Assembly (NCBI GenBank): GCA_009380095.1
Contig: WHSL01000007.1
Location: 1 to 59,971 of the forward strand
Direction: 5' to 3'
From: Streptosporangiales bacterium
Lineage (GTDB): Bacteria > Actinomycetota > Actinomycetes > Streptosporangiales > Streptosporangiaceae
Length of the DNA stretch: 59,971 nucleotides
The notes below the pieces were generated by a model. It had not been told where the DNA came from. It searched no databases and worked only from the letters and a program-made list of their open reading frames with translations. This document shows positions 1-59,971 of this stretch, piece after piece; position 1 is the first letter of the stretch, and every line of letters begins with the position of its first letter. A program made the translations under genes and the position numbers.

Positions 1-1
1 A

Positions 2-1123
2 CTAGCCCTGCGCGGGCCGGCCGGTGATCTTGCTGTAGAGGTCGGTCCACTTCTGGCGGTTGGCGGCCATCTCGTCCTCGTTGACCGGGAGGACCTTGTA
101 CTCCTTCGGGAGTGCCCCCGGGACGTCCTGGTTGGTCGGGATCCGGGAGAACGACGCGATCATCTTCTGGCCGCGCTCGCTCAGCAGGTAGTCGACGAAG
201 AGCAGGGCGGTGGCCGGGCGGTCGCTGCCCGCCATCGGAGCGACGCCGTTGGGCCGCTGGACCAGCGGTTGCACGGGCGGCTTCCACGCGACGGGGGCGC
301 CGTCACGCTTGGCGTCGTCGATCGTCTGGGTGTAGGTGCCGATGCCGAGGCCGTACTCCCCCGCGCTGAGCAGCTCGCCGAGCGTGCTACGGCCGTTCAC
401 CGGGACGAGGTCGGCCTTGGCGTTGGTGAAGGCCGCGACGGCCTGCTGCTCGGTCATGCCCTTCTCGGCCATGAAGTAGCGGGTGACCATGGTGGCGAAC
501 CAGTCGTAGCTCTGCACCTCGATGCCGATGGGGTGGGCGGTGTAGTTCAGGACGTCTTCCCACGTCTTCGGGACCTGGCCGGCTTTGACCAGCTTGGTGT
601 TCCAGCTGAGCGTGTAGGCGTTGATGTAGACGCCGGCCCAGTCGGGCGCGACCACGTCCTTGGAGAGGTGCCGGGTGACCGGTGAGTCGAAGCGTTGCAG
701 GAGCTTCGCGTCGCTGAGAATCCTGAGGTCGGTCGAGAGGGTGACGATGGCGTCGGCCCGCGGGTCGCCGGCCCTGGCCTCCTGCATCACCCGCTCCAGC
801 ATCCCCTGGCTGCCGGAGCGGTAGAAGCTCGCCTTGATCTTGCCGCTGCCGGTGGATTCGACGAAGTCCTCCATGATCGGCTTCAGCTGGTCGTTCACGA
901 GGGTGCCGTAGACCTGGAACGTTCCTGACTCCTGCTCCGCCAGCTGGACCAGCCGGTCGCGGCGGGCCCGCTCGTCCAGGCCCTTGATCTTCGACATCAC
1001 CGCGGCGTACGCGGACTCGGAGCCCGCATCAGGACCCTGGGCCCGGGAATCGGTCGGACTGCCGCAGGCCGCCGCGAGGAGCGCCACGGCCAGCAGGGAG
1101 ATCACATGCAGGCGTACGGACAT
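2..1123 (-). CDS. Extracellular solute-binding lipoprotein (family 1, Fe3+/polyamine-type), paralog A
   Basis: A 373-residue periplasm-type binding protein anchored as a lipoprotein: the start at 1123 gives a hydrophobic signal peptide ending in the lipobox LLAAAC followed by GSPT. The mature part opens with a conserved block (KIKGL..RARRDRLVQLAEQE) and a YGTL stretch that begins the first lobe, then the AYTLSWNTKLV and SYDWFATMVTRY segments typical of bacterial family-1 iron/thiamine-type receptors. Five other proteins in this window share this architecture, and none has a permease or ATPase beside it. It is transcribed leftward and divergently from the racemase-like gene at 1246. An upstream in-frame start at 1159 would add 12 polar residues before the signal peptide and is less likely. 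The ligand is unknown; neighbours suggest an organic acid. Confidence 0.85.
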   Translation of the reverse strand: MSVRLHVISLLAVALLAAACGSPTDSRAQGPDAGSESAYAAVMSKIKGLDERARRDRLVQLAEQESGTFQVYGTLVNDQLKPIMEDFVESTGSGKIKASFYRSGSQGMLERVMQEARAGDPRADAIVTLSTDLRILSDAKLLQRFDSPVTRHLSKDVVAPDWAGVYINAYTLSWNTKLVKAGQVPKTWEDVLNYTAHPIGIEVQSYDWFATMVTRYFMAEKGMTEQQAVAAFTNAKADLVPVNGRSTLGELLSAGEYGLGIGTYTQTIDDAKRDGAPVAWKPPVQPLVQRPNGVAPMAGSDRPATALLFVDYLLSERGQKMIASFSRIPTNQDVPGALPKEYKVLPVNEDEMAANRQKWTDLYSKITGRPAQG

Positions 1124-1245
1124 GGTGATAATGCCATCGCCACGCTCGCTCGTCGTCAATTAAACGGTCTCATCATGCGCGACGCCGAATAGGACACGTT
1201 AATCGAACGCTTTTATTGTCGAATCATCCGACAGAAGGAGCGGAA
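1124..1245. promoter_or_regulatory. Divergent promoter region between binding protein and racemase-like gene
   Basis: This is the only space for promoters of two divergent genes. It is distinctly AT-richer than its surroundings around 1158-1216 (AATTAAAC, TTTTATTG). I do not find a clean TGGT-N3-ACCA operator here; ACGGTCTCATC near 1165 is at best a half-site. Confidence 0.4.
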
Positions 1246-1998
1246 GTGGCGTTCAGCAGCTGGCGTGGAACGATGGGGTTGATCAAGCCGACGCACCGGC
1301 CGGGGTCGTTGGAGGAGACCATTCGCCTCCTGCCCGAGGGCATCGGCGTGATCCCGATGACCGTGGGCATCTCCGAGGGCAGCTCCCGGGAGTTCCACGA
1401 GGTGCTCGGCGTCATCGAGGGCTACGTGCGGCAGCTGGCCGAGATCGGCGTGGATCTCATCGCCCCCGCGGGCGCGCCACCGTTCATGGTGCACGGCTAT
1501 GCGGGCGAGCGGCGGATCCTCGACCGGTGGGAGCAGGCGTACGGGTTGCCCGTCGTCACCTCCGGCGTGACCCAGGTCGAGGCCATGAAGGCCCTGGGCG
1601 TTTCCCGGATGGTCGGCATCACGTATTTCCCGGACGAACTCAATAAGGTGTTCGCGAAATACTTCACCGACGCGGGCATCACAGTGCTCGAAATGGCCGG
1701 CATCGACGTCGCCTTCAACCAGGTGCAGAAACTCTCCGCACACGAGGTGTACGCACACGCCAAGGCGGCCTTCCTGCGCCACCCCGACGCCGACATGATC
1801 TACCTGCTCGGCGCGGGCTGGCGCGTCCTGGACATCGTCGCGGTCCTCGAGGAGGACCTGGACGTACCGGCACTGCACAGCGTCGCCGCCCGGGTCTGGC
1901 ACACGCAGCGGCACTTCCGCGTCGGGCAGCGTACGCGGGGCTTCGGCCGGCTCCTCGCAGAGCTGCCGCCGCTACCTCAGCCGGCGGTGGAGGCGTAG
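1246..1998 (+). CDS. Asp/Glu racemase superfamily protein (maleate isomerase/arylmalonate decarboxylase-like) lacking cysteines
   Basis: A 250-residue protein with the two-domain Asp/Glu racemase fold pattern: MGLIKPTH at the N terminus where family members read IGLIVPS, GVDLIAPAGAPPF near residues 69-80, and MIYLLGAGWRVLD near 184-196. In maleate isomerase and racemases the equivalents of Ala77 and Ala190 are the catalytic cysteines; here both are alanine and the protein contains no cysteine at all. The GTG start at 1246 is chosen because AGAAGGAG lies 5-8 bases upstream; a TTG at 1216 has no such site. The 3' end overlaps the convergent SDR gene by 22 bases. It may be an isomerase, decarboxylase or lyase with altered chemistry; the function is not established. 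Confidence 0.75.
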   Translation: MAFSSWRGTMGLIKPTHRPGSLEETIRLLPEGIGVIPMTVGISEGSSREFHEVLGVIEGYVRQLAEIGVDLIAPAGAPPFMVHGYAGERRILDRWEQAYGLPVVTSGVTQVEAMKALGVSRMVGITYFPDELNKVFAKYFTDAGITVLEMAGIDVAFNQVQKLSAHEVYAHAKAAFLRHPDADMIYLLGAGWRVLDIVAVLEEDLDVPALHSVAARVWHTQRHFRVGQRTRGFGRLLAELPPLPQPAVEA

Positions 1999-2732
1999 AG
2001 GGAACCGCCGTCGACCATCAGGTCGGCGGCGGTGATGAAGGCGGCCTCCTCAGAGCAGAGGAAGGCGACGGCATCGGCGATGTCGCCGGGCACGGCGCCG
2101 CGGCCGAGCAGGTTCTCCCGCTTGCGGTCGGCGGGCTCGACATCCTCCCCCACCGGCGAGCCGACCTTGTTGGGGGTGACCGTGTTGACGCGGATGCCGT
2201 ACTCGCCGAGCTGCACCGCCAGCGACCGGGTCAGCGGGATGATCGCGCCCTTGGCGGCCGCGTACGCCGTCGCGTTCCGGCGGCCGCGGTGCCCGGAGGT
2301 CGAGCCGATGTTGACGATCACGCCACCGCGTCCCTGCTCGACCATCAGCCGGCCGGCGTATTTCGCGCACAGGAACACGGAGTCGAGCGAGACCGCGAGC
2401 ACCCTGCTCCACACCTTCTCGTCGAGATCGAGGACGGTCGTCCCGCGGTCGGTGATCGCCACGCCGTTCACCAGGATGTCCACGCCACCGAAGGTCGCGG
2501 CCACCTCATCCACCATCTGCCGCACGTCATCCGCCGACGAGACGTCGCACCGTACGAAGTGCCCGGCCCCCGGGCGGAACTCGTTCAGCTCGCCGGCCAC
2601 CGCCTTGCCGCGGCCGGTGTCCATGTCGGCCACCGCGACCCGGGCTCCCTCGCGGGCCAGGCGGCTGGAGATCGCCGCACCGACGTTGCGCCCGCCGCCG
2701 GTGACGATCGCGACCTTGTCCTCGAACCTCAT
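1977..2732 (-). CDS. SDR-family NAD(P)-dependent oxidoreductase
   Basis: A 251-residue classical short-chain dehydrogenase. The nucleotide-binding TGGGRNVG motif lies at residues 11-18, the structural NNAG motif is changed to NGVA, and the active-site YAAAK follows an upstream IGSTSG serine stretch. The C terminus (MVDGGSLYAS) is the usual SDR ending. It is the last gene of the long leftward operon and its ATG overlaps the HyuB stop codon by four bases, so it is likely translated with the hydantoinase-type subunits. It probably oxidises or reduces a hydroxy/keto intermediate of that pathway; substrate unknown. Confidence 0.88.
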   Translation of the reverse strand: MRFEDKVAIVTGGGRNVGAAISSRLAREGARVAVADMDTGRGKAVAGELNEFRPGAGHFVRCDVSSADDVRQMVDEVAATFGGVDILVNGVAITDRGTTVLDLDEKVWSRVLAVSLDSVFLCAKYAGRLMVEQGRGGVIVNIGSTSGHRGRRNATAYAAAKGAIIPLTRSLAVQLGEYGIRVNTVTPNKVGSPVGEDVEPADRKRENLLGRGAVPGDIADAVAFLCSEEAAFITAADLMVDGGSLYASTAG

Positions 2733-4486
2733 GCGGGCTCCTCCTTTCGCCGCAGCGCGGCGGTGGCATCGGCGTCGAGCTCCCAGGTGTGGCCGGTGTG
2801 GACCACCACCACGCCGTACGCCGAGCTTGCGGCCTCCGGCGTGACGTAGCCGTTGCGCACGTCGTCAAGGACGCGCTCGGCCTCACGCGTCCGCGGGTCG
2901 CCGTAGCCCCCGGCGCCGGTCATCTCCCGCCGCAGCACATCGCCGGCGTGCAGCCGGATGTTGCCGTCCCGCGCCGACACCCGATGCTCTCCTGCACGCC
3001 CCGGGTTCACGACGGTCGCGCCGCCGCCACCCGGCCGGCCGCCCTCACGCCCGGCCGGGGGCGTCAGCAGGTCACCGCCGCGGCTGGAGTACTGGCCTTC
3101 ACCGAGCATCCGGTACTCCCGTACGTAGGCCAGCCCGCCGCGGAACCGGCCCGCTCCCCCGGAGTCCGGCACCAACTCGAACCGTGCCAGCTCCACCGGG
3201 AACTCCGACTCCAGGATCTCCACCGGAGTGATCGTGCCGTTGGCCACGTGCGCCTTGGACGCGGACACCCCGTCGGCGTCCGCGCGGGCGCCGACCGCAC
3301 CTGCCGGAAGCTCGTACTGCACCCGCGGATAGGCCTCCCCCGGCAGCACGTGCGACAAGGTGCCGGACACGCCGCGGCTGGACTCGCCGATCCTGGCCCG
3401 CGGCAGCACCGGGCCGAGCGCGTCGAAGATCGCCTCGGCGACCACGTTGGCGATCGGCATGTACGTGTTGACCGGGGCGGGCATGGCCGGCGACAGCACC
3501 GAGCCGTCGCGGGTGATCGCCTCGACCGCCAGGGTCAGCCCCTGGTTGGACGGCAGATCGGGATCGACCAGGCACTTCAGCGCGTAGCTGCAGACCGCAC
3601 GGACCAGCGGAGGCCTGATGTTGTACGGCCCGCTCACCTGGTCGTCGGAGCCGGAGAAGTCGAACGTGGCCGCCTCGCCGGCGATGGTGACGGTCACCCG
3701 GACGGTGACCGGCCTGCCCCCCTCCTGGCCCTCGCTGTGCAGCGCCGCGGAGCCCGCGTACGAGCCGTCGGGCCAGTCCGCGATCGCCGCGCGCAGCCGG
3801 CGTTCGGTCAGCAGGTACAGCCGCTCGGCGGCGCACGCCACCGTCGCCGTACCGCGCTTCGCGCACAGGTCACGGACCCGCTCCGCGCCGAGCGCGGTCG
3901 CGCCCACCTGACCCCGCAGGTCACCGATGACCAGGTCCGGTGTCCGGCTGTTGGCCCGCAGGATGATCTCGACCTCGCGCGCCGGCTCGCCTCGGTGATG
4001 GAAGCGGACCGGCGGCACCATCAAGCCCTCGTGGAAGATCTCCCGGGCCTGGCCCGAGCTCGAGCCGGGAACCAGGCCCCCGATGTCGCTCTTGTGGGCG
4101 ATGCTCGCGGAGAACCCGAACAGCTCCCCGCCGATCACGATCGGCGATAGGATCGCCATGTCCGGCGCGTGCGGGCTGCCACCCCAGTACGGGTGGTTGA
4201 CCAGGTACGCGTCGCCGTCCGACAGCTCATCGGCCGAGTAGAACGAGAGCAGTCCCTCGACGCACGCGGGGAACGCGCCGAGGTGCAGCGGCAACACCGT
4301 GAACTGCGCGAGCACCCGCCCGGCCGGGTCGAGGATGGCACAGCTGGCGTCCCGCGACTCGCGGATGATGGTCGAGTATCCCGTGCAGAACAGGGAGTTC
4401 TGCATCTCCTGGACGATGCCGGCGAGGCTCTGGCTGACCACCTCGACGGTGATCGCGTCGACGGCGGGCCCGGCGCTCTCGGTCAT
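2729..4486 (-). CDS. hyuB: Hydantoinase B/oxoprolinase-family protein
   Basis: A 585-residue HyuB-type subunit (Pfam hydantoinase_B). The N-terminal run around VVSQSLAGIVQEMQ, the RESRDAS and GDAYLVNHPYWGG segments and the C-terminal GGYGDP are hallmarks of this family, which includes 5-oxoprolinase, N-methylhydantoinase and the alpha-type subunit of acetone/acetophenone carboxylases. Its start codon overlaps the HyuA stop (ATGA), so the two are expected to form one ATP-dependent complex. Such complexes activate a carbonyl or lactam by phosphorylation before hydrolysis or carboxylation. The presence of a separate biotin carboxylase set in the same operon makes a carboxylation-linked route possible, but the substrate is unknown. 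Confidence 0.9.
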   Translation of the reverse strand: MTESAGPAVDAITVEVVSQSLAGIVQEMQNSLFCTGYSTIIRESRDASCAILDPAGRVLAQFTVLPLHLGAFPACVEGLLSFYSADELSDGDAYLVNHPYWGGSPHAPDMAILSPIVIGGELFGFSASIAHKSDIGGLVPGSSSGQAREIFHEGLMVPPVRFHHRGEPAREVEIILRANSRTPDLVIGDLRGQVGATALGAERVRDLCAKRGTATVACAAERLYLLTERRLRAAIADWPDGSYAGSAALHSEGQEGGRPVTVRVTVTIAGEAATFDFSGSDDQVSGPYNIRPPLVRAVCSYALKCLVDPDLPSNQGLTLAVEAITRDGSVLSPAMPAPVNTYMPIANVVAEAIFDALGPVLPRARIGESSRGVSGTLSHVLPGEAYPRVQYELPAGAVGARADADGVSASKAHVANGTITPVEILESEFPVELARFELVPDSGGAGRFRGGLAYVREYRMLGEGQYSSRGGDLLTPPAGREGGRPGGGGATVVNPGRAGEHRVSARDGNIRLHAGDVLRREMTGAGGYGDPRTREAERVLDDVRNGYVTPEAASSAYGVVVVHTGHTWELDADATAALRRKEEPA

Positions 4487-6552
4487 TCGGCGAACTCCAC
4501 GATGAGGTTTCCGATCGGGTCGACGGTGACCAACTGGCCTGGGCAGATCACGGTGGTGGCGTCGTACTGGTCGACCAGGGCGGGCCCGGAGAAGCGGTGC
4601 CCGGCGCGCAGTTCGGCCCGGTCATAGACCGGCACGTCGACCAGGCCGCCGGCACCGGCGAAGTACGCCGGCCGGGAGCCGGCCTGGGCCTCGGAGACCG
4701 GGCCGTCCGCCTCGGCCAGCCGGGCCGGCTCGACCTTGGGCACGAGGCCGATCGCCTCCAGCCGGTAGTTCACGACCTCGACCGGCTGCCCGGGGGCGGC
4801 GTGCCCGTGGCAGCTGCGGTGGATGTCGTCGAAGCGCGCGCGATACCGGGCCAGGTCGCCGCCGGCCAGCGGCATCGAGTCCAGCGGCACCGGGTTCTCG
4901 TAGCCCTGACCGGCATAGCGCATGTCGAGGAAGTACCGGAACCGCATCTGCTCCGGCGCGAACCCCTCCTGGCCGAGCTGCTCGGCGGCCGGCCCCTGGA
5001 GCTCGGAGAACAGGCCGGTGACGTCGTCGGCGGAGAGCTGTTCGATGTCGGTCAGCCGGCTCCGTACGTGGTCGTGCTTGACGTCCGACATCAACAGCCC
5101 GAGCGCGGAGGTGGCCCCCGGCGCGGGCGGGATCAGCAGCCGCGGTACGCCGAGGTCGATCGCGATCCTGGCGGCGTGCAGCGGCCCCGCGCCGCCGAAC
5201 GGCACCAGCGTGAACTCGCGCAGGTCGAAGCCGCGCTCGGTGGAGATGGCCTTGATCGCCTCGCCCATCTTCACGTTGACGATCTCGACGATCCCGTCGG
5301 CGGCCCGCAGCAGGTCCAGGCCGAGAGGCTCGGCCACCCGGGTACGGATCGCGGCCTCGGCCGCCTCGCGGTCGAGGCTCATCGCCCCGCCGAGGATCTC
5401 GGCAGGGTTGAGATAGCCGAGGACCACGTTGGCGTCGGTCACCGTGGCCTGATCGCCGCCGCGCCGGTAGCAGGCCGGTCCGGGGACGGCGCCCGCGCTC
5501 TGCGGCCCGACGCGGAGTGCGCCATGGGGGTCGACGGCGGCCACCGTCCCGCCGCCCGCGCTGACCGTGTTGATGTCCAGCATCGGCAGCGCGATCTCGC
5601 GTCCGCCGATCTTGTTGCGGTCGGTGACCAGCGGCTCGCCGTTCTGGATCAGGGCGACGTCGCAGCTGGTGCCGCCCATGTCGAAGGTGACGATGTCGTC
5701 GATCCCGGCCGCCGCGGCCAGCGCGCTGCCCGCGGTCACTCCTCCGGCCGGGCCGGAGAGGATCGTTGCCGCCGCCCGGGCCGAGGTGCTCTTGAACGGT
5801 GCCGAGCCACCGTTGGACTGCATGGTGAACCGGCTCGCCGGGGCCACCTTCAGCTCGTCCAGCCGATCGCCGAGCTGCTCCACGTACCGGCCGAGCACGG
5901 CCGATACGTAGGCGTTCACCACCACCGTGCTGAGCCGGTAGTACTCGCGGATCTGCGGCAGCAGGTCACTGGAGGTGGAGATCCACCACTCCGGATGGGC
6001 CGCACGGAAGGCACGGGCGACCCGTTGCTCGTGGTCGGGGCACATGAACGAGAACAGGAAACAGATCGCCACCGACTCGACCCGCTCGGCCTCCAGCACC
6101 GCGATGGCCTCGCGCACCGACCGCTCGTCGAGCTCGGCCCGGACCTGGCCCTGGGCCCCGATCCGCTCGCCGATCTCCACCGTCCGCGCGGCCGGCGCGA
6201 GCGGCCGGGGCTTGCTGTAACCGAGGTCGAACACCGCGGGACCGTACGGCCGGCTCTGCTCGGCGGTCTCGTAGATCCCGCGGAAGCCCGCCGTCACCGC
6301 GAGCCCCACGCGGGCCCCACGCTCCTCCAGCAGCGCGTTGGTCGCCACCGTCGTACCGTGTGAGAAGAAGCCGATCTGCTCCGGCCGGACGCCCTGCTCA
6401 CGCAGCAGCTCCAGCCCGTTCAGCACCGCCCGCCCGGGGTCGTCCGGCGTGGACGGCACTTTGAGGATCCGGTAGGCCCCGGTCTCCTCATCACAGACGA
6501 CGAAATCCGAAAACGTACCACCGGTGTCGACGGTCACCCGATAGCGCGACAA
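4483..6552 (-). CDS. hyuA: Hydantoinase A/oxoprolinase-family ATP-dependent subunit
   Basis: A 689-residue HyuA subunit with the ASKHA-type phosphate loop VDTGGTFSDFV at residues 8-18, the HGTTVATNALLE element near residue 65, and MGGTSCDVAL with the GFGG-like PFGGAGPLHA further on. The TTG start at 6552 is preceded by GAGGAGG at five bases. HyuA binds and hydrolyses ATP; with HyuB it cleaves cyclic amides or, in acetone/acetophenone carboxylase relatives, drives substrate phosphorylation. It is separated from the upstream binding-protein gene by 46 bases containing a strong hairpin, which may lower its expression relative to the binding protein. Confidence 0.9.
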   Translation of the reverse strand: MSRYRVTVDTGGTFSDFVVCDEETGAYRILKVPSTPDDPGRAVLNGLELLREQGVRPEQIGFFSHGTTVATNALLEERGARVGLAVTAGFRGIYETAEQSRPYGPAVFDLGYSKPRPLAPAARTVEIGERIGAQGQVRAELDERSVREAIAVLEAERVESVAICFLFSFMCPDHEQRVARAFRAAHPEWWISTSSDLLPQIREYYRLSTVVVNAYVSAVLGRYVEQLGDRLDELKVAPASRFTMQSNGGSAPFKSTSARAAATILSGPAGGVTAGSALAAAAGIDDIVTFDMGGTSCDVALIQNGEPLVTDRNKIGGREIALPMLDINTVSAGGGTVAAVDPHGALRVGPQSAGAVPGPACYRRGGDQATVTDANVVLGYLNPAEILGGAMSLDREAAEAAIRTRVAEPLGLDLLRAADGIVEIVNVKMGEAIKAISTERGFDLREFTLVPFGGAGPLHAARIAIDLGVPRLLIPPAPGATSALGLLMSDVKHDHVRSRLTDIEQLSADDVTGLFSELQGPAAEQLGQEGFAPEQMRFRYFLDMRYAGQGYENPVPLDSMPLAGGDLARYRARFDDIHRSCHGHAAPGQPVEVVNYRLEAIGLVPKVEPARLAEADGPVSEAQAGSRPAYFAGAGGLVDVPVYDRAELRAGHRFSGPALVDQYDATTVICPGQLVTVDPIGNLIVEFAE

Positions 6553-6583
6553 GCATCCTCCTCGTGGCCGTGGCCGCCGAGTC

Positions 6584-6620
6584 CGGCACCACGGGCAGCT
6601 ACTGCCCGCCCGTGGTGCCG
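6584..6620 (-). terminator. Intercistronic hairpin (attenuator/processing stem) between binding protein and hyuA
   Basis: A perfect 13-base inverted repeat (CGGCACCACGGGC at 6584-6596 and its complement at 6608-6620) with an 11-base loop. It spans the stop codon of the binding-protein gene and lacks a T-run, so it is more likely an mRNA-stabilising or attenuating stem than a full terminator. Such stems commonly make binding-protein mRNA more abundant than that of downstream genes. Confidence 0.6.
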
Positions 6621-7705
6621 AGCCGGGTCACCTGCTCGAACGCGTCCTGCCAGCGCTTGGACTGGGCGACATACCGCTTGAGGTCGATCACCCGGGCCTT
6701 GTCCATGTCGAGCGTGGAGAGGTCCTTGCGGGCCGGGTCGATGTGGGCGTCGACGAAGATCTGCTGGGCACCGTCCTTGGCCAGCAGCCAGTCCATCAGC
6801 AGCAGCGCGCCCGCGGGGTTGGGCGCGTGCTTGACCACGCCGCCGCCCTGGGTACGGACGATCGCCGGGCTCACCGTGGGCTCCCATTCCAGCGGCTGGC
6901 CGTCGTCCATCGCCTCCTCGGTCATGTACGTCGGTAGCGCCGCCGTGGCCCCGTACTCACCGGCCCCCAGCAGTTCGCGCATGGTCGAATGGCCGCTGAC
7001 CATGACCGTGCCCTTGGCGATGTCCTGCCACAGCCTGTCCACCTCGGCCTGCGACTTGCCCTGCTGCTTCCAGTACTCCGACAGGGCCATGAACCAGTCG
7101 GCGTTGTTGGGCTCCATCACCATCCGGCCGTTCCACTTCGGGTCGGCCAGCTCCTCCCACGACTTGGGTGGAGTGGTCACCTGCTTGGTGTTCCAGGCGG
7201 GCTCATACACCTGGAACCGGGTGCCGGTCCAGGCGGTGCCCGGTTTGGCGGCGTCGTGCAGGGCCTGACGTTCCGGTGAGTCGTAGGCCGACAGCACGTT
7301 CTGGTTGCCGAACTCCACCAGCTCCGTGCCGCCGGTCTCCACCACGTCGGCGCCGGGCTTGCGGGCCATGGACTCCTGCAGCAGCCGCCGGCTGATCGCC
7401 TCGCTGGACGCCCGGTAGACCGTCAGCTTCAGCCCGAAGCGCTGCTCGAACCGCTTCTCGACCTTCCCGGCCACCTTGTTGGTCAGCGCGGTGTAGATGC
7501 TGACGGTGCCGCCCGCCTCCTTGGCGAGTCGCACCAGCTTGTCGCTGCGCTCCTTGCCCTGCAGCCCCTTGACCTGGCCGAGCACGGCGTTGAAGTCCTC
7601 ATCGGCCTCGGCGCCACCGGCGGGGCCGGAGGTCGGTGTGCCACCACAGGCCGCCAGCGTGCCGGTGAGCAGGCACGCACAGAGAAGGGACGGGAGCTTG
7701 GTCAT
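6599..7705 (-). CDS. Extracellular solute-binding lipoprotein, paralog B
   Basis: A 368-residue binding protein with signal peptide and lipobox TLAAC followed by GGTPT, then the family block VLGQVKGL.G..R..KLVRLAKE and SIYTALTN. The segment YEPAWNTKQVTTPP and NADWFMALSEYW match the corresponding parts of the other paralogs. Its ATG overlaps the biotin carboxylase stop codon by four bases, so an extracytoplasmic receptor is embedded inside a metabolic-enzyme operon rather than next to a transporter. Ligand unknown; the operon context suggests the receptor captures the substrate or a precursor of the HyuAB/biotin carboxylase pathway. Confidence 0.85.
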   Translation of the reverse strand: MTKLPSLLCACLLTGTLAACGGTPTSGPAGGAEADEDFNAVLGQVKGLQGKERSDKLVRLAKEAGGTVSIYTALTNKVAGKVEKRFEQRFGLKLTVYRASSEAISRRLLQESMARKPGADVVETGGTELVEFGNQNVLSAYDSPERQALHDAAKPGTAWTGTRFQVYEPAWNTKQVTTPPKSWEELADPKWNGRMVMEPNNADWFMALSEYWKQQGKSQAEVDRLWQDIAKGTVMVSGHSTMRELLGAGEYGATAALPTYMTEEAMDDGQPLEWEPTVSPAIVRTQGGGVVKHAPNPAGALLLMDWLLAKDGAQQIFVDAHIDPARKDLSTLDMDKARVIDLKRYVAQSKRWQDAFEQVTRLGTTGGQ

Positions 7706-9087
7706 CGGTTCTCCTCGGCAGGGATCGGCATTCGGATCTCACCCTTCGCCATCGCGTCGTCCACCCAGCGCGTGGTGATCCGGTCCGCGGCGAAGTCCGG
7801 GTGAGCGAGGACCGCCCGCAGGAACGCGAGGTTGGTGTCGATGCCGTCGATCTCGAAGTCCGCCAGCGCGGCCAGCGTCCTGGCCGTCGCGTCGGCGCGG
7901 TCCCGGCCGTGCACGATCAGCTTGGCCAGCATCGAGTCGTAGTACGGCGGCACCCGGTAGCCCGGCTCACAGTGGGTGTCGAGCCGGATGCCCGGGCCGT
8001 ACGGCGGACGCCAGCCGGTGATCGTCCCCGGGGACGGGCGGAAGCCGTCGGCCGGCCGTTCGGCGGTGATCCGGCACTCGATCGCATGCCCGGCGAAGCC
8101 CACGTCGCGCTGGCCGAGGGCGAGCGGCTCGCCACCGGCCAGCCGCAGCTGCAGCTGCACCAGGTCGATTCCGGTGATCTGCTCGGTGACCGGATGCTCG
8201 ACCTGGATCCGGGTGTTCATCTCCAGGAAGTAGAACTCGCCGCGATCCTGGTCCACGATGAACTCGACGGTGCCGGCCTGCCGGTAGCCGATGTTGGTGG
8301 CGAGCCGTACCGCGGCGTCCCGCGCGCGCGTACGGATGTCCTCCGGTACGCCCGTCGCCGGGGCTTCCTCGACGATCTTCTGGTAGCGACGCTGCAGCGA
8401 GCAGTCGCGCTCGCCGAGGTGGAGGACCTCGCCCTTGCCGTCACCGAAGACCTGGACCTCCAGGTGCCGTCCCTGGGCGACGTACCGCTCGACGTACAGC
8501 GTCCCGTCGCCGAACGCCACCTCCGCCTCGGCGGCCGCACCGGTGAACGCGGCCGGCAGCTCATCGGGCTCGTGCACCACGCGGATGCCGCGGCCGCCAC
8601 CACCGGCCGCGGCCTTGATCAGCACCGGATAACCCAGCCGTTCGGCAACCGCCACCGCGTCGGCGGGCCCGCCCGGCGCGGTGCCGCCGGGCACCACGGG
8701 GACGCCGTGGCGCTCGGCGAGCCGCCGAGCGGAAAGCTTGTCGCCCATCTCCCGCACGGTCTCGCTGCGCGGGCCGACGAAGGTCAGCCCGGCGTCCTCG
8801 CAGGCCGCGGCGAACGCGGCGTTCTCGGAGAGGAACCCGTATCCGGGGTGGACCGAGTCACAGCCGGTGCCGATCGCGGTGGCCAGCAAGGCTTGCCGGT
8901 TGAGGTAGCTCTGCGCCGACCGGGGCGGCCCGACGCAGACCGCGCGGTCGGCGAGCCGGGCCGGCAGGCTGCCCTTGTCGGCCTCGGAGACCGCGGCCAC
9001 GGCCTCGATGCCGAGCGCCCGGCAGGCCCGGATCACCCGGACCGCGATCTCACCGCGGTTCGCGACCAGGAGGCGGCGCAGGCTCAC
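7702..9087 (-). CDS. accC: Biotin carboxylase (acetyl-CoA carboxylase AccC type)
   Basis: A 461-residue biotin carboxylase that carboxylates biotin on the carrier protein using ATP and bicarbonate. It begins RRLLVANRGEIAVRV, has the ATP-grasp glycine-rich loop KAAAGGGGRGI near residue 160 and the catalytic MNTRIQVEHPVTE further on. The open frame continues far upstream, but a GTG at 9087 overlaps the BCCP stop codon (GTGA) and places the conserved N terminus correctly, so that start is chosen. It is adjacent to separate BCCP and carboxyltransferase genes, giving a complete biotin-dependent enzyme of unknown acceptor. Confidence 0.93.
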   Translation of the reverse strand: MSLRRLLVANRGEIAVRVIRACRALGIEAVAAVSEADKGSLPARLADRAVCVGPPRSAQSYLNRQALLATAIGTGCDSVHPGYGFLSENAAFAAACEDAGLTFVGPRSETVREMGDKLSARRLAERHGVPVVPGGTAPGGPADAVAVAERLGYPVLIKAAAGGGGRGIRVVHEPDELPAAFTGAAAEAEVAFGDGTLYVERYVAQGRHLEVQVFGDGKGEVLHLGERDCSLQRRYQKIVEEAPATGVPEDIRTRARDAAVRLATNIGYRQAGTVEFIVDQDRGEFYFLEMNTRIQVEHPVTEQITGIDLVQLQLRLAGGEPLALGQRDVGFAGHAIECRITAERPADGFRPSPGTITGWRPPYGPGIRLDTHCEPGYRVPPYYDSMLAKLIVHGRDRADATARTLAALADFEIDGIDTNLAFLRAVLAHPDFAADRITTRWVDDAMAKGEIRMPIPAEENR

Positions 9088-9644
9088 CGGCCCGGCTCCG
9101 GCCTGATCTCCAGCAGCGGCTGGCCGAACTCGACGAACTCCTCGTTGGCGGCCAAGATCCGCACCACCTCGCCGCGGACTCCGGCCGGGACGGCGTTGAA
9201 CATCTTCATCAGCTCGATCAGCCCGACCGTGTCCTCCTCCCCGACCCGGCCGCCGACCTCGACGTACGGCGGCGCCCCAGGTTCGGGGGCCGTGAAGAAC
9301 ACCCCGACCACCGGCGCCGTCACGGTCACCACCTCGCCCCCGGCCGCGGCGGCGGAGCCGGCAGGGGGCCCCGGCTCCGCCGCCGGGCTCGCCTCGGACG
9401 CGTCCGCCCGCGACCCGGTGGCTCCAGACGCGGCGGGGGCGGGAGGCGCTGGGTCGGGGGCGGCAGGAGCAGACCGTGTCGCGTCGGGCGCCGAGGGCGT
9501 GGCGGCCGGGGGCGTACTGCGGCCGTGGCCGGTGCGGTCGGCGATCAGGTGCAGGTCGCCGAGGCGGAGCTCGAGGTACTCGATGTCCTCGTGCCCGTCC
9601 ACCAGGTCCAAGATCAGCCGGACATCGTCGTGGGTCAGGTCCAT
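9084..9644 (-). CDS. accB: Biotin carboxyl carrier protein
   Basis: A 186-residue biotin carrier. The C-terminal biotinyl domain (about residues 105-186) contains ELMKMFN with Lys147 as the biotin-accepting lysine; the usual alanine before Met is leucine here. The N-terminal helix resembles the AccB oligomerisation region and is joined by a long Ala/Pro-rich linker (residues 40-103) that lets the biotin arm swing between subunits. It overlaps the carboxyltransferase gene by 10 bases and the biotin carboxylase by 4, implying coupled translation. Confidence 0.92.
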   Translation of the reverse strand: MDLTHDDVRLILDLVDGHEDIEYLELRLGDLHLIADRTGHGRSTPPAATPSAPDATRSAPAAPDPAPPAPAASGATGSRADASEASPAAEPGPPAGSAAAAGGEVVTVTAPVVGVFFTAPEPGAPPYVEVGGRVGEEDTVGLIELMKMFNAVPAGVRGEVVRILAANEEFVEFGQPLLEIRPEPGR

Positions 9645-11107
9645 CCGCCACAGCTCCTCTTGCGGATCGTCAGCGACATGCCGGGCTTGACGACCGTCAC
9701 CAGCCGCGGCCGCGAGTCCTCGGCGAGCTCGCGGATCAGCCGGATCAACGGCTTGTCGCCGGCGGTGTCCGGTGGCGCGTCCCGCAGCACGTCGAGCGCG
9801 TCATCGCCGACGATCGTCCGCAGGATGAGGTCCTCATCCGAGATCCCCCGGCCGTACTTGGCCCGCAGTTCATTCAGCGTGGGATCCGGCCGCGGCGTAC
9901 GCGCGATCTCCCGGGCCCGCGGCCGGTCGAGGATCTTGTCCCGTACGTCCTGCGCCATCCCCGCGGTCGCCTCTTCGCCCCCGTGCAGCCCGAGTGCGTA
10001 CTCGATCGCCGCGTCGGTCACCTGGCCATAGCGTTCGCCGACGATCACATTGATGGCCGCCTGGGTCCCGACGTACTGGGAGAGCGGGGTGACCATGATC
10101 GGATAGCCGAAGTCGGCCCGGACCCGGCCCGCCTCCTCCAGCGTCTCCTCCAGCCGGTCACCGACACCGGCCAGCTCCAGCTGGTGCCTGAGGTTGGAGA
10201 TCATGCCGCCGGGGATCTGATGCCCATAGAGGCGCTCGTCGTACTCGTGCGGCACCCCCGTGGGCAGGCCCTCCCGGTGGGCGATCTCGGTGAGCTGTGC
10301 GGTCACCTCGCGCAGCGGCGTCTCGTCGACGTACGGGTCGTAGCCGAGCGCACGGAGGTTGCCGGCCACGTTGTGGATCGACGGCTGCGAGCTGCCGTTG
10401 GCCAGCGGCGGCACCGCGGTGTGCACGTACCGCACGCCGGCCTTGACGGCCTCGATCGCGTTCAGCGGCCCCAGGCCGTTGTTGCAGTGCCCGTGGAACT
10501 CCCACTCGATGTCGCCGGTCTCCGCCATCATCTTCGGCAGCAGCTCCCGGGTGCGCTCCGGGGTGAGCAGGCCGCCGACGTCCTTGAAGCAGAGCCGCCA
10601 CGGCCGGAGCGCCGCCGCCTCCCGGGCCTTGGTGAGGAAGTACGCGTCGGTGTGGCGCGGCGAGACCGAGTACATGACGTTGACGACCGAGGTCATCCCG
10701 ATGCCGGCGAGCCGTTCCACGTCCTCGGCGACCTTGGCGAAGTCGTTCCAGTTGTTGCCGGTGCGGGTGTAGCGGATGCCGAGATCGACCGCCTTGGCGA
10801 AGAGCAGCGTGCCCACCTCGATGGGCACGGTCCCGCTCATCGTCGACGCCGAGATGTGCCCGTGCCAGCGGAGCTGGGTATGGCGGGCCAGCCGGGCGCC
10901 GGTGTGGATCCAGTCCCACGGGTTCTCCCGCAGGTGCCGGACGAACTTCTTCAGCCGGCTGCCCGGTGCGAGGAACTCCATCTGGTCGAACCCGGCCCGG
11001 TCGAGCAGGGGCATCGCCGGCGCCATGTGCCGGGTCCGCATGTTCATCGCCCACAGGCTGGCCTGGCCGTCGCGGATCGTGGTGTCGATGAACCTGACCT
11101 GACTCAT
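9635..11107 (-). CDS. Biotin-dependent carboxyltransferase, DRE-TIM type (PycB/OadA-like)
   Basis: A 490-residue TIM-barrel carboxyltransferase related to pyruvate carboxylase subunit B and the oxaloacetate decarboxylase alpha chain. DTTIRDGQASLWA lies at residues 8-20; Lys175 in LCFKDVGGLLTP matches the lysine that is carboxylated in this family; HGHCNNG at 205-211 provides the metal-binding histidines (the usual sequence is HTHDTSG). No biotinyl domain is fused; the carrier is the separate downstream gene. The altered HGHCNN loop suggests a carboxyl acceptor other than pyruvate. The ATG overlaps the CoA-transferase stop codon by four bases. Confidence 0.85.
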   Translation of the reverse strand: MSQVRFIDTTIRDGQASLWAMNMRTRHMAPAMPLLDRAGFDQMEFLAPGSRLKKFVRHLRENPWDWIHTGARLARHTQLRWHGHISASTMSGTVPIEVGTLLFAKAVDLGIRYTRTGNNWNDFAKVAEDVERLAGIGMTSVVNVMYSVSPRHTDAYFLTKAREAAALRPWRLCFKDVGGLLTPERTRELLPKMMAETGDIEWEFHGHCNNGLGPLNAIEAVKAGVRYVHTAVPPLANGSSQPSIHNVAGNLRALGYDPYVDETPLREVTAQLTEIAHREGLPTGVPHEYDERLYGHQIPGGMISNLRHQLELAGVGDRLEETLEEAGRVRADFGYPIMVTPLSQYVGTQAAINVIVGERYGQVTDAAIEYALGLHGGEEATAGMAQDVRDKILDRPRAREIARTPRPDPTLNELRAKYGRGISDEDLILRTIVGDDALDVLRDAPPDTAGDKPLIRLIRELAEDSRPRLVTVVKPGMSLTIRKRSCGGWT

Positions 11108-12267
11108 CGCTCCGCGTCCGGGGTCTCGGCGAGGACCTCGTCGGTGTGCTCACCGAGGTGCGGGGCCCGGCGTACGGGCGGCAGTACCGCACCGTCGAAG
11201 GCCACGGGGGGCCGGATCCGCGGCATCGGCCCGGCGCCCGGCTCGACGACCGTGTCGATGATCCCCAGGTGCCGCAGCTGCTCGTCGTCGAGCGCCTCCG
11301 CGATCCCGTTCACGGGCGCGCACGGCACCTCGAAGTCCTGCAGGATCGCCAGCCACGTGTCGCGGTCCTTGGTCTTGAAGATCGGGGCCAGCTCGGCGTG
11401 CAGCTCGTCGTAGTGGGCACGGCGCTCCGGCCGGGTGGCGAACCGCGGGTCGGCCGGCAGGTCGGTACGGCCGACCGCGGCGCACAGCCCCTCCCAGAAC
11501 TTGGGCGGCGACGACAGATGGATCAGCAGCGCGCGGCCGTCCGCGGTGGGGAACGCGTGGCAGCCGGAACCGTGTGGCCGGGTGTACGGACCCTCCTCGC
11601 GGCCCTCGACCACTTGCTTGGCGACCGCCGAGTGCAGGAAGTGGGTGAGCGCACCCAGCATGCTCACCTCGAGGTGCCGGCCCCGCCCGGTCCGGCCCCG
11701 CTCATGCAGCGCTGCCAGGACCGCGTACGCCGCGGAGTGGCCGGTGATCGCGTCGGCCAGGGCCGGGCCGCGCATCCGGGGATCCTCGGGGTCGAGCAGC
11801 AGGCCGGCCAGCCCGCTGTAGCCGAGGGCGACACCGTCGTAGGCGGGCAGCCCGGCGTACGGGCCGTCCCCGCCGAACCCGGTGATGCTGCACTGGATCA
11901 GCCGGGGGTTCCGCTCGCGCAGGGCCGCGTGGCCGAGGCCGAGACGGGCCATCACGCCGGGCCGGAAGTTCTCCACCAGCACGTCGGCGGTGGCCGCCAG
12001 GTCCAGCAGTCGCCGCCGGCCCTCGTCCGACTTCAGGTCGAGGTCCACCGAGCGCTTGCCGCGGTTGAAGGCGACGAAGGTGGCGTTCAGCCCGCCGGAC
12101 TCCCACGAGCGGAACTGATCCCCCTTCCCGGGCGGCTCGACCTTGATCACGTCGGCGCCCATCTCGGCCAGGAGCACCGCCGCGCACGGCCCGGAGATGT
12201 ACTGCCCGAGGTCGAGGACGCGTACGTCGTCCAGCGGCAGCGCGGGGGCGTCTCGCTGCTCAGGCAC
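11104..12267 (-). CDS. CaiB/BaiF (family III) CoA transferase
   Basis: A 387-residue family III CoA transferase, which moves CoA between carboxylic acids through an aspartyl-CoA intermediate. VLDLGQYISGPCAAVLLAEMGADVIKVE is the family N terminus; the candidate nucleophile is the aspartate in LPAYDGVALGYSG. FVAFNRGKRSVDLDL and ENFRPGVMARLGL are also diagnostic. GTG start at 12267 with GGAGG seven bases upstream; it overlaps the amidohydrolase gene by eight bases. It probably activates or recycles the carboxylate handled by the neighbouring carboxylase. Confidence 0.92.
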   Translation of the reverse strand: MPEQRDAPALPLDDVRVLDLGQYISGPCAAVLLAEMGADVIKVEPPGKGDQFRSWESGGLNATFVAFNRGKRSVDLDLKSDEGRRRLLDLAATADVLVENFRPGVMARLGLGHAALRERNPRLIQCSITGFGGDGPYAGLPAYDGVALGYSGLAGLLLDPEDPRMRGPALADAITGHSAAYAVLAALHERGRTGRGRHLEVSMLGALTHFLHSAVAKQVVEGREEGPYTRPHGSGCHAFPTADGRALLIHLSSPPKFWEGLCAAVGRTDLPADPRFATRPERRAHYDELHAELAPIFKTKDRDTWLAILQDFEVPCAPVNGIAEALDDEQLRHLGIIDTVVEPGAGPMPRIRPPVAFDGAVLPPVRRAPHLGEHTDEVLAETPDAER

Positions 12268-13150
12268 TCGCCCGCCTCCCCTGCTCGTCGAGGCCGAACA
12301 CCCGGCGCGCGTTGTCCACCATCACCTTCCGGCGCACCTCGTCCTTGAGCTCCAGATCGGCGAACTCGCTCAGCCAGCGGTCGACGGGGAGCGAGGGCGC
12401 GTCCGAGCCGAACAGCGCCTTGTCCTGCAGCAGGCTGTTGACCTGCTGGACCAGTTCGTCCGGGAAGTACTTCGGTGCCCAGCCGGAGAGGTCGATGTAG
12501 AAGTTGGCCTTGTGCCGGGCGATGGCCAGGCTCTCCGCGGTCCACGGCCAGGACGGGTGGGCGCTGATGATCGTCAGCCCGGGGAAGTCCGCGGCCACGT
12601 CGTCCAGATGGAGCGGCTGGGTGTACTTGAGCTTCACGCCGCGGCCACCCGGGCGGCCGGAGCCGGCGGCGGCGTACCCGCTGTGGAACAACACCGGCAG
12701 GCCGAGCTGTTCGGCCTCCTCCCACAGCGGGTAGAACTTCCGGTCGTTCGGGTAGAAGTGCTGCCGCGCCGGGTTGAACTCGCCGAGGCCGTGCAGCCCG
12801 AGCTCGGCGATCCGGCGGATCTCCTTGCGTGCCAGCTCCCCCTGCCAGGGGTCGACGATGCCGAAGCCCAGGAAGACGTCCGAGTGCTCGGCGACCGTCT
12901 CGGCGACGAACTCGTTGGGGATCGGCGGGATGCCGGTGATCGTCTCGTCGGTGCCGTTCATCAGCACCGCCATCATCCGCCGGGCCCGGTACTGCTCGGC
13001 CTGTTCGGCCACCGGCAGCGAGGTCGCCTCCCGCTTGAAGTACGTGGCGCGCTCCTCGAACCGGCGCTGCGCCTCCGCGCCCCGGAGGCCGCGGGCCCGC
13101 GCGTCGTGGATGTGGACGTGGACGTCGATGCCTTCGAGCCGTGCCCCCAT
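12260..13150 (-). CDS. Amidohydrolase-2 family metal-dependent hydrolase/hydratase/decarboxylase
   Basis: A 296-residue TIM-barrel amidohydrolase. The N-terminal metal site is IDVHVHIHD at residues 7-15, LFHSGY and ISAHPSWPW supply further histidines, and FGSDAPS holds the final aspartate. The family includes 2-pyrone-4,6-dicarboxylate hydrolase (LigI), oxalomesaconate hydratase and ACMSD/resorcylate decarboxylases, so a hydrolysis or decarboxylation of an aromatic-derived acid is expected. The ATG at 13150 overlaps the stop of the upstream binding protein; an upstream in-frame start at 13204 would place 18 extra residues inside that gene and is less likely. Confidence 0.82.
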   Translation of the reverse strand: MGARLEGIDVHVHIHDARARGLRGAEAQRRFEERATYFKREATSLPVAEQAEQYRARRMMAVLMNGTDETITGIPPIPNEFVAETVAEHSDVFLGFGIVDPWQGELARKEIRRIAELGLHGLGEFNPARQHFYPNDRKFYPLWEEAEQLGLPVLFHSGYAAAGSGRPGGRGVKLKYTQPLHLDDVAADFPGLTIISAHPSWPWTAESLAIARHKANFYIDLSGWAPKYFPDELVQQVNSLLQDKALFGSDAPSLPVDRWLSEFADLELKDEVRRKVMVDNARRVFGLDEQGRRASA

Positions 13151-14298
13151 CAGCTGCCCTTGAGGTTGGCGTCGCGGGTCACGTCCTCGTACAGCGACTT
13201 CCACTTGTCCTCGTGGTCCAGCAGGTCCTTGAGGTTGACGTTGACGGTCTTGTACTGCTTCGGGATGCCGCCCGGCGCCTTCTGGTTGGCGGGGGTGCGG
13301 TGGAAGCTGGCGATCTGTGCCTGCGCGTCCTCGACCATGTACTCGACGAAGAGCAGGGCGGTGGCCGGCCGGTCGGTGGCGGCGTTGATGCCGATCCCGT
13401 TCGCGCGCACGATCAGCGGCTGCAGCGGCGCCGGCTTGTCCCAGGCGATCGGCGCGCCCTCGTCGATGCGCTGCAGCGTGTTGTGGAGGTAGAGCGAGGG
13501 TGCGATCCCGAACTCGCCGCTGGCCAGCAACTCGTTCTGGACGGTGTGGCCGTCGATGCCGTACGCGCCCTTGGCGGCCTTACGGACCATGTCGACCGCG
13601 GCCTTCTCGGACATCCCCTTCTGCTTGACGAGGTACTCCTGCACCAGGGTGGCGAACCAGTCGAAGTCGCCGACCTCGAGCGAGAGCTTGGCCTGCTTGC
13701 CCCCGAGCAGTTCCTCCCACGTCTTCGGGGGGTTGGTCACCTGCTTGGTGTTCCACGCGGCCACGAAGACGTTGAGGTAGTTCGACACCCAGGTCTCGTG
13801 GACCTCGGCCAGGTCGTCGGCGACCCCCACCTGGATCGGTGCGAGGACGCCCGCCCGATCCAGCATCTCGATCTCGGTGCCGTTCATCGACACCACGTCG
13901 GCCCCGTTCTCGAACTTGGCCTTCGTCTCCTCGGTGACCCGCTGCACCACGGTCGTGCCGGTCGCCCGGTACAGCTCCTGCTTGATGCCGTACTTCTTCT
14001 CGAACGCGGCCTGGATCGGCTTCGAGTTGTCCAGGTTCATCGTCGTGTACTGGTTGAACGGCTTGCCGGCCTTGTCCTCGGCCTTGGCCAGCTCGACCAG
14101 CTTGGCCCGGCGCTCCGCCCCCTTCAGCCCCTTGACCTGCGCCAGCACCTTCTCAAGCCCCTCAGACTTGCCGGGCTTGGCCCCGCCCGGGCCGGCAGCG
14201 CCGGTCTCCCCCGTCGGCGAGCCGCCGCAGGCGGCCAGGGTGCATATGAGGGCGGTGGTCACGGCGAGACCGGCGCGACTGGAGAGTGCGTGCTTCAT
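13150..14298 (-). CDS. Extracellular solute-binding lipoprotein, paralog C
   Basis: A 382-residue receptor with lipobox TLAAC, GGSPT after the cysteine, and the family block VLAQVKGLKGAERRAKLVELAKAE. The central VAAWNTKQVTNPP and DFDWFATLVQEYLV segments match paralogs A and D. It is directly coupled to the amidohydrolase gene (ATGA) and lies 15 bases after paralog D, giving two receptors in tandem at the head of the leftward operon. No permease or ATPase is encoded nearby. Confidence 0.87.
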   Translation of the reverse strand: MKHALSSRAGLAVTTALICTLAACGGSPTGETGAAGPGGAKPGKSEGLEKVLAQVKGLKGAERRAKLVELAKAEDKAGKPFNQYTTMNLDNSKPIQAAFEKKYGIKQELYRATGTTVVQRVTEETKAKFENGADVVSMNGTEIEMLDRAGVLAPIQVGVADDLAEVHETWVSNYLNVFVAAWNTKQVTNPPKTWEELLGGKQAKLSLEVGDFDWFATLVQEYLVKQKGMSEKAAVDMVRKAAKGAYGIDGHTVQNELLASGEFGIAPSLYLHNTLQRIDEGAPIAWDKPAPLQPLIVRANGIGINAATDRPATALLFVEYMVEDAQAQIASFHRTPANQKAPGGIPKQYKTVNVNLKDLLDHEDKWKSLYEDVTRDANLKGS

Positions 14299-14313
14299 GG
14301 CGAGTCCTTCGAT

Positions 14314-15459
14314 TCACTCTTTAATGGGCTTCTTGCCGGTCTCGCGGATGATCTCCTCGTACAACTTCTCCCACTTCTTACGCTCGCCGAGCATCGTCCG
14401 GATATCGACCGTGATGGTCTTGTACTGCGGGGGCAGACCGCCCTTGGCGTGGACGTTGACCGGGTCGCGCTCGTATTTGGGGAGCATGTGCTGGGCGTCG
14501 GTGAGCATGTACTCCAGGAAGAGCAGCGCGGCGGCGGGATGCTTCGTGTCGCGGCTGATCCCCATGCCGTTCGGGCGGAGGATCAAGGGCTGCACCGCCG
14601 GCTCCCACTCCATCGGCGCGCCCTCGCGCTTGAGCGTGCGCGTGTTCACCGTGTAGAGCGAGGCGCCCACGTCGTACTCGCCGGCGACCAGCAGCTCCGC
14701 CATCAGCGTGTGGCCGTCGACGACCGTCGCGGCGTTCCGGGCCGCCGTACGGACCCGCTCGATCGCCTGCGCCTCGGTCATCCCCCGCTCGGCCACGAGG
14801 TACCTGACCAGGGTGGCGAACCAGTCCCAGTCGGAGACCTCCAGCGCCAGCCGGCCCCGATAGCCGGTGAGCACCTGCTCCCACGAGGCCGGCGCCTTGG
14901 CGACCCGGTCCTTGTTCCAGGCGACGGTGAACGCGTTCACGTACCACCCGAACCAGGACCCGTACCGCACCGACGGGAGGATCTGCTCGGAGACCGGCGT
15001 CTTCACCGGCTGGAACATCTTCTTCTGCGCCAGCACGGCCATGTCGGGCCCGTTGAGGAAGACGACGTCCGCGGCCGACTTTCCGGCCGAGACCTCCTGC
15101 AGCACCCGCTGCAGCACGTCCGAGGAGGAGCCGCGGAAATACTCGGGCTTGATCCCGGTGTCGGCCTCGAACCGCTTGAGCAGCGGGTCCATGGTGTCGA
15201 AGTTGGTCGAGCCGTACGGGTTCACCGTGCCGCCCTCGGCCTTCGCGAGCTCGATGAGCTTGGCCCGGCGGGCCTGCGGTTTGAGGCCGGCGAGCTGACC
15301 GGTGATCTCGGCCAGCCGGTCGGTGGCCTTCTTGGCCGCGTCATCGGCACCGGCCGGCCCCGCGCCGGACTGGGTGGGCGATGCGCAGCCGGCCAGGAGT
15401 ACGGCGATGGCCGTCAGGGCGGCCCCCACCACCGTTGCGAGTCTCGGACGACGGACCAT
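14314..15459 (-). CDS. Extracellular solute-binding lipoprotein, paralog D
   Basis: A 381-residue receptor with lipobox VLLAGC followed by ASPTQ and the block ITGQLAGLKPQARRAKLIELAKAE. The gene has a good GGGAG site seven bases before its ATG. It is the first gene after an operator-like sequence at 15511 and is followed by paralog C. The N-terminal segment PYGSTNFDTMDPLLKRF corresponds to the first-lobe start seen in the other copies. Confidence 0.87.
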   Translation of the reverse strand: MVRRPRLATVVGAALTAIAVLLAGCASPTQSGAGPAGADDAAKKATDRLAEITGQLAGLKPQARRAKLIELAKAEGGTVNPYGSTNFDTMDPLLKRFEADTGIKPEYFRGSSSDVLQRVLQEVSAGKSAADVVFLNGPDMAVLAQKKMFQPVKTPVSEQILPSVRYGSWFGWYVNAFTVAWNKDRVAKAPASWEQVLTGYRGRLALEVSDWDWFATLVRYLVAERGMTEAQAIERVRTAARNAATVVDGHTLMAELLVAGEYDVGASLYTVNTRTLKREGAPMEWEPAVQPLILRPNGMGISRDTKHPAAALLFLEYMLTDAQHMLPKYERDPVNVHAKGGLPPQYKTITVDIRTMLGERKKWEKLYEEIIRETGKKPIKE

Positions 15460-15510
15460 TGTGTGGCTCCCGGGAGTGCTGGCAGGCCGGGCCGGATTCT
15501 TAAGGCAGAA

Positions 15511-15521
15511 TGGTATGACCT
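15511..15521. promoter_or_regulatory. GntR/FadR-type operator-like site TGGTATGACCT
   Basis: TGGT-ATG-ACCT is a one-mismatch copy of the TGGT-N3-ACCA inverted repeat typical of FadR/PdhR-type GntR proteins, 52 bases upstream of the paralog D start. It sits in a short AT-rich patch and is followed by TATGGTCC, a further half-site. It probably marks an internal promoter of the leftward operon. Confidence 0.6.
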
Positions 15522-15580
15522 ATGGTCCTTGTCAACCCTGCCGCCCCATCCTTTTGCGATGGACTCGGCATCTGAGATGC

Positions 15581-16396
15581 CTATCGGCGGATCGCCACGC
15601 CGCCGTCCACCAGCAGGTCCGTCCCCGTGACGTATGCCGCCAGGTCGGACGCGAGGAACAGCACCGGCCCGGCGTAGTCGTCGAGCCGTCCGCGCCGCCG
15701 CAGCGGAATGGCCTCCTCGTTGCCGCCCGGGGAGGCCATGGCCGGGCTGCCGGGCCGCTCATCCACACCACGCAACACGGTCGGGGTCTGGCCCGGGCTC
15801 ACGGCGTTCACCCGGATGCCGTCCGGGCCCAGCTCGATCGCGAGCTGCCTGGCCATCCGGACCACCGCCGCCTTGGTCGCGCCGTACATCAGCCCCCGTG
15901 GCCCCGCCCGGCCGGCCGCCACCGAGGCCAGCAGGATCATCGAGCCACCACCCTGAGCGCGCATGGGGACCGCAGCCGCCTGGGCCATCAGCAACGTTCC
16001 CCGCACGTTGACCGCGTGCAGCCGGTCGACCTCCGCGACGGTCATCTCGGCCAGCAGGGCGCCGCTGTCCCCGATCGCGGCGGCGTGCACCAGCACATCC
16101 AGCCGCCCGCACCGCTCGACCAGCGTCTCCACACAGTCGGTGGCGTCGGCCGGATCGGACACGTCACCCGGTACCGCCAGCAGTCGATCACCGAGAGCGG
16201 GCGGCACCTCGCAGGTCTGCCGGTGCACCAGATCGGGAGAGCGGCCCATCACCCCCACCCGCATCCCGGCGGCGGCCAGCGCCATGGTCACCCGCCCGCC
16301 GATGGCCCCGGTGCCGCCCGTGACCAGGGCCACCTTGCCCGCGATCCCGGGCAGCGCCACGCCATCCCACGCGATCTCATCCCAGCCGATCGTCAT
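15581..16396 (-). CDS. SDR-family oxidoreductase
   Basis: A 271-residue short-chain dehydrogenase with TGGTGAIGG at residues 26-34, VHAAAIGD in place of the NNAG motif, and YGATKAAV as the catalytic Tyr/Lys element; it ends LLVDGGVAIRR. GGAGG lies five bases before the ATG. It is divergent from the NicX-like gene at 16543, with an operator palindrome 14 bases upstream of its start. It may be transcribed on into the binding-protein operon, though a second operator lies in that gap. Confidence 0.88.
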   Translation of the reverse strand: MTIGWDEIAWDGVALPGIAGKVALVTGGTGAIGGRVTMALAAAGMRVGVMGRSPDLVHRQTCEVPPALGDRLLAVPGDVSDPADATDCVETLVERCGRLDVLVHAAAIGDSGALLAEMTVAEVDRLHAVNVRGTLLMAQAAAVPMRAQGGGSMILLASVAAGRAGPRGLMYGATKAAVVRMARQLAIELGPDGIRVNAVSPGQTPTVLRGVDERPGSPAMASPGGNEEAIPLRRRGRLDDYAGPVLFLASDLAAYVTGTDLLVDGGVAIRR

Positions 16397-16409
16397 GCGG
16401 CCTCCTAAT

Positions 16410-16422
16410 AAGGTCTGACCTT
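16410..16422. promoter_or_regulatory. Perfect operator palindrome AAGGTCTGACCTT in a divergent promoter
   Basis: A perfect 5+3+5 inverted repeat (AAGGT-CTG-ACCTT) in the 146-base region between the SDR at 16396 and the NicX-like gene at 16543. The GGT-N3-ACC core matches the other operator-like sites in the window. Its position close to the SDR start suggests repression of that gene and possibly of both divergent units. Confidence 0.65.
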
Positions 16423-16542
16423 AATGCCATCCTCTTCCGGGACACGAGTGGTCCGTCTCGGTTACTGAGCGCCGGGCGTTGCCGCACGTACGGGGCACCG
16501 GCGAAAGTCGGTCCTGCCCAAACGGCAGGAACAGGAGATTCG

Positions 16543-18036
16543 ATGACGGCAGTGCCCTTCGACCGGCTCACCCCCGGTCTGCCCGCACCGCTCGACGGCT
16601 TCGACTACCCGGCGCCACGCCACCCCGCGTACCTGCGGCAGCAGCGCACCGAGGACATCGAGGACCTGATGCCGCTGGCCCGGTCACATGTCCGGAGACG
16701 GTACGGTCGCGCCGCCCTGGGCAACCTGGAGCCCAACGACGAACTGCTGATCATCACCTATCCGCACCAGCACGACCTGGCCTTCGAGGCGATCCGCCGC
16801 GCCCTCCTGGAAGAGGGCGCCAAGAAGGTCGACCGCCTGGACATGACGGATCTGGGCATGGAGGTGGAGGAGTTCTCCGCCGCCGACGGCTGGCGGGAGA
16901 TCACCGATCGGCTGCCACCGATGATCGAGGACGGCGTCGAGTTCAACGTCGCCGCCGCCACCTTGAAACGGTTCCTGGAGGACCGCCCGGGTTACACCGG
17001 CGTGCTCGCCGGGGAGGCCGGCCGCCGGCACTGGAAGCGCGCCGCCGGCCAGCGGGTCCGCAATAACTGGTGCTACTCGACGTATGAGGACTTCATCTCC
17101 CGGGCCAACGGCTACCCCGACGAGATCTGGCGGGTGGTCGACCTGATGGTGGTCGACGCCTTCAACGACGCCGCGGAAGTACGGGTGACAAGCCCGGAAG
17201 GAACCGACATCTCCTGGAAGGTCACCGCACAGCAGGCCGATCTGTGGGTCAAGGGAGCCTGGCAGTCCGGTCACATCCTCGGCTCCACGATCCAGGGCAT
17301 CCGGTTCGGCCACCCGGTGAAGACCTTCCTCGAGGAGGCCAGGATCCTCATGCCGACGCTGAACGGCGTGGTGGCCGGCACCAGCAACCACACCGGCTTC
17401 TATCCGCACATCGAGGTGCACGTCGAGAACGGGATGATCGCCAAGATCGTCGGCGGCGGCAAGTACGGCGAGCTGTGGCGTGAGGTCGTCGAGCGGTACG
17501 CGGACGTGCAGTACCCCGGGTTCCCGTACAAGGGGTGGGCCTACTTCAACGACTGTTCGATCGGCACCAACCCGAAGAGCTTCCGGCAGGTCGAGACGTT
17601 GTGGAACTACAACGACTCGTGGACCAACCTGCCCGAACGCGCCCAGGCCGGTGTGATCCACTTCGGTTTCGGCGCCGAGCACTGGGACCAGACGTTCCTG
17701 TCGTACGCCCGCGAGCACAAGCTGCCGACCATGCACTTCCCGCACGTGCACAACATCTTCGCCACGTACCAGATCAAGAAGCGCTCCACCGGCGAGTGGT
17801 TCACCTTGATCGACAAGGGCCGACTGACGGCCCTCGACCACCCCGACGTGGTCCGGATCGCCAACACCGTGGGGACGCCCGAACTGCTGGAGTACGACTG
17901 GATCCCCGCGCTGCCCGGCATCAACTATCCCGGTGACTACAAGCGCGACTACGCGAGCGACCCGGTCGCCTGGATCCGCCGCGAGCAGCTCGGCGAGTTC
18001 CAGCATGGAGCCGGCGGCGAAGGGGGCGCCCTGTGA
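16543..18036 (+). CDS. NicX/aminopeptidase-T (M29)-like putative metalloenzyme
   Basis: A 497-residue protein that I place near the M29/2,5-dihydroxypyridine dioxygenase (NicX) group from pattern recognition: NGVVAGTSNHTGFYPHIEVHVENG (given here in parts, residues about 272-297), a following IVGGGKYGELW, and HFGFGAEHWDQ where His380 and Asp382 form an HxD pair like the iron ligands I recall for NicX. NicX opens the pyridine ring without an external cofactor. The protein is about 40% longer than NicX, so it may be a distinct subfamily. ATG start with CAGGAGA upstream. Its stop overlaps the GTG of the MoxR-type ATPase gene by four bases, implying the ATPase acts on it. Family assignment is moderate; the substrate is unknown. 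Confidence 0.55.
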   Translation: MTAVPFDRLTPGLPAPLDGFDYPAPRHPAYLRQQRTEDIEDLMPLARSHVRRRYGRAALGNLEPNDELLIITYPHQHDLAFEAIRRALLEEGAKKVDRLDMTDLGMEVEEFSAADGWREITDRLPPMIEDGVEFNVAAATLKRFLEDRPGYTGVLAGEAGRRHWKRAAGQRVRNNWCYSTYEDFISRANGYPDEIWRVVDLMVVDAFNDAAEVRVTSPEGTDISWKVTAQQADLWVKGAWQSGHILGSTIQGIRFGHPVKTFLEEARILMPTLNGVVAGTSNHTGFYPHIEVHVENGMIAKIVGGGKYGELWREVVERYADVQYPGFPYKGWAYFNDCSIGTNPKSFRQVETLWNYNDSWTNLPERAQAGVIHFGFGAEHWDQTFLSYAREHKLPTMHFPHVHNIFATYQIKKRSTGEWFTLIDKGRLTALDHPDVVRIANTVGTPELLEYDWIPALPGINYPGDYKRDYASDPVAWIRREQLGEFQHGAGGEGGAL

Positions 18037-18896
18037 CGGCGGCCGGCCCCGCGAGCGGTGCGGCGACCGGCACGGCGACAGGCACGGCGACCGGGGGCGG
18101 CGTCCATGCCGAGCCGTTCTACCTCCCGGTCGGGGACGAGGTCACCGTGTTCACCGCGGCGTACGCCGAGCGGAGCCCGGTGCTGCTCAAGGGCCCCACC
18201 GGCTGCGGCAAGACCCGGTTCCTCGAGCACATGGCGTGGCGGCTGGCCGGTGGCCGAGAGCGGCCCCTGACCACCATCGCCTGCCACGAGGATCTGACCG
18301 CGAGCGACCTGGTCGGCCGCTATCTGCTCAACGCCGGCGGCACCACGTGGGTGGACGGCCCGCTGACCCAGGCGGTGCGGAACGGCGGGATCTGCTATCT
18401 GGACGAGGTGGTGGAGGCCCGTACCGACACCGTCGTGGTGATCCACTCGCTCACCGACCACCGGCGGCTGCTGCCGATCGCCAAGCGCGGCGAGACCATC
18501 ACGGCCCACGACGAGTTTCTGCTCGTGGTCTCGTACAACCCCGGCTACCAGTCGACGCTCAAGGACCTCAAGCCGAGCACCCGGCAGCGGTTCGTGGCGA
18601 TCGAGTTCGACCACCCGGACGAGGCGACGGAGCGCCGGATCATCGCCCACGAGGCGAGCGTCGACGCGGCCACCGCCGCCACCCTGGCGAGCCTGGGCCG
18701 GCAGATCCGCAACCTCGACGACCAGGGCCTGGTCGAGGGGCCCAGCACCCGGCTGCTCATCTATGCCGGGCGGCTCATCCGCCGGGGTGTGCCGCCCCGG
18801 CGGGCGTGCCGGGCTGCGATCGTGGACGCGATGACCGACGACGGGGTGCTGCGCGACGGCATCGCCGAGGTGGTCGCCGCGGTCGTCCCCGAATGA
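18033..18896 (+). CDS. MoxR-class AAA+ ATPase, CbbQ/NorQ/NirQ-like
   Basis: A 287-residue AAA+ protein. Walker A GPTGCGKT is at about residues 54-61, the CHEDLTASDLVGR segment that follows is typical of CbbQ/NorQ, Walker B is ICYLDEV and the sensor region reads LLVVSYNPGYQ with the pre-arginine TRQRFVAIEF. Relatives work with a VWA partner to insert or free cofactors (CbbQO for Rubisco, NorQD for NO reductase). Here the VWA partner is the next gene (ATGA overlap) and the likely client is the preceding NicX-like protein. The first 20 residues are a low-complexity Ala/Gly/Thr tail. Confidence 0.88.
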   Translation: MTAAGPASGAATGTATGTATGGGVHAEPFYLPVGDEVTVFTAAYAERSPVLLKGPTGCGKTRFLEHMAWRLAGGRERPLTTIACHEDLTASDLVGRYLLNAGGTTWVDGPLTQAVRNGGICYLDEVVEARTDTVVVIHSLTDHRRLLPIAKRGETITAHDEFLLVVSYNPGYQSTLKDLKPSTRQRFVAIEFDHPDEATERRIIAHEASVDAATAATLASLGRQIRNLDDQGLVEGPSTRLLIYAGRLIRRGVPPRRACRAAIVDAMTDDGVLRDGIAEVVAAVVPE

Positions 18897-21226
18897 CCGC
18901 CGGCGACGCGAACGGCGTGGACGGCACGGCCGACGCGGGCGGCGCCACCGGCATGGACGGCACGGCCGACGCGGGCGGTCCGGGCGGCGCTGCCCACGCC
19001 AGTAGCGCCCACGCGGGTGGCGAGGGCGGCCCGGGCAGCGCGGAGGCCGGCGCCGGCGTGGCGACGCTGGCCGCGGCCCGGCCGGTGCTCGACGTGTTCT
19101 ACCGCGCGCTCAGCGGCCGGCCCGCGCACCTGCTCGGGCGGGTCGGTGACGAGGATCCGGCGCAGGCGCCCGACACCCACACCACGATCCGGCTGCCGAA
19201 CCGGATCGACCGGTTCGGCGAGCTCCGGCAGAACCGCGACTGGTACACGGTCGCGCTCACCCACCGTGCCGCCCACTACGCGTGCGGCAGCTTCGGCTTC
19301 CGGCTGGGGCGGCCCTCGCGGCTGCGGCCGCGGCTGACCGGCGGTGTCGCCGCACTGACCGGGCTCGACCCGGAGACCGATCTGGAGCGGGTGTTCCGGT
19401 CGGTCACCTACCGCGAGCTGCTGATCGAGGTGTTCACCATCGCCGAGGATCTGCGGATCGATGCCGCGATCCCGGCGCGATACCCGGGGGTGACGGCGGC
19501 GCTGGCCCGGGTCCAGGCCGCCGAGCTGGCCGCGCGGCCCCAGCCTGCCGCGCTGCCACCCAGGTCGGCACTGCTGGAGACGTTCGTTCGGCTCAGCCTC
19601 GGCGCGGCCGGGCTCGCGCCGCTCCCGGCCGGGCTGCACCGGCCCGCGGTCCGGATGGCCGCCGCGGCGGCCGAGCTGCGCGACCCGGCGGCCCAGGTCG
19701 AGGACGCGGTGGAGGTCGCGCTCCGCGTGTACGAGCTGATCACCCGGCTGCCACCGCTCGCCGCCGCGGGACCACCGGCCGTTCCCACCGGAGACACGGT
19801 GCCTGCCGAGGGCGCCGTCCCCGCCGGAGACACCGTGCCTGCGGGAGACGTCGTGCCCGCCGAGGGCGCCATTCCCGCCGGAGATGCCGTAGCCGCCGGG
19901 CGGGGCGTGGGCGCGCGGGAGTCGTCCTGGGGGCTTCGGTTGCCGGAGCCGAAGCGGAGCCGGCTGGAGGGGGACGCGGTGCTCGACGCCTCGGTGGGCG
20001 CCGTGGACTACCGGGATCTGCTCGGCTGGCGGTACGGCGGCTACCACCAGCCCGGCCCGCCCGGTGAGGAGGCCATCTACCGGCTGCGGGCGGTCCCGGG
20101 GAGTGATGACCAGGCGAGCGGCGACGACGCGGATGAGGACGACCGCCCCGAGGGCCCGCCGGAACCGCTGCCGCACGAGGACCATGAGTGGCACGTCGAC
20201 CACTACGAGCACCTGCACGGCGCGCTGAACGCCGAGGCCGCCGGCGAGTACCTCTACCCGGAGTGGGATCACGTGCGCGGGCACTACCGGGACGACTGGT
20301 GCCGGGTACGGGAACGCATGCTGCCACCCGGCGGTTCGAGCAGGCTGTACGACGCGACACTCCGCGGCTACCGCGATGTGCTGCCGCGGATCGTCGGGCG
20401 GCTGGAGCGGTGGGCGCCCGAGGGGCGGCGGCTGGTCGGCCGCCAGGTGGAAGGCGACGACCTCGACCTGGACGCGTGCGTCGAGGCCGCGGTCGACCTG
20501 CGGCGCGGCCACTCCCCCGGCGAGGCCGTCCACCGCAGGCTGCGGCGGGTGGCCCGGGACGCCGCCGTGGTCTTCCTCGTCGATCTCAGCTCGTCCACCG
20601 CCGAGCGGGTCGATGGCGACCCGGCGGGTGAGGCACGACTCGCGGCGATCCACGGCCGGCCGTACCGGCGGATCATCGACCTGGAACGCGAGGCCGTCGC
20701 GCTGCTGCTCGCGGCGACCCGGCGTACCGGCGACGCGACCGGCGTCTACGGCTTCTCCGGCACCGGGCGGGCCGACGTCCGGCTCGACGTGGTCAAACGG
20801 CTGGACGAACCGATGTCACGGCAGGTGGCCGGCCGGATCGAGAACCTCCGCCCGGTGCACACCACCCGGATGGGGCCGGCCATCCGGCACGCGACCGCGC
20901 GGTTGCGCGCCTGGCAGGCGTCGACCAAGGTCCTCGTGCTTGTCTCGGACGGCCGGCCGTTCGACCGCGACTACGGCCAGGAGTACGGCGAGGGCGCGGA
21001 GCTGGAGTACGCCGTACGGGACACCCGCAAGTCCCTGGAGGAGACCTCCGCCGCCGGGATCCGGCCGTTCGTGCTGACCGTCGACACCGGCGGCCACGAC
21101 TACCTGTCGGACCTGGCCGGTGACACCGGGCCGGACGGTACGGGCATCGGCGGCGAGGTGCTCTCCGACGTCACCGAGCTCCCGCTCCACCTACTCACCC
21201 TCTACCGGCGCCTCTCCGGGCGCTGA
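18893..21226 (+). CDS. VWA-domain protein, CbbO/NorD-like partner of the MoxR ATPase
   Basis: A 777-residue cytoplasmic protein. The C-terminal VWA domain starts near residue 555 with the MIDAS motif DLSSSTAE (Asp564) and VLVLVSDGRPFDRDYG further on. The N-terminal part includes a degenerate duplicated Gly/Asp/Ala segment (residues 6-30) and a central tandem of six-residue units like VPAGDT/VPAEGA (about residues 298-338) that probably acts as a linker. ATG at 18893 overlaps the ATPase stop; the open frame extends upstream but only inside the ATPase gene. CbbO/NorD proteins tether the AAA+ ring to its metalloenzyme client, which fits this three-gene unit. Confidence 0.85.
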   Translation: MTAGDANGVDGTADAGGATGMDGTADAGGPGGAAHASSAHAGGEGGPGSAEAGAGVATLAAARPVLDVFYRALSGRPAHLLGRVGDEDPAQAPDTHTTIRLPNRIDRFGELRQNRDWYTVALTHRAAHYACGSFGFRLGRPSRLRPRLTGGVAALTGLDPETDLERVFRSVTYRELLIEVFTIAEDLRIDAAIPARYPGVTAALARVQAAELAARPQPAALPPRSALLETFVRLSLGAAGLAPLPAGLHRPAVRMAAAAAELRDPAAQVEDAVEVALRVYELITRLPPLAAAGPPAVPTGDTVPAEGAVPAGDTVPAGDVVPAEGAIPAGDAVAAGRGVGARESSWGLRLPEPKRSRLEGDAVLDASVGAVDYRDLLGWRYGGYHQPGPPGEEAIYRLRAVPGSDDQASGDDADEDDRPEGPPEPLPHEDHEWHVDHYEHLHGALNAEAAGEYLYPEWDHVRGHYRDDWCRVRERMLPPGGSSRLYDATLRGYRDVLPRIVGRLERWAPEGRRLVGRQVEGDDLDLDACVEAAVDLRRGHSPGEAVHRRLRRVARDAAVVFLVDLSSSTAERVDGDPAGEARLAAIHGRPYRRIIDLEREAVALLLAATRRTGDATGVYGFSGTGRADVRLDVVKRLDEPMSRQVAGRIENLRPVHTTRMGPAIRHATARLRAWQASTKVLVLVSDGRPFDRDYGQEYGEGAELEYAVRDTRKSLEETSAAGIRPFVLTVDTGGHDYLSDLAGDTGPDGTGIGGEVLSDVTELPLHLLTLYRRLSGR

Positions 21227-21228
21227 CC

Positions 21229-21266
21229 CCGCCGGGGCCTGCGTCCGGTACGCAGGCCCCCGGCGG
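21229..21266. terminator. Bidirectional terminator-type hairpin between convergent genes
   Basis: CCGCCGGGGCCTGCGT and ACGCAGGCCCCCGGCGG form a GC-rich stem of about 16 pairs with one bulge and a five-base loop. It lies exactly between the ends of the VWA gene (+) and the cupin gene (-), as expected for a shared terminator. Confidence 0.7.
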
Positions 21267-21281
21267 TTCCCGCTCCGCGTC

Positions 21282-22253
21282 TCAGTCCGGCCGTACGTCC
21301 TCCGGCCAGTCGGGAATCGTCGCGTCCGGCGCCTTGGCCAGTTCCTCCGGCGGTTCCTCCAGTAGGACGAGCGGGTCGAGGAGCGCTTGCATCGTGGTGA
21401 GCATGGTCTCCATCAGGTGCATCCGGACCAGCCGCGCCGGGCGCTCCGGGTCGTCGTTGAAGTGCTGGTGCCAGATGAAGTGGTCGACGACCAGCAGGTC
21501 ACCGGCCTCCCACGTCTCCTCCCGGCCGCCGGTGGCCTGCTCGCCGAAGTAGCTGTGCCCGCGGCCCTCGACGACGTACAGCAGGGCCTCGCCGGGATGC
21601 CGGTGCTTGGCCTGGAACAGCCCCGGCCCGAGCTGGATCATGACCATCGTCAGTCCCGACGTGACCGAGCCGATCGAAAGGTCCACGAGGAACTTGCTCC
21701 GCGTCCCCTTGGGGTTGGGGCGCAGTTCGATCGCGTCATAGTCGGTGTGCAGCCGTCCCCGCCTGCCCCCCGAGGCCTCGGTGGGGTCGGGCCGGTCGGC
21801 GGGGAGCGTCCAGGCCGAGCCGAGGCTCTCAAAGACCGGCCGCGAGCCGCACGACAGCAGCACCGCGCCGCGTGGGTCGTCGGTGCCGTGCCGGTACGCC
21901 GCCCAGTGCGGCACGTGGATGGCGTCCCACGGCCGCCAGGGAATGCGGCGGCCGTCGACCTCGGTCCACCCCGTACCCGAGACCACCAGGTAGATGGTGT
22001 CCCAGGACTCCCGGATCGCGGTGCCGGCGGCGCCCGGTTCCAGCCGGTACTCCGTACAGTCGACCAGCTTGGTCGGCCGGCCCGCCGCGGCGCCGATGTA
22101 ATGGCCGGCCGTCACGCCCGGCCCGTGCGGCCGCCGTTCGACATCGCCGGCGCGGATCACGGTCTGCCGGTACGCCCGCCAGCCCTCGGCCTGGGCCTTG
22201 CGCCGGTCCCGCTGCACCTCATAGTGGGAACGGGTCTCGGTTCGGGTCCTCAT
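21282..22253 (-). CDS. Double-cupin protein (gentisate dioxygenase-like) with degenerate N-terminal metal site
   Basis: A 323-residue bicupin paralogous to the protein at 38640 (both start ..RT.T...HY.VQ..RR and end with WPE.VRP). The C-terminal cupin keeps a full metal site (KHRHPGEALLYVVEG and FIWHQHF). In the N-terminal cupin the paralog's HRHSWD reads IRESWD (residues 80-85), so two ligands are lost. Cupins of this type include ring-cleaving dioxygenases. ATG at 22253 has AGAGG upstream and aligns with the paralog's start; a GTG at 22268 would overlap the upstream TctC stop. It is the last gene of the tct operon, so it may act on the imported compound. Confidence 0.8.
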   Translation of the reverse strand: MRTRTETRSHYEVQRDRRKAQAEGWRAYRQTVIRAGDVERRPHGPGVTAGHYIGAAAGRPTKLVDCTEYRLEPGAAGTAIRESWDTIYLVVSGTGWTEVDGRRIPWRPWDAIHVPHWAAYRHGTDDPRGAVLLSCGSRPVFESLGSAWTLPADRPDPTEASGGRRGRLHTDYDAIELRPNPKGTRSKFLVDLSIGSVTSGLTMVMIQLGPGLFQAKHRHPGEALLYVVEGRGHSYFGEQATGGREETWEAGDLLVVDHFIWHQHFNDDPERPARLVRMHLMETMLTTMQALLDPLVLLEEPPEELAKAPDATIPDWPEDVRPD

Positions 22254-22264
22254 CGTCGCACCTC

Positions 22265-23290
22265 TCACTGTCCCCGGTACGACTTCTCCAGCAGGGCCCG
22301 GTACGGCGCCGGGGCCCGCAGCACCGACTCGGCGACCTTCTTGGCCTGCGGACCGTCGAGGTGCTCGATCGGCTGACCGGACTTTTTCATCTCGCTCAGG
22401 AATGCCGGGTCCTTGCAGACCGCGGCCATGGCCTTCCGCAGCGCGGCCATCCGATCCTCGGGCACCCCGGGCGGGGCCAGCACCAGCCGGCCCATCTCCT
22501 GCATGGTCATGTGCGCCTTGGCCAGCACCGCGTTGCCAGGGTCGAGCTTCAGCTCAGAGAGGGCGGGCACGCCGGGGAGCTCCGGCACCCGCTTCTCCCC
22601 GATCACCAGCACGGCCCGGTGCTCGCCGCGCTTGATCGGTGGCAGCCTCGTGCCCAGCGTGCCGCTGGTCGCGTCGGCGTCACCGGAGGTCACCGCCAGC
22701 TCGGTCTCCGCCGACCCCTTGTAACCGGTGATGATCTTGCCGTCGATGCCGAGCACCGGGAACAGCACGGTCCCGTCGATGTGCTCCGAGCCGCCGGGGC
22801 CGGAGCTGGCGAACCGCACGCCCTTCCCGTTCCGTACGTCCTCGATCGACTTGTACTTCCCCGTCGCCTGGACGTGCAGCACGCGAGGGTCGGCCGCCAC
22901 CCGGGCGACGAACCCGAACTCGGGGAGCTTGAAGGACGCGCCCTCGGCGTTGCCGAGCACCGAGCCCGCCATGCCCTGCCCGCTGAAGATGCCGAAGGTC
23001 AGCCCGTCCGGCTTGGCCGAATAGACCTTGTTGGCGGCGAGCAGCCCGCCGGCGCCGTCCATGTTCTCCACCACGACGGTGGCGCCGAGCCGCTTCTCCA
23101 GGTGCTTCGCCATCGCGCGAGCGATCAGGTCGTAGCCGCCGCCCGGGCCGTATGACACCACGAAGTGGATGGTCTCGCCCTTGAACGGCGCGTCACCGCC
23201 GCCGGTCACCTGGGCGTTCCCGCATGCGGCGGTGAGGCCGAGCGGTAGCAGGGCGAGGAGCAGGGCGGCCGTCCGCAGAGGTTTCCTCAT
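22265..23290 (-). CDS. tctC: TctC-type tripartite tricarboxylate transporter receptor 1
   Basis: A 341-residue Bug/TctC family extracytoplasmic receptor with signal peptide and lipobox LTAAC at the N terminus (start at 23290; an upstream in-frame start adds a charged tail). Diagnostic TctC elements are FVVSYGPGGGYDLIARA, VVVENMDGAGG and RFASSGPGGSEHIDG. These receptors bind carboxylates and hand them to the TctAB pump. It is one of three different TctC paralogs in tandem before a single TctAB pair. Confidence 0.88.
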   Translation of the reverse strand: MRKPLRTAALLLALLPLGLTAACGNAQVTGGGDAPFKGETIHFVVSYGPGGGYDLIARAMAKHLEKRLGATVVVENMDGAGGLLAANKVYSAKPDGLTFGIFSGQGMAGSVLGNAEGASFKLPEFGFVARVAADPRVLHVQATGKYKSIEDVRNGKGVRFASSGPGGSEHIDGTVLFPVLGIDGKIITGYKGSAETELAVTSGDADATSGTLGTRLPPIKRGEHRAVLVIGEKRVPELPGVPALSELKLDPGNAVLAKAHMTMQEMGRLVLAPPGVPEDRMAALRKAMAAVCKDPAFLSEMKKSGQPIEHLDGPQAKKVAESVLRAPAPYRALLEKSYRGQ

Positions 23291-23318
23291 GAGTGCCTTT
23301 CGCTCGGTTCGGTAAGGG

Positions 23319-24329
23319 TCACGCCCCCGCGCGGACAAGTCGCTGGAACGCCTCGGGCGACCTGAGCACCTCGCTGACGGCCCGTGCCGTCTCGGGGCCG
23401 GAGAGCGGCACGATCGACCGCTTCTGCTTGGCCGCGGCCTGCTTGACGCCGGGATCCTTCAGCGCGCAGTCCAGCGCCGTGCGGAGCGTGGCCAGCCGGC
23501 CGGGCTCCACGCCGGGGGGCGCGACCACCCCGCGGCCGGTGGCCACCAGCGCGACGAGCGCATCGATGACCGGCTTCTGCGCGGTGTCCTTGAGCGGGTA
23601 GTCCGTGGTCGTCGGCGTGTCGGCGACCGGCGCGCCCGCCTTCGGGCCGATCACCAGCAGCGGCCGTACGTCTCCGGACTCGATCGCCGCGAGCTGGCTG
23701 TCCAGCGGCAGGATGTGCGCGTCCGCCTTCCCGGCCAGCACCGCCGCGCGCGCCTCACCCGAGCCGGCGAACCCGGTGATCACCTTGGACGGGAAGCCGT
23801 ACACCTTCGGCAGGACCGAGGAGTTGATGTACTCGTTGCTGCCGGGGCCGGTCGCGACGAACCGCACCGGGCTCTTGCTCTTCAGCAGGTCGTCGAAGCT
23901 CTTGAACCGGCTGTTGGACGCCACTACCAGCACGTTCGGCTCGGTCGAGACCCGGCCGAGCCAGCCGAACCGTTCCAGCTTGTAGCGGGCACCCTCGTCC
24001 TTGGCGATCTGGCTGCTGGCCGCCCCGACGGTGTTGACGATCTGCAGCCGCAGCTCGTCCGGCTTGGCGGCGAAGGTCTTGCTGGTCGCCACCAGACCGC
24101 CGGCGCCCGGCTCGTTCCGGACCACGACGGTGGCCCCGGTGCATTTCTCCACCGCGGGCGCCAACAGCCGGACGTAGACGTCGTACCCGCCGCCGGGCTC
24201 GTACGGCACGACGAAGTCGATCGTCTCGCCCTTCAAGCCGCTCGCCTGGCCGCCACCGGTGGTGGTGGTCTGGCCACCGCATCCGGCCAGCAGGACGACG
24301 ACCGCTCCGAGTGCCACTGCGCGTCGCAT
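23319..24329 (-). CDS. tctC: TctC-type tripartite tricarboxylate transporter receptor 2
   Basis: A 336-residue receptor with lipobox VLLAGC and the family segments VVPYEPGGGYDVYVRL, VVRNEPGAGG and RFVATGPGSNEYINS. It differs substantially from its two neighbours, so the three are old paralogs that probably recognise different carboxylates. The ATG lies two bases beyond the stop codon of receptor 3. Confidence 0.88.
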   Translation of the reverse strand: MRRAVALGAVVVLLAGCGGQTTTTGGGQASGLKGETIDFVVPYEPGGGYDVYVRLLAPAVEKCTGATVVVRNEPGAGGLVATSKTFAAKPDELRLQIVNTVGAASSQIAKDEGARYKLERFGWLGRVSTEPNVLVVASNSRFKSFDDLLKSKSPVRFVATGPGSNEYINSSVLPKVYGFPSKVITGFAGSGEARAAVLAGKADAHILPLDSQLAAIESGDVRPLLVIGPKAGAPVADTPTTTDYPLKDTAQKPVIDALVALVATGRGVVAPPGVEPGRLATLRTALDCALKDPGVKQAAAKQKRSIVPLSGPETARAVSEVLRSPEAFQRLVRAGA

Positions 24330-24331
24330 GG

Positions 24332-25375
24332 TCAGTTCTCCCCGGCGTAGGCGTTCTTCATGATCGATCGGAACTCGGGCGGCGAGTTGAGCAGCCGCTG
24401 GACCAGCCGGTCCACGTCGGCACCGGACATCCAGTTGATCGGCCGCCCGGTCTTGGCCGCCTTGGCGGTGAAGGCCTTGTCCTGCAGGACGCTCTGCAGG
24501 GTGGTGCGCAGGCAGGTCAGCCGGTCCTTGGGGATGCCCGGCGGCCCGACGATCGGCCGGCCGAACGAGAGCAGGTCGACCGTCGACCGCGCCAGGGCGC
24601 GCTGCTGGGGAGTCAGGTCGAGCTCCAGCAGCGCGGGCGTGTTCGGTATTTGGGGGTCCCGCTTGGGGCCGAGCAGCAGCAGCGGCCGGTGGTCGCCGTT
24701 GCGGATCGCCGGCAGCCGGCTGTCGAAGTCCCCGGTCATGCCGTCGACCTTGCCGGAAGTGAGCGCGAGCTCGTTCTCCTCCGAGCCTTCGAAGCCGGTG
24801 ATGATCTTGGCCTTGAGCTTGAAGATGGCCTTGAGCATCTGGCCGTTGACGAAGTCGGCCGCGCCGGGGCCGGTCGACCCGTAGCGGAAGTCATTCGCGG
24901 CGCGTACGTCCTCGAAGCTCTTGAAGCGGCTCTTCGCCGAGGTGGAGAAGATGTGGAAGGACGCGCCGACCCGCCCGATGTAGGAGAGATTGTCGAGGCC
25001 GAACTCCGCGCCGGGGGCGCCCGCGATCGCCGCACCGCCCGCACCGACCGCGTTCATGATGGCCAGGCGCTTGCCGTCCGGTTTCTCGGTCGCCAGCGAG
25101 TTGATCGCGAGCAGGCCGCCGGCGCCGTCCTGGTTCTCCACGATCACCTTGGACTTGAGCCTCTTGGCCAGCTCCGGCGCGATCATCCGCGCGTAGGAGT
25201 CGTAGCCGCCGCCTGGGCTGAACGGCACCACCAGCGAGATCGTCTCCCCTTCGTACGCCGCGCAGCCCTGCTTCCCGGCCGTGGTGGTCCCGCCGGAGGC
25301 GCCGCAGGCGCCGAGCATCGGCACGGTGAGGGCCACCGCCGCGACCAGTGCGAGCATCCTCTGTCGTGGTCTCAT
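24332..25375 (-). CDS. tctC: TctC-type tripartite tricarboxylate transporter receptor 3
   Basis: A 347-residue receptor starting at 25375, where the signal peptide ends in lipobox MLGAC; the open frame runs further upstream but only in the TctB direction. SLVVPFSPGGGYDSYARM, VIVENQDGAGG and RYGSTGPGAADFVNG identify the family. It is the first receptor after TctB in the operon. Confidence 0.88.
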   Translation of the reverse strand: MRPRQRMLALVAAVALTVPMLGACGASGGTTTAGKQGCAAYEGETISLVVPFSPGGGYDSYARMIAPELAKRLKSKVIVENQDGAGGLLAINSLATEKPDGKRLAIMNAVGAGGAAIAGAPGAEFGLDNLSYIGRVGASFHIFSTSAKSRFKSFEDVRAANDFRYGSTGPGAADFVNGQMLKAIFKLKAKIITGFEGSEENELALTSGKVDGMTGDFDSRLPAIRNGDHRPLLLLGPKRDPQIPNTPALLELDLTPQQRALARSTVDLLSFGRPIVGPPGIPKDRLTCLRTTLQSVLQDKAFTAKAAKTGRPINWMSGADVDRLVQRLLNSPPEFRSIMKNAYAGEN

Positions 25376-25412
25376 CTCGACGCCTTTCTCCGGACGGCAG
25401 GTCTCAGGACGG

Positions 25413-25952
25413 TCAGAAGGAGATTCCGGCGGGCATCGGCACCTCGAGAAGCCAGGTGAAGGCCAGCCACAGCACGCCACCCGCCACCGCCGCGTACACA
25501 CCGGCGGCCAGCCAGCTCGCCCCACCGGCCACACGCAGGTACACGAAGGCGAAGACCGGGACGATGACATAGACCCCGGCCAGCCACAGGCCGGCGAAGA
25601 ACGCGGCCACCCAGGCCACGGCCCCGATCCAGGCCCGGGCACCGGCGGTGCCGAAGACGTACTCCATGCTCTGCTCGTCCCGCTCCTCATCACCCTCGGC
25701 CCGCACCCGCGGGGCCGCGGGCTCTCCAGGCTCGGGCCGGGCGGAACGCCGAAACCGGACCGCGAAGCCGAGCAGCTTCAGAACCGCGAACCCGATCCCC
25801 GCGACCGACAGCAGCCGCGGAACGAACGCGGCCCGGAACGGCCAGTCCTGCGCGAGCAGGTAGGCACCGGAGAAGACGACGAGCAGGGTCACGGTCATCA
25901 CCACATCGCCCACCCGGATCCGGGCAGGTGCGGTGTCACCTGTCGAATGCAT
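25413..25952 (-). CDS. tctB: TctB small membrane subunit of tripartite tricarboxylate transporter
   Basis: A 179-residue protein with four predicted membrane segments: VVMTVTLLVVFSGAYLLA, a stretch near AAFVPRLLSVAGIGFAVLKLL, then WIGAVAWVAAFFAGLWLAGV and YVIVPVFAFVYLRV/WLAAGVYAAVAGGVLWLAF after a charged central loop. This is the TctB layout. The ATG at 25952 overlaps the TctA stop codon. Confidence 0.85.
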   Translation of the reverse strand: MHSTGDTAPARIRVGDVVMTVTLLVVFSGAYLLAQDWPFRAAFVPRLLSVAGIGFAVLKLLGFAVRFRRSARPEPGEPAAPRVRAEGDEERDEQSMEYVFGTAGARAWIGAVAWVAAFFAGLWLAGVYVIVPVFAFVYLRVAGGASWLAAGVYAAVAGGVLWLAFTWLLEVPMPAGISF

Positions 25953-27463
25953 CAGCCACCCCTCACTGCGTCGTTCTCGGGAGCGCGGGCGGCCGCGGCA
26001 CGCCGACGCCGGGCACGGATCGGAGGCCACAGCACCACCGCGACCATGCACACCGCGAACGCGATGACCGCCGGATCCTTCAGCCAGGACCAGCCGTCCA
26101 GCGAGTAGGAGAGGAACAGGTACCGTTCGGCCAGTCCGCCCAGGACCACGGCGAGCAGGAACGGCACCCGCGGCCAGCCCCAGTGGATGGCGATCACGCC
26201 GAACACCGCGGCGCCCAGCATCACGAAGATGTCGGCGAAGTCGTTGTTCGCGGTGAACGCGCCGATGCCCAGCAGCACCAGCAGGAACGGGACCAGCCAG
26301 GTCCCGCGGATGAACGTCAGCTTGACCAGGTGCCGCAGCAGCAGGAACGCGACGGCGACCGCGATCAGGTTGGACAGCACGAGGATCCAGACCATGGAGA
26401 AGGTCACGTCCACGTGCGTGGTGAGCATCTCCGGCCCCGGGTTGAGCCCGGTGATCAGGAACGCCCCGAGCAGCACGGCCGTCCCCGCACCCGCGGGAAG
26501 GCCGAACGCGACGGTGGGGATCAGCGACCCGGCGTCCTTGGCGTTGTTGGTGGCTCCGGCGGCGATCACGCCCTCGATCGAGCCCTTGCCGAACCGCTCG
26601 GGCTCCTTGGAGGTCTGCTGGGCGACGCCGTACGCGATGAACTGGGACACGGTGCCGCCCATCCCCGGGACGATCCCGATGCCGGCACCGATCGCGCTGG
26701 ACCGCACCACCACGCCCCAGTGCCGCAGCGTGTCCCGTACGCCCACGCCGATCCCGGACAGCTTGCCGGGCGGGCTCTGCGCGATCGAGGTCTTGCTGAG
26801 CATCAGCTGCAGCACCTCAGCGCCGGCGAACAGCCCCACCACCAGCGGCACCAGGTCGATGCCGTCCCAGAGGTAGAGCTGGTCGAAGGTGTAGCGCGGC
26901 ACACCCGCCTGCGGGTCGATGCCGACCAGCGAGACAAGCATCCCGAAGGCCGCCATCAGGAAGCCCTTCAGCACGTCACCGCCGGAGAGCGTCACCACGA
27001 AGGTCAGCCCGAGCAGCGTCAGCATGAAGAAGTGCGGCGGCCCGGAGGCGAGCACCAGCGGCCGCACGATCGGTACGGAGAGGGCCAGGACGAACGCGCC
27101 GAACACCGCGCCGAGCGCGGAGCTGAACAGCACCGCGCCGAGCGCCCGGCCGGCCTCGCCCCGTTTGGTCAGCGGGTAGCCGTCCAGGACGGCCGCGGCC
27201 GACGTGGCCTCGCCGGGCACGCCGAGCAGCACCGAGGTGATGTCGCCCGTGGTGGCGGTCACCACCCACATGCCGAGCAGGAACGCGAACGCCTGCACCG
27301 GCTCCATGTCGTAGACGAACGGCAACATCAGGGCCAGGGTCACCGCGCCGCCCAGGCCCGGCAGGATGCCGACCACGAAGCCCAGGGCGATGCCGAGCAG
27401 CGCCAGCAGGAATGTGGTCGGTTCGAGCACCTGGAGCAGGCTCGAAAAGAACGCCTCGAGCAT
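25952..27463 (-). CDS. tctA: TctA large membrane subunit of tripartite tricarboxylate transporter
   Basis: A 503-residue permease with about ten to twelve hydrophobic segments. The family signatures GILPGLGGAVTLALMLPF near the N terminus and the second, similar IGIVPGMGGTVSQFIAYG in the middle are present, as is TTGDITSVLLGVPGE. The start at 27463 has AGAAGGG five bases upstream; an alternative ATG 15 bases earlier lacks one. It is the first gene of the tct operon; the promoter should lie in 27464-27568. Confidence 0.92.
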   Translation of the reverse strand: MLEAFFSSLLQVLEPTTFLLALLGIALGFVVGILPGLGGAVTLALMLPFVYDMEPVQAFAFLLGMWVVTATTGDITSVLLGVPGEATSAAAVLDGYPLTKRGEAGRALGAVLFSSALGAVFGAFVLALSVPIVRPLVLASGPPHFFMLTLLGLTFVVTLSGGDVLKGFLMAAFGMLVSLVGIDPQAGVPRYTFDQLYLWDGIDLVPLVVGLFAGAEVLQLMLSKTSIAQSPPGKLSGIGVGVRDTLRHWGVVVRSSAIGAGIGIVPGMGGTVSQFIAYGVAQQTSKEPERFGKGSIEGVIAAGATNNAKDAGSLIPTVAFGLPAGAGTAVLLGAFLITGLNPGPEMLTTHVDVTFSMVWILVLSNLIAVAVAFLLLRHLVKLTFIRGTWLVPFLLVLLGIGAFTANNDFADIFVMLGAAVFGVIAIHWGWPRVPFLLAVVLGGLAERYLFLSYSLDGWSWLKDPAVIAFAVCMVAVVLWPPIRARRRRAAAARAPENDAVRGG

Positions 27464-27568
27464 CGGCACCCTTCTCATCGGATTTGCCCGGCCACCCCGA
27501 TTCGGTGACCGTACGACAGGCTCACGCGTGCCGTAGAGCCGCTCGTCTCATTTCATGAGCAGCAGCCT

Positions 27569-28273
27569 TCAGGCCGTGCCACCGCGGCGCCCGAGATACT
27601 CGACGACGGTGTCGAGATGGGCCACCTCGGCGTACTTGAGGTGCATGTCGAAGAGGTTGACCTTGTGCGAGAGCTCGCTCCGGTCGAACGTGGCCTCCTC
27701 GACCACCAGGACACGGAAACCGTGCGAGTAGGCGTCGACGACACTCGCCCGTACGCAGCCGCTGGTGCTCTCCCCGGCGACCACCACCGTGTCGACGTCG
27801 AGTTGGCGGAGCCAGGTGGAGAGGGGGGTCCCGAAGAACGCGCTCGCCCGGCTCTTGCGGATCACCAACTCGGACGGGAGCGGAGTGAGCGGCTCGACGA
27901 ACTCGTAGCCCTCGGCGCCGTCCTCACCGGGCCGGCGGCGGCGCTGGGTGGTCGCACCGACCCGGGCCTGTGGCCGGGACTCGCCGGTCGTGTGCAGCAC
28001 CGGCACCCCCGCGGCGCGAGCCGTGGCGAGCACCGTCTCCAGCGGCCCGAGCGCGTCCCAGGCCGCCGTGCCGCAGGTCGCCGGGAACCGTTCGATCGCG
28101 TCGGCGACCGGCTGCCGCCGGTCGCCGAACACCTTGCGGTAGCAGTCGATGAGGAGCAGTACCGGCCGGGTACCCGGCGTCCGGTCGCCGCCGTACCGGC
28201 CCGCGATCAGCCGCTCCCGCGGGCCGATCACATCGTCCCAGCAGTGCGTCCGCGGCACCTCAGCCGGACTCAT
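27569..28273 (-). CDS. Isochorismatase-fold cysteine hydrolase (N-carbamoylsarcosine amidase/maleamate amidase-like)
   Basis: A 234-residue isochorismatase-family hydrolase with the full triad: Asp43 in LLIDCYRK, Lys140 in IRKSRASAF and Cys173 in GESTSGCVRAS. Relatives hydrolyse amides such as N-carbamoylsarcosine, nicotinamide and maleamate. It overlaps the MFS gene by 14 bases at its start and is the last gene of a three-gene operon. An N-containing substrate is likely; the specific amide is unknown. Confidence 0.88.
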   Translation of the reverse strand: MSPAEVPRTHCWDDVIGPRERLIAGRYGGDRTPGTRPVLLLIDCYRKVFGDRRQPVADAIERFPATCGTAAWDALGPLETVLATARAAGVPVLHTTGESRPQARVGATTQRRRRPGEDGAEGYEFVEPLTPLPSELVIRKSRASAFFGTPLSTWLRQLDVDTVVVAGESTSGCVRASVVDAYSHGFRVLVVEEATFDRSELSHKVNLFDMHLKYAEVAHLDTVVEYLGRRGGTA

Positions 28274-29483
28274 GCGCCGGCACCTGGTAGCCGCGGACCA
28301 GCCTGCCCTTCACCGCCACCGCGGCGGCGGCGACGATCGGTACGGCACCGCCCAGGGTGAGCGCGGCCACCGGCCCCAGCAGGCCGGCGACGCCGCCGAT
28401 GTTCAGATCGCCGAGCGCCGGCCCGCCCCGGGACGCGATCTGATAGGTCGAGGTGACCCTGCCGCGCATCCCGTCCGGTGTCTCGATCTGGACGGCGGCG
28501 TGCCGGATCGTGGTGTGCAGCGCGTCGCACAGGCCGAGGCCGGCCGCCGCGACCAACGCCCAGGTCAAGACCGAAGCCTGCCCGAGCCCGATCGCCATCA
28601 CCCCGTACGCCGCGGTCGCACCGAGCACCAGCGGCCCCGCCCGCACCTTGCCGATCAACGGGAACACCAGGGCCGACCCGGCGAGCGCCCCGACCGCGGG
28701 CGCGGCGGCCAGCAGGCCGAAGCCGGATGCCCCGACATGCAGGACGTCGGTCGCGAGCGCCGGCAGCACCGCGCGGTAGGCACCGAACAGCGTGCAGACC
28801 AGGTCGAGCCCGATCAGCTGGAGGATCAGTGACCGTTGCCGTAGCCATGTGAATCCCTCGCGGATATTGGTGAGCACGCTGACCTGCCGCGCCTGGCCGG
28901 GAAGCGCCGGCACCCGGACGAACTGCAAGACCACGATCAGGACCAGGAAGCTGACGACATCGGTGAGGTACATCCCGGCGGGCCCGAACGCGGCGATCAG
29001 GAAGCCGGCCAGCGCCGGGCCGATCAGGATCGCGACCTCGCGGGAGGGGTTGATCAGCGCGAACGCCTGGACCAGGTCCTTCTGCGGGACCAGCGCCGGG
29101 ATGATGGCCTGCCGCGCCGGCCGGTCGAAGGTCTCGGCGGCGGTGTTCAGCAACACGGAGAGCAAGAGCAGCGCCGGTTGCATGGAGCCGGTCAGGGTGA
29201 GCACCGCCAGGCCGACGCTGACCAGCAGTGACAGGCACTGCATCAGCTGCACGATGCGGCGCCGGTCGACCCGGTCCGCCCAGGCGCCGCCGAGCGGTGA
29301 CAGCACGATCAGCGCGACCGCCTGGGCCAGCCCGATCAGGCCGGTCTGCAGCGTCGAGCCGGTCAGCTGGTACATGTGGAACAGGTTGGCCATGAAGGTG
29401 CCGCGGGTGCCGATCTCGGTCAGCACCACACCCGTCCAGTACAGGACGAATCCGCGGCTCCGCAGGGGCGCAGGGAGGGCCAT
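28260..29483 (-). CDS. MFS transporter (DHA3/EntS-like)
   Basis: A 407-residue major facilitator with about twelve hydrophobic helices. GGAWADRVDRRRIVQLMQ in the loop after helix 2 matches the MFS G-x3-D-R-x-G/R-R signature; the ending region after about residue 395 is a short cytoplasmic tail. It sits between two isochorismatase-fold genes and may export or import their substrate or product. No ribosome-binding site is obvious, so coupled translation from the upstream gene is plausible. Confidence 0.85.
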   Translation of the reverse strand: MALPAPLRSRGFVLYWTGVVLTEIGTRGTFMANLFHMYQLTGSTLQTGLIGLAQAVALIVLSPLGGAWADRVDRRRIVQLMQCLSLLVSVGLAVLTLTGSMQPALLLLSVLLNTAAETFDRPARQAIIPALVPQKDLVQAFALINPSREVAILIGPALAGFLIAAFGPAGMYLTDVVSFLVLIVVLQFVRVPALPGQARQVSVLTNIREGFTWLRQRSLILQLIGLDLVCTLFGAYRAVLPALATDVLHVGASGFGLLAAAPAVGALAGSALVFPLIGKVRAGPLVLGATAAYGVMAIGLGQASVLTWALVAAAGLGLCDALHTTIRHAAVQIETPDGMRGRVTSTYQIASRGGPALGDLNIGGVAGLLGPVAALTLGGAVPIVAAAAVAVKGRLVRGYQVPAHESG

Positions 29484-29493
29484 CGGCGGCGGC

Positions 29494-30102
29494 TCAGGCG
29501 GCGTCGGCGGAGGCGTCGAGTGCCGCGGTCACCTGGTCGACGGTCCGTACGCGGCACATCCGCGGGAACACGTGGTCGACGAAGAAGTCCCGCTGCCGCT
29601 TATATCCGGTCAGCCCGTCGGAGACCACGATCACCTGGTAGTCGAGGTCGCGGGCCGCGAACGCCGTACCGGCGATGCCGACATGGGTGGAGCCGCCGAC
29701 CAGCGCGATGGTGTCCACGCCGCGGCTGCGCAGGCTCAGATCGAGGTGCGTCTGGTGGAACGCGCTCCACCGATGCTTGGGCACGTCGTAGTCACCGGGC
29801 TCGGGCGCGAACTCGGCCAGCACGACCATCGACTCGGGTGGGTGCGCGAACCCGTACCGCTGCCCGCCCGGCCCCCACGGGCTGAAGCCCTCGTCGGTGT
29901 CGGTGAGGGTGCGGTTGACGTCGGCGCCGTCCGGCCGGTGGTCGGCCCGCGCGTAACAGATCGGGACGCGGTGCCCGCGGCAGTGGCCGATGAGTCTGCT
30001 GATCGGTTCGACCGCGCCGGCGGCCTCGATCCGCGGCCGGTAACACTCCAGCATGTCGAACACGACCAGCGCCAGCTTGGCCGGATCGAGACGCTCGGTC
30101 AT
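29494..30102 (-). CDS. Isochorismatase-fold protein lacking the nucleophilic cysteine
   Basis: A 202-residue isochorismatase-fold protein. Asp16 (VFDMLECY) and Lys109 (PKHRWSAF) of the triad are present, but the position of the catalytic cysteine is Gly142 in GGSTHVGIAG; the sister protein at 27569 reads GESTSGCVRA there. It therefore resembles isochorismatases proper, which also lack the cysteine, or is a binding protein. The start at 30102 follows GAAGGAG; an earlier in-frame start overlaps the operator. It is first in the operon and divergent from an IclR gene. Confidence 0.8.
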   Translation of the reverse strand: MTERLDPAKLALVVFDMLECYRPRIEAAGAVEPISRLIGHCRGHRVPICYARADHRPDGADVNRTLTDTDEGFSPWGPGGQRYGFAHPPESMVVLAEFAPEPGDYDVPKHRWSAFHQTHLDLSLRSRGVDTIALVGGSTHVGIAGTAFAARDLDYQVIVVSDGLTGYKRQRDFFVDHVFPRMCRVRTVDQVTAALDASADAA

Positions 30103-30147
30103 CCACGGCTCCTTCGCATCGCCCGACCTTGCCAAGCTAGCGGCACA

Positions 30148-30166
30148 ATGGTAAGACCATATGGTC
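30148..30166. promoter_or_regulatory. Overlapping operator palindromes in divergent promoter
   Basis: ATGGTAAGACCAT (30148-30160) is a perfect TGGT-N3-ACCA site with one extra pair on each side, and it overlaps a second perfect palindrome GACCATATGGTC (30155-30166). It lies between the isochorismatase-fold gene (start 30102) and the IclR gene (start 30232). It could be bound by the GntR regulators of the window, by the adjacent IclR protein, or both. Confidence 0.7.
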
Positions 30167-30231
30167 ATAGCCATCAGGTGTCAATCCGGACGCCTGCGCC
30201 CGGAACGACCCGGCAAGGAGGCGACCCGGCC

Positions 30232-31020
30232 ATGGCGACACCCCCCTCAACCACCGTGCTCAAGGCCTTTGAGCTGCTAGATCTTTTCGCCGAGCGACCG
30301 CTGCTGAGCGCCGGCGAGGCCGCCCGCCTCCTGGGGGTTCCGCGGGCCACCACACACCGGATGCTGGTCACCCTGCGGACCGCCGGTGTCCTCGAATCCA
30401 ACGAGTACGGCCAGTACCTCCTCGGGCTCCGCCTCTTCGAGCTCGGCTCGTTCGCACCGCTCCGCCGGCGCCTGCACGACGTGTCGGCCGCACCGCTCGA
30501 ACGGCTCGCCGCCGAGATCGGGCTGCCGGCCCTGCTCTCGATCCGCGACGGCAACGACCTCCTCTGCTTGGAGAAGGTGCATCACCCCCGGTCCAACGTG
30601 CCGGGACGGGTCGGCCAGCGCGGTCCGCTACACGCCACCGCCGCCGGCAAGGTGCTGCTCGCGTACGCACCACGCACCGTCGTCGAGCAGGTCACGGCCG
30701 AACCGCCGGCCCGGTTCACGCCGTACACGGTCGTCGATCCGGACCGGCTCCTGGCCGAGCTCGGTACGGTGCGCGAGCAAGGGCTCGCCTGGGAGCACGA
30801 CGAACACTGCCAGGGCGTCTCGTCGCTGGCCACCGGGATCTGGAACCGGGCCGGGCAGATCGTCGCGGCGATCTCCGTCTCCGCCGGCACCCTGCCCGGC
30901 CAGCGCCGCTGCCGGTCGGTCGAACGGCCCCTGCTCGCCACCGCCACCGAGATCCAGCGCCGGCTGGGGTGGCGGCCGGTCCGGGAGGACGCCACCCCCG
31001 TCGCCGGTCTCACCGCGTGA
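30232..31020 (+). CDS. IclR-family transcriptional regulator
   Basis: A 262-residue regulator with the IclR winged helix at residues about 8-70 (LKAFELLDLFAERPLLSAGE, then GVPRATTHRMLVTLRTAGVLE) and the effector-binding domain after it, including GPLHATAAGKVLLAYAP and AISVSAGTLPGQR. ATG at 30232 has AAGGAGG nine bases upstream; a much longer upstream open frame is non-coding. It is divergent from the isochorismatase/MFS operon and is the obvious candidate for its local control. It converges with a binding-protein gene that starts its stop only nine bases away. Confidence 0.92.
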   Translation: MATPPSTTVLKAFELLDLFAERPLLSAGEAARLLGVPRATTHRMLVTLRTAGVLESNEYGQYLLGLRLFELGSFAPLRRRLHDVSAAPLERLAAEIGLPALLSIRDGNDLLCLEKVHHPRSNVPGRVGQRGPLHATAAGKVLLAYAPRTVVEQVTAEPPARFTPYTVVDPDRLLAELGTVREQGLAWEHDEHCQGVSSLATGIWNRAGQIVAAISVSAGTLPGQRRCRSVERPLLATATEIQRRLGWRPVREDATPVAGLTA

Positions 31021-31029
31021 CGGCCGGGT

Positions 31030-32139
31030 TCAGTTGGCCGACCGCGTGCCCCTGATGATCTTCTCGTAACGCGATTCCCACTGATCGCCCTCGGAGACCA
31101 GCTTGCCGATGTCGACGGTCACGGTGTCGACGCCCTTGAGCGCACCCTTCTGCAGGTCCGCACGGGCCGGGATGCGGTGTTCGGCGACCATCAGCTGCTG
31201 GGCGTCACCGAGCACCCACTCCATGAAGAGCAGCGCGCTGGCCGGGTTCTTGGCGTTGCGGAGCAGGGCCACCCCGTTGGGACGTACGACCAGCGGCTCC
31301 ACCACCGGCGTACGGGACAGCGGCGCGCCGGCCTCGATCTCCTCGTCGACCAGGTGGTTGTAGACGCTGGTCGAGAGGCCGTGCTCCCCCGAGGTGAGGA
31401 ACTGGGCGTGTGTGGTGTTGCCTTCGATGCCGACCGAGTTGGCGGCGATCTTGCGGAACATCTCGTCGACCTGCGCCTGGGTCTTGCCCTTGCGGGTGAA
31501 GTACTGGGACAGCGCCATGTACCACTCGAACGCCCGCGTCTCCATCATCGAGACTCCGGCGAACCGCTTGTCCGCGAGATCCTCGAACGACCTCGGCGGC
31601 TCCTTCACCACCTTCGTGTTCCAGGTCACGGTGAACACGTTCAGCCGGCTGCCGACCCAGCCCTTCTGCTTGGCGGCAGGGACCAGATCGTCATCGGCCG
31701 GGCCCTCGTAGTCGCGGAGGATGCCCTCGGTGTTCGCGACGGCCAGCTCCTCGGCGTTGCTGTCGTACAGGTCCGCCTTCGACCGGTTGGCCTTGGTCTC
31801 CTGCAGCAGGCGCTGCAGGACCTGGTTGGCCTTGGCCCGGTAGACGCTCACCTCGATGCCGTACTTCGCGGTGAACTTCTTGGCCTGGTCGGCGAGGTCC
31901 GTGTTGGACGTGTAGACGTTGAGCTTGTCCTCCTTGCGGGCCAGCTCCACCAGCTTCTGCGTTCGCGCCTCGCCGTCCAGGTCCTTCACCTGACCGAGCA
32001 CGGTGGCGTACGGGTCCCGGTCGCTGCCGGAACCTGCCCCCCGCTCCGTGGGCGAGGCGCCGCATGCCGCCAGGGAGACCGCCACCACCAGGGCGGCACC
32101 GGTTCGGATGGGACGGGCCGTCGCTGCCAGCCGCTTCAT
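31030..32139 (-). CDS. Extracellular solute-binding lipoprotein, paralog E
   Basis: A 369-residue receptor with lipobox VSLAAC followed by GASPT, then VLGQVKDLDGEARTQKLVEL and NVYTSNTD. VFTVTWNTKVVKEPP and AFEWYMALSQYF match the other paralogs. It is divergent from paralog F across a 164-base promoter region and converges on the IclR gene. No transporter partner is adjacent. Confidence 0.86.
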   Translation of the reverse strand: MKRLAATARPIRTGAALVVAVSLAACGASPTERGAGSGSDRDPYATVLGQVKDLDGEARTQKLVELARKEDKLNVYTSNTDLADQAKKFTAKYGIEVSVYRAKANQVLQRLLQETKANRSKADLYDSNAEELAVANTEGILRDYEGPADDDLVPAAKQKGWVGSRLNVFTVTWNTKVVKEPPRSFEDLADKRFAGVSMMETRAFEWYMALSQYFTRKGKTQAQVDEMFRKIAANSVGIEGNTTHAQFLTSGEHGLSTSVYNHLVDEEIEAGAPLSRTPVVEPLVVRPNGVALLRNAKNPASALLFMEWVLGDAQQLMVAEHRIPARADLQKGALKGVDTVTVDIGKLVSEGDQWESRYEKIIRGTRSAN

Positions 32140-32303
32140 CGGACCACGCTCCTGATCGAGATGGGCTCGAGCCTGGGCCCCATGGTCGCCCCGGATGGCC
32201 CGGCCGCCTCGCGATCGCGCCCACTATCCAAGACGACTCGCTGGGCCGGGGCTCGGTGGTGTCCCTACCGTGTTCAGTCAGCCCTTAGCGAAGGAGCGCC
32301 CCG
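32140..32303. promoter_or_regulatory. Divergent promoter region between binding proteins E and F
   Basis: This 164-base region must carry promoters for two divergent receptor genes. It is GC-rich throughout, and I find only weak operator half-sites (ATGGTCGCCCC near 32181; CGGTGGTGTCCCTACCG near 32256). GAAGGAG precedes the paralog F start at eight bases. Confidence 0.4.
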
Positions 32304-33404
32304 ATGCGTGCTCTGCCGATCGCAATCGCCTTGTTGCTCTGCGCCGGCTGCGGCGGATCGCCGACCGCGGAAACCGATGGGCAGGGGAAGACCTCCGGCA
32401 ACCGCTACGCGGAGGTCGCCGCGGCGGTCAACGGACTGGACGGCCAGGCTCGCCGAGACAAACTCATTGAGCTTGCGGAGAAGGAAAAAGAGCCCACCTG
32501 GTACACCTCGCTCAACCAGGACGTCGCGGAGAAACTCCTCGACGCGTACGCGGAGGACACCGGCCTCAGCGTCAAGCTCTACCGCTCGGGCAGCGAGAAC
32601 GTCCGCCGCCGCGTTATCGAGGAGACCAAGGCAGGCGCCGTGGGCGCCGATGTCATCGAGACCAACGGGCCGGAGATGGTCGCGATGGCCGACGCCAAGG
32701 CCTTCGCCCCGCTGACCGCACCGGCCACCGCCAACCTGGTCGATGACTCCAAGCGAGACGGCTGGACCGTGAGCCGGTTCAACATCTTCGCGGTCGCCTG
32801 GAACACCGACCTGGTCAAGCCCGGCCAGCAGCCCACCACCTACGCGGACCTCGCCGACCCCAAGTGGGACGGGAAGATGGCGATGGAGATCGAGGACTAC
32901 GACTGGTACTGGGCGCTCCGCAACCATCTGACCACCGACGGCAAGATGACCCCCGCCCAGGCCCAGGACTATTTCACCAAGGTCGCCTCCGGGGCGGCGT
33001 TCACCAACGGCCACACGACGATGCGCCAGCTCCTGGTCGCCGGCGAGTACTCCATGATCACCAGCGACTACAGCTACGGGATCTCCGAGGTCGCGGCCGA
33101 GGGCGCCCCCGTGGCGTGGAAGAACCCGAAGCCGGTGCAGCCGCTCTTCGCCCGGCCGAACGGTGTCGCGCTCATGCGCAACGCGGCCAACCCGGCCGGT
33201 GCCCAGCTCTTCGCCGAGTGGCTGCTCAGCGAGGGCCAGCAGGTCTTCGTCGACAGCAACATCGATCCCAGCCGCAAGGACCTGCTGAACACCGGGTCCG
33301 CCGACGTACGGGTCATGGACATCGAGAAGTACCTGTCGGAGGAGAAGCAGGCGATCAAGGAGTACGAGGCGCTCGCCCGTAAGGGCAAGAAGGTGGGCGA
33401 TTGA
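32304..33404 (+). CDS. Extracellular solute-binding lipoprotein, paralog F
   Basis: A 366-residue receptor with lipobox LLCAGC followed by GGSPT and the block VAAAVNGLDGQARRDKLIELAEKE. The segments FAVAWNTDLVKPG and DYDWYWALRNHL correspond to those of the other paralogs. Its stop codon overlaps the TTG of the ThDP enzyme gene, so a surface receptor is again translationally coupled to a cytoplasmic enzyme. Confidence 0.86.
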   Translation: MRALPIAIALLLCAGCGGSPTAETDGQGKTSGNRYAEVAAAVNGLDGQARRDKLIELAEKEKEPTWYTSLNQDVAEKLLDAYAEDTGLSVKLYRSGSENVRRRVIEETKAGAVGADVIETNGPEMVAMADAKAFAPLTAPATANLVDDSKRDGWTVSRFNIFAVAWNTDLVKPGQQPTTYADLADPKWDGKMAMEIEDYDWYWALRNHLTTDGKMTPAQAQDYFTKVASGAAFTNGHTTMRQLLVAGEYSMITSDYSYGISEVAAEGAPVAWKNPKPVQPLFARPNGVALMRNAANPAGAQLFAEWLLSEGQQVFVDSNIDPSRKDLLNTGSADVRVMDIEKYLSEEKQAIKEYEALARKGKKVGD

Positions 33405-35212
33405 GCACTGACCGCAGCGCGGTCGAGGCACCGGCCGGGCTGCCCGCGGACCGGGCGGCCGGCTATGTCTCCGACCATCTCGTCGACCTGCTCCGCTCCC
33501 TCGGCTGCCGGTACCTGCCGCTCAACCCGGGCTCCAGCTTCCGCGGACTCCACGACTCACTGGTGAATCACGCCGGCAACGCCGATCCGCAGCTGCTGCT
33601 CTGCCTGCACGAGGAGATCGCCGTGTCGCTGGCGCACGGCTACGCCAAGGCCACCGGCGGGGTGGCCTTCGCCGCCGTCCATGACCTGGTCGGCCTGATG
33701 CACGCCAGCATGGCGGTGTACGACGCCTGGTGCGACCGGGTGCCGCTGCTGCTGCTCGGCGGTGGTGGCCCGCTGACCACCGCCGCGCGCCGCCCGATCG
33801 ACTGGCTGCACTCGGCGTCCGTCCAGGCGCAGCTGGTCCGCGACTATGTGAAGTGGGACGACGAACCCGCCGATGCCCAGGCGCTGCTCGACGGGGTGGC
33901 CCGCGGGCACCAGCTGGCCGGAACCGCCCCGGCCGGGCCGGTGTACGTCACCCTGGACGCCGATCTGCAGGAGCAGCCCGCCTCGCCGGACGGACTCGAC
34001 CAGCCGGACCTCAGGCGGTACCTGCCGCAACCCGGCCCCGGTGCTGACCCGGACCAGGTATTGGAAGCCGCCCGGCTCCTGGTCGCAGCCGACGCGCCGC
34101 TGATCGTCGCCGGCCGGGTCGGCCTCCGCCCCGGCGCCACCACACCGCTCGTCGAGCTCGCCGAGCTGCTCGGCGCGGCGTACCAGGACGCGCCGAACAC
34201 CGTCTGCTTCCCGACCGCGCACCCGCAGAACCTCAGCGGCGACCCGGCGGTGCTGGAGACCGCGGATGCCGTGCTTGCCGTGGACCTCGCCGACCTGCGC
34301 GCGGTACGCCCGGTCACCTCCTCCCGCGAGCCGGGCGCCGCCGGCACGGCCTCCACCGGCCGCCGTCTGGTCGCGATCACCCTCGATCCGCTGACGCCGA
34401 GCAGCTGGTCGCATGCCGGGCAGGCGCCGGTGCCGATCGACGTGCCGCTGCTGGCAGAGCCGGTGACCGGCCTCCGGCAGCTCCGCGACGCGGTGGCCGG
34501 CCTGATCGAGGCCGAGGCCCCGGCCCGCCGCCGGGATCGCGAGCGGCGCCGCGAGATCCTGACCCGCCGGCACCGCGAGCTCCGCGCCGAACAGCGTGCC
34601 GCGGTCGAGTCCACCCGCAGCCGGACTCCGATCGCCCCGGCGTATCTGGCCGCCGCCGTATGGGAGACCGTCAAGGACCGGCCATGGCTGCTCACGCTGC
34701 GGAACACGCGCAGCTGGCCGGAGGGGATCTGGCAGTTCCCCGGCGGCGGCAGCTATCTCGGGCACAGCGGCGGCGGCGGTGTCGGCTACGGCCCGGGCGC
34801 GATGGTGGGGGGCGCGCTCGCCGCCCGCGACCATGGCCGGCTGCCCGTGGCGATCATCGGCGACGGCGACCTGCTGATGGCGCCCGGGGCGCTCTGGACG
34901 GCCGTCCACTACCGGATCCCGCTGTTGATCGTGGTCAACAACAACCGCTCGTTCCACAACGACGAGGAACATCAGTACGCGGTCGCCCGGCGCCGCGGCC
35001 GTCCGGTGGACAACTCCTGGATCGGCATGCGGATCGATGAGCCGGCGGTCGACCTGGCCGGAATGGCCCGCTCCTACGGGGCCTGGGCGACCGGCCCGGT
35101 GACCGATCCGGCCGAGCTCCCCGCCGCACTCGAGAAGGCCCTCCACGCCATCGACGAGGGCCAGGTGGCACTGGTCGACGTGCACACCGCACCACGGCCG
35201 AGGAGACGCTGA
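33401..35212 (+). CDS. Thiamine-diphosphate-dependent enzyme (acetolactate synthase/benzoylformate decarboxylase superfamily)
   Basis: A 603-residue ThDP enzyme with the usual three domains. The N-terminal Pyr domain has the catalytic glutamate in CLHEEIAVSLAHGYAKATG; the C-terminal PP domain has the ThDP/Mg motif GDGDLLMAPGALW followed by LLIVVNNN. Relatives decarboxylate 2-oxo acids (benzoylformate, oxalyl-CoA) or ligate them. Pairing with an aldehyde dehydrogenase next door suggests decarboxylation of a 2-oxo acid to an aldehyde that is then oxidised. TTG start at 33401, overlapping the preceding stop. Confidence 0.85.
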   Translation: MSTDRSAVEAPAGLPADRAAGYVSDHLVDLLRSLGCRYLPLNPGSSFRGLHDSLVNHAGNADPQLLLCLHEEIAVSLAHGYAKATGGVAFAAVHDLVGLMHASMAVYDAWCDRVPLLLLGGGGPLTTAARRPIDWLHSASVQAQLVRDYVKWDDEPADAQALLDGVARGHQLAGTAPAGPVYVTLDADLQEQPASPDGLDQPDLRRYLPQPGPGADPDQVLEAARLLVAADAPLIVAGRVGLRPGATTPLVELAELLGAAYQDAPNTVCFPTAHPQNLSGDPAVLETADAVLAVDLADLRAVRPVTSSREPGAAGTASTGRRLVAITLDPLTPSSWSHAGQAPVPIDVPLLAEPVTGLRQLRDAVAGLIEAEAPARRRDRERRREILTRRHRELRAEQRAAVESTRSRTPIAPAYLAAAVWETVKDRPWLLTLRNTRSWPEGIWQFPGGGSYLGHSGGGGVGYGPGAMVGGALAARDHGRLPVAIIGDGDLLMAPGALWTAVHYRIPLLIVVNNNRSFHNDEEHQYAVARRRGRPVDNSWIGMRIDEPAVDLAGMARSYGAWATGPVTDPAELPAALEKALHAIDEGQVALVDVHTAPRPRRR

Positions 35213-35256
35213 CCTCGTCCGCCGCAGACGTCCGACCCGTCTAGGAAAGGGGCTCG

Positions 35257-36717
35257 ATGACCACCGCCACCGAACGCCCGGCCTCCCCGCAGCAGATGTA
35301 CATCGGTGGCCAGTGGGCCGATGCCGCGGATGGCACGACGATGGTCAGTCTCGACCCGGCCACCGAGGAGCCGATCGGCTCGGTGCCCGTCGCCACCCGG
35401 GCCGACGTGGACCGGGCGGTGGCCGCCGCGGCCGGGGCGGCACCCGACTGGGGTGACCTGCCCTGGCCGGAACGGGCCGCGGCGCTGCGCGCCCTCGCGG
35501 GGCGGATCGACGACGCCGCCGAGGAACTCGCCGTGCTGGACACGACCGACGCCGGGCTGCCGATCAACGGCAGTCGCGGTGACATCCGGAGCGCGGCCGG
35601 CGAGATCCGGTACTTCGCCGGGCTCGGCGGCGAGGCCAAGGGGGCGACGCTGCCGTCCACACCGGCGCAGGTCGCCATGACCCAGCGCGAACCGTACGGC
35701 GTCGTCGGCCGGATCGTGCCGTTCAACCATCCGTTCAAGTTCGCGGCCGGCAAGTGTGCGGCACCGCTGATGGCCGGCAACGCGGTCGTCCTCAAACCGG
35801 CCGAGCACACCTCGCTCTCCGCACTGCGCCTCGCCGAGCTGGCCGAAGGCCTGCTGCCGCCCGGCGTCCTCAACGTGGTCACCGGCCCGGGTCAGACCGG
35901 CTCGGCACTGGTCGAACACCCCGGGGTGGAGCGGATCGCGTTCACCGGCAGCGTGCCGACGGGGCGGGCGGTGCTGCGCGCCGCGGCCGACCACATCAAG
36001 CACGTGACCCTGGAGCTCGGCGGCAAGAACCCGATGATCGTCTTCCCCGACGCCGACCCGGGGCGGGCCGCCGCCGGCGCGGTGGCCGGGATGAACCTGC
36101 GCCGCTCGATGGGCCAGTCCTGCCAGTCCAACTCCCGGATCCTGGTGCACCGGTCCATCCGGGACGCGTTCCTCGCCGAGCTGACCGAGCAGGTGTCCGC
36201 GCTGACGGTCGGCGACCCGCACGACGAGGCGACCGACCTGGGCCCGCTGGCGTTCCGCGAACACTACGAACGGGTGCTGCGGTACGTCGCCCTCGGCGTT
36301 GAGCAGGGCGCCCGGCTGGTCACCGGTGGCCACCGGCCGGCCGGACTCGGCCGCGGCAACTACCTCGAGCCGACGGTCTTCGCCGACGTCACGGGGGACA
36401 TGGCCATCGCCGCCGAGGAGATCTTCGGCCCGGTGATGGCCGTTCTCGACTGGCAGGACGAGGACGAGATGGTCGAGCTGGCCAACGCCGTCGACTACGG
36501 GCTGACCGCCAACGTCTGGACCGACGACCTGCACCGGGCGCACCGCACCGCGCGCCGCCTCCACGCGGGCACGGTCTGGGTCAACGGCGCGGGCCGCAAG
36601 CCGCTCGGCACCCCGTTCGGCGGCTACAAGCACAGCGGCCTCGGGACCGAAGGCTCGATCGAGGAACTGCTCGGCTACACCCGGTTGAAGAGCGTCGTGG
36701 TCAACCTGCGGGCGTGA
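35257..36717 (+). CDS. NAD(P)-dependent aldehyde dehydrogenase
   Basis: A 486-residue aldehyde dehydrogenase. The NAD-binding LKPAEHTSL and FTGSVPTG elements, the base ELGGKN and the nucleophile in MGQSCQSNSR are all intact. GGAAAGGGG lies seven bases before the ATG. It follows the ThDP enzyme by 44 bases and probably oxidises its aldehyde product. A 25-base-arm hairpin starts five bases after the stop. Confidence 0.93.
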   Translation: MTTATERPASPQQMYIGGQWADAADGTTMVSLDPATEEPIGSVPVATRADVDRAVAAAAGAAPDWGDLPWPERAAALRALAGRIDDAAEELAVLDTTDAGLPINGSRGDIRSAAGEIRYFAGLGGEAKGATLPSTPAQVAMTQREPYGVVGRIVPFNHPFKFAAGKCAAPLMAGNAVVLKPAEHTSLSALRLAELAEGLLPPGVLNVVTGPGQTGSALVEHPGVERIAFTGSVPTGRAVLRAAADHIKHVTLELGGKNPMIVFPDADPGRAAAGAVAGMNLRRSMGQSCQSNSRILVHRSIRDAFLAELTEQVSALTVGDPHDEATDLGPLAFREHYERVLRYVALGVEQGARLVTGGHRPAGLGRGNYLEPTVFADVTGDMAIAAEEIFGPVMAVLDWQDEDEMVELANAVDYGLTANVWTDDLHRAHRTARRLHAGTVWVNGAGRKPLGTPFGGYKHSGLGTEGSIEELLGYTRLKSVVVNLRA

Positions 36718-36721
36718 CGTT

Positions 36722-36791
36722 AGAGGCTCCGCGGATAGGAGGGCGCGTAGCGAGCGACGTCCAGTAGCGCCCTCCTATCCGCGGAGCCTCT
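36722..36791. repeat. Hairpin repeat copy 1 (bidirectional terminator-like)
   Basis: Perfect 25-base inverted repeat: left arm 36722-36746 begins AGAGGCTCCGCGGATAGG and right arm 36767-36791 is its exact complement, with a 20-base loop (GTAGCGAGCGACGTCCAGTA). It sits between the convergent aldehyde dehydrogenase and GntR genes. A second copy at 54789-54952 shares both arm ends and the loop start but has a different, still perfectly paired, arm centre. Confidence 0.85.
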
Positions 36792-36799
36792 TAATGGAT

Positions 36800-37516
36800 T
36801 CACACTTCCGGAAGTTCCACCGTCGTACCCCTGGTGAGATGACGGCCCATCACGGCCCGGGCGGTATCGCGGTCCCGGCGTGCGATGGCCTCGACCAGCT
36901 CCTGGTGGTCCTCGACGGTCCGCTGGTGGGCGTCGGCCGCGGGCTCGCGGGCCCGCAGCGCCGCCATCCGCAGCGGCCCACGGAACGACCCGGCCAGCCG
37001 GGCCACCGCGCCGTTGTGCGTGGCCTCGGCCAGCCGGGCATGGAACTCCTCGGCGGTGGTCCGGTCGTACGCCCCACCGGCCAGCGACTCCTCGGCCAGC
37101 CGGCACACGTCACGCAGCCCCTCCAGGTCCTCCTCGGTCGCCCGCGCGAGGACCAGGTCGAGAATGCCCAACTCCATCATCAGGCGGGCCTCCGCCACCT
37201 GGTCGGGATCGACCGGCGACAGCGTCAACAGGTCGGTGAGCCGCTCCCCCACCACCTCGTTGGAGGGCGCGGTGACGAACGCGCCGCCGCCGGCCCCCAC
37301 CCTGACCGACATCAGGCCCTGCGCCTCGAGGGTCCGCAGCGAGTCCCTGACGGTGACCCGGCTGACCCCGAAGGCCTCGGCGAGCTGCCGCTCCGACGGC
37401 AGCCGGTCGTGCGGAGCCAGCCGGCCGGACCGCAGCAGCGCCACGATCTGATCCACGATCTGCTGGCTCGCACGGCCCGAGCTCACCGGACTGAGGTAGT
37501 CGCCCGCATCGCCCAT
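36800..37516 (-). CDS. GntR-family regulator, FadR/FCD subfamily, copy 1
   Basis: A 238-residue regulator. The N-terminal winged helix contains LPSERQLAEAFGVSRVTVRDSLRTL; the C-terminal FCD domain keeps the histidines expected for a metal-dependent ligand site (EEFHARLAEATHN, VEDHQELVEAI, MGRHL). This class typically responds to small carboxylates and binds TGGT-N3-ACCA operators. It is clearly paralogous to the regulator at 54951. ATG at 37516 with AAAGG upstream is preferred over an unsupported ATG at 37552. The promoter region contains two ATGGTC half-sites, suggesting autoregulation. Confidence 0.92.
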   Translation of the reverse strand: MGDAGDYLSPVSSGRASQQIVDQIVALLRSGRLAPHDRLPSERQLAEAFGVSRVTVRDSLRTLEAQGLMSVRVGAGGGAFVTAPSNEVVGERLTDLLTLSPVDPDQVAEARLMMELGILDLVLARATEEDLEGLRDVCRLAEESLAGGAYDRTTAEEFHARLAEATHNGAVARLAGSFRGPLRMAALRAREPAADAHQRTVEDHQELVEAIARRDRDTARAVMGRHLTRGTTVELPEV

Positions 37517-37531
37517 CCCCGATCGCCTTTC

Positions 37532-37552
37532 TATGGTCTTATGGTCAGTCAT
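37532..37552. promoter_or_regulatory. Tandem operator half-sites upstream of gntR copy 1 and cupin
   Basis: TATGGTCTTATGGTCAGTCAT holds two direct ATGGTC repeats nine bases apart, the second continuing as TGGT-CAG-TCAT, a degenerate form of the window-wide operator. The sequence is in the AT-rich 86-base gap between the divergent GntR and cupin genes. Confidence 0.5.
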
Positions 37553-37602
37553 TAGTATATTCTTTCCGTACTACATTTTCCTCGCTCATGGGAGCTTAAA
37601 TC

Positions 37603-38601
37603 ATGGCCAAGAGCGGCAGGGTGTTCCTGCGTGGCATCACCTCGGAGAAGTACGGACTCTCGGATCTGCGCGAGGCACAGCTCAAGGCCCCGCGGGTGCG
37701 CAACGACGAGGTGGTCGTCGACGACGCCAAGGTCGGCCACTCCGGCGACTCGGAGGACTCCCGTACGTGGTGGCGGATCGGCCCCGGCGACGACCCGTTC
37801 CTGACCCAGACCCTGCAGGTGCACTTCGTCGAGATCCCGCCCGGCAAGTCCAACCACGGGCACGGCCACCAGAACGAGGCGGCCTTCTACATCCTGCGCG
37901 GCAAGGGCTATGAGATCCACGACGGCAAGCGCTACGACTGGGAGAAGGACGACCTGGTCGTGGTGCACACCGACTCGGTGCACCGGCACTTCAACGACGG
38001 CGACGAGACGGCCACCGCGCTGGTGGTCAAGGCCAAGAGCACGTGGATGTACTTCGGCCTGATCCAGCAGGGCCGCAGTGGCCCGGTCAAGGACGAGCAC
38101 CGGTTCGGGCCGCGGCGGGACTGGTCGCAGATCTGGACCCCCGGCGTGCTCGACCGCAAGAAGGTCGTCAAGCCCTCCGACACCACCTGGGAGACCACCC
38201 AGGACGGCATCGTCCGGCACATCCTCTCCCCCGCCCGCGACGACGTCCGCTGCTTCAGTGTCGACGCCTACCAGCAGCGCATCCCCGCGGGCAGCCGGTC
38301 GGGCAAGTCCTGGCAGATGGCCGACAAGGTGCTCTACGTCCAGTCCGGCTCGGGCACCAGCTACCACTGGGAGGTCGAGGCGGAGATCGCCGACCAGTAC
38401 TACGCCCGCGTCGCCAAGGAGCCGACCGAGCACCGGTTCACCGCCGGCGACACGATCTACGTCCCGCAGAACACCGTGGCCCAGCACGTCGCCGACGACG
38501 GCGCCGAGGTCACGCTGCTGAGCGCCCAGAACCGGCTGTTCCGGTACCTCGGCTACGACACCGTCGCCTACCTGGAGAACGCACCCGAGTTCGACGCGTA
38601 A
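37603..38601 (+). CDS. Bicupin protein with active N-terminal metal site
   Basis: A 332-residue cupin protein. The N-terminal cupin has a complete metal site: HGHGHQNEAAFYILRG then VHTDSVHRHFND. The C-terminal cupin (AGSRSGKSWQMADKVLYVQSG, QHVADD) has lost the HxH pair. No signal peptide. It starts the unit that also encodes a double cupin and a TRIP13-like ATPase and is divergent from GntR copy 1. Likely a dioxygenase or isomerase on an aromatic intermediate; substrate unknown. Confidence 0.8.
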   Translation: MAKSGRVFLRGITSEKYGLSDLREAQLKAPRVRNDEVVVDDAKVGHSGDSEDSRTWWRIGPGDDPFLTQTLQVHFVEIPPGKSNHGHGHQNEAAFYILRGKGYEIHDGKRYDWEKDDLVVVHTDSVHRHFNDGDETATALVVKAKSTWMYFGLIQQGRSGPVKDEHRFGPRRDWSQIWTPGVLDRKKVVKPSDTTWETTQDGIVRHILSPARDDVRCFSVDAYQQRIPAGSRSGKSWQMADKVLYVQSGSGTSYHWEVEAEIADQYYARVAKEPTEHRFTAGDTIYVPQNTVAQHVADDGAEVTLLSAQNRLFRYLGYDTVAYLENAPEFDA

Positions 38602-38639
38602 CACGCGCCGGACAGCACCAACGCGACGAGGAGGCGCCG

Positions 38640-39707
38640 ATGGCCAGCCGGACCACGACCAAGGTGACCCACTACCACGTGCAGAAGAAGCGGCGCGCGG
38701 AGTTCCTGGAGAACTGGCGGGCCAATCGGCGTACGGTCGTCACGGCCGACGACGTCACGCTCCACCCCAGCGAGCGCGGCCACCGGATCGGTGCGTACGT
38801 CGGCACCGACGGCGACCGGCCGACCCGCACGATGGACGCCATGGTGCACGAGTTCGACCCGGGCACCTCGACCACGATCCATCGGCACAGCTGGGACGCG
38901 ATGGTGTTCGTCGTCGGCGGCTGGGGCTGGACCGAGATCGACGGCGAGCGGATCGACTGGGGCCCGGGCGACTCGATGCACCTGCCGGCCTGGTCCTGGC
39001 ACCGCTCCGGCAACGACGGCGAGGGCACGGCGCGGTACCTGACGTTCTCCAGCGAGCCGATGATGGACACGATGGGCATGTCGGTGCTGGAGGACGCCGG
39101 TGACGCCGACGTCTCCACCCTCCCCGCACGTCCCGCCTACACCGACACGATGACCGGCGACGACCCGTACGCCCGCCGGATCCGCCGCCTCGGCCGCGAA
39201 CAGCGCGCCCGCCGCGGCGGCCGGCTCCACACCAGCTGGGACGATCTCGAGCTGCTCATCACCCCGCGGGGCACCCGGACGACGTTCCTGCTCGACCGGG
39301 CCATCGGCTACCAGGCCTCGGGCATCACGATGGCCATGTTCGAGATCGCGCCGGGCCGCGCGCAGTCGATGCACCGTCACCCCGGCGAGGCCTGGCTGTA
39401 CGTCGTCGAGGGCAGCGGCCACAGCTACCTCGGCACCGAGCCGGAGGGCGGCGAGAAGCACCCTTGGAAGAAGGGCGACCTGATCATCGTCGACCACTTC
39501 CTCTGGCACCAGCACCTGAACGACAACCCGGACCAGACCGCCAAGGTGGTCCGGATCCACATGTTCGACAGCCTGCTGGAGACGATGCGGGTGCTGACCG
39601 ACCCACTGGTGCTGTTCGAGGAGCCGCCGGACCACATCCGCGACGCTCAGGCCGGCGACCCGACCACGGTCGACTGGCCGGAGGTCGTCCGGCCGACCTG
39701 GCCGTGA
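38640..39707 (+). CDS. Double-cupin protein (gentisate dioxygenase-like), both metal sites intact
   Basis: A 355-residue bicupin. N-terminal cupin: TTIHRHSWDAMVFVVGG (His81, His83, Asp86) with WSWHRSGN; C-terminal cupin: MHRHPGEAWLYVVEG with FLWHQHLND. Its paralog at 21282 has kept only the second site. GAGGAGG precedes the ATG. The stop overlaps the GTG of a TRIP13-like AAA ATPase gene by four bases, so the two proteins are likely made together. A ring-cleaving dioxygenase role is plausible from fold and context. Confidence 0.82.
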   Translation: MASRTTTKVTHYHVQKKRRAEFLENWRANRRTVVTADDVTLHPSERGHRIGAYVGTDGDRPTRTMDAMVHEFDPGTSTTIHRHSWDAMVFVVGGWGWTEIDGERIDWGPGDSMHLPAWSWHRSGNDGEGTARYLTFSSEPMMDTMGMSVLEDAGDADVSTLPARPAYTDTMTGDDPYARRIRRLGREQRARRGGRLHTSWDDLELLITPRGTRTTFLLDRAIGYQASGITMAMFEIAPGRAQSMHRHPGEAWLYVVEGSGHSYLGTEPEGGEKHPWKKGDLIIVDHFLWHQHLNDNPDQTAKVVRIHMFDSLLETMRVLTDPLVLFEEPPDHIRDAQAGDPTTVDWPEVVRPTWP

Positions 39708-40612
39708 GCACCACGGGCACGGTACGCCTCCCGCCGGGGGTCACGGGTGTGCACGCGCTGCCGGCCGACCACCACGATGGGCCGTGGGACTCGATCATCA
39801 CGCCTCCCGGCCTGAAGGAACGGCTGCTGGGTCAGGCCACCCTGCTGTTGCGCCACGGCCGGCGGCTGCAGCAGCTGTCCGGCGCGCCACACGGGCTGGT
39901 GGTGCTCGCCGGCCCCCCGGGCACGGGGAAGACCACGCTCTGTCAGGGGCTCGCCCAGGTGGTGGCCCTGGCCCTGGCGCGACGCGGCGCGACGACGTTC
40001 GTCGAGGTCGACCCGCACGCGTTCCCCAGCGAGATGCTCGGCGAGAGCCAGCGGGCCGTACGGGAGCTGTTCACCGAGACCCTGCCCGAGCTCGCCCAGC
40101 GCAGGCCGCACACGATCGTCCTGATCGACGAGATCGAGGCCCTGGCGGTACGCCGGAGCGCGGCGGCGTTCGAGACCAACCCGGTCGATGTGCACCGGGC
40201 GACGGACGCCGCGCTCTCCGGCCTCGACGAGCTCCGCGTGTCCTCCCCCAACCTGCTGATGCTGACGACCACGAACTTCATGCCGGCACTCGACGAGGCA
40301 TTCCTCTCCCGTGCCGACCTGGTCGTGGAGACGGCGCTGCCGGACGAGGACGTGATCGCCGGCATCATCCGCGGATCGCTGACCGAGCTCGCCGTCCAGT
40401 GGCCCGGCCTGCGGCCGCTGGCCGGTGACGCCGGTCTGCACGGCAAGCTCGCCGCCCGGTGCGCCGGATTCGACGGCCGGAAGGTGCGCAAGGCGATCCT
40501 TTCGGCCCTGGCGCAACGCCCGGACCTCGCCGAAGACCCCGAACGCCTCACCGCCGAGGACCTCGTGAGCGCGGTCGCCACCGCGGCCGAAGGCCCGCGC
40601 GTCGGCACGTGA
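39704..40612 (+). CDS. TRIP13/Pch2-like AAA+ ATPase
   Basis: A 302-residue single-domain AAA+ ATPase. Walker A GPPGTGKTTL at about residues 70-79, a TRIP13-like stretch in which VEVDPHAFPSEMLGES takes the place of the SHSLFSKWFSES region, Walker B LIDEIEALAVRRSA near 139-152, then VLTT-type sensor LMLTTTN and the AFLSRADLV segment that closely parallels AFVDRADIK of TRIP13. Bacterial Pch2-like proteins are best known beside HORMA proteins in CBASS defence, but no HORMA or nucleotidyltransferase gene is present. The coupling to a double cupin (GTGA overlap) suggests remodelling of that enzyme. Family call from remembered motifs, not a search. Confidence 0.8.
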   Translation: MSTTGTVRLPPGVTGVHALPADHHDGPWDSIITPPGLKERLLGQATLLLRHGRRLQQLSGAPHGLVVLAGPPGTGKTTLCQGLAQVVALALARRGATTFVEVDPHAFPSEMLGESQRAVRELFTETLPELAQRRPHTIVLIDEIEALAVRRSAAAFETNPVDVHRATDAALSGLDELRVSSPNLLMLTTTNFMPALDEAFLSRADLVVETALPDEDVIAGIIRGSLTELAVQWPGLRPLAGDAGLHGKLAARCAGFDGRKVRKAILSALAQRPDLAEDPERLTAEDLVSAVATAAEGPRVGT

Positions 40613-40636
40613 ACCGGCCGGCGGAGCGCGGAGATC

Positions 40637-41335
40637 ATGATCTTGGGGTGTTGCTGCCTCACCTGGCCGGGGTTGAGCGGCTTGGGGTTCGAGACTGCCC
40701 GGAGCCTCGCGGTCCGCGGTGCGTCGGTGGTGCTGGCGGTGCGGGACGTCGACGACCCGAGAGGGATTCGAGCCGCAGTTCGGCACCAACCACCTCGGGC
40801 ATTTCGCCCTCACCGGGCTGGTGCTGGACCGGCTGCTGCCCGTGCCCGGCTCCCGGGTAGTCACAGTGAGCAGCAATGGCCATCGGATCCGGGCGCGGAT
40901 CCATTTCGACGACCTGCAGTGGGAGCGGTCCTACGACCGGGTGGCCGCCTACGGGCAGTCCAAGCTCGCCAATCTGATGTTCACCTACGAGCTGCAGCGC
41001 CGGCTCGCCGCCCGCGGCACCACCATCGCCGTTGCCGCGCACCCGGGCCTCGCCGACACCGACCTCATCCGCAACTCCCCTGCTGCCATCCGCCTGCTCG
41101 CCTCCGCCATCGCACCCTTGATCGCCCAGACCCCAGCCATGGGCGCACTCCCCACCCTGCGGGCCGCCACCGGCCCCGGCGTGCTCGGCGGCCAGTACTA
41201 CGGCCCCGACAGACCCGGCCCGAGGGGCCACCCGCAGCCGGTCACCTCCAGCGCGCAGTCCTACAACGTGGCCCTCCAACAGCGCCTTGGGCCACCTCGG
41301 AACAGCTCACCGGGGTAACCTTCCACATCTGACCG
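40637..41335 (+). pseudogene. Short-chain dehydrogenase pseudogene (deletion plus frameshifts)
   Basis: Remains of an SDR of the retinol-dehydrogenase-like type spread over two frames. SGLGFETARSLAVRGASVVLAVRD near 40679-40750 is the cofactor-binding segment, but the next 50-60 residues that should carry the NNAG motif are missing. A different frame resumes at GFEPQFGTNHLGHFALTGLVLD and continues through YGQSKLANLMF. A further frame change near 41285 separates the last conserved residues (ATSEQLTGV). No intact start-to-stop frame covers the family length. It lies between two metabolic modules and may mark an old junction. Confidence 0.8.
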
Positions 41336-41352
41336 CAGGATGCACTCCCTGG

Positions 41353-41808
41353 TTAGAGCAGGGTCTCGCCGCGTTCGAGGGCCGCGATCTGGTCGACGCG
41401 TACCCGGTGCCGCCCGCCCTTGAACGGCGTGGTCAGCCACGTCGCGAGGATCTGTTCGGCGAGGTCCAGCGAGATGATCTTGGCGCCGAGGACGAGCACG
41501 TTGGAGTCGTTGTTGCCCCGGGCGATCTCGGTGGTGAACAGGTCGTGGCAGAGGCTCGCCCGGATCAGGGGCAGTTTGTTACAGGCCACGGTCTCGCCCA
41601 TCCCCGAGCCTCCGACCACGATCCCGCGGTCGGCGCGGCCGTCGGCGACCCGGCGGCAGACGTCCTCGCACAGGGGCGGGTAGTCGACCACCTCGTCACC
41701 GTCGGTCGCGCCACGATCGTCGGCCTGGTGACCGTGGCCGGTCAGCCAGTCGATCAGATGCGCCTTCATGGCCAGGCCGTTGTGGTCGGCGGCGATCGCG
41801 ATCCGCAT
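41353..41808 (-). CDS. rpiB: RpiB/LacAB-family sugar-phosphate isomerase
   Basis: A 151-residue protein, normal length for ribose-5-phosphate isomerase B. AADHNG near the N terminus, VVGGSGMGE in the middle and NNDSNVLVLGA are the family's phosphate-binding and active-site segments. It is last in a leftward unit after a decarboxylase-like gene and a ferredoxin reductase. A sugar role is unexpected in this setting; it may isomerise a different aldose/ketose-like intermediate, as family members do in some catabolic clusters. Confidence 0.88.
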   Translation of the reverse strand: MRIAIAADHNGLAMKAHLIDWLTGHGHQADDRGATDGDEVVDYPPLCEDVCRRVADGRADRGIVVGGSGMGETVACNKLPLIRASLCHDLFTTEIARGNNDSNVLVLGAKIISLDLAEQILATWLTTPFKGGRHRVRVDQIAALERGETLL

Positions 41809-41818
41809 GCCCCCTCCC

Positions 41819-42763
41819 TCAGCCCGAGTACGGGAAGACCGTGTCCAGCGGCATCGGCTCGTCGAGGATCCGCTGGTGGACCGCGTACCCCATCAGTTTC
41901 TCGACCATCGCCCGGTTCGGCTCGACGCCGTACGGCAGCGGATCCCCGCCGGTCGCCTCCATGGCCCTCAGGTTGCGCCGGTCGTCCGGCCCCGGCTCAT
42001 CGATCGCGCCGGCACGGAGCCGATCGACGTAGGTGTCCTTGGCCCGCTCGAACACGTCCATCACCTGCCCGGCCAGCTCCGGCCGGGCCTCCAGCAGTTC
42101 GTCCCGGACCACGACGAGGTGGTTGATCGGGTAGAAGCCGGAGGCCTGGAAGGACGCGAAGGCGGTCTCACCGGCGTCCGGGATCAGCGGCGCCACGTCC
42201 GGGTGGCCGGTGCCGACCCCGATCGCCGCGGCGAGGTCACCGGAGCCGACCAGGTCCTCCAGGGTGTGCCCCGGCTCCACCGGTACGACGTTGGGCGGCG
42301 GCCGGTAGTCGGCGACGTGCTCGTCGCCGGAGAGCACCCAGGTGATCGAGTCGAGGTCCACGCCGTACTCGTCGGCGAGAATGCCGCGGGCCCACACCCC
42401 GGTGGTCACGGTGTAGCCGCGGTTGACCCCGACCCGGCGCCCCTCCAGGTCCTTGGGGTGCCGGATGCCCAGCCGGGTGTTGTGCACGATCGCGCCGTGG
42501 TGGAAACCGCGGACGAGGAAGATCGGCAGGGCCGAGAAGCGTACGCCGTGCGCCTTGGCGCAGAGGTAGGTCGTGAACGCCATCTCGCTGATGTCGAACT
42601 CCAGGTTCCGCACCATCCGGCGGAACCCGTGCACCAGCACCGGGATCTCTTCGAAGTCGAAGGCGAACCCGTCCGGCCGGACGGTGCCCTCCTTCAGCGC
42701 GGCGTTGGCGCCCTGGGTCCGGGTCACCGTCTTCAACGTCGGAACGTCCGCGTCACGAGACAT
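41819..42763 (-). CDS. 4,5-dihydroxyphthalate decarboxylase-like protein (PBP-like fold) 1
   Basis: A 314-residue protein without signal peptide. TVRPDGFAFDFEEIPV, FRRMVRNLEFDISEMAFTTYL and FHHGAIVHNTRLGIRHPKDLEGRRVGV follow the same layout as the better match at 51025 (GTIRPDGIDLTYLRLPVEE, FRMMRHQEFEVAELSLSSYV). The family combines a periplasmic-binding-protein-like fold with cytosolic decarboxylase activity in the phthalate pathway. It lies 10 bases from RpiB. It could be either a decarboxylase of a related acid or a binding protein missing its signal. Confidence 0.72.
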   Translation of the reverse strand: MSRDADVPTLKTVTRTQGANAALKEGTVRPDGFAFDFEEIPVLVHGFRRMVRNLEFDISEMAFTTYLCAKAHGVRFSALPIFLVRGFHHGAIVHNTRLGIRHPKDLEGRRVGVNRGYTVTTGVWARGILADEYGVDLDSITWVLSGDEHVADYRPPPNVVPVEPGHTLEDLVGSGDLAAAIGVGTGHPDVAPLIPDAGETAFASFQASGFYPINHLVVVRDELLEARPELAGQVMDVFERAKDTYVDRLRAGAIDEPGPDDRRNLRAMEATGGDPLPYGVEPNRAMVEKLMGYAVHQRILDEPMPLDTVFPYSG

Positions 42764-42788
42764 GCCCGAAACGTAGCATTGGTAAAAA

Positions 42789-42798
42789 CGTCAGACCA
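42789..42798 (-). promoter_or_regulatory. Operator half-site TGGTCTGACG upstream of decarboxylase-like gene 1
   Basis: Read on the minus strand, TGGTCTGACG lies 26 bases upstream of the start at 42763, overlapping the stop codon of the reductase gene, and is followed by a TACCAAT half-site. The same TGGTCTGACG string recurs at 55901. Confidence 0.4.
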
Positions 42799-44047
42799 CA
42801 TCTGTGTCCACGATGAGCGACTTCAACGGCACCGTCTCGTCGCCGGCCGCGCCGGCGCGGATGGTGGCGCCGGCGGCCAGCGCCTTGCGGACCGCCATGT
42901 AGTCGGCCGGGCGGTTGACGGCGTCGATGGCCAGCAGTCGATCTCCCCGGTAGTAGAGCACGGAGAAGCGCTCGGTCTCCGGGTCGCCGCGTACGACGCA
43001 CTCCTCGTACCCGGCGTTCAGGCCGGCGATCTGCAGCTTGAGGTCGCCCTGGTCGGACCAGAACCACGGCACCGCGGTCGTGTCGCCGTACCGGCCGAGC
43101 AGGCCGGCCGCGGCCACCCGGGCCTGGGCGATGGCGTTCTGCACGGACTCGACGCGGATGCGGCCGTTGGCGGCGAGCGGGTGTGGCTGCACCGTACAGT
43201 CGCCGGCGGCGACCACCGACCGTTCGCTGGTGCGGGCGTAACCGTCGACGACGATCCCACCGGCGCAGTCCAGGCCGAGCTGCTCGGCCAGCTCGGTCCG
43301 CGGCACCGCGCCGATCCCGATGAGGACCAGGTCGGCGGGGAGCGACCGGCCGTCCTTGAGCCCGACGCCGGCGACCCGGCCGTCGCACCCGGTGAAGCCG
43401 GCGACCTCCGCGGAGAGCAGCACCGTGCTGCCCCGCCTGTTGTGCGCGGCCCGGTAGAACTCCGAGATCACGGGCGCCACCGCCCGGGAGAGCAGCCGGC
43501 CGGCCGCCTCGACGACGGTGACCGACTTGCCCATGGCCCGCGCCACGGCTGCCGTCTCCAGGCCGATGAACCCGCCGCCCACGATCACCACCTCGCGGGC
43601 CTCCTCCAGGCGGGCGCGGAGCCGGCCGGCATCACCGAGATCCCGGAGATAGACGACCCCGTCAAGGCCGTCGTGCGGAACCGGGAGCCGGGCCGGGCTC
43701 GCCCCGACGGTGAGGGCCAGCTGGTCGAAGGCGAGCGTGCGACCGGCCGCGGTGGTGGCGACGCCCGACCCCGGAGGACCGGACGGGGAGAGCGCGACCC
43801 GCGTGATCCGCTCGCCGGTCAGCAGGTCGATGCCGGCCTCCCGGTAAAAGCCGGGCGCCCGCAGCGCCAGGCCCTCGGTGTCCTGCTCGCCGGTGAGGAA
43901 CGTCTTGGAGAGCGGGGGCCGCTGGTACGGCGGATGCTCCTCCTCGCCTGCCAGGGTGACCGCGCCGTCGTATCCGAGGTCGCGCAACGACACCGCCAGC
44001 TGCAGACCCGCCTGACTGGCGCCCACGATCAGCGTCCGACCGCCCAT
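42791..44047 (-). CDS. FAD-dependent NAD(P)H:ferredoxin reductase
   Basis: A 418-residue flavoprotein of the putidaredoxin-reductase type. FAD-binding TLIVGASQAGLQLA at the N terminus, NAD-binding VVIVGGGFIGLETAAVARA near residue 150, GIGAVPRTEL and VVAAGDCTVQ are in the expected order, and PPYQRPPLSK is characteristic of oxygenase-coupled reductases. The ATG at 44047 follows CGGAG at five bases. It is divergent from the ferredoxin and Rieske oxygenase genes, completing a three-component electron chain. Confidence 0.92.
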   Translation of the reverse strand: MGGRTLIVGASQAGLQLAVSLRDLGYDGAVTLAGEEEHPPYQRPPLSKTFLTGEQDTEGLALRAPGFYREAGIDLLTGERITRVALSPSGPPGSGVATTAAGRTLAFDQLALTVGASPARLPVPHDGLDGVVYLRDLGDAGRLRARLEEAREVVIVGGGFIGLETAAVARAMGKSVTVVEAAGRLLSRAVAPVISEFYRAAHNRRGSTVLLSAEVAGFTGCDGRVAGVGLKDGRSLPADLVLIGIGAVPRTELAEQLGLDCAGGIVVDGYARTSERSVVAAGDCTVQPHPLAANGRIRVESVQNAIAQARVAAAGLLGRYGDTTAVPWFWSDQGDLKLQIAGLNAGYEECVVRGDPETERFSVLYYRGDRLLAIDAVNRPADYMAVRKALAAGATIRAGAAGDETVPLKSLIVDTDVV

Positions 44048-44075
44048 GACCACTCCGAGAAGTCCTATCGATCAA

Positions 44076-44086
44076 TGGTCTAACTA
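44076..44086. promoter_or_regulatory. Operator-like site TGGTCTAACTA
   Basis: TGGT-CTA-ACTA differs from TGGT-N3-ACCA by one base. It lies 29 bases upstream of the reductase start in the divergent promoter region shared with the ferredoxin gene. Confidence 0.55.
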
Positions 44087-44136
44087 TTATTCCACAAGTC
44101 GCCTCGCCTTGTGCGGGTCAATCCAGTCTGGTCTAA

Positions 44137-44147
44137 TGGACATACCA
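44137..44147. promoter_or_regulatory. Operator-like site TGGACATACCA
   Basis: TGGA-CAT-ACCA is a one-mismatch operator 59 bases upstream of the ferredoxin start, preceded by a CTGGTCTAATGG stretch with an additional half-site. With the site at 44076 it gives one operator per divergent direction. Confidence 0.5.
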
Positions 44148-44205
44148 AATCGGCCTCGGGGTGACGTCGCCCGGCCGTAGAGGCACCGCGAAGGGACATC
44201 GGCAC

Positions 44206-44529
44206 TTGTCCAAGGTGATCTACATCGACAGCACCGGCCGTAGGTACACCGTCGACGCGACGGTCGGCGAGACGGTCATGGCCACCGCGGTCAAGAACGG
44301 CGTACCGGGGATCATCGCCGAGTGCGGCGGGAACTGTTCGTGCGCGACCTGCCACGTCTGGGTGGCCGGGGAGTTCGCCCCGCTGGTGGGCGGCCCCGGC
44401 GACATGGAGGACGACCTGCTCGACATGGGGGTCTCCGAGCGGCGGGACACCAGCCGACTCTCCTGTCAGATCCGCGTCACCGAAGACCTCGACGGCCTGA
44501 CGGTGGAGATCCCACCGGAGCAGCCGTGA
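44206..44529 (+). CDS. Putidaredoxin-type [2Fe-2S] ferredoxin
   Basis: A 107-residue plant/vertebrate-type ferredoxin. The cluster ligands are in CGGNCSCATCHVW (C-x5-C-x2-C, with one extra Cys inside) and LSCQI near the C terminus. It should carry electrons from the divergent FAD reductase to the downstream Rieske oxygenase. The TTG at 44206 is the best start (AAGGGA about nine bases upstream); longer frames add an unrelated tail. Confidence 0.9.
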   Translation: MSKVIYIDSTGRRYTVDATVGETVMATAVKNGVPGIIAECGGNCSCATCHVWVAGEFAPLVGGPGDMEDDLLDMGVSERRDTSRLSCQIRVTEDLDGLTVEIPPEQP

Positions 44530-44585
44530 TGCGTACGGCCGTGATGCGTACGGCCATGATGCGTACGGCCATGATCCGAGCGGCC
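44526..44585 (+). repeat. Four tandem 15-base repeats between ferredoxin and Rieske genes
   Basis: Units GTGATGCGTACGGCC (x2), ATGATGCGTACGGCC and the diverged ATGATCCGAGCGGCC follow each other exactly. Each contains one or two ATG/GTG codons. The array begins on the ferredoxin stop codon. Confidence 0.9.
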
Positions 44586-44612
44586 CTGGAGGAAGGGGTA
44601 AGGCAGTGCTGA
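44529..44612 (+). CDS. Possible 27-codon leader ORF overlapping the Rieske start
   Basis: ATG at 44529 overlaps the ferredoxin TGA (TGATG), reads through the tandem repeats as MRTAV-MRTAM-MRTAM-IRAAL and ends with TGA at 44610, past the GTG start of the oxygenase at 44606. It could keep ribosomes moving from ferredoxin to oxygenase. It may equally be non-coding; there is no homology to recognise. Confidence 0.35.
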   Translation: MRTAVMRTAMMRTAMIRAALEEGVRQC

Positions 44613-45892
44613 GGCGGGACATCAACGAGTTCTTGACACAGACCGGTCCCGGGACGCCGATGGGCGAACTGTTCCGGCAGTACTGGCTCCCGGCGCTACA
44701 CGTCGAGGAGTTGCCGGAGAACGACTGCCCACCCGTGCGGGTGAAGCTGCTGTCCGAGCGGATGATCGCCTTCCGCGACAGCCAGGGGCGGTACGGCCTG
44801 ATCGATGAGTTCTGTGCGCACCGCGGCGCGTCCCTGTGGTTCGGGCGGAACGAGGAGTCGGGCCTGCGCTGCTCGTACCACGGCTGGAAGTACGACGTCA
44901 CCGGCCAGTGCCTGGAGGTGCCGTCGGAGGAGGGCAACAGCAACTTCTGCGAGAACGTGAAGCTGACCTCCTACCCCCTGGTCAAGGTCGGCGACCTGCT
45001 CTGGACGTACATGGGCGACCCGGCCCGCAGGCCCGGCCTGCCCGAGTTCGAGTTCCTGCAGGTCCCGCCGGAGCAGACCTACACCTCCAAGCGGTGGCAG
45101 CAGTGCAACTGGCTGCAGGCGTTCGAGGGCGGGATCGACTCGAGCCACGTCACGTTCCTGCACTCCGGCGGGCTGAAGAACGACCCGCTTTTCAAGGGCG
45201 CGAAGGGCAACGAGTACAACCTGAACGACACCAAGCCGTTCTTCGAGGTCGCGGACAGCGAGGGTGGCCTGTTCGTGGGCGCCCGCCGCAACGCCGAGGA
45301 GGGCAAGTACTACTGGCGCATCACGCCGTGGGTGATGCCCGCGTTCACGATGGTGCCGCCCCGCGGTGACCATCCGGTGCACGGCCACTTCTGGGTGCCG
45401 ATCGATGACGAGAACTGCTGGACGTACTCCTTCGACTACCACCCGGTCCGCGCGCTCACCGAGACCGAGCGGCAGGCGATGCTCGACGGGCACGGCGTCC
45501 ACAGCAAGAACATCCCGGGCACCTACCGTCCCGCCGCGAACATGGACAACGACTACCTGATGGACCGCGGGGCGCAGAGGCGCGGTGAGACCTACTCCGG
45601 GATCGCCGGCATCGCCATGCAGGACGCCTCGCTGCAGGAGAGCATGGGCCCGATCGTGGACCGCAGCAAGGAACGGCTCGTACCGGCCGACAGCGGGATC
45701 ATCAAGGCCCGGCAGAAGCTGCGCAAGGCCGCGGTCGCGCTGCGGGACGAGGGCGTGACGCCGCCCGGTGTGGACCCGGAGCACCACAAGGTGCGTTCGG
45801 CGGCGGTCGTGCTGCCGCAGGCCGAGTCGTTCCTGGCCTCCAGCCGCGACGCGGTGACGGTGACACCCGGCACTCCGCAGGCGTCGATCTGA
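44606..45892 (+). CDS. Rieske non-heme iron oxygenase, phthalate 4,5-dioxygenase-like
   Basis: A 428-residue ring-hydroxylating oxygenase. The Rieske cluster is bound by Cys70/His72 and Cys89/His92 (FCAHRGA, CSYHGWK). The mononuclear iron site is in GGIDSSHVTFLHSG with Asp178, His181 and His186. The N terminus (TGPGTPMGELFRQYWLPALH) is typical of the phthalate dioxygenase group, which works on aromatic carboxylates as a homo-oligomer without a beta subunit. GTG start with GGAGGAAGGGG upstream. With the ferredoxin and the divergent reductase it makes a complete three-component system. Confidence 0.92.
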   Translation: MLRRDINEFLTQTGPGTPMGELFRQYWLPALHVEELPENDCPPVRVKLLSERMIAFRDSQGRYGLIDEFCAHRGASLWFGRNEESGLRCSYHGWKYDVTGQCLEVPSEEGNSNFCENVKLTSYPLVKVGDLLWTYMGDPARRPGLPEFEFLQVPPEQTYTSKRWQQCNWLQAFEGGIDSSHVTFLHSGGLKNDPLFKGAKGNEYNLNDTKPFFEVADSEGGLFVGARRNAEEGKYYWRITPWVMPAFTMVPPRGDHPVHGHFWVPIDDENCWTYSFDYHPVRALTETERQAMLDGHGVHSKNIPGTYRPAANMDNDYLMDRGAQRRGETYSGIAGIAMQDASLQESMGPIVDRSKERLVPADSGIIKARQKLRKAAVALRDEGVTPPGVDPEHHKVRSAAVVLPQAESFLASSRDAVTVTPGTPQASI

Positions 45893-45893
45893 G

Positions 45894-46400
45894 ATGGCGT
45901 ACATGTCGCCGTTCCCCAGCGAGTCGGCCTGGGCCGCCTCCGCGGGCGAGGCGCGCTACCGCATCGACGGCACCATCGTCTCCGCCCGAAACGCGCGCGT
46001 CATCGCGCTGGACGAGCGGGCCGCGTCGGTCGCGCGCCGGGTCGCGGACGGCCCCTGGGCGCAGGCCGGGTTCTTCACCTGCGAGAACAGCGGTCCGGCA
46101 GGAGACGGGGACGAGATCGCGCTGCGCGGGCTCGATGGCGTGCCCAGCACGCTGGCGGGCCTCTTGGCCACCGATCCCGACGTCGTGGTCGTCCTCGCGA
46201 CCGACGACACCGGGCGTGCCCAGGCGGCCGCGATCGGCCGTGCCTGCGGCGCCCGCGCCATCATGACGGCCGGGGTCGTGCTCGGCGACGGCTTCGAGGC
46301 CGATGACGCCGTCGCCGCGCTCCGCCCGTACGCCCGGGTGCTGCTGCTGTCCGCGGACGAGAGTGACGTGTTCGAACTGCTCACCGCACTGCGGGTCTGA
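45894..46400 (+). CDS. Hypothetical protein, 168 residues
   Basis: Not recognised. It begins one base after the Rieske stop codon and has no signal peptide or membrane segment. The second half has an alternating pattern, DVVVVLATDDTGRAQAAAIGRACGARA then IMTAGVVLGDG and ARVLLLSADESD, that looks like a Rossmann-type sheet/helix repeat. Being inside the oxygenase operon between the oxygenase and a PanB-like gene it probably serves the pathway, but I assign no function. Confidence 0.7.
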   Translation: MAYMSPFPSESAWAASAGEARYRIDGTIVSARNARVIALDERAASVARRVADGPWAQAGFFTCENSGPAGDGDEIALRGLDGVPSTLAGLLATDPDVVVVLATDDTGRAQAAAIGRACGARAIMTAGVVLGDGFEADDAVAALRPYARVLLLSADESDVFELLTALRV

Positions 46401-46416
46401 GAGAGGAGGGCCCGCA

Positions 46417-47250
46417 ATGCCGGGAAAGGTGACGCTCAACGCGCTCCAGGAGATGAAGAACGGCGGGCGCAAGATCGTCGGTGTGGTGGCCTGGGACTAT
46501 CAGATGGCCCGGATCGCCGACCGGGCGGGCGTGGAGCTGGTCTCGGTCGGCGACACCGTCGGCGTGAACCTGTGGGGTGACCCGAATCCGTTCGAGATCA
46601 CGATGGACCAGATGGTCCTGGTCACGCGGGCGGTGCGGCGCGGAGTGAGCCGGGCGCTGCTCAGCGCCGACTTCCCGTTCGGCCCCCTCCAGGAAGGCAC
46701 GGGGAGCGCCGTACGGGCGGCCATCCGGTTCGTCAAGGAGGCCGGGGTCGACATGGTCAAGCTCGACGGGGCCCCGGACTTCCTCGACGCCGTCACGGCG
46801 ATCACGCGAGCGGGGATCCCGGTGTTCGCACAGTTCGGGATCACGCCGCAGACCGCACTGCGGTACGGGGTCGAGTACCGCGCGGTCCCGTCCAGCGCCG
46901 ACCAGGTGCCGGTGGAGATGATGGACGCGCTGGTCGACGAGGCCAAGCGGCTGGAGGGCGCGGGCGCCGCGCTGCTCAACTTCACCAACTCCGGGCCGGT
47001 CGTGGGCGCGGCCGTCGCGGAGGCGGTGTCCATCCCGGTCGTCGGGGGCTTCGGCGGCGGCCCGTGGCTGGACGGCCGGATGCGGATGGCGCACGCGGCG
47101 ATCGGCTACGCCGCGTCGGCCATCGACGATCCCCCCGACACCTACGCCAATGTCGCGCGGGTGGCGCTGGACGCGCTGAGCTCGTACGCCGAGGACGTAC
47201 GGGCCGCTCGCCAGATCGCGGGGGGCATCCCCGTACCGCCGGAAAACTGA
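46417..47250 (+). CDS. PanB-like (ketopantoate hydroxymethyltransferase superfamily) TIM-barrel protein
   Basis: A 277-residue protein matching PanB in layout: VGVVAWDYQMARIADRAGVE, SVGDTVG (Asp46), LSADFPFG (Asp85) and MVKLDG (Lys115, Asp117) correspond to the metal and substrate ligands. The catalytic glutamate of PanB (VLE in the family) is Asn188 in LLNFTNSGP. It is therefore unlikely to make ketopantoate; a retro-aldol or C-C lyase step on a 2-oxo acid is possible. GAGAGGAGG precedes the ATG at 46417. Confidence 0.75.
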   Translation: MPGKVTLNALQEMKNGGRKIVGVVAWDYQMARIADRAGVELVSVGDTVGVNLWGDPNPFEITMDQMVLVTRAVRRGVSRALLSADFPFGPLQEGTGSAVRAAIRFVKEAGVDMVKLDGAPDFLDAVTAITRAGIPVFAQFGITPQTALRYGVEYRAVPSSADQVPVEMMDALVDEAKRLEGAGAALLNFTNSGPVVGAAVAEAVSIPVVGGFGGGPWLDGRMRMAHAAIGYAASAIDDPPDTYANVARVALDALSSYAEDVRAARQIAGGIPVPPEN

Positions 47251-47283
47251 CCGCCGGCCCGACCAGAAGCCAAGGAGAGCGAC

Positions 47284-48132
47284 ATGCCCATCGCCCATGC
47301 CGACGGGATTCCGACCCGGTACGAGGTGATCGGCTCAGGCCCACCGCTGTTGCTGTTCTCCCCCGGGGGATTCGACTCCGTCCAGGAGAACTGGCGGGAG
47401 CTGGGGATCTACCGGCGCCTGCGGCTACTCGACCACCTCAGCGAGTCCTACACCTGCATCACCTTCGATCGGCGGGAGGCGGGCGAGTCCGGCGGGCGGC
47501 TGGAGCGGCTCTCCTGGGACGGGTACGCGGCGCAGGGGGCCGGGCTCCTCGATCATCTGGGCTTCGAGCGGGCGCATCTGATGGGCGGGTGCGCGGGCTG
47601 CTCCACCGTGGCGGCGTTCGCGGTGGCCCGTCCCGAACGGGCGCTGAGCATGGTGCTGTTCTCGCCGGCCGGCGGCGTGAAATACCGCATGAAGCAGCAC
47701 GACCGCTTCGCCCGGCACCTTGCCTACGTGGACGAGCACGGCCTGGACGGGGCGGTGGCGCTGGCGCAAGGCTCAGACCAGGGCTTCTCCAAGGATCCGC
47801 GGGTCGGTCCGTGGGCTCCGGTGCTCCGCAATGACGCCGCGTTCGCCGAGGCGTACGCCGGGACGGACGCCGGCCGCTACCGCATCCTGGTCGACGGTAT
47901 CGCGCGGTTGCTGTACGACCGCGACACCGTCCCGGGTGCGGAACCCGAAGATCTCCTGCGGCTGGACATCCCCGCGCTCATCGTCCCGGGTGAGGACGAC
48001 TCGCACGCGCCCTCGGCCGCCCGCTATCTCCAGGAATGCCTTCCGCAGGCGGAGTACTGGGATGTCCCGGTGGCCGGGCAGACCGAGTCGACGGCCCCCG
48101 CCGAAGTGTTGCGCTTCCTGGACAAGGCATAG
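47284..48132 (+). CDS. Alpha/beta-hydrolase fold protein with cysteine nucleophile elbow
   Basis: A 282-residue alpha/beta hydrolase. The oxyanion region is LLFSPGG and the nucleophile elbow reads GGCAGC, placing Cys103 where Ser normally stands. The acidic residue is in VPGEDDSH, but the usual His motif near the C terminus (GH) is GQTES with Gln266. Relatives in aromatic pathways hydrolyse ring-fission products (for example N-formylmaleamate deformylase or meta-cleavage product hydrolases). Because two triad residues differ, the activity is uncertain. AAGGAGAG precedes the ATG. Confidence 0.8.
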   Translation: MPIAHADGIPTRYEVIGSGPPLLLFSPGGFDSVQENWRELGIYRRLRLLDHLSESYTCITFDRREAGESGGRLERLSWDGYAAQGAGLLDHLGFERAHLMGGCAGCSTVAAFAVARPERALSMVLFSPAGGVKYRMKQHDRFARHLAYVDEHGLDGAVALAQGSDQGFSKDPRVGPWAPVLRNDAAFAEAYAGTDAGRYRILVDGIARLLYDRDTVPGAEPEDLLRLDIPALIVPGEDDSHAPSAARYLQECLPQAEYWDVPVAGQTESTAPAEVLRFLDKA

Positions 48133-48175
48133 GGCGGATGCCCGTACGCGACCACGAGACAGAGGAGGAGACGGT

Positions 48176-49303
48176 ATGGCGGAGCAGGTGCTGGCCGCGG
48201 TCAGGACCGGACCGGGCACGACCGAGATGCGCGAGTTCCCGGTGCCGGACATTCCCGACGACGGCGCCCTGCTCAGGGTGGAGGTCGCCGGGATCTGCGG
48301 TACGGACGTCAAGATGTACGCCAAGCCCCCGTTCACCGATCCGGTGATCATGGGCCACGAGAACGTCGGGGTCATCGCCAAGGCGGGCCGCGCCTTCACG
48401 GAGCGCAAGGGCCTGGCCGAAGGCGACCGTGTCTTCGTCGAGCATTACGTCGGCTGTTTCCGCTGCGCGTGGTGCCACGCCGGCGAATATCGGCACTGCG
48501 AGCTGACCGACTGGCGCACCAACCCCGACGCCCGCCGCTACGGGTACACCTCCGCGGACAAGCCGTACCACCTGTGGGGCGGCTTCTCGCAGTACCTCTA
48601 CCTGCCGTGGAACTCGGTGACCCACCACGTCCCCGACGGCGTCTCCGCGGAGCTGGCCGGGCTGGTGACGCCGCTGTCCAACGGCATCGAGTGGGCGCTG
48701 GTCACCGCCGAGGTCGGGTACGCCTCGACCGTCCTCATCCAGGGTCCGGGGCAGCAGGGGTTGTCCCAGGTCGTCGCGTGCAAGCAGGCAGGCGCGTCGC
48801 TCATCATCGTCACCGGCACGACACGGGACGCGGCGCGGCTCGCCCTGGCGCGGCAGCTCGGCGCCGATCACGTCATCGACGTCACGCACGAGGACGCCCT
48901 CGAACGCGTACGGGAGATCACCGGCGGGCGCGGAGTCGATGTCGTCCTCGACTGCACCTCTGGCGCCGGCACCGCCCCGGTCCTGCTCGGCGTCGACGCG
49001 CTCAAGCGGCGCGAGGGCACGATGGTCGTCCAGGGTGAGCTCGCAGCCTTCCCCGACTTCCCGCTGAAGAAGATCACGGAGAAGTCGATCAGCGTGAAGA
49101 GCGCCCGCGGCCACAGCTACCGCTCCTGCGAGCTCGCCCTCGAGCAGCTCGCGTCCGGCCGGTTCCCGCTGGAGAAGCTGAGCACGCACGCGTTCGGGCT
49201 GAGTGACGCCGACCGCGCCATCCGTACGGTGGGCGGCGAAGGGGCCGAAGACGTCATCCACGTGTCGCTGCTGCCCTGGTCCGAAACAGCGCAGGAGGCG
49301 TGA
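48176..49303 (+). CDS. Zinc-dependent medium-chain alcohol dehydrogenase
   Basis: A 375-residue MDR alcohol dehydrogenase. Catalytic zinc ligands in AGICGTD and GHENVG; structural zinc in CFRCAWCHAGEYRHC (four cysteines); NAD-binding QGPGQQGLSQ. A strong GAGGAGG precedes the ATG at 48176; the upstream open frame is a shadow of the hydrolase gene. It probably oxidises a hydroxy intermediate, for example a ring diol or semialdehyde precursor. Confidence 0.92.
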   Translation: MAEQVLAAVRTGPGTTEMREFPVPDIPDDGALLRVEVAGICGTDVKMYAKPPFTDPVIMGHENVGVIAKAGRAFTERKGLAEGDRVFVEHYVGCFRCAWCHAGEYRHCELTDWRTNPDARRYGYTSADKPYHLWGGFSQYLYLPWNSVTHHVPDGVSAELAGLVTPLSNGIEWALVTAEVGYASTVLIQGPGQQGLSQVVACKQAGASLIIVTGTTRDAARLALARQLGADHVIDVTHEDALERVREITGGRGVDVVLDCTSGAGTAPVLLGVDALKRREGTMVVQGELAAFPDFPLKKITEKSISVKSARGHSYRSCELALEQLASGRFPLEKLSTHAFGLSDADRAIRTVGGEGAEDVIHVSLLPWSETAQEA

Positions 49304-49992
49304 TGGGCACCGTCGTACGCAACCCGCCCCGCGCCGGCAAGGAGACGGTCGACGCGCTCGGCCGGTACGGGGTGGCCACCGTCCATGAGGCGCAGGGACG
49401 TACGGGACTACTCGCCTCCGCCCTGCGTCCCGTCTACCCCCGCGCGCACATCGCGGGCACCGCGGTCACGGTGAGCGTTCCGCCGGGCGACAACTGGATG
49501 ATCCATGTCGCCGTGGAACAGTGCCGGGAGGGCGATGTCCTGGTGGTCGCGCCCACGTCACCCTCGGAGGCCGGCTACTTCGGCGAGCTGCTGGCCACCT
49601 CGGTGGCCGCGCGCGGTGTACGGGGCGCGGTCATCGACGCGGGCTGCCGCGACATCACCGAGCTCCAGCGGATGGGGTTCCCAGTGTGGGCGCGGCACGT
49701 CTGCGCGTTCGGGACTGTGAAGGAGACCCTCGGCGACGTCAACCTCGGCCTTGTCTGCGCCGGCCAGCGGATCGATCCGGGAGATGTGATCATCGCCGAT
49801 GACGACGGGGTCGTGGTCGTCCCGCGCACCCGGGCTCAGGAGATCGCCGTCGCGGCGGAGAAGCGCGAAGAGCGGGAGGCGGCGCTGCGCGAACGGTACG
49901 CCGGCGGTGAACTCGGCCTCGACGTCAACGACATGCGTGAGCGCCTGGCGAGCAAGGGGCTCACCTATGTCGACCGAACGCCGGGCGAGTGA
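49303..49992 (+). CDS. ligK: 4-carboxy-4-hydroxy-2-oxoadipate aldolase/RraA-like protein
   Basis: A 229-residue class II aldolase of the LigK/GalC/RraA family, normal length. TVHEAQGRTGLLASALRPVY, the GDVLVVAP stretch, GCRDITELQRMGFPVWAR and PGDVIIADDDGVVVVP are diagnostic; the Arg-Asp pair in GCRD binds metal and substrate. It splits 4-carboxy-4-hydroxy-2-oxoadipate to pyruvate and oxaloacetate in protocatechuate 4,5-cleavage. ATG at 49303 (TGATG overlap) with AGGAGG five bases upstream. The next gene is the preceding step of that pathway, which strengthens the call. Confidence 0.88.
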   Translation: MGTVVRNPPRAGKETVDALGRYGVATVHEAQGRTGLLASALRPVYPRAHIAGTAVTVSVPPGDNWMIHVAVEQCREGDVLVVAPTSPSEAGYFGELLATSVAARGVRGAVIDAGCRDITELQRMGFPVWARHVCAFGTVKETLGDVNLGLVCAGQRIDPGDVIIADDDGVVVVPRTRAQEIAVAAEKREEREAALRERYAGGELGLDVNDMRERLASKGLTYVDRTPGE

Positions 49993-49999
49993 GGGTAAC

Positions 50000-51022
50000 A
50001 TGATCATTGATTGCCATGGCCACTACACCACCAGCCCGCCTCAGCACGGGACCTTCCGCCAGGCCCAGCTGGCACGGCTGGAGGACCCCTCCCTTTCCGC
50101 ACCCGAGCCGCCCGCCATCTCCGACGACGCGATCCGCGAGAGCGTGGAGAGCAACCAGCTGAGGGTTCTGCGCGAACGCGGCGGCGACCTGATGATCTTT
50201 TCGCCGCAGGCGTCCGCGATGGCGCACCACGTGCCCGATCCGGCCACGGCCCGCGTGTGGGCGCGGGTGAACAACGACCTCATCCACCGGGTGATCGAGC
50301 TGTTCCCGCAGCGGTTCGCGGGGGTCTGCCAGCTTCCACAGACGCCCGGCGGCTCCCTCGACGACTCGGTGGCCGAGCTCCGCCGGTGCGTACGTGAGCT
50401 GGGCTTCGTCGGGTGCAACCTCAACCCCGACCCCTCCGGCGGCCACTGGACGTCGCCGCCGCTCACCGACCCGTACTGGTTCCCGCTGTACGAGACGATG
50501 GTGGAGCTGGACGTCCCGGCGATGATCCACGTCTCGACGTCATGCAACTCCAGCTTCCACACCCTCGGAGCGCACTACCTCAACGCCGACACCTCGGTGT
50601 TCATGCAGTTCGTCCAGGACGACCTGTTCGACCGGTTCCCGGCCCTGCGATTCGTCATCCCGCACGGCGGCGGTGCGGTTCCCTTCCACTGGGGGCGCTA
50701 CCGGGGCCTCGCCAACCGGATGGGACGACCGGATCCGACGGCGCTGCTGGGGAGCAACGTCTTCTTCGACACCTGCGTCTACCACCAGCCCGGCATCGAC
50801 CTGCTCTGCCAGGTCATGGGGAGCGACGGTCTGCTGTTCGCGTCGGAGATGCTGGGCGCGGTGCGCGGCGACAACCCCGAGACCGGCCGCGGCTGGGACG
50901 ACACCAAGGCCTATCTGGACGCCGCCGGGCTCTCCGACGAGGACCGCCACAAGATCTTCGAGGGCAACACCCGGCGCGTCTACCCCCTCCTGGACGCGCG
51001 ACTGACCTCGGAAGGACACTGA
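50000..51022 (+). CDS. ligJ: 4-oxalomesaconate hydratase-like amidohydrolase
   Basis: A 340-residue amidohydrolase-superfamily protein of the LigJ type. MIIDCHGHYTT at the N terminus holds the HxH metal pair, AMIHVSTS and FVIPHGGGAVPFH carry further histidines, and LLFASEMLG stands in the usual final-Asp region, with Glu replacing Asp as in LigJ-type hydratases. LigJ hydrates 4-oxalomesaconate to the substrate of LigK, the gene just upstream. ATG at 50000 seven bases after the LigK stop. Confidence 0.85.
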   Translation: MIIDCHGHYTTSPPQHGTFRQAQLARLEDPSLSAPEPPAISDDAIRESVESNQLRVLRERGGDLMIFSPQASAMAHHVPDPATARVWARVNNDLIHRVIELFPQRFAGVCQLPQTPGGSLDDSVAELRRCVRELGFVGCNLNPDPSGGHWTSPPLTDPYWFPLYETMVELDVPAMIHVSTSCNSSFHTLGAHYLNADTSVFMQFVQDDLFDRFPALRFVIPHGGGAVPFHWGRYRGLANRMGRPDPTALLGSNVFFDTCVYHQPGIDLLCQVMGSDGLLFASEMLGAVRGDNPETGRGWDDTKAYLDAAGLSDEDRHKIFEGNTRRVYPLLDARLTSEGH

Positions 51023-51024
51023 CC

Positions 51025-52026
51025 ATGGCCCCGCTCCATCTCACCTTCGCGTGCGGCGACTACGACCGGACGCGCGCGCTGAGCGAGGGGACGATCCGCC
51101 CCGACGGCATCGATCTGACCTATCTCCGGCTGCCGGTGGAGGAGACCTTCTTCCGCATGATGCGCCACCAGGAGTTCGAGGTGGCGGAGCTGTCGCTCTC
51201 GTCCTACGTCCTGTCACTGGACAGAGCCGTCCAGGGAGGGTCGCCGTTCGTGGCGCTGCCGGTGTTCCCGTCCCGCATGTTCCGGCACGGGTCGCTCTAC
51301 TGCCACCGCGACGCGGGCATCTCCGCGCCTGAGGACCTGCGCGGCAAGGTGGTCGGCAGCCCGGAGTACCAGCTCACGGCGTGCGTGTGGGTGCGCGGCA
51401 TCCTCGGTGACCGGCACGGCGTACCGTTCGACTCCGTCGAGTACCGCACGGGCGGGCAGGAGACGCCCGGCCGCATCGAGAAGGCGGGCGTCGAGCTGCC
51501 GGAGTCGGTACGGATCAGCCCCATTCCCGACGGCAGGACGCTCGCGTCCATGCTGGCCGAGGGCGAGATCGACGCCCTGTGCACGCCGCGCGTCCCCGGC
51601 CCCTTCGTCGCGGGCGACCCCCGCGTACGGCGGGTGTTCCCCGATGTGGTCGCCGCCGAGAAGGAGTACTACGCGGCGACCGGCATCTTCCCGATCATGC
51701 ACGTCGTCGTGGTCCGGCGCGACGTCTACGACCGCCATCCGTGGGTCGCCCAGTCGCTCTACAAAGCACTGCTGGCGGCGAAGGACGAGGCGTACGCCCG
51801 CGTCTACGACACCTCCGCGCTGCGGTTCATGCTCCCCTGGCTGATCCCGCAGCTCGAGGAGGCGCGGGAACTCATGGGTGACGACTACTGGTCGTACGGG
51901 CTCGATCGCAATCGCACGACGCTTGCCACCTTCCTCCGCTACCACCACGAGCAGGGCCTGTCCGCACGGCTGTGGACGCCCGAGGAGCTCTTCGCCCCCG
52001 AGTCGCTGGAGTCGGCGGTCATCTGA
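51025..52026 (+). CDS. 4,5-dihydroxyphthalate decarboxylase-like protein 2
   Basis: A 333-residue cytosolic protein strongly resembling 4,5-dihydroxyphthalate decarboxylase: LTFACGDYDRTRALSEG, IRPDGIDLTYLRLPVEETFF, RMMRHQEFEVAELSLSSYV and IFPIMHVVVVRRDVY. The enzyme converts 4,5-dihydroxyphthalate to protocatechuate, which fits the phthalate-type oxygenase, LigJ and LigK in the same unit. AAGGACA precedes the ATG at 51025. Final gene of the long rightward unit before an operator-controlled cupin. Confidence 0.85.
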   Translation: MAPLHLTFACGDYDRTRALSEGTIRPDGIDLTYLRLPVEETFFRMMRHQEFEVAELSLSSYVLSLDRAVQGGSPFVALPVFPSRMFRHGSLYCHRDAGISAPEDLRGKVVGSPEYQLTACVWVRGILGDRHGVPFDSVEYRTGGQETPGRIEKAGVELPESVRISPIPDGRTLASMLAEGEIDALCTPRVPGPFVAGDPRVRRVFPDVVAAEKEYYAATGIFPIMHVVVVRRDVYDRHPWVAQSLYKALLAAKDEAYARVYDTSALRFMLPWLIPQLEEARELMGDDYWSYGLDRNRTTLATFLRYHHEQGLSARLWTPEELFAPESLESAVI

Positions 52027-52056
52027 TGCGTTGACGCGCCCCAGATAGCGGCATTA

Positions 52057-52067
52057 TGGTCATACCA
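52057..52067. promoter_or_regulatory. Perfect operator site TGGTCATACCA
   Basis: A perfect TGGT-N3-ACCA inverted repeat, extended as ATGGTCATACCAAT, 26 bases upstream of the cupin start at 52093. It marks a separate promoter for the cupin/EutA-like pair. Confidence 0.7.
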
Positions 52068-52092
52068 ATAGCCTGACCCTGGAGGAGTGTTC

Positions 52093-53211
52093 ATGGCCGA
52101 CCGCACAGCGCTCGTCAAGGACGAACTGGCCGCGAAGTTCAGCACCGAGAAGGACTCCCCCTACACCCGCTGGGTGGCCGCGGAGGGTCTGGACATCATC
52201 GCCGCCCACTACGTCCCGGACCTGCGCACGGTCGAGCTCAAGCCGTGGGAGCGGCGCGGCGGGCGCGGCGTGTTCATCAACCACGAGGCCACCCGTACCT
52301 CCAACGACTGCTATGTCTGCGAGATCCCGCCGGGCGGCAGCCTGGCGCCGCAACGGCAGCTGTTCGAGGAGATGATCCTGGTCCTGGACGGGCGGGGCTC
52401 CACCCGGGTCTGGAACGACGCCGGGGCAGCGGTCTCCTTCGAGTGGCAGGCCGGCTCCATCTTCGCCATCCCGCTCAACACCCACCACCAGCACTTCAAC
52501 GGATCGGGGCGCAACGCGGCCCGCTTCGTCGCCTCCACCAACCTGCCGCTTGTCCTCAACCTCTACGACGACGCGGACTTCGTGTTCGACACCCCCCGGG
52601 ACTTCCCGGGCCGGTTCGACGGCGAGCCCGACTACTTCTCGCCCAAGGGCGAGCAGAAGGGGCTGCTCCTGGACACCAACTTCGTCGCGGACGCGGCCAA
52701 CCTGCCGCTGGTCTCGGCGAAGGAGCGCGGCGCCGGCGGCGGGCACATCCGCTTCTCGATGGCCAAGGGCTCGATGAACAGCCACATCTCCCAGTTCCCC
52801 GTGGCCACGTACAAGAAGGGGCACCGGCACGGCCCGGGCGCCCACGTCATCATCCTGACGGGCACCGGCTACAGCCTGATGTGGCCCGAGGGTGAGGAGC
52901 CGCGGCACTACGAATGGGGTCCCGGCACGTTGATCGTCCCGCCGAACATGTGGTTCCACCAGCACTTCAACACCGGTCCCGAGCCCGCCCGCTACCTGGC
53001 GTTCAAGCACGAGGGGGTGGCGGTCCGCAACGCGCAGGGCGTACCTAAGGCGTGGATCAGCAGGCGCATCGGCGGCGACCAGATCGACTACGCCGACGAG
53101 TCGGCATTCGTCCGTGACACCTTCCGCAAAGCCCTGGCCGACCACGGCCTCGAACCTCGGATGGACGAGGCGTACGCCGCCGAGCTCGAGACGCTGCCGC
53201 CCCAGTCGTGA
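52093..53211 (+). CDS. Bicupin protein with active C-terminal metal site
   Basis: A 372-residue two-cupin protein. The N-terminal cupin has lost the HxH ligands (LAPQRQLFEEMILVLDG) though NTHHQHFNG remains; the C-terminal cupin is complete (KKGHRHGPGAHVIILTGTG, MWFHQHFNTG). GGAGG lies seven bases upstream of the ATG. Its stop overlaps the GTG of the EutA-like gene. A mononuclear-metal oxygenase or isomerase role is likely; it is more distant from the pair at 21282/38640. Confidence 0.8.
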   Translation: MADRTALVKDELAAKFSTEKDSPYTRWVAAEGLDIIAAHYVPDLRTVELKPWERRGGRGVFINHEATRTSNDCYVCEIPPGGSLAPQRQLFEEMILVLDGRGSTRVWNDAGAAVSFEWQAGSIFAIPLNTHHQHFNGSGRNAARFVASTNLPLVLNLYDDADFVFDTPRDFPGRFDGEPDYFSPKGEQKGLLLDTNFVADAANLPLVSAKERGAGGGHIRFSMAKGSMNSHISQFPVATYKKGHRHGPGAHVIILTGTGYSLMWPEGEEPRHYEWGPGTLIVPPNMWFHQHFNTGPEPARYLAFKHEGVAVRNAQGVPKAWISRRIGGDQIDYADESAFVRDTFRKALADHGLEPRMDEAYAAELETLPPQS

Positions 53212-54779
53212 CGCCATCCGGCCCGGCCCACGGACACGAGCATGACGTCCACGAGCGCGTCGTCCACTCGGCGTACGTCCCCGACCACGAGCACGATCAC
53301 GACACCGAGCCGGTGGGCCCGATCGAGGACAACCCGATCTGGCGGCAGGACAACGTCACGCTGGACAGCGTCGGCATCGACATCGGATCGTCCGGCACGC
53401 AGGTGATCTTCTCCCGCCTCCGCCTGCGCCGCATCGGCGAGAGCCTGACCACCCGTTACATCGTCGTCCACCGCGAGACCCGGTACCGCTCGCCGGTCGC
53501 GCTCACCCCGTACGCGAGCGCCGGGTACATCGACGCGGAGGCGCTGGGCACGATCGTCGACCGGGCCTACGGCGCTGCCGCCGTCCGCCCGTCCGAGATC
53601 GACACCGGGGTGGTGATCCTCACCGGTGAGGCGCTGCGCCGCCGCAACGCCGAGGCCATCGCGACCGTTCTCGCCGAGCGCGGGGGCGACCTGGTGACCG
53701 CGACGGCGGGCCACAACATGGAGGCGATGCTCGCCGCCTACGGTTCGGGGGCGGCGCAGTCCTCGTACGACACGGGGCGGCGCATCCTCAACATCGACAT
53801 CGGTGGCGGGACCACCAAGCTGGCGGTGGTGGAGCACGGCAGGCCCGTAACGACCTCCGCGCTCGACATCGGCGGCCGGCTGCTGGTCGTGGATGACGAC
53901 ACGCTGGTCCGCCTCGATCCGGCGGGGCGCCGGCACGCGGCCCGCGCCGGGTACGGGTGGGAGCCCGGCGACCTCGTCCGCCCCGCGGAGCTGGCCAAGG
54001 TCACCGAGACGATGGCGGACGCGCTCGTGGCAGCTCTCACCGCCCGCCCACTCCCCCGCGACCTGGCCGAGCTCTACCTCACCGAGCCGCTGGCGGAGAC
54101 GGGCCCGATCGAGGGCGTCATGTTCTCGGGCGGGGTCGCCGAGTACGTCTACGGCAGGGAGGAACGGGGATTCGGCGACCTCGGCCGTGGGCTCGGGCGG
54201 GCGCTGCGCCGACGGGCCGACTCCGGGGCGCTGCCGTTCCCGCTGCTGCCGCCGGGCGAGTGCATCCGCGCCACCGCGCTCGGCGCATCCGAGTACAGCG
54301 TCCAGCTCAGCGGGAACACCGGCTGCATCACCGACCCCGACGCGCTGCTGCCCCGTCGCAATCTGCAGGTCGTACGGCCGGACCACCGGCCCGGCGAGAA
54401 GGTGGAGGCGGCGCAGGTCGCCACCGCGATCCGCGATCGCCTCGTCGCGCTCGACGCCGATCTGTCCGGCGGGGACATCGTCCTGGCCATGTCGTGGGAG
54501 GGGCCGCCCAGCTACGACCGGCTCCTCCCTTTCGCACTCGGCATCCGGGACGGCCTGGCCCGCCGGATCGCCCGTGGCCGGCCGGTCTACGTCATCCTTG
54601 ACGGGGACGTCGCCATGACGCTCGGCGGGCTGCTCCGCGAGGAGCTCGTCGTCGGCGCCGAGCTCCTGGTCATCGACGGCCTCAGCCTGCGGGACTTCGA
54701 ATACGTCGACATCGGCCGTGTCCGGTACCCGTCCGGGACGGTACCGGTCACGATCAAGTCGCTCATCTTCGGCGCGTGA
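53208..54779 (+). CDS. EutA-like ASKHA ATPase (reactivating-factor family) with His-rich N terminus
   Basis: A 523-residue protein matching ethanolamine ammonia-lyase reactivase EutA along its length: VGIDIGSSGTQVIFSRL at residues 55-71, VILTGEALRRRNA, ILNIDIGGGTTKLAV, MFSGGVAEY and a C-terminal YVDIG..PSGTVPVTIKSL. EutA uses ATP to free inactive cobalamin from its lyase. No EutB/EutC gene is present. Unlike EutA, the first 32 residues contain eight histidines (HGHEHDVH and DHEHDHD), a metal-binding look. GTG start overlaps the cupin stop (GTGA), so the cupin is the likely client. Confidence 0.85.
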   Translation: MTPSGPAHGHEHDVHERVVHSAYVPDHEHDHDTEPVGPIEDNPIWRQDNVTLDSVGIDIGSSGTQVIFSRLRLRRIGESLTTRYIVVHRETRYRSPVALTPYASAGYIDAEALGTIVDRAYGAAAVRPSEIDTGVVILTGEALRRRNAEAIATVLAERGGDLVTATAGHNMEAMLAAYGSGAAQSSYDTGRRILNIDIGGGTTKLAVVEHGRPVTTSALDIGGRLLVVDDDTLVRLDPAGRRHAARAGYGWEPGDLVRPAELAKVTETMADALVAALTARPLPRDLAELYLTEPLAETGPIEGVMFSGGVAEYVYGREERGFGDLGRGLGRALRRRADSGALPFPLLPPGECIRATALGASEYSVQLSGNTGCITDPDALLPRRNLQVVRPDHRPGEKVEAAQVATAIRDRLVALDADLSGGDIVLAMSWEGPPSYDRLLPFALGIRDGLARRIARGRPVYVILDGDVAMTLGGLLREELVVGAELLVIDGLSLRDFEYVDIGRVRYPSGTVPVTIKSLIFGA

Positions 54780-54788
54780 CCCGTCCTA

Positions 54789-54952
54789 AGAGGCTCCGCC
54801 AAATGAGGGGCGCGTAGCGAGCGGCGTCCAGGTGGTGCCATGGCGGCGTCGCCGAAGCGAGGGCAGCCTGGTTGTGCTGTTGAGCTGCGGCGGGTCCGCC
54901 AGGGCGCCGCCTGGGCGCCGCGCAGTAGCGCCCCTCATTTGGCGGAGCCTCT
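54789..54952. repeat. Hairpin repeat copy 2 with enlarged loop
   Basis: Left arm 54789-54813 begins AGAGGCTCCGCCAAATGAGG and its exact complement is at 54928-54952, a perfect 25-pair stem. The 114-base loop starts GTAGCGAGCGGCGTCCA like copy 1, then carries about 94 extra bases with smaller GC hairpins before AGTA. The right arm runs into the GntR stop codon. It separates the convergent EutA-like and GntR genes. Confidence 0.85.
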
Positions 54953-55727
54953 AAGTGGGCTCCCCCGTCTTCTCCACGTCCGCTTGCTCCGTGAGCCGGT
55001 CGGCGGTGCGCTGTAGATGGCGGGTCATGATGGCGCGGGCCCGCTCGAGGTCTCGGCCCTCGATCGCCTCGACCAGCTCGTAATGCTCGTGCGCGCCGCG
55101 CGCGCCCATCAGGGGGGCGGCGACCTGCGCCTGATGGAGCGACATCAGCAGAGGGCCGTGGAAGCTCTGCACCAGCATCTCGATCGCCGGGTTATGCGTG
55201 GACGAAGCGACCCGCACGTGGAACTGCGCGGACATGGCCATGCTGTACGAGCCGCCCTCCAGCGCATCCAGGCCCTGCTCGACCAGGGCGCGGAGCTCCG
55301 CGATGTCCTCTTCGGTGGAGCGCTCGACCACCAGCGGCAGGATGCCCAGCTCGAAGATCATACGGGCCTCGGTGACGTCGCCGCCGGTCATCGGCGCCAG
55401 TGTCATGAGCTCGGCGAGCCCTTCCCCCACCCGCCCGCTGGAGGGCTTGGTGACGAAGGCGCCGCCGCGGGCGCCGACGCGGATCTCCACCAGACCACCG
55501 GCCTCCAGGACGCGCAGCGCCTCGCGGACCGTCACCCGGCTGACCCCGAACCGCTCGCACAGGCTGCGCTCGCTGGGCAGCCGGTCGCCGGGGACGAGCT
55601 TGCCCTCCCTGATCAGCGCCCGCATCTGCTCGACGATCACCTCGGAGATGCGGCCGACGCTGACCGGCCTGAACAGGTCCGCGGTGCTCTTGTCGCCGGT
55701 CGCCTCCCTTGGCGGTCCTGCTCCCAT
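54951..55727 (-). CDS. GntR-family regulator, FadR/FCD subfamily, copy 2
   Basis: A 258-residue regulator paralogous to the one at 36800. Winged helix with LPSERSLCERFGVSRVTVREALRVLEA; FCD domain with the metal-type histidines in AQFHVRVASSTHN, HEHYELVEAI and MTRHLQ. ATG at 55727 follows GGAGGAT; the TTG at 55790 lies inside the operator. A perfect operator 52 bases upstream points to autoregulation. It is a prime candidate for control of the window-wide TGGT-N3-ACCA regulon. Confidence 0.92.
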   Translation of the reverse strand: MGAGPPREATGDKSTADLFRPVSVGRISEVIVEQMRALIREGKLVPGDRLPSERSLCERFGVSRVTVREALRVLEAGGLVEIRVGARGGAFVTKPSSGRVGEGLAELMTLAPMTGGDVTEARMIFELGILPLVVERSTEEDIAELRALVEQGLDALEGGSYSMAMSAQFHVRVASSTHNPAIEMLVQSFHGPLLMSLHQAQVAAPLMGARGAHEHYELVEAIEGRDLERARAIMTRHLQRTADRLTEQADVEKTGEPT

Positions 55728-55778
55728 ACCGGCATCCTCCCCGATCTGGGGTCGTTTCTCGTCTGACGATCCCCGAAA

Positions 55779-55789
55779 TGGTCTAACCA
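55779..55789. promoter_or_regulatory. Perfect operator site TGGTCTAACCA
   Basis: A perfect TGGT-N3-ACCA inverted repeat, flanked as AATGGTCTAACCAAT, 52 bases upstream of GntR copy 2. The AATGGT/ACCAAT extension is close to the consensus I recall for PdhR/LldR-type regulators. Confidence 0.72.
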
Positions 55790-55900
55790 ATAAGACATTA
55801 CCCCATCCGCAGTACGCCGGCGCGCAACCGGGAGCGGTCCCAGAATCATAGAGCGATCGGCCATGACTACGCGGAACCCGTACAAATCCAAATCACGAAA

Positions 55901-55911
55901 TGGTCTGACGG
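55901..55911. promoter_or_regulatory. Degenerate operator TGGTCTGACGG
   Basis: TGGT-CTG-ACGG keeps one half-site and AC of the other. It lies 122 bases beyond the perfect site of the same promoter region and could be a secondary binding site or chance. Confidence 0.35.
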
Positions 55912-56295
55912 TTCTCCAGCAGGCGCAGTCTCCGCCACGCCCGGCTCCTCACGCGCCCCCGCGGGCGAGCAGCCGGGGCGCCCGGCGTTGCGATCCTCAC
56001 TGGCCTCGGAGGGGCGGTGCTGGGCGAGTCGTCGGGTGATCTCAGTCCAAGTTCACTCGGTGTGGTTGGTCGGTGTGGTTGGAGAGTGGGCCGGCCGTCC
56101 GTCCTGGCGCGCCAGCCAGGCGGGCAAAGCCCCGCCGCCCGAGCGATAGCCCTAACGCTCGGCTAACGGAACTATCACTCGGCTGGCGCACAGCGGGCGA
56201 TAGCCTGAGGCTGGACGAAGACAACTCGCCTAGAGCGTTTTCGCTCCGGCGTAAGCAGTTTTTTCGCAGGTCAGTACAGCGTTGAGACTGGGTCG

Positions 56296-56337
56296 CCTTA
56301 CAAGCGAGGGGTCACTGGTTCGAACCCAGTTGCGCCC
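56296..56337 (+). other. tRNA 3'-half remnant, possible attachment site
   Basis: CCTTACAAG resembles an anticodon loop (anticodon TAC, valine) and GTCACTGGTTCGAACCCAGT is a textbook T arm, followed by TGCGCCCA as a 3' acceptor strand. The matching 5' acceptor (GGGCGCA) and D arm are absent upstream. A 3' tRNA end without a 5' half is what integration and excision of genomic islands often leave. Confidence 0.5.
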
Positions 56338-56593
56338 ACAACCTATGGCGTGTCGAGGGCCTACTGGAGGTTCCTAGATCACCGAGCACCCTCGCGCCTG
56401 GTTGCCCCGGGCCGATATTCCGGCCGGCCCCGGCGAACACCGGCCACCAACAGTCACCCGCGCCGAATTCGCCCACAGGCGGCGGCATAGTCGCCGAACT
56501 GTGATGAACCTATTTCTATTCGCCCAGCGGCTCCCGTGCGATTGTCCCGAGTGAACGCTGAGACTCGGTCGGACTCAGGCGACCCCTAGGGCG

Positions 56594-58363
56594 GTGAGGG
56601 CCATGCGGCGACGGTACGGCATCCGCTGGACACCTCGGCGGGCACCTAGATGGGCGGCTGCGGGCGCTGGGTTGCTGCTGGTGGCGGGGCTGGTGGTGTC
56701 CCCGGCGCCGACCGGGGTGGCCGCCACGCTCGGGCCGGGTGGCGTGGATGTGGATGCCGCCACCATCCCGCAGCTGCAGGACGCGATGGACAGAGGGAAG
56801 CTGACCTCGGTCGCGCTGACCCGGTTCTACCTGGACCGCATCCGCGACGTGGACCGCCGACTCCTGCACGCGGTCCTCGCGACCAACCCCGACGCGCTGG
56901 GCCAGGCACGGGCCAGCGACGCACGTCGCGCGAAGGGATCGCTGCGCGGCCCGCTGGACGGGATCCCGGTCCTGCTCAAGGACAACATCAACACCGGTGG
57001 TGGGCTGCCGACCACGGCCGGTTCACTCGCGCTCGCCAAGGCCACGCCTGAGGACGCCTTCATCGTCGGCAAGCTGAACAGCGGCGGCGCGGTCCTCATC
57101 GGGAAGGCCAACCTGTCGGAGTGGGCCAACTTCCGGTCCACCCAGTCCTCCAGCGGCTGGAGCGCCGTCGGCGGGCAGACCGGCAACCCGTACGCGCTCG
57201 ACCACAATCCGTGCGGCTCCAGTTCCGGCTCGGGTGCGGGTGTCGCCGCCGACCTGGCGACGGTGGCGATCGGCACCGAGACCGACGGCTCGATCGTCTG
57301 CCCGAGCGGGGCCAACGGGATCGTGGGCGTAAAGCCGACCCTGGGCCGGGTCAGCCGTACGGGCATCGTGCCGATCTCGGCGGCGCAGGACACGGCCGGG
57401 CCGATGACCCGCAACGTCACCGACGCCGCGGTGTCGCTCGCGGCCGTCCAGGGCGCCGACCCGGCGGATCCGCCCACCCAGGGCCTGGACAACCCGCCCG
57501 ACTACACCCGCTTCCTGGACGCTGGAGCGCTGCGCGGCGCCCGCATCGGAGTGTGGCGGGCCGGCAACACCGGACTCAGCAACGAGACCGACGCGATCGT
57601 CGACCGTACGGTCGACACGCTCCGCGAGCGCGGCGCGACCGTGGCGGACCCCGCCGACCTGGAGGGGATCGAGGACGTCGGCGGCCCTGAGTTCGACGCG
57701 TTGCTGTGCGAGTTCAAACACGATCTCAACGCCTACCTGGCCGCGACCCCGGGCGACCACCCGCGCACGCTGGCCGAGCTGATCGCCTTCAACGAGGCCA
57801 ACGCGGCTCGTGAGATGCCCTTCTTCGGCCAAGAACTCTTCGAGGCCGCCCAGGCGACCAGCGGCGATCTGTCCGATCCCGCATGCGCGGATCCCCGGCG
57901 GACCGCCACTTCGCTGGCCCGCCAGGCGATCGACCGTACGCTGGCGCAGCACGATCTCGACGCGATCATCGCGCCGACCGGCAGCCCCGCCTGGCCGACC
58001 GATGTGATCAATGGTGACCACTTCGTGCTCGGCACCTCGACGCCGGCGGCCGTGTCGGGTTATCCGAGCATCACGGTCCCGGCCGGGACGGCGTTCGGGC
58101 TTCCGGTCGGTGTCTCGCTCATCGGCCCGAAGGCCTCGGAACCCGAGTTGTTCGCGTTGGCATACGCCTTCGAGCAGGCCACCCACATCCGTAAGCCGCC
58201 GCGGCTGGCGCGGTCCGCGCCGGCCAACGATGGGATCCGCCCCTGGCCGCCCCGGGGCGCCGCGACCACGTTCTCCGGTCCCGACGGGAGCCCGGCCACA
58301 TCCGGTGCACCCGCCGGCCCGGCCGTACCCGGGACGCGGCAGCCGTACGGCACGACTCGCTGA
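56594..58363 (+). CDS. Secreted amidase (amidase signature family)
   Basis: A 589-residue amidase. After an Arg-rich N terminus and a hydrophobic segment (AAAGAGLLLVAGLVV) that looks like a signal peptide, the Ser-cisSer-Lys triad is present: Lys in PVLLKDNINT, Ser in GSSSGSGAG and Ser in TDGSIVCPSGAN. The last 50 residues are Pro/Gly-rich and probably disordered. Start is GTG 56594 or ATG 56603; both keep the signal. It lies outside the operator-bearing cluster. Confidence 0.88.
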   Translation: MRAMRRRYGIRWTPRRAPRWAAAGAGLLLVAGLVVSPAPTGVAATLGPGGVDVDAATIPQLQDAMDRGKLTSVALTRFYLDRIRDVDRRLLHAVLATNPDALGQARASDARRAKGSLRGPLDGIPVLLKDNINTGGGLPTTAGSLALAKATPEDAFIVGKLNSGGAVLIGKANLSEWANFRSTQSSSGWSAVGGQTGNPYALDHNPCGSSSGSGAGVAADLATVAIGTETDGSIVCPSGANGIVGVKPTLGRVSRTGIVPISAAQDTAGPMTRNVTDAAVSLAAVQGADPADPPTQGLDNPPDYTRFLDAGALRGARIGVWRAGNTGLSNETDAIVDRTVDTLRERGATVADPADLEGIEDVGGPEFDALLCEFKHDLNAYLAATPGDHPRTLAELIAFNEANAAREMPFFGQELFEAAQATSGDLSDPACADPRRTATSLARQAIDRTLAQHDLDAIIAPTGSPAWPTDVINGDHFVLGTSTPAAVSGYPSITVPAGTAFGLPVGVSLIGPKASEPELFALAYAFEQATHIRKPPRLARSAPANDGIRPWPPRGAATTFSGPDGSPATSGAPAGPAVPGTRQPYGTTR

Positions 58364-58436
58364 GGAGGAGAGGGCCGCGCCAACGACCCACCGGCCGAGC
58401 TCTATACAGTGAGCCACGCGATGGCGAAGGGGATTC

Positions 58437-59444
58437 ATGAAGAGAGTGCTGAGCGCCGCGCTCCTTGCATTGCCGCTGCTGGTCCCTGTGACCGCGCACG
58501 CGCAGGACCGGACGCCGCCCGTGATCATCTTCGATACCGACATGGACTACGACGACGCGGCCGCGCTGGCCTACCTCGCCGAGGAAGACCGGCTGGGCAG
58601 GATCGAGTTACGAGCGGTGACGGTCGTCAACAACGGTGGCGGACTGCCGGGACGGGCGATCCGCAACGCCCGCTGCTTGGTCGAACGGCTCGGGCTGCGC
58701 GGCGTACAGGTGGCCGACGGCTCGGAGACCGCCCCCAACGCGTTTCCTGACGAGATCCTGCAGACCGTCGACAAGGTGGTCACGTCTGTGACGCCTGGGT
58801 GCGACGCGGCGGAGACACCCTCGCGGATACGCGCTCCGCAACTGATCCGGCGCGTGCTGAGACAGGAGCCCACCGCTCGCATCATCGCCACCGGGCCGTT
58901 GAGCAATGTGGCGGCCGCGCTGCCCGAAGCAGCGGGGCGGGTCACGTCGATGGGCGGTGCCATCGACGTACCAGGAAATCTCTGCTGCGGGACACCGCCG
59001 CAGTTCGACGGCACGCAGGAATTCAACTACTGGATCGACCCCGCCGCTTCCCGCGCCGTCATCCGGCACAACCCCCGGCCGGTGCATCTGGTACCGCTCA
59101 ACGCCACCAACGACGTACCCATTACCCCTGAGTTCATCGACCGGCTCCGAGCAGATCACCGGACACCGGCGGCCGACATCGTATTCGAGGCCTTCACACA
59201 CCCGGACATCCAGCCGCTGATCGCAGACGGCCTGTTGTTCTGGTGGGATCCACTGGCCACGATGAGCGTCGTCCACCCCGAGAGCGTCGAATTCACCAAG
59301 GGACGTGTCGATGTCGTAACCGACGGCCCCGCGGCCGGACGCACCTTCCTCTCCGCGACGGGGCGGTCGATCAGCTATGGCGTCGCCGCCGATGGAGCAG
59401 CCTTCGAAGAACGTTTCCTCAACACCCTCAACGGCCGGCGATAA
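58437..59444 (+). CDS. Secreted nucleoside hydrolase-like protein
   Basis: A 335-residue inosine/uridine-preferring nucleoside hydrolase-family protein with a clean signal peptide (LSAALLALPLLVPVTAHAQ). The Ca2+-binding motif appears as FDTDMDYDDAAAL and a second metal residue as WWDPLATM near the C terminus. Exported members of this family release bases or act on related N-ribosides. Signal peptide cleavage after AHA is likely. It follows the amidase by 73 bases. Confidence 0.88.
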   Translation: MKRVLSAALLALPLLVPVTAHAQDRTPPVIIFDTDMDYDDAAALAYLAEEDRLGRIELRAVTVVNNGGGLPGRAIRNARCLVERLGLRGVQVADGSETAPNAFPDEILQTVDKVVTSVTPGCDAAETPSRIRAPQLIRRVLRQEPTARIIATGPLSNVAAALPEAAGRVTSMGGAIDVPGNLCCGTPPQFDGTQEFNYWIDPAASRAVIRHNPRPVHLVPLNATNDVPITPEFIDRLRADHRTPAADIVFEAFTHPDIQPLIADGLLFWWDPLATMSVVHPESVEFTKGRVDVVTDGPAAGRTFLSATGRSISYGVAADGAAFEERFLNTLNGRR

Positions 59445-59451
59445 ACAGGAT

Positions 59452-59520
59452 GGGGCGAGCCGGGCCTCGAGCGCAATCAGTGGCTCGAGAGGTCTGCGGA
59501 GCCGGAAGCCGGCTCGCCCC
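59452..59520. terminator. Inverted repeat downstream of nucleoside hydrolase
   Basis: GGGGCGAGCCGG (59452-59463) pairs with CCGGCTCGCCCC (59509-59520), and CTCGAGC/GCTCGAG nested inside gives a second small stem. It begins eight bases after the stop codon and probably ends transcription. Confidence 0.6.
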
Positions 59521-59971
59521 CTCGTATCGGTCGCCGTCGCCGCATCGGACCGCCGAGGCGCACCCTTGTCGTCCCCCAGTTCGCAGCTTCCATGGCCGGT
59601 CACGTCGTCACCTCGATCTACCCCATCAAGGGAGGTCCGCTCCAAGTCCGGCGACATCCCCTCAGCCGCTCAGCCAACTCTGCCGGGCTTCCCATCCCCC
59701 TGAAAACCATCAACCCTCCAGCACGAACTTCCCCAACCCCGGCTCACGCGCCAGCAACACCGCCGTCAGCTTGTGATCCATCCCAACCTTGCCGGCCCTC
59801 CCCCCGCCCCGGAGCGATCCGCGAACCCCTATGCGAGCGCAAGCCGTCCCCCTCAAATGCTCCTCCAACGGATGCCACCGCCCCCGGTCCCGTTCGGCGT
59901 GTCATGGTGTGTTCATGCGCTCAAGGGGGCCTTGAGGTGCGGATTCGACCACGCGGCCTTGACCGCATGTG
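59521..59971. other. Non-coding or truncated end of window
   Basis: I see no convincing gene. A minus-strand tail of 23 codons (59710-59781, MDHKLTAVLLAREPGLG then KFVLEG and a stop) reads like the C terminus of a longer protein but has no supporting frame upstream, so I do not call it. Confidence 0.5.

Follow-up and report, generated by a model that had tools for sequence, protein, structure and literature searches.

A bicupin gene and a gene for an ATPase of the EutA family lie one directly behind the other in a stretch of 59,971 nucleotides from a Streptosporangiales bacterium (the window), and this cupin–EutA pair is kept together across phyla. Our best reading is that the EutA-like protein of the window acts on the metal of catabolic cupins, which may be nickel, by loading or reactivating it. 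That a EutA-family ASKHA ATPase has a metal cupin as its client, not ethanolamine ammonia-lyase, and carries out ATP-driven metal loading or exchange is a proposal to which we give slightly better than an even chance. To our knowledge, the sole known role of EutA-type reactivases is the repair of one B12 enzyme. Full-text searches of the literature, judged by title and abstract, gave no description of a cupin–EutA pair; one paper on EutA and a cupin was set aside, since EutA there stands for ectoine utilisation (PMC4334477).

The proposed client is encoded at 52093..53211 on the forward strand, with an extra in-frame GTG at 52087, and is recognized by the Pfam families Cupin_2 and Cupin_1. The GTG start of the EutA-like gene (53208..54779, forward strand) overlaps the bicupin stop, the two genes having the four bases GTGA in common. 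Both the succession of the genes and the full-length resemblance to EutA, which the initial annotation had judged by eye, are borne out: Pfam PF06277 aligns with residues 52–521 over positions 3–474 of the 475-position profile with 365 bits (cut-off 27). The only other Pfam matches of the protein are weak ones to ASKHA families, and no G3E GTPase domain of the HypB/UreG kind is among them. Nevertheless, the protein falls below the cut-off in all four NCBIfam EutA equivalog models (NF007991–NF007994), with 288/598, 251/769, 213/952 and 188/799 bits. The ATP-binding motifs are kept; on the basis of what is known of the ASKHA superfamily, we take GIDIGSSGTQ (53373..53402, forward strand, located in the ATPase alignment) to be phosphate-1 and DIGGGT (53796..53813, forward strand, invariant in 20 rows) to be phosphate-2. 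An AlphaFold model (pLDDT 68.5) gave Ppx/GppA, MreB, PilM and dehydratase activators as the top Foldseek matches, all with low TM-scores, and a PDB sequence search with the EutA alignment returned remote matches only (MreB). From the actin-like fold of the model and the phosphate motifs, the protein is predicted to be an ASKHA ATPase.

The full-length EutA matches obtained from 296 genomes of the window's phylum form two classes by score. Where EutA exceeds 500 bits (G172, G151, G129, G226 and G039), EutB directly adjoins it, whereas the genomes with a full-length EutA at 299–399 bits (G183, G009, G135, G075 and G000, which is the window's) have no EutB match. The window's genome (97% complete) holds one EutA and no EutB, and the Pfam matches of 52 of the 53 called window genes (all except 24332–25357) include no recognized B12-enzyme family, in agreement with the initial annotation. 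EutB is absent from 16 of the 18 tested genomes with a cupin-linked EutA, the window's included. In a tree of 71 ATPase cores, from which the tail was excluded, 11 EutBC-linked rows are separated from the 60 others by a branch with 100% SH-aLRT support, and the EutA of the window belongs to a clade of 29 rows (clade A), likewise with 100% support. The window protein does not group in this tree with EutA proper, the reactivase of ethanolamine ammonia-lyase, and EutB adjoins EutA only in the separate EutBC clade. The tree omits 17 loci (near copies and one partial sequence) and has no outside root, so the order of clients is not given by it. Elsewhere, genes automatically named 'ethanolamine ammonia-lyase reactivating factor' were found adjoining cupins instead of that enzyme. 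The window protein differs from EutA in its scores below the equivalog cut-offs, in the lack of a genomic EutB, in its cupin partner and in a long extension that is often histidine-rich in its group.

The partnership was followed through 85 full-length EutA rows from genomes and plasmid records, rows under 1300 bases having been dropped. A cupin lies within 1.5 kb of EutA in 73 of the 77 rows that are not EutBC-linked, compared with none of the eight EutBC-linked rows. By type, it is found in 37/37 rows of type A, which is defined by the tail linker NPIW or NPLW, in 16/17 of type B, in 13/15 of type C and in 7/8 others; the rows without an adjacent cupin are L007 (at a contig edge), L112, L119 and L181. 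Gene order varies, the cupin standing before EutA, after it or divergent from it. In the window's order (297 genomes), EutA is present in 15 genomes among the best five candidates per genome, and the cupin is present in the same 15 among the best six. In the alphaproteobacterial class of L020 (385 genomes), a label that rests on L020 (Rhodospirillales) and on named rhizobial plasmids, EutA is found in at least 11 genomes among the best three candidates each, and the cupin in at least 12 among the best five, namely those 11 and G534, where a EutA fragment stands beside the cupin at a contig end (locus L221). These counts are minima, as scoring was limited to the top few candidates of each genome and an absence could be missed. 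Across genomes, the co-occurrence of cupin and EutA is close to perfect. Of 25 plasmid records with EutA, the four that also carry the cupin are the four rhizobial ones, and six regions opened among the other 21 are all EutBC operons.

The two proteins have also evolved together. Their identity matrices, compared without 13 near-copy loci, correlate with a Mantel r of 0.928 over 52 pairs, and none of 2000 permutations was as high. Four genomes carry two paralogous pairs, and in these the cupin and EutA partner by clade: the clade-A cupin is 67–80% identical to that of the window, and the other cupin of the genome is 26–31% identical to the clade-A one. Adjacency, co-occurrence across genomes and co-evolution together give strong support to a switch of client to the cupin, which the initial annotation had offered as a hypothesis.

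The EutA-like protein begins with a histidine-rich tail (53208..53303, forward strand) with eight histidines in 32 residues and the core PDHEHDHD, compared with five histidines in the 468 residues between GIDIG and the C-terminus (binomial P about 1e-9). In all eight EutBC-linked EutAs examined, the N-terminal extensions are 8–18 residues long and hold zero or one histidine. Residues 1–38 are modelled by AlphaFold at pLDDT < 50. The tail is joined to the ATPase by the linker EDNPIWRQDNV (53325..53357, forward strand), with near-invariant columns typical of clade A, and rows with a linker of this type form one clade in the tree. The tail is translated: its pN/pS, computed gap-aware over alignable columns, is 0.34 (seven pairs), compared with 0.31 for the ATPase core (ten pairs); a value of 0.80 (ten pairs) was discarded, as it came from unaligned tails compared one residue out of register. 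Three tail histidine columns, compared in seven pairs, are free of nonsynonymous change and use both CAC and CAT as codons; within the window's clade, the HxH core is conserved by purifying selection. Of the close homologues, 32 of the 37 type-A loci have, ahead of the NPIW linker, an H-x-H with D or H as the next residue; L016, L017, L019, L084 and L129 lack it. Shorter HxH tails occur in 12 of the 17 type-B rows, and HxH tails occur in none of the 15 rows of type C, the sister clade. The type-A protein of L020 has a second histidine run at its C-terminus. Tail length and sequence vary greatly among homologues, and the tail is lost in some members. These counts are to be read with the way in which the homologues were gathered: the six peptide patterns used to search for loci included the tail core PDHEHDHD, which biases L002–L023 towards tailed proteins, start codons of homologues were picked by rule, and the order-wide, class-wide and per-genome EutA counts were made with the whole protein as query.

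The candidate metal site of the cupin lies in its C-terminal barrel. The N-terminal barrel has no HxH in EutA-linked cupins (APQRQLFEEM in that of the window), and the C-terminal barrel carries HRHGPGAH (HxHx4H; 52822..52845, forward strand), located by a cupin alignment; 81 cupins, EutA-linked or not, were compared. In cupins of the window's type, a histidine of this motif occupies the place of the canonical glutamate of the cupin motif. The second motif, HQH (H289, Q290 and H291; 52957..52965, forward strand), was identified from the cupin alignments. Both HxH and HQH are kept in types A and B (YKKxHRHGPGAHV and WFHQHFN in cupins of the window's type), and HxH and HQHF are present in 27/27 further cupins examined; the other bicupins of the window (21282–22253, 37603–38601 and 38640–39707) have different motifs. 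In type C, HxH is present in six of the 12 aligned cupins (L114, L117, L122, L133, L136 and L189) and missing from six (the first of L020, L109, L123, L177, L184 and L185), which keep HQH or HQS, making the metal site doubtful for half of this clade. This loss weakens a universal metal role. The AlphaFold model of the cupin (pLDDT 72) has oxalate decarboxylase, MncA and vicilins as its top Foldseek matches at TM < 0.5, and these may be taken to say little beyond 'bicupin'; a PDB search with the cupin alignment returned remote matches only (auxin-binding protein and gentisate dioxygenase).

The pair belongs to a catabolic cluster. A ferredoxin-reductase-like flavoprotein gene (Pyr_redox_2 and Reductase_C; 42791..44053, reverse strand) is followed on the forward strand by genes for a 2Fe–2S ferredoxin (44206..44529) and a Rieske oxygenase of the LigXa_C type belonging to the same cluster (44606..45892), all three identified by Pfam. 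Next come a 168-residue protein without a Pfam or NCBIfam match, which recurs in ten loci including the window (45894..46400), a PanB-like protein of the ketopantoate hydroxymethyltransferase family scoring below the NCBIfam cut-offs (46417..47250), an alpha/beta hydrolase (Pfam; 47284..48132) and a zinc-type alcohol dehydrogenase (Pfam and NCBIfam; 48176..49303). The forward series is completed by a LigK/PcmE-type 4-carboxy-4-hydroxy-2-oxoadipate aldolase above the cut-offs of NCBIfam TIGR02798 and NF006731 (49303..49992), an amidohydrolase 2 family protein (Pfam; 50000..51022) and a substrate-binding-fold protein with weak SBP-family matches only (51025..52026), which we take to be 4,5-dihydroxyphthalate-decarboxylase-like. 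Behind the pair, a GntR/FCD regulator gene (54951..55727, reverse strand) clusters by sequence with genes at 12 further EutA loci. The operon probably encodes an aromatic-acid pathway through 4-carboxy-4-hydroxy-2-oxoadipate. As no LigAB-type ring-cleaving enzyme is among the Pfam matches of the scanned window genes, the cupin may provide the ring-opening or a related step of the pathway, which is a guess.

Genes for nickel handling lie near several relatives of the pair. In Phyllobacterium zundukense, the cupin, EutA, a NixA-type transporter (PF03824, 365 bits) and NikR stand in a row, the EutA being of type C and without a histidine tail. L020 holds NikR at 16742–17215 (PF08753), and about 7 kb separate a NicO transporter from a EutA there. 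The operon of L113, which is related to that of the window and whose EutA is tailed, has NicO and a GTPase of the CobW family nearby, and L110 has a related GTPase. The CobW neighbours, at two loci, are a raw count. Six loci are ordered UbiD, EutA, NicO and small cupin, with a seventh in which EutA is broken (L193), and the neighbouring cupin of this UbiD group is of a different, small type. NicO lies within 10 kb of EutA at 12 of 40 NicO loci, some of them under the Pfam cut-off, compared with 0.51 expected; this covers the 45 of 53 genomes with contig placement (the other eight were left out), and the 12 were counted by hand. Eight of the 12 are one orthologous EutA–NicO tandem, with UbiD beside seven, so they amount to four or five independent cases. 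NikR occurs in three of 53 genomes with EutA-like genes and near a pair only in G296. The genomes with nickel-gene neighbours all belong to the class of L020 or are rhizobial, and for these alphaproteobacterial relatives nickel is the likeliest metal. Profile searches found no NicO or NikR in the window's genome, and NicO, NikR and G3E profiles found nothing at the actinobacterial loci; nickel is therefore suggested for the window by relationship only.

By analogy, the role proposed here would resemble that of the nickel chaperones HypB, UreE, CooJ and HspA, which are maturation factors with a histidine-rich segment. Unlike these, with their G3E GTPase, UreE or GroES folds, the window protein appears to be an ASKHA ATPase, and its metal role is a predicted one. 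Conservation of a histidine-rich segment of the chaperone kind is confined to the window's clade (32/37), compared with 0/15 in clade C. In a table of PMC8704837, HspA has eight histidines in 27 residues and binds two nickel ions per monomer, CooJ has 16 histidines of 34 and HypB has 17 of 32; measured against these figures, the window tail (8/32) is close to HspA and lower than CooJ and HypB. The initial interpretation as a whole is borne out in part. Its suggestion that the tail delivers or captures metal is supported indirectly, by the conserved HxH, the nickel genes near some homologues and the similar tails of nickel chaperones, and it is weakened by the lack of an HxH core in the 15 clade-C rows and in five of the 37 type-A rows, and of HxH in half of the aligned clade-C cupins.

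The cupin also has likenesses among known proteins. With the gentisate and aminosalicylate dioxygenase-type bicupins it shares two barrels and a catabolic context, but it reaches only 24.7 bits with the 5-aminosalicylate dioxygenase model (cut-off 650), its N-terminal barrel lacks HxH and its C-terminal barrel has HxHx4H; no NCBIfam gentisate model matched it. EutQ is a cupin of eut operons and is likewise clustered with a EutA-family gene. PMC3483176 describes EutQ as being without metal-ligand histidines. Identification of the window cupin as EutQ was rejected, as it matches Pfam Cupin_2, Cupin_1 and sub-threshold cupin-fold models, with EutQ not among them, and keeps its C-terminal histidine ligands.

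On the simplest reading, an ATP-driven opening would be applied to a cupin, and the swapped cofactor would be a metal ion. The ATPase core would bind the cupin, whose active site, in the C-terminal barrel, would be opened or exchanged with the use of ATP. The disordered histidine-rich tail would hold an incoming metal ion and hand it over, or capture a released one, and activity would be regained by apo, mis-metallated or oxidatively damaged cupins. The binding of the cupin, the use of ATP on it, the transfer of metal and the identity of that metal are steps that we infer.

The same pair might instead be two subunits of one ATP-dependent enzyme, in which the ASKHA protein phosphorylates a substrate and the cupin converts it, the tail aiding assembly only; we liken this arrangement to hydantoinase or acetone-carboxylase-type systems. 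A stable complex would account equally well for adjacency, gene overlap and co-evolution, it would explain the clade-C cupins without HxH, and hydantoinase A/B genes occur both in the window and close to the pairs at L016 and L017. However, G412, G518, G608 and G686 have three to four EutAs (all candidates scored) against at least five cupins, EutA is missing from the flanks examined (mostly about 3 kb, one ending at a contig end) at 18 of another 20 cupin loci, and the cupin beside EutA in the UbiD group is of the different, small type. This excess of cupins, the EutA-free loci and the small cupin make a shared helper more likely than a fixed subunit, and we consider the two-subunit enzyme rather unlikely. 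Service to a cobalamin enzyme in trans, with the cupin adjacent for reasons of regulation only, is suggested by membership of the EutA family and by G296 and G303, in which EutB is present without a EutA within 1.5 kb of it and a client of this kind is conceivable; set against the absence of EutB from nearly all of the tested genomes and the close co-occurrence with the cupin, it is very improbable.

A further alternative accepts the pair as described and differs on the tail, which would serve to store or sense zinc, iron or copper by binding them, or would be a disordered acidic-histidine linker without a metal role. Its variability and its loss in some members fit such a tail, as do the neighbours of some pairs: ABC permeases, which we group with ferric-type transporters, near several actinobacterial ones, a protein of the TerC family with the annotation of a metal transporter near a Phyllobacterium one, and no nickel gene near those of actinobacteria. 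The HxH core that is free of nonsynonymous change and the nickel genes in the vicinity of L020 and L113, both tailed homologues, stand against it, and we regard this account of the tail as improbable.

Returning to the EutA-like protein as a metal-loading helper of cupins, we put forward tentatively, as a possibility, that it represents a new class of nucleotide-driven metal insertion, in which a histidine-tailed ASKHA ATPase of the actin/Hsp70 fold, derived from the same stock as the reactivase of a B12 enzyme, installs or replaces nickel in a large, unrecognized family of nickel cupins of aromatic-acid catabolism. A sister clade that tracks cupins closely would, if true, mean that the clients of this ATPase fold include other enzymes, perhaps those with ordinary metal sites, and it would explain the 'ethanolamine ammonia-lyase reactivating factor' genes that stand beside cupins where that enzyme is missing. 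It would also point to an unstudied cupin family, whose members may be inactive in heterologous expression when the helper is missing, and the question of how cupins gain the right metal is made directly testable by the pair.

Cupin and EutA-like genes also lie together in further loci. Phyllobacterium carries a second cupin–EutA pair (L197, 8950–13482), after which come genes for a LysR-type regulator and for a member of the TerC family that is annotated as a metal transporter. In genome G690, an additional EutA is flanked by two cupins on one side and two Rieske genes on the other (L214, 3304–7470); this EutA escaped the search that scored only the best 3 candidates per genome and whose counts are therefore minima. 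A conserved block at L108 (6376–10997) encodes a UbiD decarboxylase, an EutA-like ATPase, a NicO transporter and two small cupins, and similar blocks occur in six further loci, all within one group of related genomes. The cupin reading frames are interrupted in two MAG loci (L014, 6495–7607; L023, 6689–7602), owing to either genuine breakage or an assembly error.

Within the catabolic cluster of the window, a 168-residue protein (45894–46400) gave no match in Pfam or NCBIfam. Its gene adjoins that of the PanB-like protein in 10 loci and is preceded by the Rieske oxygenase gene in all nine loci where the latter is in view. Elsewhere in the window, the genes at 2729–13150 encode hydantoinase A/B, biotin carboxylase, biotin carrier, carboxyltransferase, CoA-transferase and amidohydrolase; hydantoinase A scored best against caprolactamase alpha, yet under its cut-off.

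Three genes in a row at 16543–21226, encoding an uncharacterized 497-residue protein, a CbbQ/NorQ-type AAA ATPase and a protein with a sub-threshold VWA match, resemble a MoxR-type ATPase module without a recognized client. A gentisate-dioxygenase-like bicupin gene (38640–39707) is overlapped by the gene of another AAA ATPase (39704–40612), the closest solved relative of which is TRIP13/Pch2 (103 bits). This neighbouring pair was found again in four other loci (L017, L019, L022 and L129); thus, another cupin of the island likewise has its own ATPase.
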